DNA from: Sipunculus nudus | Taxonomy: Eukaryota > Annelida > Sipuncula > Golfingiida > Sipunculidae | Direction: 5' to 3' | DNA: 64,000 bases | Assembly: GCA_026874595.1 (NCBI GenBank) | Contig: CM049308.1 | Span: forward strand, 15,498,001-15,562,000 | In this document: positions 1 through 64,000 of the stretch, one piece after another | Layout: each line of letters opens with the position of its first letter | Numbering within the stretch: position 1 is the first letter of the stretch | The notes under the pieces: generated by a model | What the model was told of the DNA's origin: nothing | Database searches by the model: none | What the model saw: only the letters and a program-made list of their open reading frames with translations | Translations under genes and position numbers: made by a program

Positions 1-230
1 AAGTCAAAATCTGTGTGACAGTAGTACTCCATTTGTTAATAAAATAAATGAAATCAATCCTCTTCCCTGTCTCCAAAGGTACTATCAAGATCATACATAA
101 GCTAAACAACAACAACTCATAATACAGCTTATATTTATTTCCACACAAAACAAGCATGTGCCTCATTTCTAAATCATATTTTTTTATCATATATAACAGC
201 TGAGCGCCGTGACCCATGGGTCCCTTGTTT
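1..230 (+). mobile_element. 3' end of a Helentron-like family A element (cut by window edge)
   Basis: Nearly identical to 16030-16260 and 62243-62470. It ends in CAGCTGAGC, then the 12-bp palindrome GACCCATGGGTC (211-222), then CCTTGTTT. The 5' part lies before the window. Confidence 0.8.
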
Positions 231-885
231 ATTATAATTGTTCAGATTTCCAAAAAACATAGCTCTGAAATTATAAAAAGCAGTTTTTAGAAATTTCAAC
301 TCATTAGCAACCTTGGAGACATGGTTATCACAAGAATAGGCTAATCTCTGGCAAATATTGAATTATTTAAAAATGGCTAGACATGGTAAAAATACAGTTG
401 TATTATTACAGTTTTTCCAACACATGGTTCCCCAAAATGATGGCTAGAGAGTTCTGACAATCTGAAATTTTTTGTTTGTTTGATATTATACCCAAGATAT
501 AAAATTTTCAAATGAATATCAAATATGATTATTAATGTATGTCTTTCAATTATACACAGATTAATATTGGCTAGCATATCAGAAATGTCTATACATAATA
601 ATCTAACAAAATAATGTCTTAATTTGCATGTAGGTGATAAATTTAGATGGAATCCACATTGCTTACAATTGTAAAATGTTGAGTCACCTGGCATGACTTT
701 TTATATGAACATACAAAATGTAGTTACTGGTAGGTTTAATGGCACTTACCTATAAATAAAAGAGTTATCACCTGACAATATATATAAGAAAATTTCAGTT
801 CTTACTGTTTTGGCTCCTTATACCAACTATTATATACAATTATTAATTTTTCCAGCATTCCAGATAATAGCATGATATTGATATA
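231..885. other. SNAP gene intron, no feature seen
   Basis: AT-rich sequence within the intron upstream of exon 4. I see no exon, repeat or RNA gene. Confidence 0.5.
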
Positions 886-1282
886 CAGTGCAACCTCTTA
901 GTAACAGACACCAGCAGGACCTTAGTGTTTGTCCATAAAATAGAAAGTGCCCATACAAGAGAGGTTATGGTATATAATCCTTTGACTGAAGATGATCTTA
1001 TGGTGATCCAGAGTACCTTAAAAATGCAGAGGGTCCAGATCCTCCAAAAAATTTCATCAAATCTGTTGGTAACAATTTGCATAAAGTTTTTAAGAGACAA
1101 ACAAACCAACAAAACCACTGGAATGCAAAAACTGGCGGTGATGTAATGAACATTTTGAATATTTGTAAAAAGAATGCTTTATTTTCTTGATAGTATCGGG
1201 TAAATGTTCATAAAACCATCTAAACTACCCATAATAGAGGGGGGCCATAATAGAGAAGTGACCATAAGAAGAGGTTTTCCTG
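886..1282. mobile_element. MITE-like element with terminal inverted repeats
   Basis: The left end CAGTGCAACCTCTTAGTA and the right end read on the other strand, CAGGAAAACCTCTTCTTA, form imperfect terminal inverted repeats of about 18 bp. TATA flanks both sides (882-885 and 1283-1286), suggesting a TA-type target duplication as in Tc1/mariner-derived MITEs. There is no coding sequence. Confidence 0.6.
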
Positions 1283-1398
1283 TATATATGTTGCCTGGCT
1301 CTGTGGCTGTCTTCCTTTTCACCTGATTTCTTATCTTATGCATGTTTTGTATGTGTTTTGTGTTCTAGTTGACTTGTCTTTGTTGTTTTCCTCTGCAG

Positions 1399-1447
1399 TC
1401 AGAAACAGTTGGCGGCAAAACACTCACTATGTTGCACCATCAAGGAG
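1399..1447 (+). CDS. SNAP25/SNAP23-like: SNAP-25-like exon 4 (49 nt)
   Basis: Too short for an ORF search; found by matching the fragment [16 protein letters not shown] to the family segment that ends helix 1 around the layer-0 glutamine. The acceptor is CCTCTGCAG at 1390-1398 and the donor GTAGCG follows 1447. Its 49 nt equals the size I know for vertebrate SNAP-25 exon 4, and its last base joins either exon 5 to make a Glu codon. The sequence is more divergent than expected: animal family members usually have AGIKT and LDDQ or LDEQ where this has VGGKT and LHHQ. The identification therefore rests on size, phase, position and partial similarity. Confidence 0.75.
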
Positions 1448-4400
1448 GTAGCGTACGCATTGACTCTGCTTTGAACCCCTCCGCACCTTGACTATATGCA
1501 CCTGTAATGTACAGTAAACACTCACTAATGCGACCACCCAGGCTCTGATATCACCCAGGGTGGCCATGTTAAAGAAATGGTCATATGGAAAGTTTCATTG
1601 TATATGCAGTGTTAAATGTACATGTGTTATGTTACTAACTTTTTTTACACATAATAGACATATGAATATGAGTGAATACATGTCAGTTTCTTAATGTATA
1701 TTTTATGACATTGCATTTTTCTGTTTCTGAATAAATTTGTTGAATAATTATATATATATATATTTTCACTGTACTGTAAAGATAATCATATTTGCTTTAA
1801 CTAGAATCACCTGAACTAAAGTGTTTATGCTTTTCATAAAAATATTTTAGCTTTATACATCTTGTAGTAAACATACATGGATCTTCCTTTCAAGTACAAT
1901 AATGATAGAAATAATTTTAGAATGAACATGCATTGATAAAAATTCTAATTTTCATTTAATGTCCACCAGCATACTTAATACATTAGATGTCTTATATTCT
2001 TTATTCACTGTATTATGTTTAAATAATGTACATGTTCATATGATATATTGTGCCATTTGTTTGATATTATTGTTTTTTTATTATTAGCTTTATTATTAAC
2101 TTTCAGCCTTATTTAAAACTCGTGTCTGTGAATGCACCTCAGGTGGTCTGTTTGAACAACATTTGTCCCCTACCCAGGATTGGAGTAGCCCTTTATTTAC
2201 ATTAGCTGTCAATTAATTGGTAACATTTGTTTTAATGGTCCTGTTGGTATACCTCCCAAGTTCTCCATCAACTGTTGTTTAATGTTTTTTTCATTTAAAG
2301 ACTTAATAGTGAATTATATACTAGGCTGTGACCAGTGTAATGATCATGCATCCATCAGTATGGCAGATATGTCATGGCCCTTGTTTAAATTGCTACAAAA
2401 CAAAGTTTTAGAAAGTGAAAGAAGGGAAATTAAAAAAGATTATTCATTTTCATGTTACCTCCTTTAACAGATACCTTCAACATTATTTGTAAGCCATCTG
2501 TCACCATGGCTTTATTTTCTTTCCATGATATATAGATATAACTTTTTCACAGATTTAGCATTTACACCAGCTGCACTAACATTTTGCTGTGATCATTCCC
2601 ATACAGGGTCTCTTTCTTTTTCGCCTGAATTTAATATGATTTACTTTCACCCCATAATACCCACCTTACCTGTCCAACACCGTTATTAATCAGTGCGGCA
2701 AACCAGTGTCCATTTGGTTGATATTAAGTGCTCCAAACCATTGAACATCTCCTCTGTAAATTTGGTTGATAGTAGATATTGCAAACCATTGAAACTCATG
2801 TTCATTTGGTTAATAGTATATTCTGCAAACGATTGAACTACCCCTCTGTCAATTTGGTTGATAGTATATTCTGCAAACCATTGAACTACCCCTCTGTCAA
2901 TTTGGTTAATAGTATATTCTGCAAACCATTGAACTACCCCTCTGTCAATTAGGTCATTAGTCAGTGCTTTGAACTGCAGGTAAACTTAAAAGGGTTTTAT
3001 GTATTCATTTCAAGAGATATAATTCCAGTTAATGTGTAACCCACCTTTTTACAAATTGTTCTTGTATGGTTTATAAATTTTAAATAGTGCGCTCTTTGTT
3101 ACCCAGAACAACTGGACAATATTGAAGGAAAGATGGATCACATGAAAGAGGATATGCGTGAGACAGAGCAAAACCTGACAGCGATGGAGAAATGCTGTGG
3201 TCTCTGTGTTTGTCCATGGAATAAGTAAGCTGTGACAGCCTGCTAAGTGTGGCTACGCCTGCATCTCCAGTCCCCTCCAAATTCTTCCAGTTTTTGGTGT
3301 GATGCGTTGCATTATTCTCCACTTGAGGTCACTCTGCTCCATGCTTAGACTCTAATTGTCTAAGCATGTAACCTGGGGGTAGTGACCTCTGGTGGAGATT
3401 TCATAACAGGCATGGAACTGTATGACCTGCATTATCTCTCATTAGTTTTCCCAGATGCCTCCAATATTTCTTTTGTGGTCTCATGTTTTTTGTAGATGTT
3501 TAAGGGTTACTATTAACACAGAGTGACTTTTATGCATCCATTTGTATTTAAGGCTAGTTTAAAAAAAAAATTATTACTTTCGCTACAATGGCTTATCAGG
3601 AATCATGCTTTCATTTAAACATGATTCTAATGTTAAATAACCTTAGAAAAAAATAATTCCTTAACACTCATCCAAAATGCAAATGCATGGTGTGATATGT
3701 AGTATACCAGAATCATGAGATTTAAGTCATTTTTAATGGAGATAATGCTACACTGCTCCGTTCCTGTTATGGTAAATTAATGCTTTTTGCGCCCTCTGCA
3801 ATTGCCAGATACCTTGCATATACTAATCCCACCTCGACAGCCCATAGACCATTTTTTGTATATACTAACTTGGCCTGATTTGAGTTTCATTTTCAGGTCA
3901 GTGAAAATCAGATTGGTGAAGGGAGAGCAGCAATCAAAAGTCTAATCATCGCTTTTTTAATTAACAGCATGAAGCAAGATGAACTAAACTGCTTTGAATC
4001 AAGATATTAAAAACAGGTTTTCAATTATCAGCTTTTGTTTAGTGATAATTGGATACTTGTAGTCATAACAATGACTGTGAGTGGTTTACTAACTTTGGTC
4101 AGATAGAGATTTGACTCAGAGCTGTGATTCTATGCTTTTCCACTTGGTGGTGCTAGTGTTTGAACTAAACCAAACAGGTGAAAGTCACTTTGAAAAAGCA
4201 TCAGATGAACTGAGCGTGTACGTAGGCTGTGTGTTTTTGCCTTGACAAATTTTGAACCCCAGATGGTGTTGTTATCGTTAAACAGAGCAGCTGGACAGGA
4301 TCGAGGAGGGGATGGACCAGATTAATCAGGATATGCGAGATGCGGAGAAGAACCTGGAAGGTCTCGAAAAATGCTGCGGGTTGTGTGTACTGCCGTGGAA

Positions 4401-6177
4401 GAAGTAAGATACCTCGGTGACACTGAGATCAGCACCCGAGAACTGTAGACTGGCTCTGTTTTCTTATTGGCACTCTTTTCATGTTGTCTTCATCTTGATG
4501 TTCTTGGTTTTCCCTTTAATCTATCTCTTGAGGCGAGATGTTATACTTCTGTATAATTGTAATCTATACTTATTCTGTTTCTCCTTGCATTTATTTATGT
4601 TTGCATGCACTGTGTTGTTACATATATATTGCTACAAGCCATACACACTGACTGATATTCCCAGTCTTTTTCTTGAAACTTGTTTTACTTGACTTGTCAT
4701 AGATTATGGTAGAAGGTCCAAGTCCAGCAGCCCAGTAGTCAAGTGATTATGTTGCCAAAAGGACCAATTAGCTATCAGACCAGTGTTTGCTGGACCACCA
4801 AGCAGAATTCTTATATTGTCTTTTTATCGTCAAACTACTGTTGTTTATAGGGTAAACTTGGCCCCCACATGATCTAAATCCTTCAGACAATGGTCCACTT
4901 CAGAAAGTGCAGAGTGCTACATAATACTATTCTTTCTGGTGTTATTATCAGATGCAGATTAATTGTATAACACCATAAAGGAAATCTTGCATATCTTCTA
5001 CTCTTTTCTCGTAAGGAGTTTTAAAATACAGAATTTACTGCCATAAGTGCATATATAAACAAGTAATTGTTTTCACACAAGGAAATGTTAAATTTAGTTA
5101 TTGTATCCGCCAAAACAAAGTTTTGCGGATACTTTGTTTTTAACCGGGTTCCGCCGCCGCCGTGTTCATTTCAGGACCACTCCTCTGTGACCACTGGACT
5201 GATTTTTCCAAAACTTGACCCCATTATCAGGTCACATGTGAACTGGTGCCTATACCATTTTGCATTGACCTCTGACCTTTCCTCTCTGCAGAGCGTCCAT
5301 CTGTGCATCTGTAATCACACATTAACCCCATATTTTTGGACTCGTTTGACCAATGGGGCTGAAATTTGGATAGCTTTATATTATGCAAAAATCTAGTGGC
5401 GCCTCCTGCAACCATTTTTGCACCGCTTCCATTAGTTCATCTGCATTGGGTTAAAATCACTCATATCTCTGCAGTGGTTGAATTTATCCACCTGAAAATT
5501 TGCATGTGTATATATCCTGGATAGCTTTCTTGAATTATAACAGGTGGCCCACCTACATTCACATTTATTCTGCAGACATCCATGCTAATATCTCAGGACT
5601 GGTTTGATGTATCCTCCTAACATTTGGCATGTGTATAGATCTTACATAGCTCTTTATCATATGCAAAACTTATGGTGCCATCTACAACCATTTTTGCACA
5701 GTGTCATTCTGTTTGTCTGCTGTGGCTTAAAATCACTCACATCTCAGCAGTGGTATGACTTATCTGGCTTAAATTTTGCATATGTTTACATCTTGAATAG
5801 CTTTCTCAATTTTGTGGCAGGTGGCACCACCTTTGTTCACATTTATGCTGCAGACATCCATGCAAATATCTCAGAACTGGTTTCACGTATCAGCCTTGTA
5901 ACCATTGTAATCAGTGTTATGTCACTGATTGAATTTGTGGGCAGAAAATCATTTTTCACTTCTGAATTTAATGTAACTATGTAAATTATAGAAGCTTCTC
6001 TATATCATATGTCACTAGTGTCTATTCCTTTTAAACTAGATCAGCAGTTTAAAGCATCATAAAGGTACAACAATACTGTCCATTTGGTCCTCTGTATAAT
6101 TAGAGTCATGAGAAATGTCAGGAAATTTCCATTTCTCAGTAAATATTGAAATTTCAATCTCAGAAAATTTTATTTTA

Positions 6178-6210
<33 letters not shown>

Positions 6211-9200
6211 ACACACACACACTCTTGTATATATTAAACTTGAAAGTAGCAGAACCAGTTTCAGGAAATTTCTTTTTGATCCACTTTTTTCATCCCTGTT
6301 ATCAGCCTTTCCCCTCACTTGAGCAACATGACCCATGGGTCACTGTTGTACAAGGGAAGGGGGAGGATTGTTAGTGATTTTATCTTGCAGCAAGCTCAAC
6401 CAAAATGATGATAACTTAGAAAAGAAAAACATAAGCTGCTGATTTAGCGCAGAAGCACCAACATTTTATGTGCACATAAGTCATAAAACTTGGCGTATTG
6501 AAATTGTGCAGGATGAAGTTCATCAGATGCATGATATTTTAAAATAAAAAATTATGTCAGTGACAAGGTCAGTGCAGCAAATCTTCATGACAGAGGAAGT
6601 CATGGACAAGAGTTTCTATGATGGCTTGGGAGGCCTTGGTTAATGACAGTTAAACACTGGCTTCTTATATTCCTTGGTGGTCTGCTTGATTTCTCTGTTG
6701 GGTCCCATATTCTGTACACAAATTTACCAAGGAGAGTCACCAAGCAAGACCCAGCCATCATCAGCGTGTCTGACTGCTTCTACAGCCTGTCTGCGGCTGT
6801 TCAAGCACCATACTTAGGACGGACAACTGAGAATTAAACCATTTGCTTAATGACAAATTGTCCTGCCAGACAAGAGAGCTTAACCATTGATTTGGAAGTT
6901 TCCACTTATCTAATGTAACAGTAACATATTTCCCACATTAAATGAAGGTCCTTGCCATTTTAATGGTAAGTGTCCTGATTATTTGGCTAAGTGTTCTACA
7001 TACTAAATGATACATTTTTTTTCCCAAACCTTTGGAAAACTTCATGAGTAGCCCATCCTGATCAGGGGTTGACCATGCTTGGGGGATTTTTAGTTCAACC
7101 AAATCTCGTATCTAGTTTTAAACAACAAAAGTGCACATTTCTTACATCCCAGCTTGGCAGGGACTTGGTTTCCCTGGACAAAAATTACTTGTTATGCCTG
7201 TCAGAAATAGCATCAGCTGTGTGTTTGTAGATCTCATAATGCTTATTGGAGTGTCATATCAGGGTATAAATACTGGGCATATGAGAGATGCCACACTGAT
7301 TGAGATTAGTGTTCTGGTGTGTTGCTGTCCTTTTTTTGGTGCAGAGAAAACATTGCTATTAAAGTTCTGCTTGACTTTATTGCTGCAAACACAACACTAT
7401 GACAAGTAACACTTTTTTAAAACTAGAATACGGGTAGTCGACAAGCGACTACATGTATCCGCCTAAATCAGAGTGGAACAGGTGAAGTGAGGCATGGATT
7501 GAGTGGCAAGGGGAAATAGAGTGAAGTGTTGCATATTAGCATGGATGGCTGCAGCCAAATGGTGTATGTAGGTTGCAACACCTACCACAAAATCCAGAAA
7601 GCCGTCCAAGTTGTATACATATGCAAAATTTGAGGCAGATAAGTCAAACCACTACATGTTTATGAGTGATTTTAGCCTGTGGCAGACAAACAGATGGACG
7701 CTGTGCAAAAATGGTTGAAGGTGGCGCCACCAGTTTTGCGTATGATAAAGAGCTATGTGAGAACTATACACATGCAAAACTTTGGCCCAATTGGTCAAAC
7801 GGTTCCTAAAATATGAGCTTGGATGTCTGCTGCATAAACTAGAATGCAGGTGGCGCCACCTGTCATAAAATCAAGAGAGCTGTCGGGGATGCATAAACCT
7901 GCAAAATTTTAGGCAGATATGTCAAACCACTGCCGAGATATGAGTGATTTTATCCCATGGCAGACAAACAGATGGGAGCTGTGGAAAAATGGCTGCAGGT
8001 GGCGCCACCAGTTTTGCGTATGATAAAGAGCTATGTGAGATCTATACACATGCAAAATTTTGGCCCAATCGGTCAAACGGTTCCCGAGATATGAGCTTGG
8101 ATGTCTGCAGCATAAACATGAATGTAGGTGGCGCCAACTGTCATAAAATCAGAAAAGCTATCCAGGATATATACGCATGCCGAATTTCAGGTGAATTAGT
8201 CAAATCACTGCAGAGATATGAGTGATTTTAACCCAAGGCAGACAAACAGATGGACACTGTGCAAACATGGTTGCAGGTGGCGCCACCATTTTTTGTGTAT
8301 GTTATAAAGCTCTCCAAGGGCTACATTTGTGCAAAAAAAATTCCCTGATCCGTCAAACGGTTCCCGAGATATGTGGGTTTATGTGTGGTACCAGACGCAC
8401 AAATGGATGCAGAGTGCAGAGGAAAGGTCAGAGGTCAAAACAAAATCGGGGCGCAGCAGTTCACATGTGACCTGAACATAATCCCGGGTTTTGTAAAATT
8501 CCGCCCAGCGGTTATGGAGGAGTTCTGGACACCTACGCAGCGCCGCCGCATCGTTGGGCTGAAAACATAGTATCCGCAAAACTCAGTTTTGGCGGATACA
8601 GTTATAATTTAAAAATAGTCTTATTTTTAGTCACAGTACAATTTATATTTTCCTGCACAGGAAATGTGGAGATTGGCACTTTACATGTTCTTTGATAGTT
8701 AAGGGCTAAAAGCTCTCAACACGTACAGTTTACAAGGCCTATAGCCACAGAGATAGACCTCCCGCCTGCATTAATAATTTACATTTTCAGGTCTAGGCAG
8801 AGCTTGACCTGGTAATTGTTCTCCTCCCTATTTCAGTTGATTATGACCTTTAACCCCTTAACATGCGACTGATCTTAGCCTAAGAGAAAGAGACATTGAA
8901 TCATATTGATATTTTATGCATTGACTATTGATCTCTTAAGTACAATTCCAATAAGGGGCAGTCAAGCAGTTAATCAGAATTAATATATGCATAGATACTG
9001 TCCGTGTGAAAGGAAACTTTGCGTGGCAGGGGGATTCATTTGTAAAATTACATAGTTAAATGCACCGATATAGAAACTAATTTCTGCCCATTTGTGTTTG
9101 CCCTTTTCACACCATTAACAGGAACACATGCAATGGACAAATACACAGTAATGCCCAGGCAAGCACTTTGTTTGTACTCAAGTGTTTTCTGCTAAGCTAG

Positions 9201-12200
9201 ATCCATGACAGAGATATTAATTTCCCATCATTGTGAATTTTGTTTACAGTTATGGATTTTGGTATAATTCAGCATAATTGTCAAGAAGTTATATTTCAGA
9301 GTTAAAGATGCCTGGTTCACTCACAGTATTTGCCCTTTAAAAGCAGAAATTTGATACAGCACCCTTTAAGATTTGATTTAATATCCACATTACAGCATGT
9401 CAGGTGACTTTCCTCTGTGAATAAGTATTTTATCCTACAGAGCTGAAATAAGACTTAACCTTTCTATAATGAGTGTCTGATTTTGTGTTTGTAATATTTT
9501 TATGCAGTACATCACAAAGGGAGTATGTTATTAAGAAGGTTATATTTCCACCTTCTGTTTTAGTCTTTCCATCCTTCATTGTCTCTCTGTGGTAAAAAAA
9601 AATTAATTTAATAAAATGGAGATAGGATGGTTATCCCTTAGCAGGAAGGACAACATGAACAATGAAGGTTCAATAGAATTTATATCTTATTATCACCATC
9701 TTTATTTTATTCTCACAAAGATATGTAAGTGATAACATGGACATTCACTTTGTCAGTGACCAGTGACGGAGGAACTCGGGTCCACTTTTTTAGGGACTTG
9801 GACTCAAGAGTCTAATGGACTTAGACTCAGAGTTAAGGACTTGAGAAATCAGTCTGTCTGCGGTCCAGCAGAAAAAAGCTTTGTCACATACTATAAAGAC
9901 ATAAACATGTGTGAACTACTTGTAGAACATTACAGAATTACTTCATCTGGATCTAAATGTAATTAAATTTTCAGGTAACAAGCTAAAATACACACAAAAA
10001 TTTCAAATTTCATTTTTAAATTTCTTTTAATAAGAAGTATTGTATTGGACTCTGATTCTGATGTAGGTTTCAAATGACTTGAACTTAAAGAAGGTGGACT
10101 TGGACCCGAACCTCATAGACTCTTTGACTTGGACTTAAGTGGCTTGAACTCAAGAGTTGCATTTGGACTTAAATCATGTTAACTCAACGTCATCAATGTT
10201 CTTTGGCTGTAAGCCACATTAAAGGTATATTTTAAGTTTTTGAAATTATGACAGTAAATAAAACATATTATATTTTGTTTTCTTATGCCTAATTTGATAA
10301 AGTTCAGTGAGTATACACTTAGTTTGCATAAAATCCTTTATTATCACTCACTGTCGGCCCACAATATGATGTCCAATGTGATGGGGAAAATAGTTTGGAA
10401 TTATGCTTCCATGTATAAAATGCACAAATGTTTTTTATTTCAATTTCATGGAGAAAAAGTGCGGATTATCCACGGGGGGAAACGGTATATCACTGTCAGT
10501 GACTGAGATTAAATCCTGGTACACTACTGACCACCTGTCTCTTCTTTTCACTTTCTTCATACTTTCACTTTCATGTACCTGAATGTTTAGCCTGAGCTGA
10601 GTGAGGTATTCATCTCCATGCTCAGTGTCTTACAGTCATTACTTTCAGCTGTCAATGCTACAGAGAAACACAGGTCATTACTTATGTATTTGGTGATACC
10701 AAATGACATCTTAAAATTGTGACATTTCATATGTATAACTGTTACTTTCACCTATGTCACTGCAAACTCACCTTCTTTGCATTATTTACACAAGCTTGCG
10801 CTATATGATTACACTGCTACCAATCACTCTAATGAATACTCAGTCATGCTTTGCTTGTAATTCATGCTATATAACCAAAAGCCTACCCTTATCCTGGCAA
10901 CTTTCCATTAATTTTGGCAATTCACTTTTGATTAAAATGGTTGTAAGAAAACATGATCCCTAAAATTGAATCTCTGGTCCTGCACTTTTTTAGTCTCATT
11001 GCTGCATATTTTTATCATTCCTCTGAACAGATGTTTTATTGCTTATATACTCTCTAGAAACAAGATATCGCATCAGCAGTTTGCTTTATAAAATGTCAGA
11101 CATTATGAATATCATGAAAATGTTGTATTTCAGATCAGGCAAACACAGTGGTTGCCCCCTTTAAATTGCGTCACCTGAAGGCCAGTTCTATCTAAAGTCT
11201 AAAAAGTGAAAGTAGATTGTATTAAAGGAGATGATATGACTGATGTATATGTAACAAGAGATCATTCCAGCTTCTGGAGCCCAAATAATTACATTCCTTA
11301 CCAGAACCATTCATACCAGATATATTCAAGATTTGTCTCTATTATTCTGGGTTTAACAACATATGGAAGGCCACCATGCCACAAAAATTATATGTTGATG
11401 ATTCTGGTGTAATTACAAAATTTTGTCTCCATTCTGGCCTTCACTTTCAGATATTTTATACCTGTGCTTTAAATGGTAATTTATTGCATTTTTGGTTATC
11501 AATCTTTATAATTCTTTACAAGTTTTGACAGATTATGCTTAACTGTATACTATAATGTAGCTTTGTGTTTATCAGTCTGATGTGCAACACAAGTGTATGA
11601 TAATATACTGTACAAGTGTATGATAATATACACCTGTATGATAATTTTATTTATTTTGATAAAATCATTTTCTGCAGATGCAAGTGCTAAATCAGAAGGC
11701 CTTAAATGTGTTTTATTTTTTCCCAGTTTATAGTTGTTTAATAAATGCATGTGTATATAGATTTAATATATTGTGTATAATATTATATATTTATTCCTGC
11801 ATTTGTTTCATATGAGAACTCGACACTTCAATTACATTATTATTAACAGTAAAGCTAAAATTAGTGTCAGAGATGATATAGGTTTATTTATACATATATA
11901 TATATAATATATATACACACTGTTTTATTTGTAAATTTTCTATTTATTGACCACTACATCACAGTGTCACCTGTATCTGAGGTTTAGTTACATTTGTAAT
12001 TTATCACCCTTGCCTAAGCTATAGTTTAACTTGTGTTTTTTTTCTATTGTCACTCAGGGCTAAGAACTTTGAGAGAGGTTCAGATTATAACGCCACATGG
12101 AAGGCCTCGGAAGACGGAAAGGTCAACACAGACGGCCCCAGGATAACCGTTGGTGATCAAAACACGGGGCCACAAGGAGGCTTTGTCACTAAGTACTTAC

Positions 12201-15200
12201 TCGTCTTGTGCATTTATAAAACACTAGTCTAAAGCTGTGTTTCCATGTGCATGTATATGCAAGAAAAATTGTTCATATGACTTTGTGTGGTGTTTTCAAG
12301 TGTCTGTCAGGATATGTGCGTGAAATTCGCCACAGGAGTGATTTTCAATCATAGGGGATTCAGGGTTAAAATGACATCACTCCACCATCATAATCATCTC
12401 TTGAGAAAGATCAGATAGATCTGCTGTACCACTATATACATCCGCCAGTTCATACATATACTCAAAAACTTGCACATAGAAACACAGCTATTTTTTCACA
12501 TATATATGCACATACGCATGTACATGCACATCAAAACACTACTTAAGGGGCCCAATCACCTATAAAGCATATTGAATTAACACAAAAAATAGCTTCTTCC
12601 CTTTAAAATAAATCTGTAACTGCCAAAATATTACCCTCAATCTGTTTGCTTACTCATGTAAACCAGTGTTAAAAACAGCAGACTGGACACAATCACAGGT
12701 GTCAACCTAAACACAGCGCATGTGGCCATGTGAATTGCAGAGCCACAACACGTATCAACCAGGAGATGCCCCAACTGACTTGGCCAAATAATGTAATACA
12801 TGTTCCAGCTGTCTGAAACAGGGTGTTGTGGCTTACAATTGAACCTGAGGTCATGTGGCCTTGTTGTAGTAAACAGGTAAACATTAACTGTGTTTACTGG
12901 CACACAGAGCCATAACAATTTGTTAAACAGCCTTATGTGAGGTCCTGAGACTGTGTGCTGGGATGGTTTTGATGGGAAACTTTTGCATAAAGAAAACTGA
13001 ACTGATAGTGTAAAAGAATAGGCATAATATTGCTCTTGATTATGTCCCTTTGATCAGTGAAATGTGCAGTTGAATGGCAATACTATTTTCAGATATATAT
13101 GTCATTGGAAATAGTCCAAACATTTTTCTGCCAGAGTTTAGTGTTGTAAATTAGTAGTTTACTTGTTCAGAAAAAAAAATGTTGTAAAATTCATTTACAG
13201 GGTTCATACAGGTCCTTCATAACCGTGAAAGTCCTAGAATTAAAATTTGTAGAGTTAAAGTATATGAATATCCTCAAATGTTTAGAAAAATAACCAGAAG
13301 TTAATAAAGTTCTTAAAATTTTGAGTTTGTGCAGTTCTATAGTTCAGTTTTACTGCTGGTGAGTGCTAAATGACAGGTGCACAGTGTAGTCTCAGTCTCT
13401 CAACTAATCTGCTCTCTTCATTCTCAATGTTTGGGTCACAAAATTTCAGATAACTTTGTGAATTTCATAACAAGTAATGGGGCATCAGGCATCGACATGA
13501 ACACATTTATTAATCACATGTCATCGCCATTCATCAGAAATTGTATGAGTAATCCAGAGATGGGTCCATGAAATCTGATGAATATGATCCTGTAAAGTAC
13601 TTCTGTTCTTTAAATTTGTTGAATTTTTAGCTCAGCTGACTATAAGTCATCTGAGCTATAGTCGTGGTCCATTGTCCGTCGTCCGTCCGTCTGTCCGTCC
13701 ATCCGTCCGTCCGTCCGTCCGTAGATGTGGCACGTTTTGAAACCGTAAGACCTAGGAATCCAAAATTCGGCATAATGTTAGATGTCCCCAAGATCTCCTA
13801 CTAAGCAGAAAACTGGGTCTTTGCAACTTCTTTCCTTTGAGAAATTAAGGAAAAACCTCAATTTTTTATTAAAAACCTATTTTCACACTTTAGGACTGCC
13901 TAATATCAAAACCACTTATCTGTTTTTCTTCATATTTACCATAAATATTCCTCTATATAGTTCCTATGTACATGCCAGAAATTATGTCTGTATTATTTAA
14001 TTTAAAAAAGTTCTGGGCCCAAACAAATTGCATTTTGAAAAAAATAAGGAAAGATATTTGATCACTTAACACAAAAAATTTTAAAGCTGTGGACCTTTTT
14101 TCCAGTAATATAACTTTAATTAATCAAAATTAAATTGTATACCCAAAATTAGATGAAAATCTTTTAAATTTTTTAAAATATTAATAAAAATAAAAAATTG
14201 GTACCTTAAATTTTGCCCAACTTTGACCATGGCACGTTTTTTTCCTGTAAGTACTGTGGATTTAATTTTCACAGCATGTTTTTGTCAGCATTTCAACTGT
14301 TAACACCAAAAATTTGAAACCAGTTGATCAAAAACTGTAGATTTTAATCAAGTTTTCAAGCACCTTGTAACATATTGTTTACATCAAGCTAGTGTTATGC
14401 AGTTTGCAAAAGCTCAGCTCCCCAGCTTCAGCTCTAAGTTCCTTAAATTCAGCATACAGTTAGATGTCTCCAAAATCCCCTACCATGCCAAGAATTTGGT
14501 CACTAGGACTTAATACCTTCGAGATATTAATGAAAAACTTCATTTTACCATTAAAAACCCATTGTTACACTTCAAGACTGCCTAATATCAAAACCACTGA
14601 TCTGACTTTAATCATAAACAATATACATATTTTTCATTCTCTATGCACATCCCAGAATGATGTCAGTATTGCGTAATTGTTTTAAGTTATGGGCCCAAAC
14701 ATAATGCACTTTGTAAAAAATCAAGAAATATATTTACTCCCTTAACAAGGGCATTGCTAGAGATTTTTTTGTCGGGGATGTAACATTATTTAATCAAGAT
14801 TCAATTGAATACCCAAAATTAGTTCTTAATTTTTCAAATTTTATAAGTTATTAGTATAAATGTAAAATTAGTACCTTAAATTTTGCCCAACTGTGACCAT
14901 GGCACGTTTGTTTCCTGTGAACACTGTTGATATAATTTTCATATCATGCACACATAAGGATTTCAGCTTTTTAGCTTAGAAAGCTGAAAGAAATTGGCCA
15001 AAAATTGTAGCTTTTATTAATGTTTTTTATGAGACCCTGTCAGACTTTGGCTCTCTCCAGCCCCTCTTGAGTCACCTGTATGTTGACCTTGTTGACCTTT
15101 CATCAAATTATGCACGCTTGAGGCGAGGCATACAGGAATCCAGGCAGCTTATGGCCAGCCACAGTTGATCCAGGTGTCCAACCCAACTCATCTAGTAGTT

Positions 15201-18200
15201 TTAACCAACAACATAACAATAAACAACAAATTAATAAATTTTTATTGGTTTTTAATAAAAAATTAAAGAAAAATAGAAAAGGAATTTGTTAGTTTATAAT
15301 AACAGGAAATTAACTTGCAGTTACTGATGATATAAGAATCTTGTATCAATGGGTAGAATGTCACATATTCCAAATAACACCATGCAGTCACCTATGGCAT
15401 TTTTCAATTCAATTTTAATGATAAAGAAGTAAATCATATTATTCATTACTAATCATTAGGGATCATATGAAGGAAATAAATGATAGACAAAGATGCAGTT
15501 GATAATATTAATCTAGATTCCTACTGTGTCTAGTGTGTACATTGATGTGAAATTAGTCCAAAATTAATTTTTTACAGTTATTTTTTAATATAAATAAAAG
15601 CCATAAAACCAGGTACTTATGATCATTATTTAATTGTGTGAATTTTGTATATTCTGGATTCTCAACATCATTGTTTGGTGAAAATTGAATAAATACCAGA
15701 CATGGTGCGAATACTTTGTAATTGTATTTAAATACAAATATGATTATGTACTCCATTATAAAATTTCTTGCATAAAGAATGGGAATTCAGGTAAAAATAT
15801 AAGTATATGAATACTCGTGCAAATACTTTCAAAATGTATTCATGAATGCATTCATGAATATATTCTTTAATATTATTTTAATAATCATATCAGTTATATT
15901 TCATTTTAAAAAATCATATGATTCTCTTATTATTTTTAATAAAAATTATATTTGGGACAATATTTGTAATTTTTTTTAATAAATAGTTAAACTCTTATAT
16001 TATATGTTCTGCTTATAAGTTATATGGCCAAGTCAAAATCTGTGTGACAATAGTACTCCAATTGTTAATAAAATAAATGAAATCAATCCTCTTCCCTGTC
16101 TCCAAAGGTACTATCAAAATCATACATAAGCTAAACAACAACAACTCATAATACAGCTTATTTTTATTACCACACAAAACCAGCATGTGCCTCATTTCTA
16201 AATAATATTTTTTTATCATATATAACAGCTGAGCGTCGTGACCCATAGGTCCCTTGTTTTTAGCATGAACCAGTGATTTAAATTATTACATCTGTCATGG
16301 GTTCAGTTCATATTGTAACTTAAGCCTGTTCTAAGCATGCAGCAAAGATAAGCATTAAGTTCTTTTTATTAAGTTACCAATTTTAAAATCACCCTTTCGG
16401 ACAGAGGTAATGTCTACTCAGAAAAAAACAGGTAAGCACTGTGAGTCAGCCAGGACTTCATGTCTCAACAGAAAAAAAACTCTAAAATCAAAATTTGTTG
16501 CATTTCAAGGAAACACTTTCTGTTTACATCTCACATGCTCATGCATACAAAATATTATTTATTCCATGAAATCCTTACTACAAACACCTGTGTTTAAGTC
16601 ATGTGCCTTAAAAAAATTCTTTTCCGTTATATTTGAATGGACTACTTTACCCTCTTTGTTAAATTGTATCCTATGGCACCATTGTGTCCAGAACACCAGT
16701 GCATTGTGGGGTTTGAATATCATTGCCCATAACCCATAACCAGAAGAGTCGCATTCTTGTGAGTCCAATTCTGCGCAGTGTGTTTTAAAAAAAGTAAGAA
16801 TTTTAAGCGTTTGTCATCTATCAGCTGAACTCCGCATGTGCCTAAAAATGTGTTTTGCTGCAGGACATGGAAATTATCCCCAATTAATGGCATAATGTTG
16901 TGTCAGGATTTGATTTATAATCATACCAGTATACCCTCATCAGTCAATTCTGGTGTATCAATCATGGCATCCCTGCATTTTAAGTGTAATCCTATCAGGG
17001 TGAAGTGTTCCAATAAAACTCTTGTATACCCAGTTTTGCCTCTGTGTAATCTATCATTAGACCTAAAAATAAGAATATCCTGAAGAAAAGGAATTACATA
17101 TGTAGTCATAATGCACTAGTGAATTCATTTCAATAATTTTTTTTCAAATTAAGATATGAAATAATAAAAGAATTATGTTAAGAAGTATTATTTATAGCAG
17201 TAACAATACCAGCCCCAATTCAAACTTGTTGAAAACAGCATGTGTATATGGATCACATTGTGTAATTATATGGCACATTAATTAAAATATTATATAATAT
17301 TTTTTATTAAACAGGTATCTCCATTTGGAGATCAGGCTTTGTTTGCCCTGTATATATATGTAGAAGTGTTGTTAATGTTTATGAAATGGGTATTTCCATT
17401 TGATATTGTATAAATGAAAATATTGAACCAGAAACACCAGTGTGATGTGCAAAAAGAGAAATTCATAAACAAGATTGCCCAATTTATAATTAAAAATCGT
17501 CAGATTGATTTTATGCATGTGTTAAATTCATCAAAATGTTTTAATGTAGACATCTCTATTTTCTATTGTCTCTCTTTAAAGAATAACAAATGATGCGAGA
17601 GAAGATGAGATGGAACAGAATCTGCAGGAGGTCAGCGGTATGATCGGTAACCTGCGCAACATGGCAATAGACATGGGTAATGAGATTGGAACACAGAACA
17701 AACAGGTGGACAGGATCAATCAAAAGGTCAGTCAGTGCAGGGTCAGGGTCATTACAAGGTTATATTAAGCTCAGTCAAATGCAAGGTCAAGGTCATGACA
17801 AGATCTTGGTACATATTGTTTGTATCTATCAAAAATAAGCTTATTTATTTAAAGCAATATATCAAAGTCATATTAAGGTCAATCAAATGCAAGGTCATGG
17901 TCATGGCAAGATCATGTTACATATTGATTGTATCTGTCAAAAATCAGCTTATATATTAAAGCAAAATATCACAGTCAGTTTGACCAGTGATCCACTGGCA
18001 TAAATAATTAAAATGTAACATAGAAAATAAGGTATTGGTCTTGTAAAATGAAAATGTTACATAGCAAAACTTGGTCATGGTCTTGAAAATGACATTTTAT
18101 TATGCAAATAACTGTCACTTTCCCTGATATGACTGTTGATTTATTTATTAACAGATTTGCCAATTATGGTTGATTAATGAAGATTTCCTAATAATGTTAT

Positions 18201-21200
18201 TAAAGAATAAAATTTTTAACTTGTGGCTTCATACAGATAATCAGATTTTAAAGTTATGGCTCAAAAACAGATTTGTCAATTCTAGTCGGAGATATAACAA
18301 TTACTAAATTGCAAACTGAAAACCATGATATGTTAACTATTGCTTCAAATCAATAATTGTAAAATTTATGCCTTTAAAAATTGTTATTAGTCAAATTAGG
18401 GCTTTCAAAATAAATATGTATATTTTGTCTAATTTTAAAGGTAATATGTTAATTATGACTTTTTTAGTAACATACTGTTTGATACCTAGTTTATTTGTTT
18501 GGCCGTTTGACTTGTTTTTGTAATCTTTGGATCTGAAGAGAGCCCATGGTGAAATGATGCATATTTGCTGTTGAGTGGAGAAAGTCACATCATTGGTTTA
18601 CATAAGTCATGATATATGAAATAAGTTATTCTTTGGTTTTATGTCATATTTGATCTAGTTCTTGTAATCTAGATTGATTACTATCTTTAAATGAATTGAG
18701 AATGTATTTATAAATGATGCACTTACATCATTCATGACAGACAACTCCTACTTTCATAATTTTTTCTGTAGCTCTCTGATCTATGATTGATTTAATACTT
18801 GGAATGCTTTTGGAGTAAATTCAGTAAAGAGGAATTTTAGAGTGACTTTAGCATCAATATGAAGTATAACGATTAATAATACACTTCCAGAGATACACCC
18901 TTTGAGGTTATACCTTTCATGCTGAATACCAGATAATTCTATATATTTAATGAAACTTTAGGCTAATTATCTTGTGTTTTTTGGTGTATGCAGAGAAAGT
19001 ACTTCAAGGATAACAGTAACTAGAAAACAATTTCATGTCCCTGTAGACTGTGCAAGATTTTGCCCAGTATATCTGCCATACTATGAACAATAGTGATGAC
19101 TGTTTAGTACGTTGATTTCAGGCAACATCCAATCAGAGCCGTATCGAGGCAGCCAATCAGAGAGCCACGAAGCTGCTGAAGGAATGAGGAGCTTAACGCT
19201 CCCCACTGTTGGAGGGATGGCACTTCCCCCATCCCACTCTTTCGTCCCTCCGTTTCTCTTTTAAAACCCTGCTTCTCAAAGGCTCCCCCTGGTGTTCTTT
19301 TCTGTCCAGTGATGTATTGTGTGGTGTTTTATTTCAATGTGACCTTACTTTATTTCTTTCAGACCTGTTTCCTCCCTTGGAGGGCTGTACATAGTCACAT
19401 AGGTGGTTTTGTTTAGACACATATGTTACCAGTATATATGTTCTATGCATCATTGCAGCTGACTGGGCATTTTTTGCAGGCTTCAGAACCTGCCATTCTA
19501 TGGTTAAGGGCAACATCCCATAATGCATTGATTTATATGACATCAGTCATAGTCGTGAAAGCAGAGGCATGTTGCTCGAACAAGCTCAAAATAAATTTCT
19601 CACACTTTGCTAGACATTATTTTGCAGTTAAAGCTACAAGGTTTACTTATTATCATATACCTCCATAAGTATCTGCTGAACTGAAAATTAGATCAATTCA
19701 TTCTCGCTTATCTTTGCGGAAGAAAAATCACTGGTTTCTACAACACTGGCTGGTTCCAGTGAGCCCATTATGAGTAGACTCGGGTACTAGCCAAGACAAG
19801 AGGAGATGACCGGAGGCAAGACAGGAAACCATTCTTATCAGACGTGAGCCCAGTCTGTGAGAGGCCATATTTTTTCGAGATCGTGTCAGTACAGAATTAT
19901 ATGGTCAGTCAGAGGGGTCAACTAAAGCTACAGACAGGGGTCCATGGGTTTGCTGTTAAAATACTAAAGATTATGAAAAAAGAAGTTTGCATTTATTATC
20001 TTGGCATACCATGTTATCATTAATAGGTAAACACAAACAAAAAGTCGGCATTTTAATCCCCAGTGTAATAATTAGTTTTATACACACAGAAATTCCTCCG
20101 CCTTGAAACAGTTTTGGATATATTTACCAAAAGTTAAAATATTTGATTAAAATAATATAAACAAGATAAAGACAAGCCCATTACTTAAATCTGCACCTTG
20201 AAAGCTCACCAGAAAAAGCAGACTTGTGCAGTCAGAATATTCACTTAAAACCATAGGAAACAAAAAAAAACTGAAAATTTATCAAATTCTGGTTTGCTCC
20301 TGCATAACTGAGCTGTCTGTCATGTAAATTTTCATAAATTAATCAGATTGCTTACCACAAGAATACTGGTATAACCTAAATTCCACATTTATACTAAGAG
20401 TCCTGTTACTCTGCCTGTCAGCAATATTAGTAACAGATTTGGTCTCCAGGTGGCATTGCCCTCAGTGTGGTGAAAGACCACTGGCTTCTTGCCATAGGGC
20501 TATAATGTTCATCATTAAAAAATTCTTAATTACATTATGAATTTTTTGTCTTTTGGGGTTTCCTCTGAATATTCTGACCCGACTTGTGCTTCCGATCATG
20601 CAAAGTAAGGAGTTTTACTGTAGGCAAGCAAGGCAAATTGTTTGAGCAACCAGCCCTGATGTTTAAATTTATATTAATTATTTTATGCAATCAATAATTT
20701 AAAACCTATCAGAGTGGAAATTTGTATATGTATTAGACACATGCATCATCGTCTGTTGAACTTTGGACCATCCCAAGTGAGATATTGCCTTTTAAACTCT
20801 TCTTTGTATATTCTTTATTTATATCTGTTGCTGTTCAATTATTTTCACATGGGTTTCAGCATTTTCAGTTGATAACATCATGGGATATAAGAGTCAATGT
20901 GTAAGTAGGTAGACATGGGTAGCTGTGATCACAAATCCTCCGGACTGTTGTGGTAGCTGTACCTGGTGTTGTTTAGTTGTTGCTGTAATCCGTGACAAAA
21001 TGTCCTGGTGCCGTTGAGCAGAAAAGATGTCCACTTTAAGAAATGTGGAGATTAGTTCCATTGGCATTTTGTCTATGGATAGTTCTTTTAATGTTTTGTC
21101 ACAAACTTAGTTGTGTACCTCTGCGGTCAGCTACAAAGCATCCTGAGCCTTCATGGGAACCCCAATAATGATATATTTTATCCATTTTGGATAAGTTGAA

Positions 21201-21662
21201 CACATTCACATCAGTATTATTCTGCAAAGTCTTTATTGAAATAAAATTACAATTATAATTTCTACAAAAGAAAAATTATTTAATTGAATAAAGTTTCTGT
21301 TACACACATATGCAGACAGTATGTCCCAAGTCTCAGTTACCCCTGATAAAATAGCCAGCATGGCATGGTCTTAGTTTCATTGACCGCATAGTCAACGTTT
21401 TAAAGAGTCTCAGTTACCCATGTGTACCTTCACTCACTTTCAGTGTTTTGATTTATTTACAGGAGTGTATTCAGTTTATACAGCATGTGTTCACTTCAGC
21501 TGAGCTGCAATTTCTGTGGTATTTTTTCTGTTTACACGGTGTATTCATTTTATGATTTTGGTTTGACCTTTTGTTCACCTTGACCCATCACAGGCCGAAT
21601 CCTTGGATAACCGAGTACAGGCAGCAAACAAGAGAGCTCACAAGATATTGCGGAACCAATAA
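1399..21662 (+). CDS. SNAP25/SNAP23-like: SNAP-25/SNAP-23 family Qbc-SNARE gene, exons 4 to 8 (5' part outside window)
   Basis: Spliced coding region: 1399-1447, then 3107-3224 or 4286-4403, then 12058-12192, 17582-17726, and finally 19122-19187 or 21594-21662. All junctions have AG acceptors and GT donors and the phases join without a break. Family proteins sit on the plasma membrane and give two of the four helices of the SNARE bundle that drives exocytosis. Seen here: the end of helix 1 with its layer-0 glutamine (exon 4) and C-terminal half (exon 5), the cysteine cluster used for palmitoylation (CCGLCV), a linker (exon 6), and helix 2 (exons 7-8) with the motif [12 protein letters not shown] and layer-0 glutamine in GTQNKQ. 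The linker KNFERG and the CVCPW form of the cysteine cluster look more like SNAP-23, while most of the rest fits SNAP-25, as expected of a pre-duplication invertebrate gene. Exons 1-3 were not found in the first 1.4 kb. Confidence 0.93.
1510..1602. mobile_element. Very short MITE-like inverted repeat
   Basis: TACAGTAAACACTCACTAAT at the left and TACAATGAAACTTTCCATAT at the right (other strand) resemble each other and the ends of the 886-1282 element. It is only about 93 bp, so it may be a deletion derivative. Confidence 0.35.
1603..2699. other. SNAP gene intron 4, no feature seen
   Basis: AT-rich intronic sequence with a short TA run near 1749-1762. No exon-like frame with splice sites was found. 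Confidence 0.5.
2700..2962 (+). repeat. Tandem repeat, about 48-bp unit, about 5 copies
   Basis: Successive units contain TTTGGTTGATAGTATATTCT followed by GCAAACCATTGAACTACCCC. The last three copies are nearly identical and the first two are diverged. It ends about 150 bp before the first alternative exon 5. Confidence 0.85.
3107..3224 (+). CDS. SNAP25/SNAP23-like: SNAP-25-like alternative exon 5, first copy (118 nt)
   Basis: The acceptor TTACCCAG ends at 3106 and the donor GTAAGC starts at 3225. It is 118 nt, the size of vertebrate SNAP-25 exon 5. It encodes the C-terminal half of SNARE helix 1 and the cysteine cluster, beginning [18 protein letters not shown] and ending [11 protein letters not shown]. 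Four cysteines are present, at positions equal to human 84, 85, 88 and 90; Trp replaces the cysteine at 92. By human numbering the core-layer residues are L57, I60, M64, M67, M71, T74, L78 and M81, so layers +4, +6 and +8 depart from the usual I/A/L. It differs from the second copy at 15 of about 40 residues. A 48-bp tandem repeat ends about 150 bp upstream. Confidence 0.9.
3225..4285. other. Intron between the two alternative exons 5
   Basis: 1061 bp. The pyrimidine-poor acceptor of the second exon lies at its end. I see no repeat array or third exon-5 copy here. It is far longer than the spacing at which donor and acceptor would interfere sterically. Confidence 0.7.
4286..4403 (+). CDS. SNAP25/SNAP23-like: SNAP-25-like alternative exon 5, second copy (118 nt)
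   Basis: The acceptor GTTAAACAG ends at 4285 and the donor GTAAGA starts at 4404. It is again exactly 118 nt with the same phases as the copy at 3107-3224, and lies 1061 bp downstream of it. It encodes [18 protein letters not shown] and ends [11 protein letters not shown], nearer to the consensus family sequence than the first copy. Layer residues are the canonical I67, A74 and L81. Only three cysteines are present (84, 85, 88) because position 90 is Leu, as in fly and nematode SNAP-25. The tract before the acceptor is poor in pyrimidines, which fits a regulated exon. Using both copies would add 236 nt and shift the frame. Confidence 0.92.
4404..5101. other. SNAP gene intron 5, left part, no feature seen
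   Basis: The open frame just after exon 5 (4417-4692) has a hydrophobic, low-complexity translation with no family resemblance and is taken as chance. Confidence 0.5.
6178..6226 (+). repeat. CT/CA microsatellite
   Basis: A run of CT dinucleotides followed by CA dinucleotides inside the spacer of the foldback element. Confidence 0.9.
7680..8300 (+). repeat. Tandem units of about 280 bp in the right arm of the foldback element
   Basis: GGTGGCGCCACC occurs at 7720-7731, 7849-7860, 7998-8009 and 8276-8287, with a decayed copy near 8128. Between them, TATGATAAAGAGCTATGTGA and GGCAGACAAACAGATGG recur in order, showing two to three tandem copies. Confidence 0.8.
8606..9753. other. SNAP gene intron 5, no feature seen
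   Basis: AT-rich, without a clear repeat or exon. Confidence 0.45.
9754..10198. mobile_element. hAT-like MITE related to 43447-43734
   Basis: It begins with CAGTGAC and ends CGTCATCAATG. The inside is made of variants of GGACTTGGACTCAAGAGTC on both strands, like the copy at 43447-43734. I saw no clear target duplication. Confidence 0.5.
10199..12057. other. SNAP gene intron 5, right part
   Basis: Mostly unremarkable AT-rich sequence. It holds a short duplication of TACAAGTGTATGATAATATA near 11610 and a TA-rich stretch near 11895-11925. No exon seen. Confidence 0.45.
12058..12192 (+). CDS. SNAP25/SNAP23-like: SNAP-25-like exon 6 (linker, 135 nt)
   Basis: The acceptor CACTCAG ends at 12057 and the donor GTACTT starts at 12193. 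The 135 nt keep the phase (2 in, 2 out). The product is the linker between the palmitoylated cysteine cluster and SNARE helix 2. It starts [14 protein letters not shown], resembling the SNAP-23 linker motif KNFE..Y..TW, and ends [19 protein letters not shown], resembling invertebrate SNAP-25. The linker spans the bundle and carries membrane-anchoring information in the family. Confidence 0.92.
12193..13629. other. SNAP gene intron 6, left part
   Basis: No exon seen. The segment around 12,650-12,920 shows weak similarity on the opposite strand to 50,735-50,900 and may be an old dispersed repeat. Confidence 0.4.
13630..16260 (+). mobile_element. Full-length Helentron-like (HINE) element, family A, copy 1
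   Basis: It starts GCTCAGCTGACTATAAGTC, a hairpin closed by CTGAGC, followed by a tandem GTCC(GT) tract. The interior has two direct repeats about 684 bp apart, each starting GTTAGATGTC. It ends CAGCTGAGC, a palindrome (here mutated to GACCCATAGGTC) and CCTTGTTT. It matches 59831-62470 along its whole length. The 5' GCTCAGCTG is inverted by CAGCTGAGC near the 3' end, an asymmetric arrangement like that described for Helitron2/Helentron elements. It has no protein-coding capacity and is therefore non-autonomous. Confidence 0.75.
13676..13722 (+). repeat. GTCC-rich microsatellite near the 5' end of the family A element
   Basis: A run of GTCCGTCC/GTCTGTCC units. Equivalent tracts occur at about 59875-59906 and 62833-62870. 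Confidence 0.85.
16400..16760 (+). repeat. Dispersed repeat, also present inverted near 53,860-54,150
   Basis: The segments ATTTCAAGGAAACAC, CTGTTTACAT and CCAGTGCATTGTG recur in the same order on the opposite strand at 54,150 down to 53,860. The family is not recognised. Its chance open frames are not taken as genes. Confidence 0.55.
16761..17581. other. SNAP gene intron 6, right part, no feature seen
   Basis: AT-rich, no exon apart from exon 7 at its end. Confidence 0.45.
17582..17726 (+). CDS. SNAP25/SNAP23-like: SNAP-25-like exon 7 (SNARE helix 2, 145 nt)
   Basis: The acceptor CTCTTTAAAG ends at 17581 and the donor GTCAGT starts at 17727. The first base completes a Lys codon from exon 6, and the exon ends on a codon boundary. 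It encodes the t-SNARE coiled coil of helix 2: [17 protein letters not shown], then [18 protein letters not shown], then [12 protein letters not shown]. The layer-0 glutamine (human Q174) is present and the neighbouring hydrophobic layers are conserved (V178, I181). This is the most conserved segment of the family and anchors the gene assignment. Confidence 0.96.
17755..17985 (+). repeat. Tandem duplication, two units of about 110 bp
   Basis: TATTAAGCTCAGTCAAATGC at about 17762 recurs as TATTAAGGTCAATCAAATGC at about 17872, each followed by AAGGTCA-rich sequence and an AAAAAT(A/C)AGCTTAT segment. It starts just after exon 7. Confidence 0.75.
17986..19121. other. SNAP gene intron 7, no feature seen
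   Basis: AT-rich, no additional exon identified. Confidence 0.45.
19122..19187 (+). CDS. SNAP25/SNAP23-like: SNAP-25-like alternative terminal exon 8, first copy
   Basis: The acceptor GTTGATTTCAG ends at 19121. The exon reads [19 protein letters not shown] then KE and stops with TGA at 19185-19187. It joins exon 7 in phase 0 and finishes SNARE helix 2, equal to human residues from 185 on. Layer residues are A185, N188, I192, A195, A199 and L202. A candidate polyadenylation signal AATAAA lies at 19590-19595, which would give a 3' UTR of about 0.4 kb. A second complete exon 8 follows 2.4 kb downstream. Confidence 0.92.
   Translation, partial: ATSNQSRIEAANQRATKLLKE
19188..19595 (+). promoter_or_regulatory. 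Candidate 3' UTR and polyadenylation signal of the first terminal exon
   Basis: Non-coding sequence after the TGA of the first exon 8, with AATAAA at 19590-19595. No transcript evidence is available. Confidence 0.4.
19596..21593. other. Region between the two alternative terminal exons, no feature seen
   Basis: AT-rich. It acts as intron for transcripts ending at the second exon 8 and as downstream flank for those ending at the first. Confidence 0.45.
21594..21662 (+). CDS. SNAP25/SNAP23-like: SNAP-25-like alternative terminal exon 8, second copy
   Basis: The acceptor CCCATCACAG ends at 21593. The exon reads [20 protein letters not shown] then NQ and stops with TAA at 21660-21662. It has the same phase as the first exon 8 and covers the same end of SNARE helix 2, one residue longer. 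Layer residues are A185, L188, V192, A195, A199 and I202, so layers +4, +5 and +8 differ from the first copy while +6 and +7 are kept. The intact frame, acceptor and helix periodicity argue for a functional alternative last exon, not a dead duplicate. An AATAAA signal follows at 21958-21963. Confidence 0.9.
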   Translation, partial: AESLDNRVQAANKRAHKILRNQ

Positions 21663-22268
21663 AACCATGTAATTACTGAGATTACGAATAACTGTCATGA
21701 GTGATGAAGACAATCAGATATGAAGAACCATCATCGCTGACTTCAGAAGTTGATCCATCCATCATCACAGAGTTACTATTATTTAACTTGTATGGCAGAT
21801 GCACTACAAGGATGTAGTCCAACAGCATCAGTATGAGAGAATCCTCTGGTCAGGGACATCACAAAGCATATCTAATAAGATAACACCCTGCGCCAGGAGG
21901 AAACCAGTGCCATTAAAAAAAACATAGACTGGAGCTGCTTATTTAAAAAAAATATACAATAAAAGGAATTTTTTTACAGAAGTTGACAGAGATGGTTCTA
22001 ATGTGAAACATATCCATTATTGGAAAAATACTTTAAAGCTCCAGGATAGTACCACAGAAAAAAATTTGTTTTCACTATTGTACAGAAAATCAGACAAACT
22101 TTTACAAAATGTTAGAGCCACACACTTGTGCAATATATCTGTATGTTTATATATCTGCATGTTAATGAACTGTTTATTAAAACATAATCCCCAGTAGTTG
22201 TAGTTATTTTGTTTGAAATAATTAGAAAACCTTATCATTTTGCATAAATTATAGCTTTTATGTAACTG

Positions 22269-22299
<31 letters not shown>

Positions 22300-24412
22300 T
22301 ATTTGTGTATTTATTTAGAAACTCAGTATTAGTGACTGCAGTTTTTTTCACCATCATCAGACATGCAAAAAAGTAATAAAAATTGACCGTGGTAGTAAAC
22401 CTCTCATGGATTATCCCTAGATCTTGTAAAACCTTATTCCCAGGTACATGTATTCATTTGTCATTATTAATCATCATGATTGATTGTAAAAATTGCAATG
22501 TTTACAGAATAGGACTAAAAATATTGACAGAAACTAAAATCATGAAATGAAAGACTAATACTTTGTGAGAGTAATGGTTGATACATGTTATTATATCATT
22601 AAATTGTTACTAGGTTTACCTGTGTTAAATAAATAAGAAATCTTAGTAAATGTCGGTGGTGCCATCTGTGGCAATCTTTCATATAAGTTTTATTGAGAAA
22701 TTGCCTGTATATTCTTGTATCTGTCTTCTTTTAAGTATAATTTCATTACCAACTGAGGTTGTGAGCGCTGGACACTTGCATTTTAGTTTTAATTTAGTTT
22801 AAACAAGATGGTATGGCACCAAAATAAGAATAACCATCCAGACTCAAGACACTCCTTGTAGGCCTAACAGTTGAGAGATATTGGTATTCATTTAGTTATC
22901 TGACGGATAAGCCCCAGCACTAGAAACTGTGGCTGTGCGTTTGTATTTATTCTATGTAAATTTTATGTAAATGACACTGTACATTCGTTATCACACTGAT
23001 CAGGAGCTTCTTACTTTCATACCTTGTGACTTTCGATTGCATTTTGTAAAATGCTTGTTGCCATTGCTTGCTGAATGTCAGCATCAGGGAGGAGATCTAT
23101 AGTCTTGAACAAACACCCATTTTCATGTAAAATGTATGTGGTGCCCTCTTTTCAAAATTTTTGCCATTTTACATGAAGACATTTCCTGGCAAGACATTTT
23201 TTAATTTTCATCTTTTTGTTTCTAAGAGAAGTTGCATTAAGTGTTTCATGGCAAGGGCCATATCATGCTCAATTGCAAGAAATTTGTGTCTTATACTGCA
23301 CTAGACAATGTTTAGGTGTTCAAATCTTGTACTAGTCAAGATTATTTGTCTGACATCTTAAATAATTTGTTTCCTGCGACACTACTTCTGACATTTTAAA
23401 GCTAGTTCCCCTCTGGGCAAAAGTTTTACATCAAGTGAACTTTAGGCAACTTTGGTTTTGGTATTTTAAATCTGGCACCATCCTGAACAAAGGTTGTTAT
23501 TTTAAATTTGGTGTCATCCAAAATGGTATTCTGGTATCTTAGATCTGCTACAGCTTTTCAAACGGCTGTAGAATTCTATACTTGGCGCCACCATGTTCAG
23601 TGCTTATTTTAAATCTGGTGCCACCCTGGATATGTTCTGTGCAGTTTTCACTCTAAAAGCAATTTAATGCCCTCCAAGACTGTAATTGTTATTTTAAATC
23701 TAACAATACCAAAGACACTGTTTCTGTGAAATAAAGTACCACCTTTTACAGAAGTCTGGTGCCAACTGGGACAGTACTTCCGGCACTTCTCTGTGGCGCC
23801 CCCTGCATTTTTTGCATATGCTTGAGATTACTCCTCAAGACTGCTGAAGGTCAAAGGTCGCAAGGTTGGCAAGCTGCCAAGATATGCAAACGTCAAGGTT
23901 GTTCTGTTATTTGAAATACTGCAGGTTTGTTTTTATGGTGTTTGTCTTGTTATGCATTCTTCTTATATTTGCTGGTAATAAAAGGTCAGTCACAAGTGAT
24001 GATACAACGCACTAAGTATTAAGGAGTGTAATATTTAGTCTTATGGGGTTTTAACACTTGAAATTACTCCTGGGCAATACGATTGTAATCAATGCTAATA
24101 CTATATGTACAGGCACTTTAATGTCTGCAAAGTGTTAATACTGAGATACTATTAGATTAGTGAATACATTATTTACCAGTCAGTTTTGGGAAACTTAATT
24201 ATTCGTATATCGTGCGCTTAGGATAGCTTTTATATGACCAATTTGGGTATCAGTGCTATAATAGCATCTATTTGGATTTGGTCGCCAGAGAGCACCAATA
24301 TTGCATTGCTATAAACAGCATCACTGCCCAGGTTGGTTTGGTTTGTGTACACTTATCCATATGTACTGTACAGCATGTCATAACATTTTAAGCATCATTC
24401 CATCAGAATAAA
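21663..24412 (+). promoter_or_regulatory. Candidate 3' UTR of the second terminal exon, alternative poly(A) signals
   Basis: AATAAA occurs at 21958-21963, and another at 24407-24412 could serve a long UTR. A TA microsatellite lies at about 22278-22301. Which site is used cannot be told from sequence. Confidence 0.35.
23390..23770 (+). repeat. Degenerate tandem repeats with ATTTTAAATCTGGTGCCACC core
   Basis: Variants of TATTTTAAATCTGGCACCAT recur about every 40-80 bp (near 23461, 23499, 23610 and 23690). The units are decayed. Confidence 0.5.
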
Positions 24413-25099
24413 GCATACAGTAGTAGACTCATGGGTTGTGTTTTTCTTTTACAGCCACGTAAACAAAACAAAAATCATTCCATAGAACTGCTACTCCTTA
24501 TTAAATTGCGGAATCATATCTTTAAGTGACTGATTACTGTTGATAACTGCTATTGCTTCAGTCTTTTCAAAGAAAATATTACAAGTATTAACTAGATGTA
24601 TGTAGTTTTAAGAAGACCTTTCTTCCATTCTGACACCCCTGTCCACCTGATTGTTGTCCTGATAATTTTTATACCCTGCACTAAAACTTGCCTTTATTTA
24701 CACCAGAGGCAAATCAAATGTGAGGGTATCTAACAGCAAAGTAATACTTTCCTGTGTATGGATTCCATATGGTTAATTCAGAAAGAATTTGACTTAACAG
24801 ATGTACGGTCTTAATTGCGACTTATCAGTGACAACCTAAGATGAAGGACTAAAACTACATTCATTTGACAATTTGTTGTGATGACATTACAGTTGTATTT
24901 GTACCTCGTACATTTGTAACGTCTCGCGTCCCTCCTACATGGCATGGTTAAATAGGTGTGGCTGATTGAACTGACACCACCATTTATTGCACCTCTTTCT
25001 AGACTGGTAAACACTGTCCTTGGCATCGCAAAGTAATTAAATTTATTTCATGCTTAATCAAATCATCATAAACAACCACATCACTTCCTTTAATTGAAT
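24413..25099. other. Intergenic, no feature seen
   Basis: I see no repeat or frame here that I can name. Confidence 0.45.
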
Positions 25100-26865
25100 C
25101 CCCATTCAAAGTCGGGGGATACTATGTTTTCTTACCGGTCCCGCCGCACGCCGCCGCATATAAATCTTGTTGGGCGATAACCCAAAAAATATTTCACGGA
25201 ACTTTACCAAACTTGGTATATGTATAGATATGGGTAAGAGGACAACGTCTATTTAAAATGAGGTCATGACCTTTACTAGGAGAGTGTCCTTGACCTTGAA
25301 TAGGTCCAATTTTGGGGAAAGTCACACAAATTCTTTAATATCTCAAGAAATCTTGCATGGATTTATCCCAAAATCAAGTTGATGGAAGATCATTGATAGG
25401 GTTGTCATGTTCCAGAAACTGGTGGCGCCACCTATTATTCTTTACTTGTTTTCGTGCCCTTTAATACCCCCTAAATTGCCACCTTACAGTACTGTGAGCA
25501 TTATAAGTCAAAAACTAATGGACATATTTCTTTTATATTATGCATATACATAGGAATGGGTTATGGGATAATGTTTATTTAAATTGGGGTCATGACCTTT
25601 CCTATGAGAGTGGCCTTGACCTTGAATATTGCCATATATGGTGAAAATCACACACCTCTTATGATATCTCCAGTGTTGATAGCCATATGGATTTCAAACA
25701 TGACTTCTGTATGGCCCACCACTGAAGTAAGAACCCTATAGGTTCTAGGGTCATGAGGTCAAAGGTCAAGGTCACTTGACTGGCATCTTAAAAGATACTA
25801 TGATGCATTTTAAGCCAAACTTTCATCCCAGGTCTTCCATCTTGAATATATAGCTCACTTGCCAATAGTGGATGATCCATGTCAATTTTGGGGTCACAAG
25901 GTCAAAGGTCAAGGCCACAGGAGCTATCTGTAAAAAAATTAGTTTCTGGATGATAATTCCTGCTTTTATTGATGTATTGATTTCAAACTTGACTTATATA
26001 TGTCCCATTGAAAAAGCAAGACTCCAATTGATTTTGGGGTCATGAGGTCAAAGGTCAAGGTCACAGGACACATCTTTAAAAAGATTGTGGATGCATATTC
26101 AGCCAAACATTTCATCTCAGACCTTTCATCTTGCACATATAGTTCATCTGCCTATAGAGGAAGACCCCGATCAATTTTGAGGTCACAAGGTCAAAGGTGA
26201 AGGTCACAGTAGCCATCTGTCCAAAAATTAGTTTCTGGATGATAATTCCTTCTTTTATTTGTGTATGGATTTCAAACTTGACTTGTATGTGACCCATTGG
26301 AAAAGCAAGACCCGAATTGATTTTGGGGTCATGAGGTCAAAGGTCAAGGTCACAGGAAACCTCTTTAAAAAGATTGTGGATGCATTTTCAGCCAAACAAT
26401 TCATCTCAGATCTTTCATCTTGCACATATAGTTCACCTGCCAAGAGTGGAAGACCCCTATCAATTTTGAGGTCACCCCCTATCAATTTTGAGGTCACAAG
26501 TTCAAAGGTGAAGGTCACAGGAGCCATCTGTCCAAAAATTAGTTTCTGGTTGATAATTCCTGCTTTATTGATGTATAGATTTCAAACTTGACTTGTATAT
26601 GTCCCATTGGAAAAGCAAGACCGGAATTGATTTTGGGGTCTTGAGGTCAAAGGTCATGGTCACAGGACACATCTTTAAAAAGATCAAGGTCACAGGACCA
26701 ACATCTTCAACAAGATTGTGGGTTGATAGATGGAAGAAACAATAAATATGCCAAGTGTCAGTATATGCTGCTAAAAATGGGGGCCTATTCTTAAAAGGGG
26801 GGGGGGGGGCCTACTATGTCTGGGGATACTCTGGCACCTTCGGTGTCAAGAAATGTCTAGTTAAA
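25100..26865 (+). repeat. Repeat element rich in AGGTCA motifs, about 300-bp tandem units
   Basis: The left end has TCGGGGGATACTATG followed by a CCGCCGCACGCCGCCGC block; the right end has TATGTCTGGGGATACTCTGG. Between 25.7 and 26.7 kb, units of about 300 bp repeat CAAACTTGACTTGTATATG, CCCATTGGAAAAGCAAGAC and GATTTTGGGGTCATGAGGTC. Most units carry AGGTCAAAGGTCAAGGTCAC or a close variant. A GGTGGCGCCACC palindrome is at 25421-25432. The element type is not recognised. Confidence 0.7.
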
Positions 26866-26929
26866 GATGATTTGTAGTGGCAAATAAATTTTAAAGAAAA
26901 ATCGCAAAATATTAGGTGGACAAGGATGT

Positions 26930-27187
26930 TGGAACAGAGTATAGATACCCCGTGCCATTTCAGTATGCCTCATAAATTGTAGCCTTATTAAAATGACATG
27001 AATGTACATGTATATCAGTTTGCCTGATGTGTGGTGGCCTTATCATCATGATTTTAATGAATACTAGTGTACCTCATGAATAGGGGGCATCGTGGTATGA
27101 ATGTGTGCGTGTCCGTTTCCCTGATGAATGGTGGCCCTTCCTGGTGGCGGTTCCAGGGGAGGGGGGGGGGGGGGGGGGGGCACCGAG
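26930..27187 (+). repeat. Left, degenerate part of the 49-bp minisatellite, with poly(G) tract
   Basis: Contains GTTTGCCTGATGTGTGGTGG, GTGTACCTCATGAATAGG and TTTCCCTGATGAATGGTGG, spaced like the array at 40371-43110. A G homopolymer of about 22 nt follows near 27157-27180; a shorter one is at about 26800-26810. Confidence 0.7.
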
Positions 27188-27514
27188 CATAACATTTGAA
27201 AGATATTTCACAAGTTGCAAACATGGAATGACATTTTCACCACTGACATTGACATGTTGCAAATGATTGAAAGTTTATTTCCTCAATTTGAATAAATATA
27301 AATATTAGATATTGATCCCCTCAAACGTTTGACTAAGTTATGCTAAGATATTTTTGAGAGAACAGTAGTTGAGGAAAAGAAAATCCTCATATTTTTGGTA
27401 AAAAAAGGGCCTCAAAATTTCCTGTTTGCATTACATATTTAAAAAGTTTCTTATACTATCCCCCATGTACTTGTAATTAACTTTCAAATAACAAATATGA
27501 TTTTCATAGCCTTT

Positions 27515-27548
<34 letters not shown>

Positions 27549-27683
27549 CATAACATAAAAAAGTTAAATGAACAATTTAAGAACTAGTTTTCATAATATC
27601 CATTAACAACCAATCCAGTATTGGTGCTGCCCGTACCATTCTGAAATTTCTGGATCCACCACCGTTTCAATAATGATATGAAC
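27188..27683. other. Intergenic flank left of the LTR element
   Basis: AT-rich with a TA microsatellite at about 27521-27549. The last 20 bp look like a minisatellite unit continued beyond the LTR element. Confidence 0.5.
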
Positions 27684-27687
27684 GTAT

Positions 27688-27923
27688 TGTAAACTTCAGC
27701 GTGAAGCTCACACCAAAATGAAGGTGACAACTCACCCTCAGTCACGTGTCACCAGGTCAGTAGCTTGAAATCCGTCGTTAAAGACTTGACCGCACTTGGC
27801 TAGCGTACTGACTCAGAAACTCGGCAGGTGACCTCTCCTTTTCGCGGTTTCCATCCCGGCCCTTGGTAAGGTCGCTGGCAGGTCGGCCTGGCTGCACTTC
27901 GGCGCGAGTGCATTCCTCTTACA
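27688..27923 (-). repeat. 3' LTR of the Ty3/gypsy-type element (236 bp)
   Basis: TGTAAACTTCAGCG at the left and CATTCCTCTTACA at the right. It carries 20 bp, GTGACCTCTCCTTTTCGCGG, that the other LTR lacks. Confidence 0.88.
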
Positions 27924-27938
27924 TCCCTCCCCTTTCCA
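27924..27938 (-). promoter_or_regulatory. Polypurine tract
   Basis: On the minus strand it reads GGAAAGGGGAGGGA immediately before the 3' LTR, where plus-strand DNA synthesis would be primed. Confidence 0.75.
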
Positions 27939-28563
27939 TAGACTGGCTGGTGTGACTGTAGCAGAATGTCTTTAAAACACATCATTAATCAGGGTTATTT
28001 CTCTTCAGTCTAGTATATGACAGCACAACATATCAAATTAAACTTCAATTACTCGAAACACTAAGACGAATACTTATCATTCCGAAAAAATACGAGGCTT
28101 CATATTAAAATTGTCTTATGACCCGTTGTCTTCAGACCTGTCTTCCCTGACAATATGCGAGCTGGTGTCCATCATGAACACAGGCAGGACAGGGCCACCT
28201 CATATTCACTCATCCTGATTTCCAGCCCTCACACTGTCGAGTGATATTGTATACCTCAGTACTTAAGGAACAAAGTAAACTGAATCATGCATGGATGAGA
28301 GCGGAACCAGGCCGCTTCACATCCAACCGTTACAAACATTACTAAGGCACCATGCAGCTGGATGATTACTAAGATTAAGAGGGGGCTCTGGAGATTCAGT
28401 GCACTTCTCATAGTCACACTCCTCATAATCCGGAACAAATTCGTGTTCCTGTGCAAGATTCATCTGCAAGGGACAAAAACCATCCGTTGCATCTCCACTG
28501 CAGATGAAGTCTCTTAACTATGTTAGTTAACGTTTCTAATACGTAACATATCTAAGCGCTTAT
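27939..28563 (-). other. 3' non-coding part of the LTR element
   Basis: Between the last pol codons and the polypurine tract. I see no envelope-like frame. Confidence 0.5.
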
Positions 28564-29343
28564 TTAACAAAATCTTGGAGGTGCCTCAGACTCTGGACCC
28601 TGCGGCCTCTGCTGGTGGTGCGATGGTCCTTTCCCCCCAAGTTGCAGAGCTTCACTGTCATGGACACCTTTTTCTCTCTCAGCTACCATCTGAGAGCGTT
28701 CCACTTCTGGGTCCGGCGTCCCTACAGCTGCATCTAGAGAGGGTCCGTTTCCTGAAAGGTCTGATTCCTCTGGATCTGATTCCGAATATAGGTTTCCTGT
28801 GACTGGAGAATCACTGTCTGCATCAGAGTGTCTATCGCTGGTTTCTTCTTGCTCAGGGTTTTGCTCCTTTGAGAACTGGATCCTGGTCCAGCGAAGCCAA
28901 AATGGCAAATGCTCTGTAGGACAAGCCTTCAAGTTATTGTGTATGAAACAGTCGCGTTTCCTAGTCTTCACACTATAGAGGGGATGCCTGCTGACGATAA
29001 TCAAGTAGGGTCCCTTGTATACTGGCTGTAGTTTTGGGCTGGTGCCCTTCTTGTTGGTTTTATCTAACTCATATACCAGCTCACCAGGTTCAAACACTCT
29101 CTCACGTGACTTAAGCTCATAGTGCCTCTTCTGATAGGCTTGTATCGTCTTCAGATTTTGCCTGACCTGTTCATGGATCTTAGTTAGCCTGTCCCTAAGG
29201 TCCTTGACCCACTGGTTTACGCTACACCCCTGTGAGTCTTTTGTTCCGCCAGGTGCTGAGTCAAGTATAAGATCCTCTAGTTGGACTACTTCTCTCCCCA
29301 GCATGACCTGATTGGCCGAGAAACCGGTTGAACTGTTCACCAT
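28564..29343 (-). pseudogene. pol: Integrase C-terminal fragment of pol (GPY/F module)
   Basis: An open frame of 259 codons. It starts with STGFSANQVMLGREV, the segment that follows the integrase core in Ty3/gypsy elements, and later has KLQPVYKGPYLIIV, the GPY/F motif of their integrase C-terminal domain. The last 90 residues are acidic and serine-rich. The frame is separated by stops and a deletion from the zinc-binding part of integrase upstream. The ATG at 29343 is probably internal to the ancestral pol, not a true start. Confidence 0.8.
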
Positions 29344-29417
29344 TGAGTGCTAAGCCATAGCTATCATTGGAAGATCACGATCCCAATGTTTAACGTTCCC
29401 AACGATCAGACAACGTA

Positions 29418-31451
29418 TCATTTGGAGGAGTGTCCTATTATGCCTTTCAAGCTGTTTGTTGGAGTTTGGATGGTATGGTGTCGTCCTGGTACGTATTTGT
29501 TTCCTGCCTCACTATCAGTGAACGGGACTAACACATCTAAATGTACTCTCTCCATTGGATAACCAGCGTGATTAGGTCTTTTCGTGGCCTTTTTGTTCTT
29601 GTGGCACAAGTCACACGTCTGGCAGTGTAACTTACAATCTTGACTCATCTGGTACCAAATGTAAGACCATTTCAGTCTTGTGAGCGATTTCTCATAAACA
29701 AGGTGTGCTTCAGCTTTACTACCGTGGCACATGCTCAAAACTTCTGCTTGCAGGGACCTAGGAACAACGAGGTATGTCCAAGGGCCGGCTGTATCTTCCA
29801 ACTTGTAGTTCAGCGCTGGATCTATAAGCAACAGCTGAGACTTGAGGAACCACAGCCACTTAGTCGCCTGGCTGTTCAGATTGAAGTCTGCCTGCGTTGG
29901 CATTTCATTGTAGTCTTCAGATGACATCAATATTATCACTGATCTGATGTCGGGGTCCTGTTCCTGTAACTCAGCAAGTTCAGTTGGAGAGTAATCCTGC
30001 ACCGGATTGGATGGTGCTGCCTCCTTCTCTTGGGAACTTTCCTCACATTGCTGGACTGTCGTGGCAAATACAATGTGCTTATCAGGCGAGGCAAACCAAT
30101 CACCTGCACCACAAACTGCTGAGTCCCAACCCGGCGGCTTGGCTGCCTGAAACTGGGAATCCGGGCTGTCTGAGATGCAGGCATCGAGCCGCCTCATCCC
30201 CAATGGCAACACGTCGTCGACATCATTGTGGAAACTCTCCCACAGGTAATGAGCCATGGTGCAGTTCCGGCAACCTCTGCAAGGAAGGTGTTCCCCATCG
30301 CAGACAGCTTGATAACAATTGCACCTGTCCAATAGATCTTGCAAATGGGAAAGCGTACCTTCGCTCTGATGTATCACGCCTGGCCATTGCATAATTACAA
30401 ACTTTGCCAGCTCTTCAATCCGTTTTGTTAACTGTTCCTTGATGTATCTTAATGGCACGAGCCAAGCTAGGCAATTATGATCTGTCCTGACAACGAACCT
30501 CCTTCCCAAAACGTAGTGACTGAAGTGCCGGCAGAATCTCATAATTGCAAGGAGCTCCTTTCGCATGGTGCAGTACCTCCTTTGTTCTGGTGTTAGGACG
30601 AAGCAGCCCAACACTTTTGTTTTCTCAACACTGAACCCCCCTGTATCAGTCAGTGCAGCTGTTCGGACTGAGTAAGTGCTGAGTGGTGGATTGCCTGCAC
30701 AGACCAGCGCGGCCGATTCAGAACAAGCCTTACCACCACCCTTGTCCCAATCCCCATTGTTCTGATCTTGTGGGACAATTGTTCCTACAATCTCTAAGGC
30801 AGTGCCAACACTGACCCCAGCTTCCAGAGTCACATGATGGTCAGAGTCGTTTATCACACTGAGAAACCCATCTTCTCTGGTGTTAGCGGTTGATCCAAGA
30901 AGTCCTTTCAGGTTTCTGCCGAGGGGTTCTACGATGAATTCAAGGCCGTCCACTGCACCTAGCACTTTAATCTTGATTCGAGAAACAATGTTAGGCGGTA
31001 TGATATGCCTTCTTCCAGTGGTCACCACATAAACTGGGCACAGCTGTCCATTGTAAGTTTGTTTAAGTACTGTATTTTCTGGCATGAATATAGTGTTGGT
31101 TGCAAAGTTCATTGAACACTCCTTGGCTGTCAGGAATTCTAAGCCCAGCTGGACTGGGTCTGTTATGTCTGCTACATACCACTGCCATTCATACTGCTTG
31201 TCCCCAAGTTTGAGTGTTCTGCCATCAACTTTGACATTTGGGATAAGACTAGCATCTTTTTCAATACTTTTCAGGTTTACTCGGTTTGTATTGACGAGTT
31301 CGCCGGCCGGTATCTGCTCAAACTGGTCTTTGCTCAAAATGGACACCTGTGCGGCTCTGTCTACTGTTGCATTTGCATTTAATCCATTTAACTCAACGGG
31401 CATCACCAGTGATTGCCCTCTACCAAAAGTCCCATTTGCTTCAATGGTCAC
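29418..31451 (-). pseudogene. pol: Pol fragment: protease, RNase H remnant and integrase zinc-binding domain, RT deleted
   Basis: 677 codons. Residues 16-40 look like a retropepsin start but with DRAA in place of the catalytic D(S/T)GA. Around residues 285-375 is the second half of the RNase H domain (MRKELLAIMRF, RTDHNCLAWL). The whole reverse transcriptase that should precede it is missing, with the junction near residues 255-285. Residues 570-616 carry the integrase HHCC zinc-binding motif. The frame then runs into a second deletion that removes the integrase core. Upstream, the frame stays open past the GTG at 31451 and overlaps the end of gag, so gag-pol fusion by frameshifting is likely in the parent element. 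Confidence 0.82.
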
Positions 31452-31537
31452 CAGGTCTTGATCTTTCTTTAATTGCCTGTAAACCCCAGGTGCAAGGCTG
31501 GGCTCGATTACATTTTCCTTTGCTTCCAGATGGCCAT

Positions 31538-33574
31538 TTAGGAGTCGGGTTGAGTCTTGGCCAGTGGACCCAACCCTTTGGCATTTAAACCCTGTGCCGT
31601 TTCCTGGCCTGTCTGTGATTTACTCAGGCAATCTTGTTTGAAATGGACCTTTTGGTGGCATTTAAAGCAAACTGTTTCTTCAGGTCTCTGGGGTGAACGA
31701 CTGTAACTTGGTGACCTAGATCTTGACCTTGATGGTTCCATCAACGTTTGGAGCATAGATTCTAAACGGCTCATCCTTTCATTGAATTGCTCGTTCATTT
31801 TTTCCATTCGTTCGTTCATTCTCATCTCAAATCCAGAACTGCCTGTTGATTCACTGAGTCTAGCAGACTCAAAGTTGGGAGCATCCCTAGCACTCGTGGC
31901 TCTGACGGAATGGCTGGTCTCCTCCCCGGAGTCTGGATGACTGTGGAAACTTACCCTGCGGACTGGCAGTGATGACTTGCCATAAATTTCCTTATAGTTG
32001 TTTGCAGCATCTTTGACATATTGCACCGCTTTGTGCACCTTTGTTGGGTTCCTGCACATAGCTGTGGCTGCTGCCTTTTTATCAAGGCAACCTTTCAAGA
32101 AGTACTCGACCGCTAACTGCTCCACAGTGGATTCTTTTGCTCCAGGGAAGCCGTTCATGACTTGAAATAGGACCTTCTGGCCAAACTCCTCTAACGTTTG
32201 TCTTTCCTCCTGTTTCAAATACTGTAACTCCCTACGAACAGTGATGGGCGCCTCACTAATTCCAAAACGCTTGCTTAGCTTGCGGGTCAAGGTTCGGTAA
32301 TCCGAGTCCAGCCTAAGTTCCCTCACATAGTCTAGTGCTTTACCCGAAAGGCAGTCTAGAAGGCGTTCTGCACGTTTACGACTGGACCATCCATACCGTT
32401 CTGCATACCTGCTGAACTGGTAAATAAAGCTGTCCCAGTTGGTGTTCTCGCCGCCAGAGAAGGTTATTAACTTTGGTGCCTGGGGGCTGCCAGAGCGACC
32501 TGTGTGGGCCCTGTGATGACCACCATGTCTCTCCTCTGAGCTATCGGAGCTGGAGCTATGATGGCGGTGCTTAGTGTGTTTTCTCTTCAGACATCTGTAC
32601 TCACGATCACTTGAGCTATCTGAACTTTCTGAAGTGCTTGAGTATCCATGATCCCTCCGTCGTCTTCCTGATTGTTTGCAACCCCTAGGCCTGTGATCCT
32701 CTACAGGGAGATATTCCACATGACGCCTTGGTATATGTTCCCAAGACCTTGAGTGTCTTATGGTTTCGTGGCTATGTCTCTTCTCCCAGGAAGTTGGTTC
32801 CCTGTCTCGAACATGCAGATTGTCCCTGTCTGGTCTCCGTTGCACCTGAGATGGGGGCACATCATAGCTATGGTAATATGGGTCTTGATCATGACAACGG
32901 CCTGCATCCAGATGTTGGCTTGGGTTGCAGTGTCTTGTTGCTAAGCGACTTGTGACTAATGCCACTCTTGGCCTCCTAGGAGGAGGTTCACGATGTGGAG
33001 AATGGCTTTGGACCTCATGTATAATGAGCTGGTTACCCTCCTCGTCTGAGTGGCATGAGTAGCCCATTGTTGAATTAGATGCTGAGCCGACTGAGTCCAC
33101 CTGTCGACGTCGGTTGGGTGCACTTAAAGCCAATATGTCTGATGATGGCATCGTATCGGCTATATCCTGTATGGTGTTTGGGTTACTACCAGAGCCTCTG
33201 GCTTTACCGCTGTTTTTTGTAGCATTTCCCCCATTCACTCCTTGTTTGGGATGGGCTCGTAACAGCTGGCCAATTTTGGGATCACTATGGGCTATCCCAC
33301 TGTTTTCCACATTTGCTGGAGCACTGTCTTCCTCTTCCACGTCAGAACCTAATTCTATATTCGAGAAATGCAGTCTCCCGTCTTGAACGAGCTGGAGCCA
33401 TGTTGCAGCCAAGACTCCCATCACATCTTCTAGATCATCTGGACCAAAATCTGGGTTTTCATCTCGTAACAGGATGATCTCTTTGGCGGTGTCTTTATTA
33501 AGTATATCAGGCAGATGTTCAGCCATCTGTCTGGCTGACGCCTTACAAACATCTAACTGCTTATGACTAGCCAT
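31538..33574 (-). CDS. gag: Gag polyprotein of the Ty3/gypsy-type element
   Basis: 678 codons with no internal stop, starting MASHKQLDVCKASA. The region of residues 270-370 is rich in Arg, Ser and His with many SR and RS pairs. Next comes a capsid-like retrotransposon gag domain (from LITFSGGENTNWDSFIYQF to about residue 530). A second SR-rich stretch, SRSRSRSPSYSRSPQRP, precedes one CCHC zinc knuckle (C-X2-C-X4-H-X4-C, residues 636-649) that would bind the packaged RNA. Because pol is broken while this frame is whole, the copy could in principle supply only Gag. It could also just be young. Confidence 0.87.
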   Translation of the reverse strand: MASHKQLDVCKASARQMAEHLPDILNKDTAKEIILLRDENPDFGPDDLEDVMGVLAATWLQLVQDGRLHFSNIELGSDVEEEDSAPANVENSGIAHSDPKIGQLLRAHPKQGVNGGNATKNSGKARGSGSNPNTIQDIADTMPSSDILALSAPNRRRQVDSVGSASNSTMGYSCHSDEEGNQLIIHEVQSHSPHREPPPRRPRVALVTSRLATRHCNPSQHLDAGRCHDQDPYYHSYDVPPSQVQRRPDRDNLHVRDREPTSWEKRHSHETIRHSRSWEHIPRRHVEYLPVEDHRPRGCKQSGRRRRDHGYSSTSESSDSSSDREYRCLKRKHTKHRHHSSSSDSSEERHGGHHRAHTGRSGSPQAPKLITFSGGENTNWDSFIYQFSRYAERYGWSSRKRAERLLDCLSGKALDYVRELRLDSDYRTLTRKLSKRFGISEAPITVRRELQYLKQEERQTLEEFGQKVLFQVMNGFPGAKESTVEQLAVEYFLKGCLDKKAAATAMCRNPTKVHKAVQYVKDAANNYKEIYGKSSLPVRRVSFHSHPDSGEETSHSVRATSARDAPNFESARLSESTGSSGFEMRMNERMEKMNEQFNERMSRLESMLQTLMEPSRSRSRSPSYSRSPQRPEETVCFKCHQKVHFKQDCLSKSQTGQETAQGLNAKGLGPLAKTQPDS

Positions 33575-34549
33575 TCTATAACAATAAGTGAATACAACAG
33601 GCTATTGCAATTACTCCTGCTTCCTTCCTTCACTCGCTCCCTTTATTTTTTAATGCAAGGTGAAGAAAGTAAACAAAGAGCAGGGCTTACTAGAACTGTA
33701 AATAACTGGTTTAATAAGCCAAATATGAAATTGAAATAATATAAAGTTAGTAGCTTAGTGAGCTGGGACAGGTGAAGTTTTCAGCTGTACCAACTGTTCA
33801 CGCATATATGTGACATATATAAAAGATATGCAACTGATAAGCTTAAGCATCAAGCCATATGAACAATGAGACTATATACTGTAATGACATAAGCACAGTA
33901 TAGATATAACAGACAGAGGTGACTTAGAAATAAACAAATAAATGCAGGCTCCAAGTTTAATGAAAGAGAAAACTTATGCAGAAAACTGCAAAAAGCTAAT
34001 ATACTGAAGGGCTAAGGGGATTAGTCAATAAGGCAAAATGACTTAAGCTGAGCCCTAAGTATTAGATACTTCAAAAAAAAATAGTGCCAGAATAAGTGAC
34101 CTGCACTAAAAAGGCTAAGGGGCACAATAAATATATCAGTATGTTTGAGTATGGCTCAGTGAGCAGCTCATTGACAGCCAGGGGATCTTTAATGTAGTAC
34201 AAACAACAAGGACACTGCAAGCTCCCAAAATAATGTCAATAGAAATGTGCTTAGTAATCAAGGTAGTAAGTCAATCACTTAAAGTTACAGCAACTGGCAA
34301 CTCTCAATGATAAGTGTAGTAAGTTTATAACTGAAAGTAATGAAAACTGGTAGGGAAATACCTTGATGCTTAAGTCATGAGACAATGCTGTACGATTATA
34401 TTATTACTGTTACTTGTTTTTCTGGATTAGTTGTGACAAGGTGTGGTGTAGCAAGGGCACAGTTATAAACACAGCTTAAATATAGACTATGAGCTGCACA
34501 GACTCACTAGTTAAAAGTCTGAGCAACTCGCTTAAATATAAAGCACTTA
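33575..34549 (-). other. Leader (5' untranslated) region of the LTR element, left part
   Basis: AT-rich, without frames of note, between gag and the 64-bp array. Confidence 0.5.
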
Positions 34550-34554
34550 CAAGT

Positions 34555-35060
34555 GTAGCTACTTACAGTGAGGTCTGTAAGTAAATGGCAGTGAATGGAC
34601 CACTGACAGTGAATGTGTATTGCACTGCAAGTATATGTCAGTGCAGATTTCACTGACAATGAAAGCCAAATGCAGTGAATGATTTTCACTGCAAGTATAT
34701 GTCAGTGCAGATATCACTGACAGTGAAAGCCAAATGCAGTGAATGATTTTCACTGCAAGTATATGTCAGTGCAGATATCACTGACAGTGAAAGCCAAATG
34801 CAGTGAATGATTTTCACTGCAAGTATATGTCAGTGCAAATATCACTGACAGTGAAAGCCAAATGCAGTGAATGATTTTCACTGCAAGTGTATGCCAGTGA
34901 AAATATCACTAACAGTAAAAGCCAAATGCAGTGAATTATTTTCACTGCAAGTATATGTCAGTGCAAATATCACTGACAATGAAAGCCAAATGCAGTGAAT
35001 GATTTTGTCACTGCAAGTATTATGTCAGTGTAAATATCACTGACAGTATGAACAAACTGC
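34555..35060 (-). repeat. 64-bp tandem repeat array in the LTR element leader, about 7-8 copies
   Basis: CACTGCAAGTATATGTCAGT recurs at about 34687, 34751, 34815, 34879 and 34943, exactly 64 bp apart, and again at about 35009. Each unit contains CACTG and CAGTG in both orientations, so each can fold back on itself. Confidence 0.9.
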
Positions 35061-35285
35061 AAATTGGTTCAATGAAATTTTTGGTGTCAGTGATTAGCTG
35101 TCACTGAATGCAAAAAAAAACTTGTTTTACAGCAGATATCCTGGCAGAATACTGGCTATTAGCAAGATAATAGGTAGATTTGACAAAAGAGGGAGTAATT
35201 TTAATAAAGTATTTAAATTTTGCTTAAGAAGTGAATTTTGAAACTATTTAAATTGTTGACAACAGGTAGGGTTGGTCCCAGAAAG

Positions 35286-35370
35286 ACTAGCGTCAGCCCA
35301 AACCCCTTAGCAGGTAGCGCCATCTGTTGGCTCTCCAGCCAACGATGGCCAGTCAGTCTATTCCCAGTGT
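35286..35370 (+). repeat. Split direct repeat A1
   Basis: Begins ACTAGCGTCAGCCC and ends CCCAGTGT, identical by eye to 39572-39656. It contains the likely gag start codon and a CTCF-like motif at 35316-35330. Confidence 0.9.
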
Positions 35371-36295
35371 TCATCGCGGGAACACGGCTTTTTGCATTCA
35401 ACTGACCATGAGCAAGATAGACCGAACGGAATTTGAGCAATTCAGGCATGACAATGATGCCAGGCTACAGAAAATAGAAGAAACAAACGCAGGTATACTT
35501 GCAAAGCTAAGTATATTGACTGACAAATTTAAATCACCGGATGTCAAGCAAATCAGTGCTACCCAAGAGACCGTAAATGGGGCTAATATCGCCCACGATC
35601 ACCGTCAGATGCCTGACGCACCCAGTACCTTGACCAGTCCTTCCGACTGTCCTGCTGCTGGAGATCAACAGACTGAGGTGAGACCTAAACACAGTGTTTT
35701 TACAGCTCCAGTCAATGAAGACGTCCAGTCTGAATATAAGTCTATCGCTGATTCTGTTCAGAGAGTCCATTTACCGCCTGACTGTATTTTGCCCAAGGGA
35801 ACGCAAGGCATAACTAAAGAGACACGCACCGCTCACGCCATAGCGACTAACAGTGCAAAATATGCGGAAACAACATTAAGATTGCTGATTTCTCTGTTTG
35901 GTCATACAGACAGCCTTACTGAAGTTGAACTGATGAAAATCTTTACAGTACAATATGCGCAGTTAAAATATCTGCAAGATGAGCTGGCTAGTCTTGTAGT
36001 CCAGGGACAATTTGATGCTACAACTACAAAATTGTTTAGAAACATCCAAAAGAACACTTCTCTCTTCACTGCAGAGACCCTAGACAATCTCAAAAGTGCT
36101 GCCACTATTGCTGCAGCCAGCGCCACACAGTATCAGACTGGGACCAGAGGCCGGGGTCGCTATAGCAGAGGCCAGAGAGGCGGATTCTACAGGGACCGCT
36201 CTAATCAGGATTATTACACACATGCCACTGCTAATCGGCAGTTCTACAGGAAACCTCAATCAGGAGGCCAAAACGTAAATGATCAGAATGCGTGA
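35345..36295 (+). CDS. Gag-like protein of the tyrosine-recombinase element
   Basis: 316 codons from ATG 35345 (MASQSIPSVHRGN), which lies inside repeat A1. A second ATG at 35408 (MSKIDRTEFEQFRHDNDARL) begins a predicted coiled coil and is an alternative start. The middle is helical. The end is rich in Gly, Arg and Tyr (RGRGRYSRGQRGGFYRDR), an RGG-type nucleic-acid-binding tail with no CCHC knuckle. This agrees with the gag position and style of DIRS-order elements, though sequence similarity of such Gags is low, so the call rests mostly on position. Confidence 0.75.
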   Translation: MASQSIPSVHRGNTAFCIQLTMSKIDRTEFEQFRHDNDARLQKIEETNAGILAKLSILTDKFKSPDVKQISATQETVNGANIAHDHRQMPDAPSTLTSPSDCPAAGDQQTEVRPKHSVFTAPVNEDVQSEYKSIADSVQRVHLPPDCILPKGTQGITKETRTAHAIATNSAKYAETTLRLLISLFGHTDSLTEVELMKIFTVQYAQLKYLQDELASLVVQGQFDATTTKLFRNIQKNTSLFTAETLDNLKSAATIAAASATQYQTGTRGRGRYSRGQRGGFYRDRSNQDYYTHATANRQFYRKPQSGGQNVNDQNA

Positions 36296-36614
36296 GGGCC
36301 AGAATAATGCCCGTCAGTGTAAGTTATGGGGTGAGCCTAGCGCCCCCAAAAGAGAATAGATCCTGCCGGATCAGACGTGGATCCTGAATCAACATTTGAC
36401 ATTTTTGTTATAAACCAGCTGGTTATTATGTTCCATGTTGTTACAATTGATTAGATGCTCACATGGGAATCTATATATTAACATGTCATACTGTTTGTGC
36501 TTTGAACAATTATATTGAGAGGTTCCTTGACTGATATGTCAGCTGATAGCTGAGACTTGAACATATAATTGTACATGTTGATTTACTACATTTAATACGG
36601 TTTGTCATTGTAAC
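36296..36614 (+). other. Spacer between gag-like and RT frames
   Basis: About 320 bp with no long frame. The RT frame may be reached by an internal start or a processed transcript. Confidence 0.5.
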
Positions 36615-38465
36615 ATGGTATTAGTCCCTGGTGCATGGGAACGTATTGGTGCTTCAGATAATATTATCAATTGGGTAAGGCATGGTGTACCTATTGAATT
36701 ATCAAAAGATCAGTGCAGTTTTCATTTGCAGAATCCTCTGTTTTCAGTTGCTCAGTGCAAATTTTTAGACAAAGAAATTAGTCGTTTGTTATTACTAGAT
36801 GCAATTGAGCTGTGTTCTCACAAGCCAAAGTGTGTTAGCCCGATTAACATTGTTCCTAAGAAACAGAATAAGTTTCGTCTGGTCATAGACTTGCGGTTTC
36901 TTAACCAAGCTTGTAATACACCAAAATGTGCTTACGAAGACATACGTACTGTAAAATCATTAATACAGAGAGATGATGATTTAGCGACAGTTGATTTAAA
37001 AGATGGGTTCCTGCATGTACCTGTGAAGCAGGAGCATCGTGACTTGCTGGGATTTCGATGGAAAGGAAAGTATTATAGATATAAGAAATTGCCTTTCGGG
37101 TTAGCTTTGAGTCCGTATTATTTTTGTAAAATTTTGAGACCTGTAGTAGCATATCTGAGGTCATTGGGTTTAAGAATTGTATTATTTGTTGATGATTTTA
37201 TTCTTATGAGCAGACCTGCCTGTTTCACAGACCATTTAGATCAACTGATTCAAACATTATCAGAGTTAGGATGGACAGTAAATTTCGAAAAATCGTCGCT
37301 TATGCCAAGGAAAGAGGTGAAATACTTGGGGAACATAATCAGGTCACATGGGAAATCAGGTTTCCCAGACATATCAATCACGGGGGAGAGAATTCGCAAG
37401 CTTCGTCGCTCAATCCGCCAAGTATTATCAGCCCCTTCAGTTACCGCCAGACGGCTTGCATCCATTGCAGGCCAATGTGTTGCAATGGCACAAGTGATCA
37501 TGCCTGCAAAGCTGCTGCTAAGGGGCACATACCGTCTACTACGTCAGAGAGAGACTTGGGAATCCCTGCTGTGTCTCGGTCAAGAGGTTCAACAGGAGCT
37601 GCAGTGGTGGCTGAGTTACGTCTCAGAATGGAACGTCTGTCCTGTACAAGTACGACCCGTACAGATGCAACTCGTAACCGATGCCTCCCATCTGGCTTGG
37701 GGAGCCACCTTAGGAGAGAGGCATGCATCCGGACAATGGACTCATCGCATGGCTCACCAGTCATCCAATTATCGAGAACTGATGGCGATTCTCATGGGTC
37801 TGCAAACGTTCGAAGATATTATACAGGACAAATCCATTCAAATCCTCACGGACAATGTTACGGCCCTTGCGTATATAGTCAACAAAGGGGGCCCGTGCAA
37901 AGACTTGACAAATATTGCAGCCGCGATCTGGCGACTCAGTCACGACCGGAACATACATATACAGGCTGCTCATATAAAGGGATCAGCAAATCAGGAAGCC
38001 GACAGGTTATCAAGAATAGTGGACATTTACAATTGGCAGCTGCATCCAAAATTGTTCGAACTTATAGACCGTCTTTTCGGCCCGCATACCGTCGACAGGT
38101 TTGCAAGTGTGACAAACACTCAGCTGCCAAGGTTCAATTCGCGCTACTGGGAGCCTCAGACAGAGGGCATAGATGCTCTGTCACAACAAAATTGGGGAGA
38201 GGAGATGAACTTTGTAAACGCTCCCTTCAGGTTAATTCCCCAGGTGCTATCGGTCATACGCGATCAGAGAGCAGAAGCAACAATCATTGCACCGAGGTGG
38301 CCCAGTCAGTTCTGGTACAAAACTTTACAGAACATGGCCGTTGCTCCGCCATTAAAGATACCGAACAGTGCCAGAGCGATGAGGTTCAGGGGTGCCCGAC
38401 CAGAACCGTGGAAAAATCGACGCTGGCGAATATATGCCTGGAGAGTTTCTGGGAAAAACGTTTAA
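36615..38465 (+). CDS. Reverse transcriptase and RNase H of the tyrosine-recombinase element
   Basis: 616 codons without a stop. The reverse transcriptase has the catalytic aspartate in VDLKDGFLHV (about residue 125) and the FVDD box (about residue 190), with LPFGLALSPYYF between them. RNase H has all four acidic positions: TDAS (354), NYREL (384), LTDN (411) and EADRLSR (461). The last 140 residues (VDRFASVTNTQLPRFNSRYW, then FVNAPFRLI) belong to the domain seen after RNase H in DIRS-order elements, sometimes compared with Dam-type methyltransferases. The usual NPPF-like motif is NAPF here. All catalytic residues are present, so the enzyme looks intact. Confidence 0.9.
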   Translation: MVLVPGAWERIGASDNIINWVRHGVPIELSKDQCSFHLQNPLFSVAQCKFLDKEISRLLLLDAIELCSHKPKCVSPINIVPKKQNKFRLVIDLRFLNQACNTPKCAYEDIRTVKSLIQRDDDLATVDLKDGFLHVPVKQEHRDLLGFRWKGKYYRYKKLPFGLALSPYYFCKILRPVVAYLRSLGLRIVLFVDDFILMSRPACFTDHLDQLIQTLSELGWTVNFEKSSLMPRKEVKYLGNIIRSHGKSGFPDISITGERIRKLRRSIRQVLSAPSVTARRLASIAGQCVAMAQVIMPAKLLLRGTYRLLRQRETWESLLCLGQEVQQELQWWLSYVSEWNVCPVQVRPVQMQLVTDASHLAWGATLGERHASGQWTHRMAHQSSNYRELMAILMGLQTFEDIIQDKSIQILTDNVTALAYIVNKGGPCKDLTNIAAAIWRLSHDRNIHIQAAHIKGSANQEADRLSRIVDIYNWQLHPKLFELIDRLFGPHTVDRFASVTNTQLPRFNSRYWEPQTEGIDALSQQNWGEEMNFVNAPFRLIPQVLSVIRDQRAEATIIAPRWPSQFWYKTLQNMAVAPPLKIPNSARAMRFRGARPEPWKNRRWRIYAWRVSGKNV

Positions 38466-39463
38466 CTAGGGAGGGCTTGTCCCCCAGAGCAACTGCCCAA
38501 ATGAAATTTGCCTGGGCAGATTCCACCCTAAAACTGTACAACGGATTGCTCCGGAAACTCAGACATTTCTGTGATAAACGTTGTTTATTATTTCCTCCTG
38601 ACACTGCAGCTGTCATCGCTGATTTTTTGTGTTCTTTAGCTGATGAGACCATTAAACCTGCTTCGGTCATAAAATCCGCCACAGCAGCAATTTCAAACTT
38701 ATACAACGCCTTAGGCAGAGCGAACTTGATGCATACAAAGGCACTTTCAAATATGGTGAAAGCACTTACGAAAGGTGGCACTTCAGCACCACGAACGCGC
38801 TCAATGGTGATGCCTATTCAGCCGTTTATGAACTTGTTCAAGAGCTGGCCTAAAAATGAGGATCTCACAATTAAAGATCTTAGGCTAAAAACAGTGGCTC
38901 TCCTTGCTCTATCAATTATGCTCAGACCCTCTGACATTGCCCCGAAAGCAAAGGTTTACGATCCAAAGAGCGGACAAATCGTACCGATAGTATTCAGCAC
39001 GGATCAAATTACCTTTCTCCCTAATGGAGCGGCCGTTATACGCATATTTGGTTCGAAGAATGATACCTCACGGAGCGGTTTTGAGGAGACTTTACCGCCG
39101 CACGCTGATTCAAAACTAGACCCTGTTGCTGCTGTTAAATGTTACATACAACGCACTGAGGATATTCGTCCGATGGACACGCGTCCTGTTTTCCTGTCGT
39201 TGACTACACCTTACAAAGCTATATCGTCATCCACAATAGCAAGTATTCTTGATGATTGTATTAACAAAGCTGGGTTGGCCTCCAAGGGATTTTCTGCGAA
39301 ATCGTTCAGGCCTACAGGTGCCACATCAGCCATCGAAGTCGGTACAGACCCAGACATTGTTTTGAAACTTGGGCGATGGACAACAAGGGATGTGTTTTAC
39401 GAACACTATGTACATGCTCAAACACCTTTTGATTACTGTGAAACCCTTTTTAATCATGTTTAA
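37271..39463 (+). CDS. Tyrosine recombinase of the retroelement (domain in C-terminal half)
   Basis: 730 codons open from ATG 37271. The first 390 or so overlap RT/RNase H in another frame and show no domain, so the real protein probably begins nearer 38,440 (for example around GLSPRATAQMKFAWADS). The recombinase part has an N-terminal helical domain. Its catalytic part has LRPSDIA (first Arg, about residue 551), KSFRPTGAT (second Arg, about 678, with Lys where many relatives have His), LGRWTT, and the nucleophile region VFYEHYVHA (706-712). It would integrate the circular DNA copy of the element. It ends 27 bp before repeat B1. Confidence 0.87.
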   Translation: MDSKFRKIVAYAKERGEILGEHNQVTWEIRFPRHINHGGENSQASSLNPPSIISPFSYRQTACIHCRPMCCNGTSDHACKAAAKGHIPSTTSERDLGIPAVSRSRGSTGAAVVAELRLRMERLSCTSTTRTDATRNRCLPSGLGSHLRREACIRTMDSSHGSPVIQLSRTDGDSHGSANVRRYYTGQIHSNPHGQCYGPCVYSQQRGPVQRLDKYCSRDLATQSRPEHTYTGCSYKGISKSGSRQVIKNSGHLQLAAASKIVRTYRPSFRPAYRRQVCKCDKHSAAKVQFALLGASDRGHRCSVTTKLGRGDELCKRSLQVNSPGAIGHTRSESRSNNHCTEVAQSVLVQNFTEHGRCSAIKDTEQCQSDEVQGCPTRTVEKSTLANICLESFWEKRLTREGLSPRATAQMKFAWADSTLKLYNGLLRKLRHFCDKRCLLFPPDTAAVIADFLCSLADETIKPASVIKSATAAISNLYNALGRANLMHTKALSNMVKALTKGGTSAPRTRSMVMPIQPFMNLFKSWPKNEDLTIKDLRLKTVALLALSIMLRPSDIAPKAKVYDPKSGQIVPIVFSTDQITFLPNGAAVIRIFGSKNDTSRSGFEETLPPHADSKLDPVAAVKCYIQRTEDIRPMDTRPVFLSLTTPYKAISSSTIASILDDCINKAGLASKGFSAKSFRPTGATSAIEVGTDPDIVLKLGRWTTRDVFYEHYVHAQTPFDYCETLFNHV

Positions 39464-39490
39464 GGTTATTTATATATGTTCTCTCTACCC

Positions 39491-39573
39491 AGGCATTCTT
39501 TATGTATTTTTAATTAAACAATTAAACTTCACTCTGCGTTCAGTGTTTGGTGCTGACATCAGTTTATAAAAAC
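39491..39573 (+). repeat. Split direct repeat B1
   Basis: Begins AGGCATTCTTTATG and ends TTTATAAAAAC; identical by eye to 39750-39832. Confidence 0.9.
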
Positions 39574-39656
39574 TAGCGTCAGCCCAAACCCCTTAGCAGG
39601 TAGCGCCATCTGTTGGCTCTCCAGCCAACGATGGCCAGTCAGTCTATTCCCAGTGT
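39572..39656 (+). repeat. Split direct repeat A2
   Basis: Identical by eye to 35286-35370. It abuts B1. Confidence 0.9.
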
Positions 39657-39749
39657 GGGCGTAATTTCAGGTTAATTAGGAGAGATTAAGTGATGTTATA
39701 TACGGTGATTATGTACCTTGTATTGCGATATCACTGGGTGTACAGACTA

Positions 39750-39832
39750 AGGCATTCTTTATGTATTTTTAATTAAACAATTAAACTTCACTCTGCGTTC
39801 AGTGTTTGGTGCTGACATCAGTTTATAAAAAC
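39750..39832 (+). repeat. Split direct repeat B2
   Basis: Right end of the tyrosine-recombinase element. Confidence 0.9.
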
Positions 39833-40140
39833 CGTTCATCCACGTGTGCCGCTCCCTCTGATCACGTGATCAGCAGGCAAACTGTTTACTTCAGGTTTAA
39901 CAAGGCACAGTAATAAATTTAAAAGGAATACTGAGTGGCCGAAAGAAAAGATGTATTCAAATATTGTGTGATGAAGTTATAGGTCGCTAGGACATAAAAT
40001 TCTGCCTGTACAACGGCTGCAGAGCGGGGTTGCATGCACAGCTGAAAACGCAACCAATACGTTATGGACAAGGCGGGCGACAATGGAGGTATTGTCGCGG
40101 GGCCCGCTTCAATTTTGTCAAAATTTGACAAAAATATTTA
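39833..40140 (-). other. Leader of the LTR element next to the 5' LTR
   Basis: Contains the perfect 16-bp palindrome CTGATCACGTGATCAG (39858-39873) with a CACGTG core, and a 10-bp inverted repeat TTTTGTCAAA/TTTGACAAAA with a 1-nt centre at about 40113-40133, just beside the primer site. Confidence 0.6.
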
Positions 40141-40152
40141 TCTTCGTCGCCA
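40141..40152 (-). promoter_or_regulatory. Candidate primer binding site of the LTR element
   Basis: On the minus strand TGGCGACGAAGA starts two bases after the 5' LTR. The TGG start fits pairing with the CCA end of a tRNA. The exact tRNA is not identified. Confidence 0.55.
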
Positions 40153-40154
40153 AA

Positions 40155-40370
40155 TGTAAACTTCAGCGTGAAGCTGACACCAAAATGAAGGTGACAACTC
40201 ACCCTCAGTCACGTGTCACCAGGTCAGTAGCTTGAAATCCGTCGTTAAAGACTTGACCGCACTTGGCTAGCGTACTGACTCAGAAACTCGGCAGTTTCCA
40301 TCCCGGTCCTTGGTAAGGTCGCTGGCAGGTCGGCCTGGCTGCACTTCGGCGCGAGTGCATTCCTCTGACA
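40155..40370 (-). repeat. 5' LTR of the Ty3/gypsy-type element (216 bp)
   Basis: Starts TGTAAACTTCAGCG and ends CATTCCTCTGACA. Relative to the other LTR it has three substitutions and lacks 20 bp. Confidence 0.88.
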
Positions 40371-43110
40371 GTATATCAGTTTGCCAGTTCAGACTTGGCC
40401 TTATCATAATGATATGAACAAATTCAAGTGTACCTCATGAATGGAGCCATCATCCTAATGGTATGAATGTGTGTCAGTTTCCCCAAGGAGATTACAGACT
40501 GGAGTATCAACTGTCAAAAGCCCTGTCAGAAGTCTGTAAACTCCTTGGTTTCCCTGATGAATGGTGGCCTTTCCATTATGGTACTTTGTATACTCGTGTG
40601 CCTGATGAATGGTGGCCTTGTTATAATTACATGTATGTGTACTAGTGTGCCTGATGAATGGTGGCCTTGTTATAATTACATGTATGTGTACTAGTGTGCC
40701 TGATGAATGGTGGCCTTGTTATAATTACATGTATGTGTACTAGTGTGCCTGATGAATGGTGGCCTTGTTATAATTACATGTATGTGTACTAGTGTGCCTG
40801 ATGAATGGTGGCCTTGTTATAATTACATGTATGTGTACTAGTGTGCCTGATGAATGGTGGCCTTGTTATAATTAAATGTATGTGTACTAGTGTGCCTGAT
40901 GAATGGTGGCCTTGTTATAATTACATGTATGTGTACTAGTGTGCCTGATGAATGGTGGCCTTGTTATAATTGCATGTATTTGTACTAGTGTACCTGATAA
41001 ATAGTGGTCTGCCCTTTGTGGTATGTATGTATACTAGTGTGCCTGATGAATGGTGGCCTCCCCATTGTGGTACTTATGTATACTAGTGCGCCTGATGAAT
41101 GGTGGCCTTCCCACTGTGGAACTTGTGTATACTAGTGTGCCTGATGAATGGCGGCCTTTCCATTGAGGTATGTAGGTATACTAGTGTGCCTGATGAATGG
41201 TGGCCTTATCATAATGATGTGGAGTTGTATCAGTGTGCCTCATCTATGGACAGCTTTTTTATTTTTTTCCATAATAATGTTGAGGTTGTATGTCTCATAA
41301 ATCAGGGCCTTACCATAATGATGTGGAGGTGTATCAGTGTCCCTCATGTATGGAAGGCTTACAATAATGGTGAGGTGTATCAGTGTCCCTCATGAATATG
41401 GAAGACATAACCATAATGATGTGGAGGTTTATCAGTGTCCCTCATGTATGGAAGGCTTACAATAATGATGAGGTGTATCAGTGTCCCTCATGAATATGGA
41501 AGACATAACCATTGTGATGTGGAGGTTTATCAGTGTCCCTCATGAGTATGGAAGACATAACCATAATGATGTGGAGCCCTATCAGTGTCCCTCATGAGTA
41601 TGGAAGACATAACCATAATGATGTGGAGGTTTATCAGTGTCCCTCATGTATGGAGTGCTTACCATAATGATGTTGAGGTGTATCAGTGTCCCTCATGAAT
41701 GGAGGGCTTACCACAATGATGTGGAGCCCTATCAGTGTCCCTCATGAGTATGGAAGACATAACCATAATGATGTGGAGGTTTATCAGAGTCCCTCATGTA
41801 TTGAGGGCTTACCGTAATGATGTTGAGGTGTATCAGTGTCCCTCATGAATGGAGGGCTTACCACAATGATGTGGAGCCCTATCAGTGTCCCTCATGAATA
41901 TGATAGACATAACCATAATGATGTGAGGTGTATCAGTGTGCCTCATGTATGGAGGGCTTAACACAATGATGTTGATGTGTATCAGTGCCCCTAATGAATG
42001 GAGGGCTTACCACAATGATGTTGAGGTGTATCAGTGCCCCTAATGAATGGAGGGCTTACCACAATGATGCTGAGGTGTATCAGTGCCCCTAATGAATGGA
42101 GGGCTTACAACAATGATGTTGAGGTGTATCAGTGCCCCTAATGAATGGAGGGCTTACCACAATGATGCTGAGGTGTATCAGTGCCCCTAATGAATGGATG
42201 GCTTACCACAATGATGTTGAGGTGTATCAGTGCCCCTAATGAATGGAGGGCTTACCACAATGATGCTGAGGTGTATCAGTGCCCCTAATGAATGGAGGGC
42301 TTACCACAATGATGTTGAGGTGTATCAGTGCCCCTAATGATTGGAGGGCTTACCACAATGATGCTGAGGTGTATCAGTGCCCCTAATGAATGGAGGGCTT
42401 ACCACAATGATGCTGAGGTGTATCAGTGCCCCTAATGAATGGAGGGCTTACCACAATGATGTTTAGGTGTATCAGTGCCCCTAATGAACGGAGGGCTTAC
42501 CACAATGATGTGGAGGCGTATCAGAGTCCCCCATGAATGGGAGGTCTTACCATACTGATGTGAATATGAATCAGTGTCCCTAATGAATGGGAGGGCTGGC
42601 CACAATGATGTGGAGGTATACCAGTATCCCTCATGAATGGAGGGCTTACCATAATGATGCGAGGTGTATCATTGTGCCTCATGAATGGAGGGCTTACCAT
42701 AATGATGCGAGGTGTATCAGTGTCCTCATGAATGGAGGGCTTACCATAATGATGCAAGGTGTATCATTGTGCCTAATGAATGGAGGGCTTACCATAATGA
42801 TGCGAGGTGTATCATTGTGCCTCATGAATGGAGGGCTTACCATACTGATGTGGAGGTGTATCAGTGTACTCATGAATGGAGGGCTTACTATAATGATACT
42901 GAGGTGTATCAGTGTCCCTCGTGAATGGGAGGGCTCACCACAATGATGTCAAGGTGTATCTGTGTCCCTCATGAATAGGTGGGCTTACCACAATTATGTG
43001 CAGGTGCATCATTGTGCCTCATGAATGGAGGGTTAACCATAATGATGTCGAGGTGTGTCAATGACTCAGGAATGAAGGCCTTACCATAGTGAAATGGTGT
43101 ATCAGTGTGA
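40371..43110 (+). repeat. 49-bp minisatellite, about 55 units, in two variant blocks
   Basis: Block 1 (to about 41,200): GTGCCTGATGAATGGTGGCC then TTGTTATAATTACATGTATG, with about eight copies in a row nearly identical at 49-bp spacing. Block 2 (41,200-43,110): CATGAATGGAGGGCTTACCA followed by an AATGATG...GTGTATCAGTG segment, same spacing. Both blocks are variants of one unit. Runs of TGAATGG give chance open frames. Confidence 0.92.
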
Positions 43111-43446
43111 CTGATGAATGGAAGAAATACATGAGGAAATAAAAATGTCTAATAAAAAAAAACATAAAACTTAAACACTTAGGATAAATATTTATTCAAA
43201 TAAAAATCTGTACATGCAGGAAATTTTCATATGGGTTTGTTCCTTCCCAAATTGCCAGGAGAACGATAAATTCTTCCTGTTTATGTATCTCAGTCTTCAT
43301 AAAAACATAAAACATATACTGATGTAAAATGCTCCTGGGGAAATTTGACTAGGGGCATACCCCCCTTGGGGCATGTGGATGAGCACTACTTTAGCAATTT
43401 CATGTGATATGAAGATGAACATGAACCCTGGCCCAAGATATCATAT
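43111..43446. other. Intergenic, no feature seen
   Basis: AT-rich flank between the minisatellite and a MITE. Confidence 0.45.
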
Positions 43447-43734
43447 CAGTGATGTAGGACTCAAGTCCAAACATGGACTCAAGTCTGGACTCGAGTCCAC
43501 ATTTTGATTGACTCAGACTTATACCTGGACTTGCAGGTTAGGACTAAAAAAACAGCCAGAGTCCATCCAGTGAATAACTCAGTCACATATTATGAGACTT
43601 TCTCAGTTTCATGCATATTCAAAATACTAACAAAAAGACTATATATACAAAGTTTAGCTTTAGGATTTGGACTCAGATCTCAATGACTCAGCCTGGACTT
43701 GGACCTGGATGGTGTGGACTCCTCTACATCACTG
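43447..43734. mobile_element. hAT-like MITE (288 bp)
   Basis: The left end CAGTGATGTAGGACTC and the right end read in reverse, CAGTGATGTAGAGGAGTC, are terminal inverted repeats. The flanks TATCATAT and TATGACAT are alike at 6 of 8 bases, consistent with an aged 8-bp duplication. The interior is made of GGACT/AGTCC motifs, as in the relative at 9754-10198. Confidence 0.65.
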
Positions 43735-44916
43735 TATGACATTATATAATTATAGAATTCTTGTCATTCCTCAATCCAAAAGGCATGAAACCATATATCC
43801 AAAGAAACACCTCGATACAACTGCCATACAATAAAGATATCTGAAAGATTATCAAATCTCACAATAAATCTTTACTATTAATTTAATCTTTTTGGACCAA
43901 TACACATAACTTTCATAGCTTTAACTCTTTCTGACACCTGAATTTCTCTTTATTGTTCTCAAAGTTTAATAACTGAAAATCAGATGATATTAAGCTTTCA
44001 ATCTTGAAAATTTACGATATTTTCCACCATGGTCATTGAAATGTGGCACAGCTTAACAAATGCTGGGTCAGTGCTGCCACCTTTTATTTCAGGGAAAGGT
44101 ATAAAACCTTGTATGAAAAATATCCAACAGATCTAAAAAGTGTGAACAAAGTTAAAACTAAAACCAAAATAAGCATCATATATTCACATTTTCATGACAG
44201 ACAAGTGTCAGTAATGTCATCTTCTGTAATGTGATGACTGAGCACTATACTTTGCAGTTTTGCTTGTACCAGTCAATTTGTCACTGAGAGAAGAGCAAAA
44301 CCTTACATAACAAAATGTTTGTCACTTGCACTAAAACACATAGAAAACCCCTTGCTCACAAAGCCCTTTATCATATATGTGAATATATTTAATATCATAA
44401 AACCATCAACTTCACCTGATATTTCTGAAAACAAGTTTAAAAAGTTATTTCCCCCTGAAAGAATAGTATTAAAAGGTATAACAGAGATTTTTATTGTAAA
44501 TATAAGATATAAAACTCTGTATGAAATAAAATAATGATAAGTGTGATGTGGCAGCACTATAAACATATTTACTTTCATTTGTTCTCACTGGGACTGCATG
44601 GTTTCTTTTGAATCGCATGGATTTGTTAAAGTAGTGCCCACCCAGGCACGACTGCACCTCCCCTCATCCCACATATATGAAAATGTAATATTTATGCCCA
44701 AGTCCAGCTGGTCACAGACAATAGTTCTCCAGTAATTTGTCATAATAATAATACTGACTGCTGCCAAAGGCAAGATGTATAAAATCTACTGGAATCTGTC
44801 CTTGAAGGCTTTACAGGACATGAAGTAACGGAACAAGGCATTCTGCTTGGAGCCTCAGCCACAGGTAGCACCATCTGGTGGTCATTTTATCAACTAAAAT
44901 ACCTAGCCAGGTATCT
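43735..44916 (-). promoter_or_regulatory. Downstream flank and candidate 3' UTR of LRRC57
   Basis: An AATAAA signal on the minus strand lies near 44490-44495 and another near 44081. A CTCF-like motif AGCACCATCTGGTGG is at 44867-44881. No other gene seen. Confidence 0.35.
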
Positions 44917-44958
44917 TCATTGGAACTTCTTCTTTGTGGCTGTATACCTCTCCATGTA
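44917..44958 (-). CDS. LRRC57: LRRC57 exon 5 (13 codons plus stop)
   Basis: Too short for an ORF search. The acceptor CTTTTTCAG precedes 44958; it reads YMERYTATKKKFQ and stops with TGA at 44919-44917. The tail matches the C-terminus of LRRC57 (YMERFTATKKKF in human). It lies 5.3 kb from exon 4 because a 2.9-kb Helentron-like element and other repeats sit in the intron. Confidence 0.92.
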   Translation of the reverse strand, partial: YMERYTATKKKFQ

Positions 44959-47900
44959 CTGAAAAAGGAAAAAAAATGCCTGTCTTAATAAATTTGTCTG
45001 CTAAATCACTACCCTTTCTCCAATATTTTAATGTGTAATATAAATGATGTTCTTGTTTGGCAAGGATATAAACCCTTCAACAATATCTTTTTGTACAGTT
45101 TGATACATAATATGGCAGACATTTTGTTCACAAGTGTTCCTAGTTCATGATATATGGAAAAGGGAAATCACTGCAAAAAAATAAAACCTTCATGAATAAG
45201 ACAAACCCTCTACACATGTAAAGAGTGGTTTATACTGTAGCCTGGTGTCTAAAGTACGTAAATTATCTATGTTTGTAAAGTTGCAAGTCAAAAGGTTGAT
45301 ATTATGAATAATATGACATCTTTTATATTATCTACTTATAATTAAGAGGAAATAACACTCTTTAATGTGCTTGGGAATCCTTTACAAATTTTTAAGATTT
45401 GCAGATTTACAAAATAATTCATTTCATAATGGATATACTTATAATGTGTACGTATACTGTTTACTGAGATTGTGAAAATCCCTGCAAACCTTTGCGAAAC
45501 ACCAACAAGTGACCCATGGGTCATGACACTCAGCTGACTGGGAAGAGATTTGCAAAAGGAAATTTTATCATCTGAATGGTAGTATATAACCATTCAACTG
45601 AAGCATCAAACAAATTAACCAACAGGCTGAGATTGTGTCTGTATTAATTTATCTCAAAAATAGAGAAAAAATGTGTAAACTTTAAAAAAAAATACAGGTG
45701 GCTCCACCAGTCTGCAGAAACTAATAAAAACACTTAATGGTCAATATCCATGCAAAGAAGCATGGTGGTCTCTGGATTAGTTGTTCAGATACTTCAGCTT
45801 TTGTATCAAATTTTCCATTATTCCGAGGGATACTTTGGAGTCCTATAGTTTGAAGGATATGGGTAACAGAGACCTAATTTCAGGTTTCCATAGACACTTT
45901 TCATGGGCCTCCTTGCATGACAAGAATGAAGATTCTAGGTCCAGTTGTTACAATTTGTACCCTGTTGACAGATAACCACATCTTTAAAGGTCTCAAAAAT
46001 AGAGAAAATAATTCGTAAAAATTTGAAAAAAATAGAGGTGGCACACCCAGTCTGCTAAAACTGATGGAACATGTCATGATCAATATGTATGCCAAAAATC
46101 ATGAGCATCAGTGTTATAGTTATTGAGATACTGGAGTTTTTGTATCAAATTTTTCATTATTCTGGGGGGTATTTTGAAGCCATACAGCTTAACGGATATG
46201 GGTAACAGAGACCTAAATTAAGGTTTCCATGGAGATTTTTCATGTGTATAAAGAATGAAGATTCTAGGTCCAGTTTTTATGATTTGTGCCATGTTAACAG
46301 ATGTTCATATCTTTAAAGGTTTCAAAAAGAGAAAAAAATTAAAAAAAAGCCCGAACAAATACATGTGGTGCCACCAGGCTGCAGAAACTGATGAAACACT
46401 CTATGATCAATATCCATACACACAATTATGGTGATCTCTGCATTAGTTGTTCAGATACTTCAGCTTTTGTATCAAATTTTCCATTACTCTGAGCTGTACT
46501 AAGGAGTGCCATATGGCTCAAAGGATATGGGTAACAGAGACCTAATTTCAGGTTTCCATGGAGACTTTTTATAGGTCTTCCTGTGTGTCAAGAATGAAGA
46601 TTCTAGGTCCAATTTGAACCCTGTTGACAGATAACAACATCCTTAAAGGTCTCAAAAATAGAGAAAACAATTCGTAAAAAAATTGAAAAAAATACAGGTG
46701 GCGCCACCGATCTGCAGAAACTGATGAAACATCTCATGATCAATATGTATGCCAAAAATCATGACTATCAGTGATGTAGTTAATCAGATATTGAAGTTTT
46801 TTATGGAAATTTTGGCTATCCTGGGTGGTACTTTGGGGCCCCATAGCTCAAAGGATATGGGTAACAGATACCTAATTTCTGGTTTCCATGGAGACTTTTT
46901 ATAGGTCTCTCAGAATGTCAAGAATGAAGATTCTTGGTCAAGTCTTTACCATTTGTGCCCTGTTAAAAGATGTTCACATTTTTAAAGGTCTCAAAAATAG
47001 AGAAAACAATTCATAAAAATTGAAAAATATAGGTGGCGCTTCCAGTCTGCAGAAACTGATGAAACATCTCATGATCAATATATATGCCAAAAATCATGAC
47101 CATCAGTGATGTAGTTAATGAGATATTGAAGTTTTTGTATGAAATTTTTGACTATTCTGGGGGGTACTTTGGGGCCCCATAGCTCGAAGGATATGGGTAA
47201 CAGAGACCTGATTTCTGGTTTCCATGGACACTTTTCATAGGCCTCTCAGAATGTCAAGAATGAAGATTTTAGGTCCAGTTTTTACAATTTGTGCCCTGTT
47301 CTGTTAACAGATGTCCACATTTTTAAAGGTCTCAAAAATAGAGAAAAAAATTCGTAAAAAATAAAGAAAATAGAGGTGGCGCACCCAGGCTGCGGAAACT
47401 CATGAAACACTCTATGATCAATATCCATGCAAACAATTATGGGGATCTCTGCATTAGTTGTTCAGATACTTCAGCTTTTGTATTAAATTTTCCATTATTC
47501 TGGGCTGTACTTTTGAGTGCCACAGCTCAAAGGATATGGGTAACAGAGACCTAATTTCAGGTTTCCATGGAGACTTTTCATGGGTCACCCTGTGTGTCAA
47601 GGATGAAGATTCTAGGTCCAGTTGTTACAATTTGAACCCTGTTGACAGATAACTACATCCTTAAAGGTCTCAAAAAATAGAGAAATAAATTGTAAAAATT
47701 TGAAAAATACAGGTGGCACCACCAGTCTGCAGAAACTGATGAAACATCTCATGATCAATATGTATGCCAAAAATCATGACCATCAGTGATGTAGTTAATG
47801 AGTTGTTGAAGTTTTTGTATGAAATTTTTTACTATTCTTGGGGGTACTTTGGGGCCCCATAGCTCGAAGAATATGGGTAACAGAGGCCTAATTTCTGGTT

Positions 47901-50900
47901 TCCAAGGAGACTTTTCATAGGTCTCTCAGAATTTCAAGAATGAAGATTCTAGGTCCAGTCTTTAGGATTTGTGCCCTGTTAACAGATGTCCACATTTCTA
48001 AACGTTTCAAAAATAGAGAAAAAAATTCGTAAAAAATTGAAAAATACAGGTGGCGCCACCAGTCTGCAGGAACTGATGGAACATCTCATGATCAATATGT
48101 ATGCCAAAAATCATGACCATCAGTGATGTAGTTAATGAGATATTGAAGTTTTTGTATGAAATTTTTGACTATTCTGGGGGGTACTTTGGGGCCCCATAGC
48201 TCGAAGGATATGGGTAACAGAGACCTAGTTCCAGGTTTCCAAGGAGATTTTTCATGGACCTCTCTGGATGTAAAGTAAGAAGATTCCAGGTCCAGTGGTT
48301 AAGATTTGTGCCTTGTTAACGGCAAGACGGCCGGACGGACGACGGACAAAGAGTGATCGCTATAGCTCAGATGACTTACAGTCAGCTGAGCTAAAAAATG
48401 AAAATGGCAGATTTAATATTGTGAATATGAAGCCCAACACGGTATAAAGTTTACATAATAAAAGCAGCCTTAAAATATCAGTATAACTACAATTATTCAT
48501 TTAATAAACCCATGTTAACTGTAAATTTATTGATTCATAAACAGAATATTCTATGTGTAAAACCCTCAATGTTAACCTTGCAAGTCAAAATGGCTAAAGA
48601 GCTGTAAGAGTGATCTTAATACAGGAATTAAAGCTGTGACATATGAGTTATTAGAAACTAAATCAGGATATTATGTAATGCATAAAAGGGATTCAATTCT
48701 TACTTTAGTAGTCAGTTTCAGACCTTTTTAAGAGTTAAAGCAATTTTACCAAAATTGATGTTACTAAATATTAGCAAATATAAAGAAAAATGCATCTCTC
48801 CCTCTGTCTCCACCATATATGTTCCTAATGCAAGTGGAAGGGTCCACCACCAAACCTTTAAAAGTAGATTTACACCACATACGCAATAAAGAACTTCAAC
48901 ATCACAAACTGCTCAGTCTACTCAGAGAGCTCATAGAGGACTTTTGGATGGTACATGCTAAAATTTAATATTGAAAATGAATTGATTCAGCTTTAATAAT
49001 GAATTACAATTAATCAGGGGCATGCAATTCAATACATCGATTCTTCAATGCATTGTTCCAGCCCTACCCATGAATATGCTGGTAACTTTATTGCCATTAC
49101 TTATCATTACACTTACTGACTTACTGGGTCAACCGACCCGTCATTTGATATAAATGGTGGTATACAGCCAGCACAAGGCAGAAAGCACACATCTAGGAGA
49201 AGCCTAGCTAAGATGAGGCAAGATGCCTGGAGTGAAGCATTTACATAACACAGGTGAGGATATACCTCTCACTACAGACCACTGGACTAGGTTGGCTTGA
49301 TGTAAACAACACTTGACATGAAAACTTGAATAAAAGCTAATCTTTTTCACCAATTGCTTTCAAAGTTCAGATTTTATTAGCTTAAAACCTTATCTGTCCG
49401 TCATTTGAAAACAAGAGCAAATGTACATACAAAAAAAATGTGCCTAGTCAAAGTTGGGCAAAATTTAATCTAATAATTTTACATTTATGCTTATAACTTT
49501 AAAAAATTACAAAAGTTTGATTTAATTTCAGGTATAAAACTAAAACTAAGTTGAACTGAGATATATGCTTGAAATAAGCTCTCTAGCTAAACAAATTATC
49601 ACGTTAGGTGAGTAAATATATTTCCTGATATTTGACAAAGTGCATTATGTTTGGGTCCATAAATTAAAAACATATCTTAATATTGACCTAATTTCTGGTA
49701 TGCCGATAGCAAATATATGCAGGAACAGTTATATCAAATAAGAATAGATTAGAAACCGCGGTTTTCATAGTGGGTAGTTTTGAAGTGTAACAATAGGTTT
49801 TTACAGGTAAACAGAGGTTTTCCTTAATTTCTCAAAGGAACAAAGTAGCAATAACCCAGTTTCAGGTTTGGTTGGAAAACATAAGGACATTTAACTCTAT
49901 GTCAAATTTTGGATTTGTAGTTCAGTTTCAAAACATGTCTTGTTGATGGCCGGCAGGCCGGAAGAGGGACAAAGGACCATGACTAAAACTCAGATAACTT
50001 ATAGTCAGCTGAGCTAAGATCTTTAAAATACTAGCAAAGTGGCTAAAAAAACTTTATTAATAACATAAAAACATCTCTTAATAAAATGGTAACCAAAAAC
50101 CCTTAACCAAAAATAATGATTTATATACAAAGCTTGGGAACAAAATTTACAAAGACATGAGACATGAGAGAAAATTTGTTTTGTCTGATTTTGCTATTCT
50201 ATGTTATAATAGGAAGATATTTTACTCTCCACACTTTTAAGGTTTGTACTGATCACTCTAAATTTAAGACTTACCTCCTCATAGCCTTCTATGTTATGAA
50301 ATGCCTTCATTTCAAATAAATTTCCTTCTATTGCAAGGAGAGAGATTTGTGACTGTTTAAGGATTTTGGGGGTCAAGGCTGTGATCTCCAGACAGTTCTC
50401 TTCCACACGCAGCACTTTCAGCCGAGGACTGTCAGCAATACTTTCAGAAAGCCTAGATATCTGAAAACACATGTGATATAATAACAACAATAGTTGGTAA
50501 TACTTTTGAACCTATTGCTAAAAGATATATAACTTTATAGTAAAAAGCCATTCCACATGTTACGTTAACTTTTAAAGGTATATTTACATTTGGAACAGTG
50601 TTTGTGTATTATCTCACACTATTAGTTCATTCTGACAGAATACAGAAGTTTCCTAGCAAAAACATCCCTGCACATGGACTTATTGTCCCAGTTAATCTGT
50701 TATATATGTTACTATGGTTCTATGCGTGATAAAACACAGTCCACATGTGTCTGTTTACCATAACAAGACCCCATGACCAGAGGTCTCAACTAAAGAATGC
50801 TATACAACTCCCACACAAGGAGAAGACACTTGAAATAAGAAACACTGAAGAAACACCATTTGGAAGCTTGTTTGTTAAGTTGCATGGTATGGCCACCAGG

Positions 50901-53229
50901 TGGGGAACAGGCTACGTTTATATTATGGCATTGATTATGCCTGGTTCAAGCTTTTTTTTGCCACTTTTGTTTAGTAGTAAGCAAACAGTGTTAGAACAAA
51001 ATATCTGCAGACACTCTAGTAATTAAAAGAGAAAATGCTATGTTTCATGTATATTTAATATCCCTGGTATGTGAATAGGTCCCTTTAAGGGCTCCTTTCT
51101 ATACATACTTAGAAATGCAGATCCATGCATGGTTTCTGTATAGGAAATCCTACAGGTCCATCATCATCCCTTACTCTTTAGTCTTTGGGAAAGGTAAAGG
51201 TGGGGATTTATAGTCTGATATCAGTGACACCTTCAGCCTTACCCGACTTTAGAATTTGCCTTCAAGTTTTTTTTTTTTTTACTTTGTTCATTCTTGTAGC
51301 TTTACTTAGATTCCTGGGACGCATATAACCCAAGCAGCCACAATAGGTCTTAGGTTTTATGTTATGCATCTGCATGCCTGCTATGACCTACCAACTATTT
51401 GCCTTTTAATATAATCCTTGTGGTAAGGATTTCAGCCATGAGCCTTAATGCAGAAGGCTGTCAGACTGGGACAAAAACCCTTAGTTGGTGCTTTAATCAG
51501 TGGAGTATGACATCAGAAAAAGATATTTCATAATAAAATCCTCTTTGGGCCTCCTGAGCTCAATTGCACACCTTTAGTTATTTAGTACGGGCAATCATTT
51601 GTTTAACAGAAGTGTTACTTAGGATTTTAAAGGATTGTGAATTAGCACAGAGCCCTAATCTTGAGACTCCAAGTCAATGAAATAGAAAAAGAGATAATTT
51701 TTCAATTAAATATTCAATTATAAAAATGTGAGGAATACATTTAAACCTCATATAAATGAGCTATATAGTCTTCTTGATACAACAATAATAATGCCTGTGA
51801 ATATGACAGAAATATGACTTCGGCATTTAATATTCAAATCATTTGAATTAAGCCTAAAAATATTATCTCAAAGATGCATTACAGTAATTTTATAGCAATA
51901 ATATTTTAAACAAACATCGTTTCAATAATGCCTAAAATTTTATCTTGATTATTTTCAATTAAAACATAACAACAGACTGTATTACTCACCTGATTCTGAT
52001 TAAGGTTAAGTTCAATAGTTCGTAGATCTTTTACACACTCTGGAACTTCTGTTATTCTATTCTGTGACAGGTCAATAGAGTCAAGATTTCGCAAGTTTGC
52101 CAGCTGCTGTGGAAATACTGTCAGTTTGTTCGCGCACAAGGTCAGCACACGCAGTGACTGTAAACTGGACAAGTCTGGCGGAAGTGCTGTCAGGTTGTTG
52201 TGACTCACATTCAGTGTTTCTAGCTTCTTCAAGTTGTTAATGTCTGGTGGTAATGTCACTGAAATATATGAAATATGAATGGATCAATGTTCATGTGATT
52301 TTGCTTTAATGACATGAAAGCCAGTATTATGGGGCTGTAACAGGTAACAAATTACTCCATAGGCATTACCTGACCCAGACTTGTTGTCATGGAAACAAAA
52401 TTTTAGAGATAAATGGATCAATTACCAATGTAAAATATGAATAAATTTGACTCTATGATGGCCTAACCACCATCAAATGAAGAGACCAGGATCGGTATAA
52501 ATAATCTGAAAATCAATGCTAAAACAAGCAGGTATTTTATATGTAATGTTTTTTTTAATCAGAAAAAGAAAGTGTCTTAATAGATCTCTGTTAAATTGAC
52601 CAGAACAGGTTTAAAGGCATGTTTAATTAATGCCTACAGCACTGAATAAATACAGAATGCCACTAAGTTAGTATTTATATTAAGATGTGCATGTACATGT
52701 ATAAGTAATCAAGTCAAGACTTTGTACTCGTGTATTCTGGTAAGTATTACCCTGACTCAAGTGCTTGAGTTCTCCATTCACCCTTACAGCATTGTATAGG
52801 CTTTTTGTAAGAGTACTAGTTTAAATCGGTTTGACCTGAAAGGTGTAACAAGGATCAATATATAATAAATCTAAACTATAAAACATCTGCTAAAAATAGG
52901 GCTGCGATTTCATGTATCCCTAAATCATGTCCACTTCTACATGCACATGCTCATTCAATACTGCACTTTCAATCAAATCTGCTTCCGTAAGTAGGTAAGA
53001 TTTTCTGACAGACCTTTCCCATGTCCATTTTGATAATGCACGGACACAAGTCAATAAAGATTTGGTAGATAAGCATGTGGAGCCAGTATGTAAATATATA
53101 CAGAAATAATGCATACTTAATAAAAGGATTGACCTGTTGTTATTTTTTGCAATATTTATGCAGACCCAATACATGGACAACAGCTTTACAAATTTGACTT
53201 TAACATGAGGAGGAGATGTAACTATATGT

Positions 53230-53317
<88 letters not shown>

Positions 53318-54989
53318 GTCCCAACCAAATTTATAAATACATATACAGATATGTTCCAACCAAAGACATATATATATATACATCACCTGTCCAATTCTGG
53401 ACTATGGTACTTAACTGCCAAAAAAAAAGAGTGAAGAGGTAAACTATGATGATTTGTTGTAACATTACATCACTAGTAATCAATCATTCAGGAGTTTTCC
53501 TGTTCAAATTATTTATTTTATTCTGTATTTATATTTCTATTGCCTCAACAGTGTCAGTGAACCAGTTCAGCTCATGATAACTTTGGAGTGTTGCAGTTCA
53601 GCATTTAATTCCTTGATAAGAGTTGTTCATCAAACCCATGACAGGTTGACTTTGTTGATGATGCATAGGTATAAAGAGGACACAAATATGATTAAAGGGA
53701 TCTCATTTTATTCAAATAATACTGCCTGGACTGAAAAACTGAGTCCAGTAAATGGAGATAGGAAAAGGCAGTATCAAACATGATGAATGTTACCTGTATT
53801 AAAAGCAAAGAATATATCACAAGAATAAGAATCTGCTGTTTAAGAATTGTTGTAGTCAAAATCTAACACAATGCACTGGGGCTTCTAAATACACCAGCGC
53901 TGTAGGTTTTAATATTAGTAGTGCCGGGAATAGGAAAATGCAGTCCCTTTAAGTGTGTTAGATAAGAATTGTTTCAAGCCAAATTACATAAACATAGGTA
54001 TTTCTGTGGTAGAGACTTTACGGAAGTAATATTCTGTAAGCATGTGCATGTGTAATGTAAACAGAAGGTGTTTCCTTGAAATCTAAAAAATTTTAAATTT
54101 GAAGTTTGACAATTGAGACAAGCAGTCTGACAGCCGCCCCATAAAAAGTGCCTAAACAAAAAAATATTTGTTTCGAGTAGAAAGGACCTCTGGCGCAAAG
54201 GTGCCAAAATAACTATGTCCATATACACACATACATAACAAAAAAGGTCAACAGAACCATACCTAGTCTGTTTTGGCTGAGATTGAGAGTTTTCATCACA
54301 GAGAAAGATCCTACAGCTGGTGGCAATGACGGAATCTTATTGTTAGACATGTCAAGTGTTCGAAGGTTCCTCGTTAGCTTCAAGACTGCTCCCGGAAACT
54401 GAAAATATAGGAAGACATAAGAGGGGTGTAACACTAGCAACACCTGGTACAGTCTTATGAGTTAAAAGCCTATGTAATTTGACCACTCATGTACGTCAGA
54501 GTGGCAGGTAAGCCATATCTAAAACTGAGGTGAAAAATCTGACGGAGGAGGATAAAAACTATTTCCTTTTTTTACAGGTATCAACTATCATGTCACTTAA
54601 ACCAAACTGTCCTTTACATTTATCTGTTCACTTCAGGTTGAAAATAATACTTCACTTTATATAATATTACTATTAGCTTATAATTTAATATAAATTGGCA
54701 AAAATCTTACTTAAGAATGCACACAGCTAATGCATGAAATCAAATATAATATCAATAAATTGATTTAACAATATTTGTTATCTTACACAATCGGTCACAA
54801 CTGTAGAATCTACCATAATCACAATGATTTTTCATAAATCCACACACTACACTAAGTCAAGTGCATGCACTGTTTCACTTTCATTCACCCACTTTAGGAT
54901 TTGTTTACCTCCGTCAAGCCCATTTTGGCCAGATTGCACGTGCCCGTTTTCTCGGCATGTTCCAGGTGAGGTTTTATTGCATTTCCCAT
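44917..54989 (-). CDS. LRRC57: LRRC57 orthologue (leucine-rich repeat-containing protein 57), complete, five exons
   Basis: Spliced coding region on the minus strand: 54989-54909, 54398-54263, 52258-51990, 50460-50275 and 44958-44917, giving 237 aa (human LRRC57 is about 239 aa). All junctions have GT/AG sites and matching phases. The protein starts MGNAIKPHLEHAEKTG, carries about eight leucine-rich repeats of the small LxxLxLxxNxLxxLP type, and ends YMERYTATKKKFQ, a tail I recognise from LRRC57. I know no firm biochemical role for LRRC57; the repeats suggest a protein-binding surface, and Gly2 could be lipid-modified. The gene lies tail to tail with the SNAP gene. Its introns hold an inserted Helentron-like element and a truncated relative. 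Confidence 0.93.
44959..45504. other. LRRC57 intron 4, left part, no feature seen
   Basis: AT-rich sequence, no exon. Confidence 0.45.
45505..48391 (-). mobile_element. Full-length Helentron-like element, family B, with internal 335-bp array
   Basis: Read on the minus strand it starts TTTTTTAGCTCAGCTGACTG (hairpin with AGTCATCTGAGCTA), passes through a GTCCGTCC tract, and ends CAGCTGAGTGTCATGACCC, GGGTCACTTGTT. The 3' end holds the palindrome GACCCATGGGTC (45511-45522). The termini are those of family A, but the interior is different. There are no coding frames. Confidence 0.75.
45690..48340 (-). repeat. Tandem array of about 335-bp units, about eight copies
   Basis: AGGTGGC(GCCACC) followed by AGTCTGCAGAAACTGATG recurs at about 45696, 46035, 46364, 46697, 47032, 47375, 47710 and 48048, that is every 329-343 bp. 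Each unit also has CTTTGGGGCCCCATAGCTC and ATATGGGTAACAGAGACCT. The same unit occurs on the plus strand at about 59,200-59,830. Confidence 0.92.
48392..49299. other. LRRC57 intron 4, no feature seen
   Basis: AT-rich, no exon or recognised repeat. Confidence 0.4.
49300..50015 (-). mobile_element. Truncated Helentron-like family A element (5' part)
   Basis: Its 5' terminus, read on the minus strand, is CTTAGCTCAGCTGACTATAA at 50015 downward. The interior matches the GCCCAACTTTGAC and TGTTTACATCAAGC segments of family A. The 3' end is missing and the left border is uncertain. Confidence 0.6.
50275..50460 (-). CDS. LRRC57: LRRC57 exon 4
   Basis: 186 nt in phase 0; the acceptor GTGTTTTCAG precedes 50460 and the donor GTAAGT follows 50275. 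It encodes the last repeats, including PRLKVLRVEENCLEI and SQISLLAIEGNLFEMKAF, and ends NIEGYEE. The segments LRVEENCLE and LLAIEGNLFE are close to human LRRC57. Confidence 0.95.
50491..51989. other. LRRC57 intron 3, no firm feature
   Basis: Weak similarity of 50,735-50,900 to 12,650-12,920 on the opposite strand; a T-run near 51268. No exon. Confidence 0.4.
51990..52258 (-). CDS. LRRC57: LRRC57 exon 3
   Basis: 269 nt; the acceptor ATATTTCAG precedes 52258 and the donor GTGAGT follows 51990. It encodes four consecutive leucine-rich repeats, for example NNLKKLETLNVSHNNLTALP and ANLRNLDSIDLSQNRITEVP, and ends ELNLNQNQ, which matches the LRRC57 motif at this point. It ends on a codon boundary. 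Confidence 0.94.
52259..53227. other. LRRC57 intron 2, right part, no feature seen
   Basis: AT-rich; no exon. Confidence 0.4.
53232..53307. repeat. TA microsatellite
   Basis: About 37 TA dinucleotides followed by a short CA run. Confidence 0.95.
53850..54165 (-). repeat. Dispersed repeat, inverted relative of 16,400-16,760
   Basis: On the minus strand it has ATTTCAAGGAAACACCTTCT, then a CTGTTTACAT...CACATGC segment, in the same order as the other copy. Confidence 0.5.
54263..54398 (-). CDS. LRRC57: LRRC57 exon 2
   Basis: 136 nt; the acceptor TATATTTTCAG precedes 54398 and the donor GTATGG follows 54263. It encodes FPGAVLKLTRNLRTLDMSNN then KIPSLPPAVGSF and MKTLNLSQNRL, the first two leucine-rich repeats. 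It ends one base into a codon that is completed by exon 3. Confidence 0.93.
54909..54989 (-). CDS. LRRC57: LRRC57 exon 1
   Basis: Start ATG at 54989-54987; 81 nt, 27 codons, ending in phase 0 before the donor GTAAAC. It encodes MGNAIKPHLEHAEKTGTCN followed by LAKMGLTE. The MGN start and the EHAEKTG segment match the N-terminus of LRRC57 (human begins MGNS and has ETAQKTG), so this ATG is preferred. Confidence 0.9.
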
Positions 54990-55830
54990 GTTTAAAGGCT
55001 ACAGGTGACGGAATATGTCGCCACAGAATTTACAAACACCGCTGCTTGTTATGATGTCAGATATCAAGTACATCCGTATACAAATCTGACAGATAATATA
55101 AAGTCTTCCTCACAATCACCATGCAAACAATTACAGTCCTATTCAATAAAAGGGGCGACGGTAGTTGACGGTTCTCGATTTACCTACTTGCAGTACCGAC
55201 AGATTTCACAACTGATACGGGTTTCGTCCTCTGACGTAGGAGTGACAGCTTTGGAATCTAAATTTGAGAAGTAAAGGTTGATATTTATAATTTCCGAATT
55301 CTAATTAAGTAGATTGTGAAGAATACGTTACATTCTTAATTCAGGAATGGATAATCCAAATGCTCAAAAGCGCCACATAGTGGGGGAGTATGGAATCTAC
55401 ATGTGCGTGGCGCCACATAGTGTCGATTCAATACACTATTCAGATTTGCCACATCCATGCGAGAGGGACTGACTGACAGACCGCCTGACAGCATCAGTCC
55501 GGGCGTCGCCAGGGTGAAATAAGAGATGGCATTTAGCGGGGCTGGTCTCCCCGCCCGGCATATCTTACTTACGGGTCCGCCAGGTCAGTAGGCAGTGTTG
55601 ATTATCAAGTAAAACCGCAATAAATGCTTTTTATTGTGGCCCTTCAGGACCAAGGCTATCATGTTTTCACTTCTTCATGTGTCAGTCCTGAAAAAAATAG
55701 GAAAATACAAAATCTCGACAGCTAAAGTGTATTACTAAATTATATTGAAATTTCAAGTTTATGTATTTATTATAAATAATTTATATATTATATATGATAT
55801 CAATATTGGACTATAATGATATAAAACTGA
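54990..55830 (-). promoter_or_regulatory. Upstream region of LRRC57: candidate 5' UTR and promoter
   Basis: No TATA box or CpG island is obvious. The 13-mer GCGCCACATAGTG occurs at 55370-55382 and 55410-55422, exactly 40 bp apart, about 0.4 kb before the start codon. No divergent gene was found on the other strand. Confidence 0.35.
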
Positions 55831-56325
55831 CTCAGTGAGGGCACTCGGTAAAATCTGGAATATACGCGGAATATCCTCGGAAATTATGAGATATATCGGA
55901 TTAAAAGTTTGAGCGATTTCCCGCGTTGGACGACTCAAGAAAGTCGAAAAAAGTACCCATACCTAAAGAATGAATAATAATATTTCCATTTCTAATGGGT
56001 TCAGGCCTTATCTTTACCTTATTAAGGTACAGCGGACGATTTTATGTACATATTTTCAAAAGGCCCTGGACGACCGCCATGTTTACTAATATTTTGGAAG
56101 CGTCAGGAGAATTCCTGGAGAATCAAGCCCCACGGCAACTTGGTCGGCCCACTTAAAACCACATAAGTGAAAGACTGTGTCTTCATTTCTGTTGACAAAT
56201 TTGTACCTGTTGCAGAACATCGTTGAATTCTTTTACAGCGCAATAGTTTCATTATTATTAAATATATAAGGTCTATAGATTATAATGTATAATGGTGTAA
56301 TAAAATGTACAAGTATATATAATCA

Positions 56326-56328
<3 letters not shown>

Positions 56329-56378
<50 letters not shown>
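56329..56378. repeat. TA microsatellite
   Basis: TA dinucleotide run within the inverted-repeat element. Confidence 0.95.
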
Positions 56379-56380
<2 letters not shown>

Positions 56381-56426
56381 TATTTAAAATCATGTACTAA
56401 TATTCAAATTTGTGTAAAAATGTATT

Positions 56427-56438
<12 letters not shown>

Positions 56439-56482
<44 letters not shown>
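56439..56482. repeat. TA microsatellite
   Basis: Second TA dinucleotide run within the same element. Confidence 0.95.
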
Positions 56483-56486
<4 letters not shown>

Positions 56487-58093
56487 ATATATTGATTACA
56501 TACGTAATCATATGTTGATATATGTCAGGGTATGTGTGTGTTTATTTATATCCATATTTTCTGTATTTGTGTTATTTTTACTATTTCTCTGTAAGAATAA
56601 AAATCACAAATGTACTAGTATTCATTTACTTTTACTGAATGTTGCATTTGTAAATTGTTCATACATAGACACCAGGTATAATGTGTATTTCATGATCATT
56701 TCACTTTTCATTTGTAAATATTTCAATAATTGTCACTTAATTGGTATAACATGTATTTGACATGGTGACCATTTCACTTTTCATTATGTAAATATTTCAT
56801 TTCTGGACATCTGGTGTTACATGTACTTCATTTGCAATTTACTTTTCATTTGTAAATATTTCATACTTTGTGTAAACAATATAGTTTATTGAATCTTAAA
56901 TTAATCAATAACAGGGCACAGCACTATATTAATTCCTCTTCACTCTTTCATATACATCGTCACCTGGTAACGTACATAATTTATTTCAAGATGATGATTT
57001 CACTTTTCATTTGTAAATATAATACATGGTATAAAGATTGTATTTCATGATCATTTTACTTTTCATTGGAACATAATGCATACATTGATACCTGGTACTA
57101 CTTGTTTTTCATCTTATTACTTGTCATTTGTAAATATTTCATACATTAATAACTGGTATCTGGTGTATTTCATCAGGCTAAATTTACTTTTAATTTGTCA
57201 ATATTTCATTTGATTATTATGGTTCAGTTGCTAATAAATTATTTTTTTTTAGGTAGTTGTCTTCTTTGTTCATTTATCTAATAACAAAATAGAATTTTAA
57301 TAATGCCAGTGGTAAATGTAGACACAGATACTGCTGAAGCCTCCATGTCCTGCCCCTTTCTTTAGTTGTGGACTTCCACAATATTCCATAATCTTATTAT
57401 CAGTAAGAGGAGTATATCTGATAAATCTCAAATTCGCTCGCTTTACTGGCTATTTAACCATTTCCTTTTTATCCAGGCCTGTCGACTGTTTTTACTCTCC
57501 CAGAACTGTCCTAAAACCGCCGGATTAAGGTATAATCCACCATTAACATTGCCCTCGTCCAGGGCCGGTCAGCTCTGGCTCGGAAAAACGTAGAATACAC
57601 ATTAATAATAAGAAGATTAGAACTGAACCCTGAAGAAATAGGAAGATTATTATTCAATCTATAGGTTTAGATACTTTTTTCTTACTGTCATGGGTCCTCC
57701 GCCAAGGGAAATCGCTCTGACTTTTATTCCGAGGAATCTCGGAATATCCTTGGAAATTCCGCAGATTTTCCGGGTTTTACCGAGTGCCCTCAGTGAGAAC
57801 ATGGAAGGGAATGTTATAATAACATAATATGTTGTCAATGATAATTAATATTTTATGTTATTGTACATAAAATTACACCCTTTCATAAAGTTTCAATAGT
57901 CTTGGGACAATGCTAGTGTTATTTCCCAGTTGTGTCCATTAGTTTAGTGGGTAATTATACCTCAAGGTTTTAGTTAGGACTGAACTTCACTTCTGTTATT
58001 CAAGTAAATCAATGTTATTTATTATTATATCTTCATGATCGTGGTATACATAAAGAAGGTGGTTAGCTTTAATACTAATAGTTTCACTTTTTA

Positions 58094-61000
58094 GCTCAGC
58101 TGACTCGCAGTCATGCTGGGCTATAGCGATGGGTCTTTGTCCATCGTCTGTCCGTCCGGCCGGCCGTTAGCAGGGCACAAATCGTAACCGTAGGGGCTAG
58201 GGCCATGAACCCTATGCAGTCTTAGAGGTTCTAAAAAGATCTCCTTGCAAACCTGAAATTAGGTCACTGCAACCTATATTCTCGAAGTTATGGGGTGTGT
58301 TTGCACCCCCCAGAAATAATTCTTTTAGCCAAAATTTTCATCCCAAACCTTCCATCTTTCACATACAGCTCACCTACCAACAGGGGAAGAACCATAATTA
58401 TTTTTAGGTCACAAGGTCAAAGGTCAAGGTCACAGAACCAACTTCTTGAAAAGCCTGTGGATGCATTTTAAGCCAAACCTTTCATCCCAGTTCTTTGATC
58501 TTTCACATATAGCTCACCTACTAAGTGGGAGAAGAATCCTATAGATGTTGAGGTCAAAGGTCAGGGTCACAGGGTCCACATCTTTGAAAAGGTTGTGAAC
58601 AAATTTCAAGCTAGACCTTTCATTCCAAACCTTTCAGCACTGATATCGCTTCTCTGCCAGCAGGGGAAAAGATCTGTTGATTTTGAGGTCAAAGGTCAAG
58701 TTCACAGCACCCTCTTCTTGCGTGGAGTCATTTTCAGGCAAACTTTTCAATCTGTACTTTCCATCTGTCATATATGGCTTACCTACCAATAGGGGAAGAA
58801 GCCTATTATTGTTGAGTTCAAAAGGTCAAAGGTCAAGGTCACAATATTGTTCTAAATGCTTGTGAACATATTTCAAGTGAAACTGTTCAACCCAAACCTT
58901 CAGTCTTTCACATATGCCACATCTATGCATCACTGAATGTGATTCAAACTTCATATTTTTGGGGTCTTTTTGCATGAAGAAATAACTAATTGATTTTGAG
59001 GTCAGCTGGTCAGGAGGTTAAAGGTTGCAGGTCTAAGTTATTCACTCATTGGTTGCCAAGTAATTACACCCGGCCAGATGTAAGGTGTTAGTAGTTACTC
59101 ATCATTTAGAAAGAATCGAGTTGATATGTGGGCAAAAGGCCAAGGTCATAGGTCAGGGATGTTCACAATAACTTATTTTGTAGACCATCTCTATTTTTCT
59201 TGTTTACAAATTGTTTTCTCTATTTTTGAGACCTTTAAAAATGTGAACATATGTTAACAGGGCTCAAATCGTATAGACTAGACCTAGAATCTTCATTCTT
59301 GACACAGTGAGAGACCTATGAAAAGTCTCCATGGAAACCAGAAATTAGGTCTCTGTTACCCATATCCTTCCAGCTATGGGGCCCCAAAGTACCCCCAAGA
59401 ATAGTCGAAAATTTCATACAAAAACTTCAATATCTCATTAACTACATCACTGATGGTCATGATTTTTGGCATACATAATTATCATGACATGTTTCATCAG
59501 TTTCTGCAGACTGGTGGCACCACCTGTATTTTTCAATTTTTTACAAATTGTTTTCTCTGTTTTTGAGACCTTTAAGGATGCTGTCATCTGTTAACGCGGC
59601 ACAAATTGTAACAACTGGACCTAGAATCTTCATTCTTGTGATGCAAGGAGGCCCATGAAAAGTGTCTGTGGAAACCTGAAATTAGGTACCCATATCCTTC
59701 AAGCTATAGGACTGCGAAGTATCCCTCAGAATAATGGAAAATTTGATACAAAAACTGAAGTATCTGAACAACTTATGCAGAGATCACTATGATTCTTTGC
59801 ATGGATATTGACCATTAAGTGTTTTTATTAGCTCAGCTGACTATAAGTCATCTGAGCTATAGTCGTGGTCCGTTGTCCATCTGTCTGTCTGTCCGTCCGT
59901 CCGTAAGACTGGCATGTTTTGACACCATTGGACCTACGAATCTGAAATTCAGCATACAGTTAGATGTCCCCAAAATCTCCTACCATGCCGAAAATTTGGT
60001 CAATAGGACTTCATTCCTTTGAGATATTAAGGCAAAACCTCAAATTTTTATTAGAAACCTATTTTCACACTTCAGGACTGCCTAATATCAAAACCACTCA
60101 TCTGGTTTTCTTCATATTTACCATAAATATTCCTCTTTATAGTTCCTATGTACATGCCAGAAATTAAGTCAGTATTATTTAATTTATAAAAGTTATAGGC
60201 CCAAAATAAATGAACTTTTTAAAAAAATCAGGAAGATATTTGGTCACTTAAGACCAAAAGTGTAAAAGGTAGGGACTTTTTCTCAGTAATACAACTTAAA
60301 TTAATCAAAATTTAATTGTATACCGAAAATTAGATCAAAATCTGTTAAACTTTTTTAAATATTGGCAAAAATATAAAAATGGTACCTTAAATTTTGTCCA
60401 AGTTTGACCATGGCACGTTTTTTTCCTGTAACTGCTGTGGATTTAATTTTCAAAGCATGTTTTTATTTGCATTTCAACTGTTAACACCAAAAATTTGAAA
60501 CCAGTTGATCAAAAACTGTAGATTTTATTCAAGTTTTCAAGCACCATGTCACATATTGTTTACATCAAGCTAGTGTTATGCAGTTAGCTAGAGCTCAGCT
60601 CCCCAGCTTCATCTCTAAGTTCCTTAAATTTGGCATACAGTTAGATGTCTCCAAAACCCCCTACCATGCCAAGAATTTGGTCACTAGGACTTAATTCCTT
60701 CGAGATATTAATGAAAAACTTCATTTTTCCATTAAAAACCCATTGTTACACTTTAAGACTGCCTAATATCAAAACCACTGATCTGACTTTGATCATATAT
60801 AATATACATATTTTCTATACATTCGCTATGCACATGCCAGAAATGATGTCAGTATTGCGTAATTGTTTTTAAGTTATGGGCCCAAACATAATGCACTTTT
60901 TAAAAAATCAAGAAATATATTTACTCCCTTAACAAGAGGATTGCTGAAGCTAGAGATTTTTTGTCAGGGATGTAACATTATTTAATCAAGATTCAATTGA

Positions 61001-62686
61001 ATACCCAAAATTAGTTCTGAATTTTTCAAATTTTATAAGTTATTAGTATAAATATAAAATTAGTACCTTAAATTTTGCCCAACTTTGACCATGGCATGTT
61101 TGTTTCCTGAGAGCACTGTTGATATAATTTTCATATCATGCACACATGAGGATTTCATCTTTGTAGTTTAGAAAGCTGAAAGAAATTGGCAAAATATTGT
61201 AGCTTTTATTAATGTTTTAATGAGACTATGTCAGACCCAGGCTAGCTAGCCCCTCTTCAGTCACCTGTATGTTGACCTTGTTGACCTTTCATCAGATTAT
61301 GCACGCTTGAGGCGAGACATACACTGGGGCAGCCAGGTGGCTAATGCCCAGCCACAGTTGATCAAGGTGTCCAACCCAACTCATCTAATAGTTGTTTTGA
61401 AAAACAACATAACAATAAGCAATAAATTAATAAATTTATATTGGTTTTTAATAACAAATTAAAGAAAAATTAATAGAAAGGAATTTGTTAGTTGATGAGT
61501 AACAGAAAATTAACTTGCAGTTACTGATGATGTAAGAATCTTGTATGGATGGATAGAATGTTAATGTCAGTGTTATTCCAAATAACACCATGCAGTCACC
61601 TATGGTATTTTTCAGTTCAATTTTAATTATAAAAAAAATAAATCATATTATTCATTACTAATCATTAGGGATCATATGAAGGAAATTAATGATAGACAAA
61701 GATGCAGTTGATAATATTAATCTAGATTCCTACTGTGTCTAGTGTGTAGATTGATGTGAAAGTAGTCCAAAGTGAATATATTACATTTATTTTTTTAATA
61801 TAAATAAAAGCCATAAAACCAGGTACTTATGATCAATATTTAAATTTGTGAATTTTGTATATTCTGGATTCTCAACATTATTGTTTGGCTAAAACTGAAT
61901 AAATACTAGACATGGTGCAAATGCTTTGCAAATGTATTTGAATATGAATATGAATATGTACTGCAATAAAAAATTTTATTGCATAAGAATGGGAATTCAG
62001 GTAAAATGAAAGTATTTGAATACCAGTGCAGATACTTTCAAAATGTATTCATGAATGCATTCATGAATATATTCTATAATGTTATTTTAATAATCATTTA
62101 CATTATATTTTATTTTAAAAAATCATATGATTTTCTTATTATTTTTTTAAATAAAAATTATATTGGCACAATATTTGTTATTAAATTTTAATAAATAGTT
62201 GAACTCTTTTATTATATGTGCTGCTTATAAGTTAGATGGCCTAGTCAAAATCTGTGTGACAAAAGCACTCCATTTGATAATAAAATAAATGAAATCAATC
62301 CTCTTCCTTGTCTCCAAAGATACTATCAAAATCATACATAAGCTAAACACCAACAACTCATAATAAAGCTTATATTTATTACCACACAAAACCAGCATGT
62401 GCCTCATTCCCAAATCATATTTTTTATCATATATAACAGCTGAGCGTCATGACCCATGGGTCCCTTGTTTGATTCTGCAGACTGGTTGAGCCACCTGTAT
62501 TTTTTTAAAGTTTACGCATTTTTTCTCTATTTTTGAGATATATAAAAATAGACACGAACTTTGCATGTTGGTTAATCTGTTTGATGCTTCAGTTGAATGG
62601 GTATATACTACCATTCAGATGATAAAATTTCCTTTTGTGAATCTCTTCCCAGTCAGCTGAGCGTCATGACCCATGGGTCACTTGTT
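58094..62686 (+). mobile_element. Helentron-like family B element interrupted by a family A element
   Basis: The 5' end GCTCAGCTGACTCGCAGTCA and its GTCCGTCCGGCC tract are at the left; the 3' end CAGCTGAGCGTCATGACCC, GGGTCACTTGTT is at 62654-62686. The interior has AGGTCA-rich units (58.4-58.9 kb) and then 335-bp family B units (59.2-59.83 kb). The right remainder (62471-62686) continues exactly where the left part stops, as judged against the uninterrupted copy near 45,510-45,730. Confidence 0.75.
59831..62470 (+). mobile_element. Full-length Helentron-like family A element, copy 2, nested
   Basis: 2640 bp, matching 13630-16260 throughout. The flanks GTTTTTATTA and GATTCTGCAG join to recreate the sequence of the uninterrupted family B unit, so these are the borders within a few bases, with no evident target duplication. 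Two internal direct repeats of about 684 bp begin near 59959 and 60640. Confidence 0.82.
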
Positions 62687-62790
62687 CATTTTATAATATT
62701 CTGATATTTTAAATTTTTATTATTTAATTTTGAGTAAATTAATTGAAGTAATTGATATATTTATTACTTGGGCTATAATATCAGTTTTTA

Positions 62791-64000
62791 GCTCAGCTGA
62801 CTATAAGTTATCTGAGCTATAGTCGTGGTCCATTGTCCGTCGTCCGTCCGTCTGTCTGTCCGTCCGTCTGGATGTTCGTCTGTAAGACTGGCACATTTCA
62901 ACACCGTTGGACCTACGAATCTGAAATTCGGCATTCAGTTAGATGTCCCCAAAATCTCCTACCATGCCGAAAATTGGGTCAATAGGACTTCGTTCCTTCG
63001 AGATATTAAGGAAAAACCTCAATTTTTTATTAGAAATCTATTTTCACACTTCAGGACTGCCTAATATCAAAACCACTCATCCGGTTTTCTTCATATATAC
63101 CATAAATATTCCTCTATATAGTTTCTATGTACATGCAAGATATTAAGTCAGTATTATATAATTTAAAAAAGTTATGGGCCCAAACAAAATGGACTTTGTA
63201 AAAAAATCAGGAAGATATTTGGTCACTTAAGACCAAAAGTGTTTAAGGTAGGGACTTTTTTCCAGTAATACAACTTTAATTAATCAAAATTTAATTGTAT
63301 ACCAAAAATTAGATCAAAATCTGTTAAATTTTTTTAAATATTGGCAAAAATATAAAATTGGTACCTTAAATTTTGCCCAACTTTGGCCACGGCATGTTTT
63401 TTTTTCCTGTAAGTACTGTGGATTTAATTTTCACACCATGTATACATAAGGATTTAATCTGTTCAAATCTGAAATTTGAAAATAAAAGCTGCAAAATTAG
63501 GCTAGTTATTGAATTTTTTGGAGGCTCTGGTTGTATTCCCTTACATTGTCAAGCAGTCCACTTTGATGACTGTAGGTCATTCAGTACACATCTCTATGCT
63601 CCCCAGGCTGTTGGCATAATTTTAGATGTTCCCAAAATCTCCTACCATACCAAAAATTGGGTCATTAGGACTTCGTTCCTTCGAGATATTAGGAAAAAAA
63701 CTCCGTTTTCCATAAAAAAAGCCATTGTTTCACTTCAAGGCTGCCTAATATCAAAACCACTGATCTGTTTTTGATTGTATTTAGTATTCACATTCTTTCA
63801 TACATTTTCTATGAACATACCAAAAATTAGGTCAGTATTGGGTATTATTTTGAAGTTATGGGCCAAAACATAATGCAGTTTTTTTTTAAATCAGGAAATA
63901 TATTTACTCACCTAACATGAGAATTGCTGAACCTAGATACTTTTTTTTTCAGGAATATAACTTTATTTAATCAAGATTCAATTGCTTACCCAAAATTAGA
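62791..64000 (+). mobile_element. Helentron-like family A element, copy 3, 5' part (runs off window)
   Basis: Starts GCTCAGCTGACTATAAGTTA with a GTCC tract and follows family A, including both internal repeats (GTTAGATGTC near 62938 and TTTAGATGTT near 63622). Confidence 0.8.

Follow-up and report, generated by a model that had tools for sequence, protein, structure and literature searches.

The SNAP-25 gene of Sipunculus nudus contains two adjacent versions of exon 5, here called 5A and 5B, and these are a real exon pair in an invertebrate SNAP-25 (table 1). We put at roughly 75% the probability that exon 5 was duplicated in tandem, that one copy is chosen per transcript, and that the origin of the pair is independent of the duplication known from vertebrates. 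As originally predicted from a 64,000-nt stretch of DNA (hereafter, the window), the exons are both 118 nt long, are in the same phase, lie 1,061 bp apart, and have intact splice sites; coordinates and junctions agree (CCCAG/AACAAC and GAATAA/GTAAGC for 5B; AACAG/AGCAGC and GAAGAA/GTAAGA for 5A). At the start of both exons a codon is split after its first base, and neither exon has an internal stop. The peptides likewise bear out the prediction that the pair encodes alternative versions of the second half of SNARE helix 1 and of the cysteine cluster.

Adjacent homologous exons of equal length and phase within one gene characterize tandem duplicated mutually exclusive exons, and 5A and 5B have this arrangement. 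In translations of joined exons, inclusion of both copies, or of neither, shifts the frame into stops, and either/or use is thus the sole productive reading. The spliceosome most likely picks one exon-5 copy per transcript. At the DNA level the two copies can still be aligned (69% over 101 nt; E = 1.6e-9), whereas the 300-nt flanks on both sides yield only short matches at the level of chance. This difference speaks for an exon duplicated in tandem long ago rather than an assembly duplicate.

The window covers the middle and 3' end of the gene and lies within a 98-Mb contig of an assembly of 1.43 Gb in 153 contigs. The mapped span of the gene runs from C3:15431934, in an N-terminal coding exon that precedes the window by approximately 66 kb, to window position 21662. 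The interval of 1399-12192 initially proposed for transcript mapping covers 4b to exon 6, but the gene extends far beyond it on both sides. Identification as SNAP-25 is upheld: products match the family profile (Pfam PF00835; 69 and 68.5 bits relative to a cut-off of 25) and have two SNARE helices with a linker between them, residues 1-182 can be aligned with rat/human-type SNAP-25 chains of solved structure (E = 3.7e-67), and the zero-layer glutamine, Q53, is present in both exon-4 copies. When exons are joined in silico, all eight combinations read through from SLESTRRM to the stop as a complete SNAP-25.

A genome-wide search with human SNAP-25 gave seven scored matches with E values up to 10. 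Four are to this gene, including 5B (E = 7.6e-7) and 5A (E = 1.5e-10). The remaining three are weak, with one on contig C2 and two on contig C7, the latter resembling SNAP-29. Among the best candidates scored, the 5B peptide matched the genome only at the locations of 5B and 5A. A quick SNAP-25 tree, built with two rows left out, placed the gene near the chiton Liolophura (82) and Haliotis (95, starred), and a tunicate and a hairworm were also among the lophotrochozoans; we regard this affinity as weak evidence.

Table 1. Exons and associated features of the Sipunculus nudus SNAP-25 gene. Positions refer to the window unless prefixed.
Feature	Position	Strand	Length	Description
N-terminal coding exon	C3:15431934-15432044			MPDKKATATSVPEEEVEEKPKTEAEILMMQLNNGTLE; outside window
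Exon 3	L005:3301-3342			Outside window
Exon 4, first copy (4a)	C3:15487001-15487049 (L004:9001-9049)		49 nt	SKDAGIRTLVMLDEQG; outside window
Exon 4, second copy (4b)	1399..1447	+	49 nt	Acceptor TTTCCTCTGCAG; donor GTAGCG
Divergent exon 5 (5B)	3107..3224	+	118 nt	C-terminal half of SNARE helix 1 and four-cysteine cluster
Intron separating 5B and 5A	3225..4285	+	1061 nt	
Stable foldback	3316..3398	+	83 nt	In the 5B-5A intron, 91 nt after the 5B donor
Conserved exon 5 (5A)	4286..4403	+	118 nt	C-terminal half of SNARE helix 1 and three-cysteine cluster
Exon 6	12058..12192	+	135 nt	Linker
Exon 7	17582..17726	+	145 nt	Most of SNARE helix 2
Last exon (8A)	19122..19187	+		22-residue peptide and stop; acceptor TTGATTTCAG; groups with type A, human included
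Alternative last exon (8B)	21594..21662	+		23-residue peptide and stop; acceptor CCATCACAG; groups with type B

Distribution of exon-5 versions and age of the pair

Exon 5A is the usual lophotrochozoan form and has 98% identity with exon 5 of Liolophura. Two full-length protein searches returned 1,887 and 2,695 hits, and the 120 listed from each provided 127 distinct proteins for comparison. All 127 have the exon-5 segment, in 47 distinct versions, and none of these listed proteins has an exon like 5B (best match of 27 of 40 residues). Named sources account for 44 rows and 79 proteins, with 16 rows represented by more than one protein and 28 by a single protein. A single version of exon 5 is present in each of the 44 rows, including the 16 with several proteins. 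Database clusters can hide isoforms (Liolophura X1 represents five sequences), so a 5B-like exon may be present even in a relative such as Liolophura.

In a tree of exon 5 (50 rows, 40 columns), 41 mostly lophotrochozoan rows, including 5A, form a starred group (96/88) and 5B is outside of it. The neighbors of 5B in this tree are an unnamed row, a copepod, and a nematode, and 5B is the only branch flagged as long. Forcing 5B to group with 5A costs 12.1 log-likelihood units (p-AU = 0.261), and across the topologies compared for the origin of exon 5, the AU test rejects none with 50 rows and 40 columns.

Given the placement of 5B and the AU results, an older duplication has to be weighed, one that arose early within protostomes or lophotrochozoans, was lost in most lineages, and was kept in this one. 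We consider this unlikely. Silent sites of the exon-5 pair are almost saturated, with differences at 23 of 38 third positions (8 of 16 in the exon-4 pair and 11 of 21 in the last-exon pair), so its age may equal that of the other two pairs described below. Cys90 of 5B is also present in five of the 127 listed proteins, the named ones being from a tardigrade, a copepod, and a tunicate. But such a history requires repeated loss, against a background of one exon 5 in 44 of 44 named rows, and the position of 5B in the tree may reflect long-branch attraction; the AU test rejects no alternative. For the origin of exon 5, we suggest that distribution across relatives outweighs the tree. A duplication independent of the vertebrate one is most likely.

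Constraint on 5B and its likely function

Exons 5A and 5B are identical at 25 of 40 residues when junction codons are completed. Their 38 whole codons have 37 DNA differences, of which 8, 6, and 23 are at codon positions 1, 2, and 3, respectively. The bias toward third positions (p = 3e-4 against equal thirds) indicates past selection on the divergent copy. The Nei-Gojobori estimate of dN is 0.26, and dS is saturated and not calculable. In neutral simulations that started from 5A and introduced 0.6 changes per site, 20% of 4,000 copies were without a stop and none of the 4,000 had both an open frame and at least 25 of 40 residues; at 0.3 changes per site, 4.4% had both. Relatives show almost no variation in 5A, so the 5B branch probably accounts for most of the 15 replacements.

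The replacements leave the core of the helix largely intact. Layers +1 to +8 of helix 1, following the SNARE layer numbering, read LIMMMTLM in 5B and LIMIMALL in both 5A and human 5a. The changes are Ile67 to Met, Ala74 to Thr, and Leu81 to Met, and hydrophobic layers are kept. Cysteines are at positions 84, 85, 88, and 90 in 5B versus 84, 85, and 88 in 5A; human 5a and 5b also differ in cysteine positions. Exon 5B has His66, as does vertebrate 5b, and this residue is present in one of the 127 listed proteins. Positions 66 and 69 matter in vertebrate SNAP-25.

These patterns make it improbable that 5B is a dead or never-used duplicate. Lack of a 5B-like exon in every listed relative is in keeping with a dead copy, but splice sites and frame are intact despite nearly saturated silent sites, the third-position bias and neutral simulations point to constraint, and heptad layers and cysteines have been kept. 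Judged by its sequence, the pair is very probably functional, and proteins with either copy are predicted to be made. Exon 5A would specify the usual invertebrate protein. Exon 5B preserves buried positions of the helix, differs at 15 of 40 residues that lie mostly on its outer face, and adds one cysteine to a putative membrane-anchoring cluster. It would therefore be expected to modulate how SNAREs assemble and attach to the membrane, in a manner similar to vertebrate SNAP-25a/b.

Comparison with the vertebrate exon pair

The layout was originally likened to that of the vertebrate SNAP-25a/b exon pair, and this holds for exon, length, and phase. In the passages of PMC2581893 considered here, the vertebrate pair is a tandem duplication of the same exon, in the same phase, and encodes the end of helix 1 and palmitoylated cysteines. 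Nine residues differ between the vertebrate isoforms and two non-conservative differences are reported there to convert secretion behavior. The same passages describe the duplicated exon in bony fish, place its origin in early bony fish, state that it has not been described in Torpedo or Drosophila, and present the switch as an innovation for complex neuronal function (PMC2581893). In both systems, one copy adds or moves a cysteine. The systems also differ. Human 5a and 5b are identical at 31 of 40 residues, compared to 25 of 40 for 5A and 5B. In S. nudus, the conserved copy is the one downstream, and exon 4 and the last exon have pairs of their own. Exons 5A and 5B are the same kind of thing as those of SNAP-25a/b, most likely as a parallel rather than a homologue.

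That the two pairs are homologous, descending from one duplication before the bilaterian split, is highly improbable. The idea draws on the identical exon, length, phase, and layout, and on the His66 that 5B has in common with vertebrate 5b. Placing 5B together with the two human exons lowers the log-likelihood by just 0.69 units (p-AU = 0.509), although such a group would not in itself amount to homology with 5a and 5b. Conversely, human 5a and 5b are sisters in the exon-5 tree (91/93, not starred), and the duplicated exon is not reported for Torpedo or Drosophila in the passages of PMC2581893. Types do not match across the pairs: 5B is identical to human 5a at 24 of 40 residues and to 5b at 22, and 5A at 29 and 27, respectively. 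Forcing 5B with human 5b or human 5a alone costs 13.7 (p-AU = 0.22) and 13.0 (p-AU = 0.253) units, though neither is rejected. In the best tree, the two copies do not group one with 5a and the other with 5b, and the AU test rejects no alternative to that tree. Finally, an assembly or haplotype artefact, or a second copy of the gene, is extremely improbable: both exons are on one 98-Mb contig, their flanks cannot be aligned, 5B has no other copy among the candidates scored in the genome search, and the other matches to SNAP-25 are weak, with two of three resembling SNAP-29.

The original prediction offered two possibilities, a duplication older than vertebrates or one that arose twice, and proposed a tree of exon-5 peptides to separate them. 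Sister human exons, a single version in 44 of 44 named rows, and the passages of PMC2581893 favor the second possibility. Other features of the tree speak against it: 5B is outside of the mostly lophotrochozoan group that includes 5A, and uniting it with both human exons costs little. The AU test rejects nothing. According to passages of PMC9741552, duplicated exons of human and fly arose independently in many orthologous genes. The convergent tandem duplicated exon substitutions described there are the same class of event as the exon-5 pair; the term SNAP is absent from the main text of that paper. Likewise, no description of an exon-5 pair in an invertebrate SNAP-25 is in the passages considered from the open-access texts of PMC2581893, PMC4465641, PMC9741552, PMC10676425, PMC7073020, PMC5740500, PMC4342343, and PMC5851683. 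If there was a second, independent duplication, this stretch of SNAP-25 would be a favored place for tuning exocytosis, and the S. nudus pair would serve as a natural replicate in which to identify the residues that matter.

Paired exons 4 and 8 and other elements of the locus

Exon 4 is also paired. Copies 4a and 4b are equal in length (49 nt) and phase and approximately 12.4 kb apart, and the reading frame runs into stops if both are used or if neither is. The 4b peptide is unusual in having HH before QG and is nearest to the SQ-D/E-VG-KT kind of exon 4 (11 of 16 residues), where the two kinds are defined by a hand-written pattern and 16 columns are too few for a tree of exon 4. The last exon is paired as well, with 8A and 8B each having their own stop and encoding the C-terminal tip of SNARE helix 2. 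In a tree of last exons (44 rows, comprising 41 chosen proteins, the two window exons, and human; 22 columns; labels set beforehand by pattern), one branch (98/96) separates 25 of type A from 19 of type B, and 8A and 8B are on opposite sides. Besides 8B, last exons of type B are those of 15 molluscan rows, the nemertean Lineus, and three unnamed rows. Occurrence in molluscs and a nemertean implies that the last-exon pair is older than the radiation of molluscs and probably older than their split from nemerteans; by this distribution, the pair is ancient.

Among the 44 named rows, 10 have two exon-4 versions and 12 have both types of last exon, mostly as predicted isoforms. Eight of the 10 combine the SKEAG kind of exon 4 with the other kind, and in C. 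virginica and H. rufescens, both versions are of the SKEAG kind. Molluscan RefSeq predicted isoforms X1-X8 of SNAP-25 have the same two last-exon types as 8A and 8B and share one exon 5, whereas the S. nudus gene has a second. We found no discussion of paired exons 4 and 8 of molluscan SNAP-25 in searches of open-access papers. With these old pairs in molluscs, isoform choice in SNAP-25 would be a general theme outside vertebrates. The three pairs in S. nudus (exons 4, 5, and last) are predicted to allow eight possible proteins from one gene. A broader scenario, to which we give somewhat less than even odds, is that SNAP-25 of lophotrochozoans is a combinatorial SNARE gene, with alternatives for exon 4, which encodes the first half of helix 1, for the last exon, and for the N-terminus, and that this lineage re-invented the 5a/5b switch, resulting in at least eight versions of the neuronal t-SNARE. 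Separately, exon 6 of Dreissena isoform X3 (P0126) differs from that of other Dreissena isoforms and is possibly another alternative SNAP-25 exon, in a bivalve.

The intron between 5B and 5A has a stable foldback (-49.1 kcal/mol; z = -8.76 from 200 shuffles). We considered and rejected it as a splicing regulator or microRNA. There is no Rfam match in the window and a second copy is located at C7:21715845-21715936 (78%; weaker, at -34.0 in a 120-nt stretch), so the foldback is more likely a small repeat. RBFOX-type sites (TGCATG) likewise give no grounds for a role in regulating the pair; they are located 199 nt after 5A and between 5B and 5A, but the five in the surrounding 3.2 kb compare to 3.46 expected by chance.

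Other repeats are present in the window. A 48-nt tandem repeat of 5.2 copies (2707-2954) is approximately 150 nt before 5B, and the intron between exons 5 and 6 has an insertion of approximately 3.5 kb (5102-8600) with 150-nt inverted ends (73% identical) and internal repeats of 276-278 nt. Copies of a dispersed repeat (1-234, 16030-16262, and 62243-62474) are 93-96% identical. Two retroelements (28567-33601 on the minus strand and 35318-38462 on the plus strand) have reverse-transcriptase, RNase H, or integrase domains, and an open frame with leucine-rich repeats is at 51909-52283 on the minus strand. Elsewhere in the assembly, contigs C60, C61, C62, C66, C72, C74, C75, C89, and C123 have bacterial-type cytochrome oxidase genes. 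Nine of these genes are nearly alike (GC of about 0.38; contigs of 57 kb to 3.3 Mb) and one is different (GC of 0.52), and the nearest relative in GTDB is only 58% identical. These contigs are contaminants or symbionts in the assembly.
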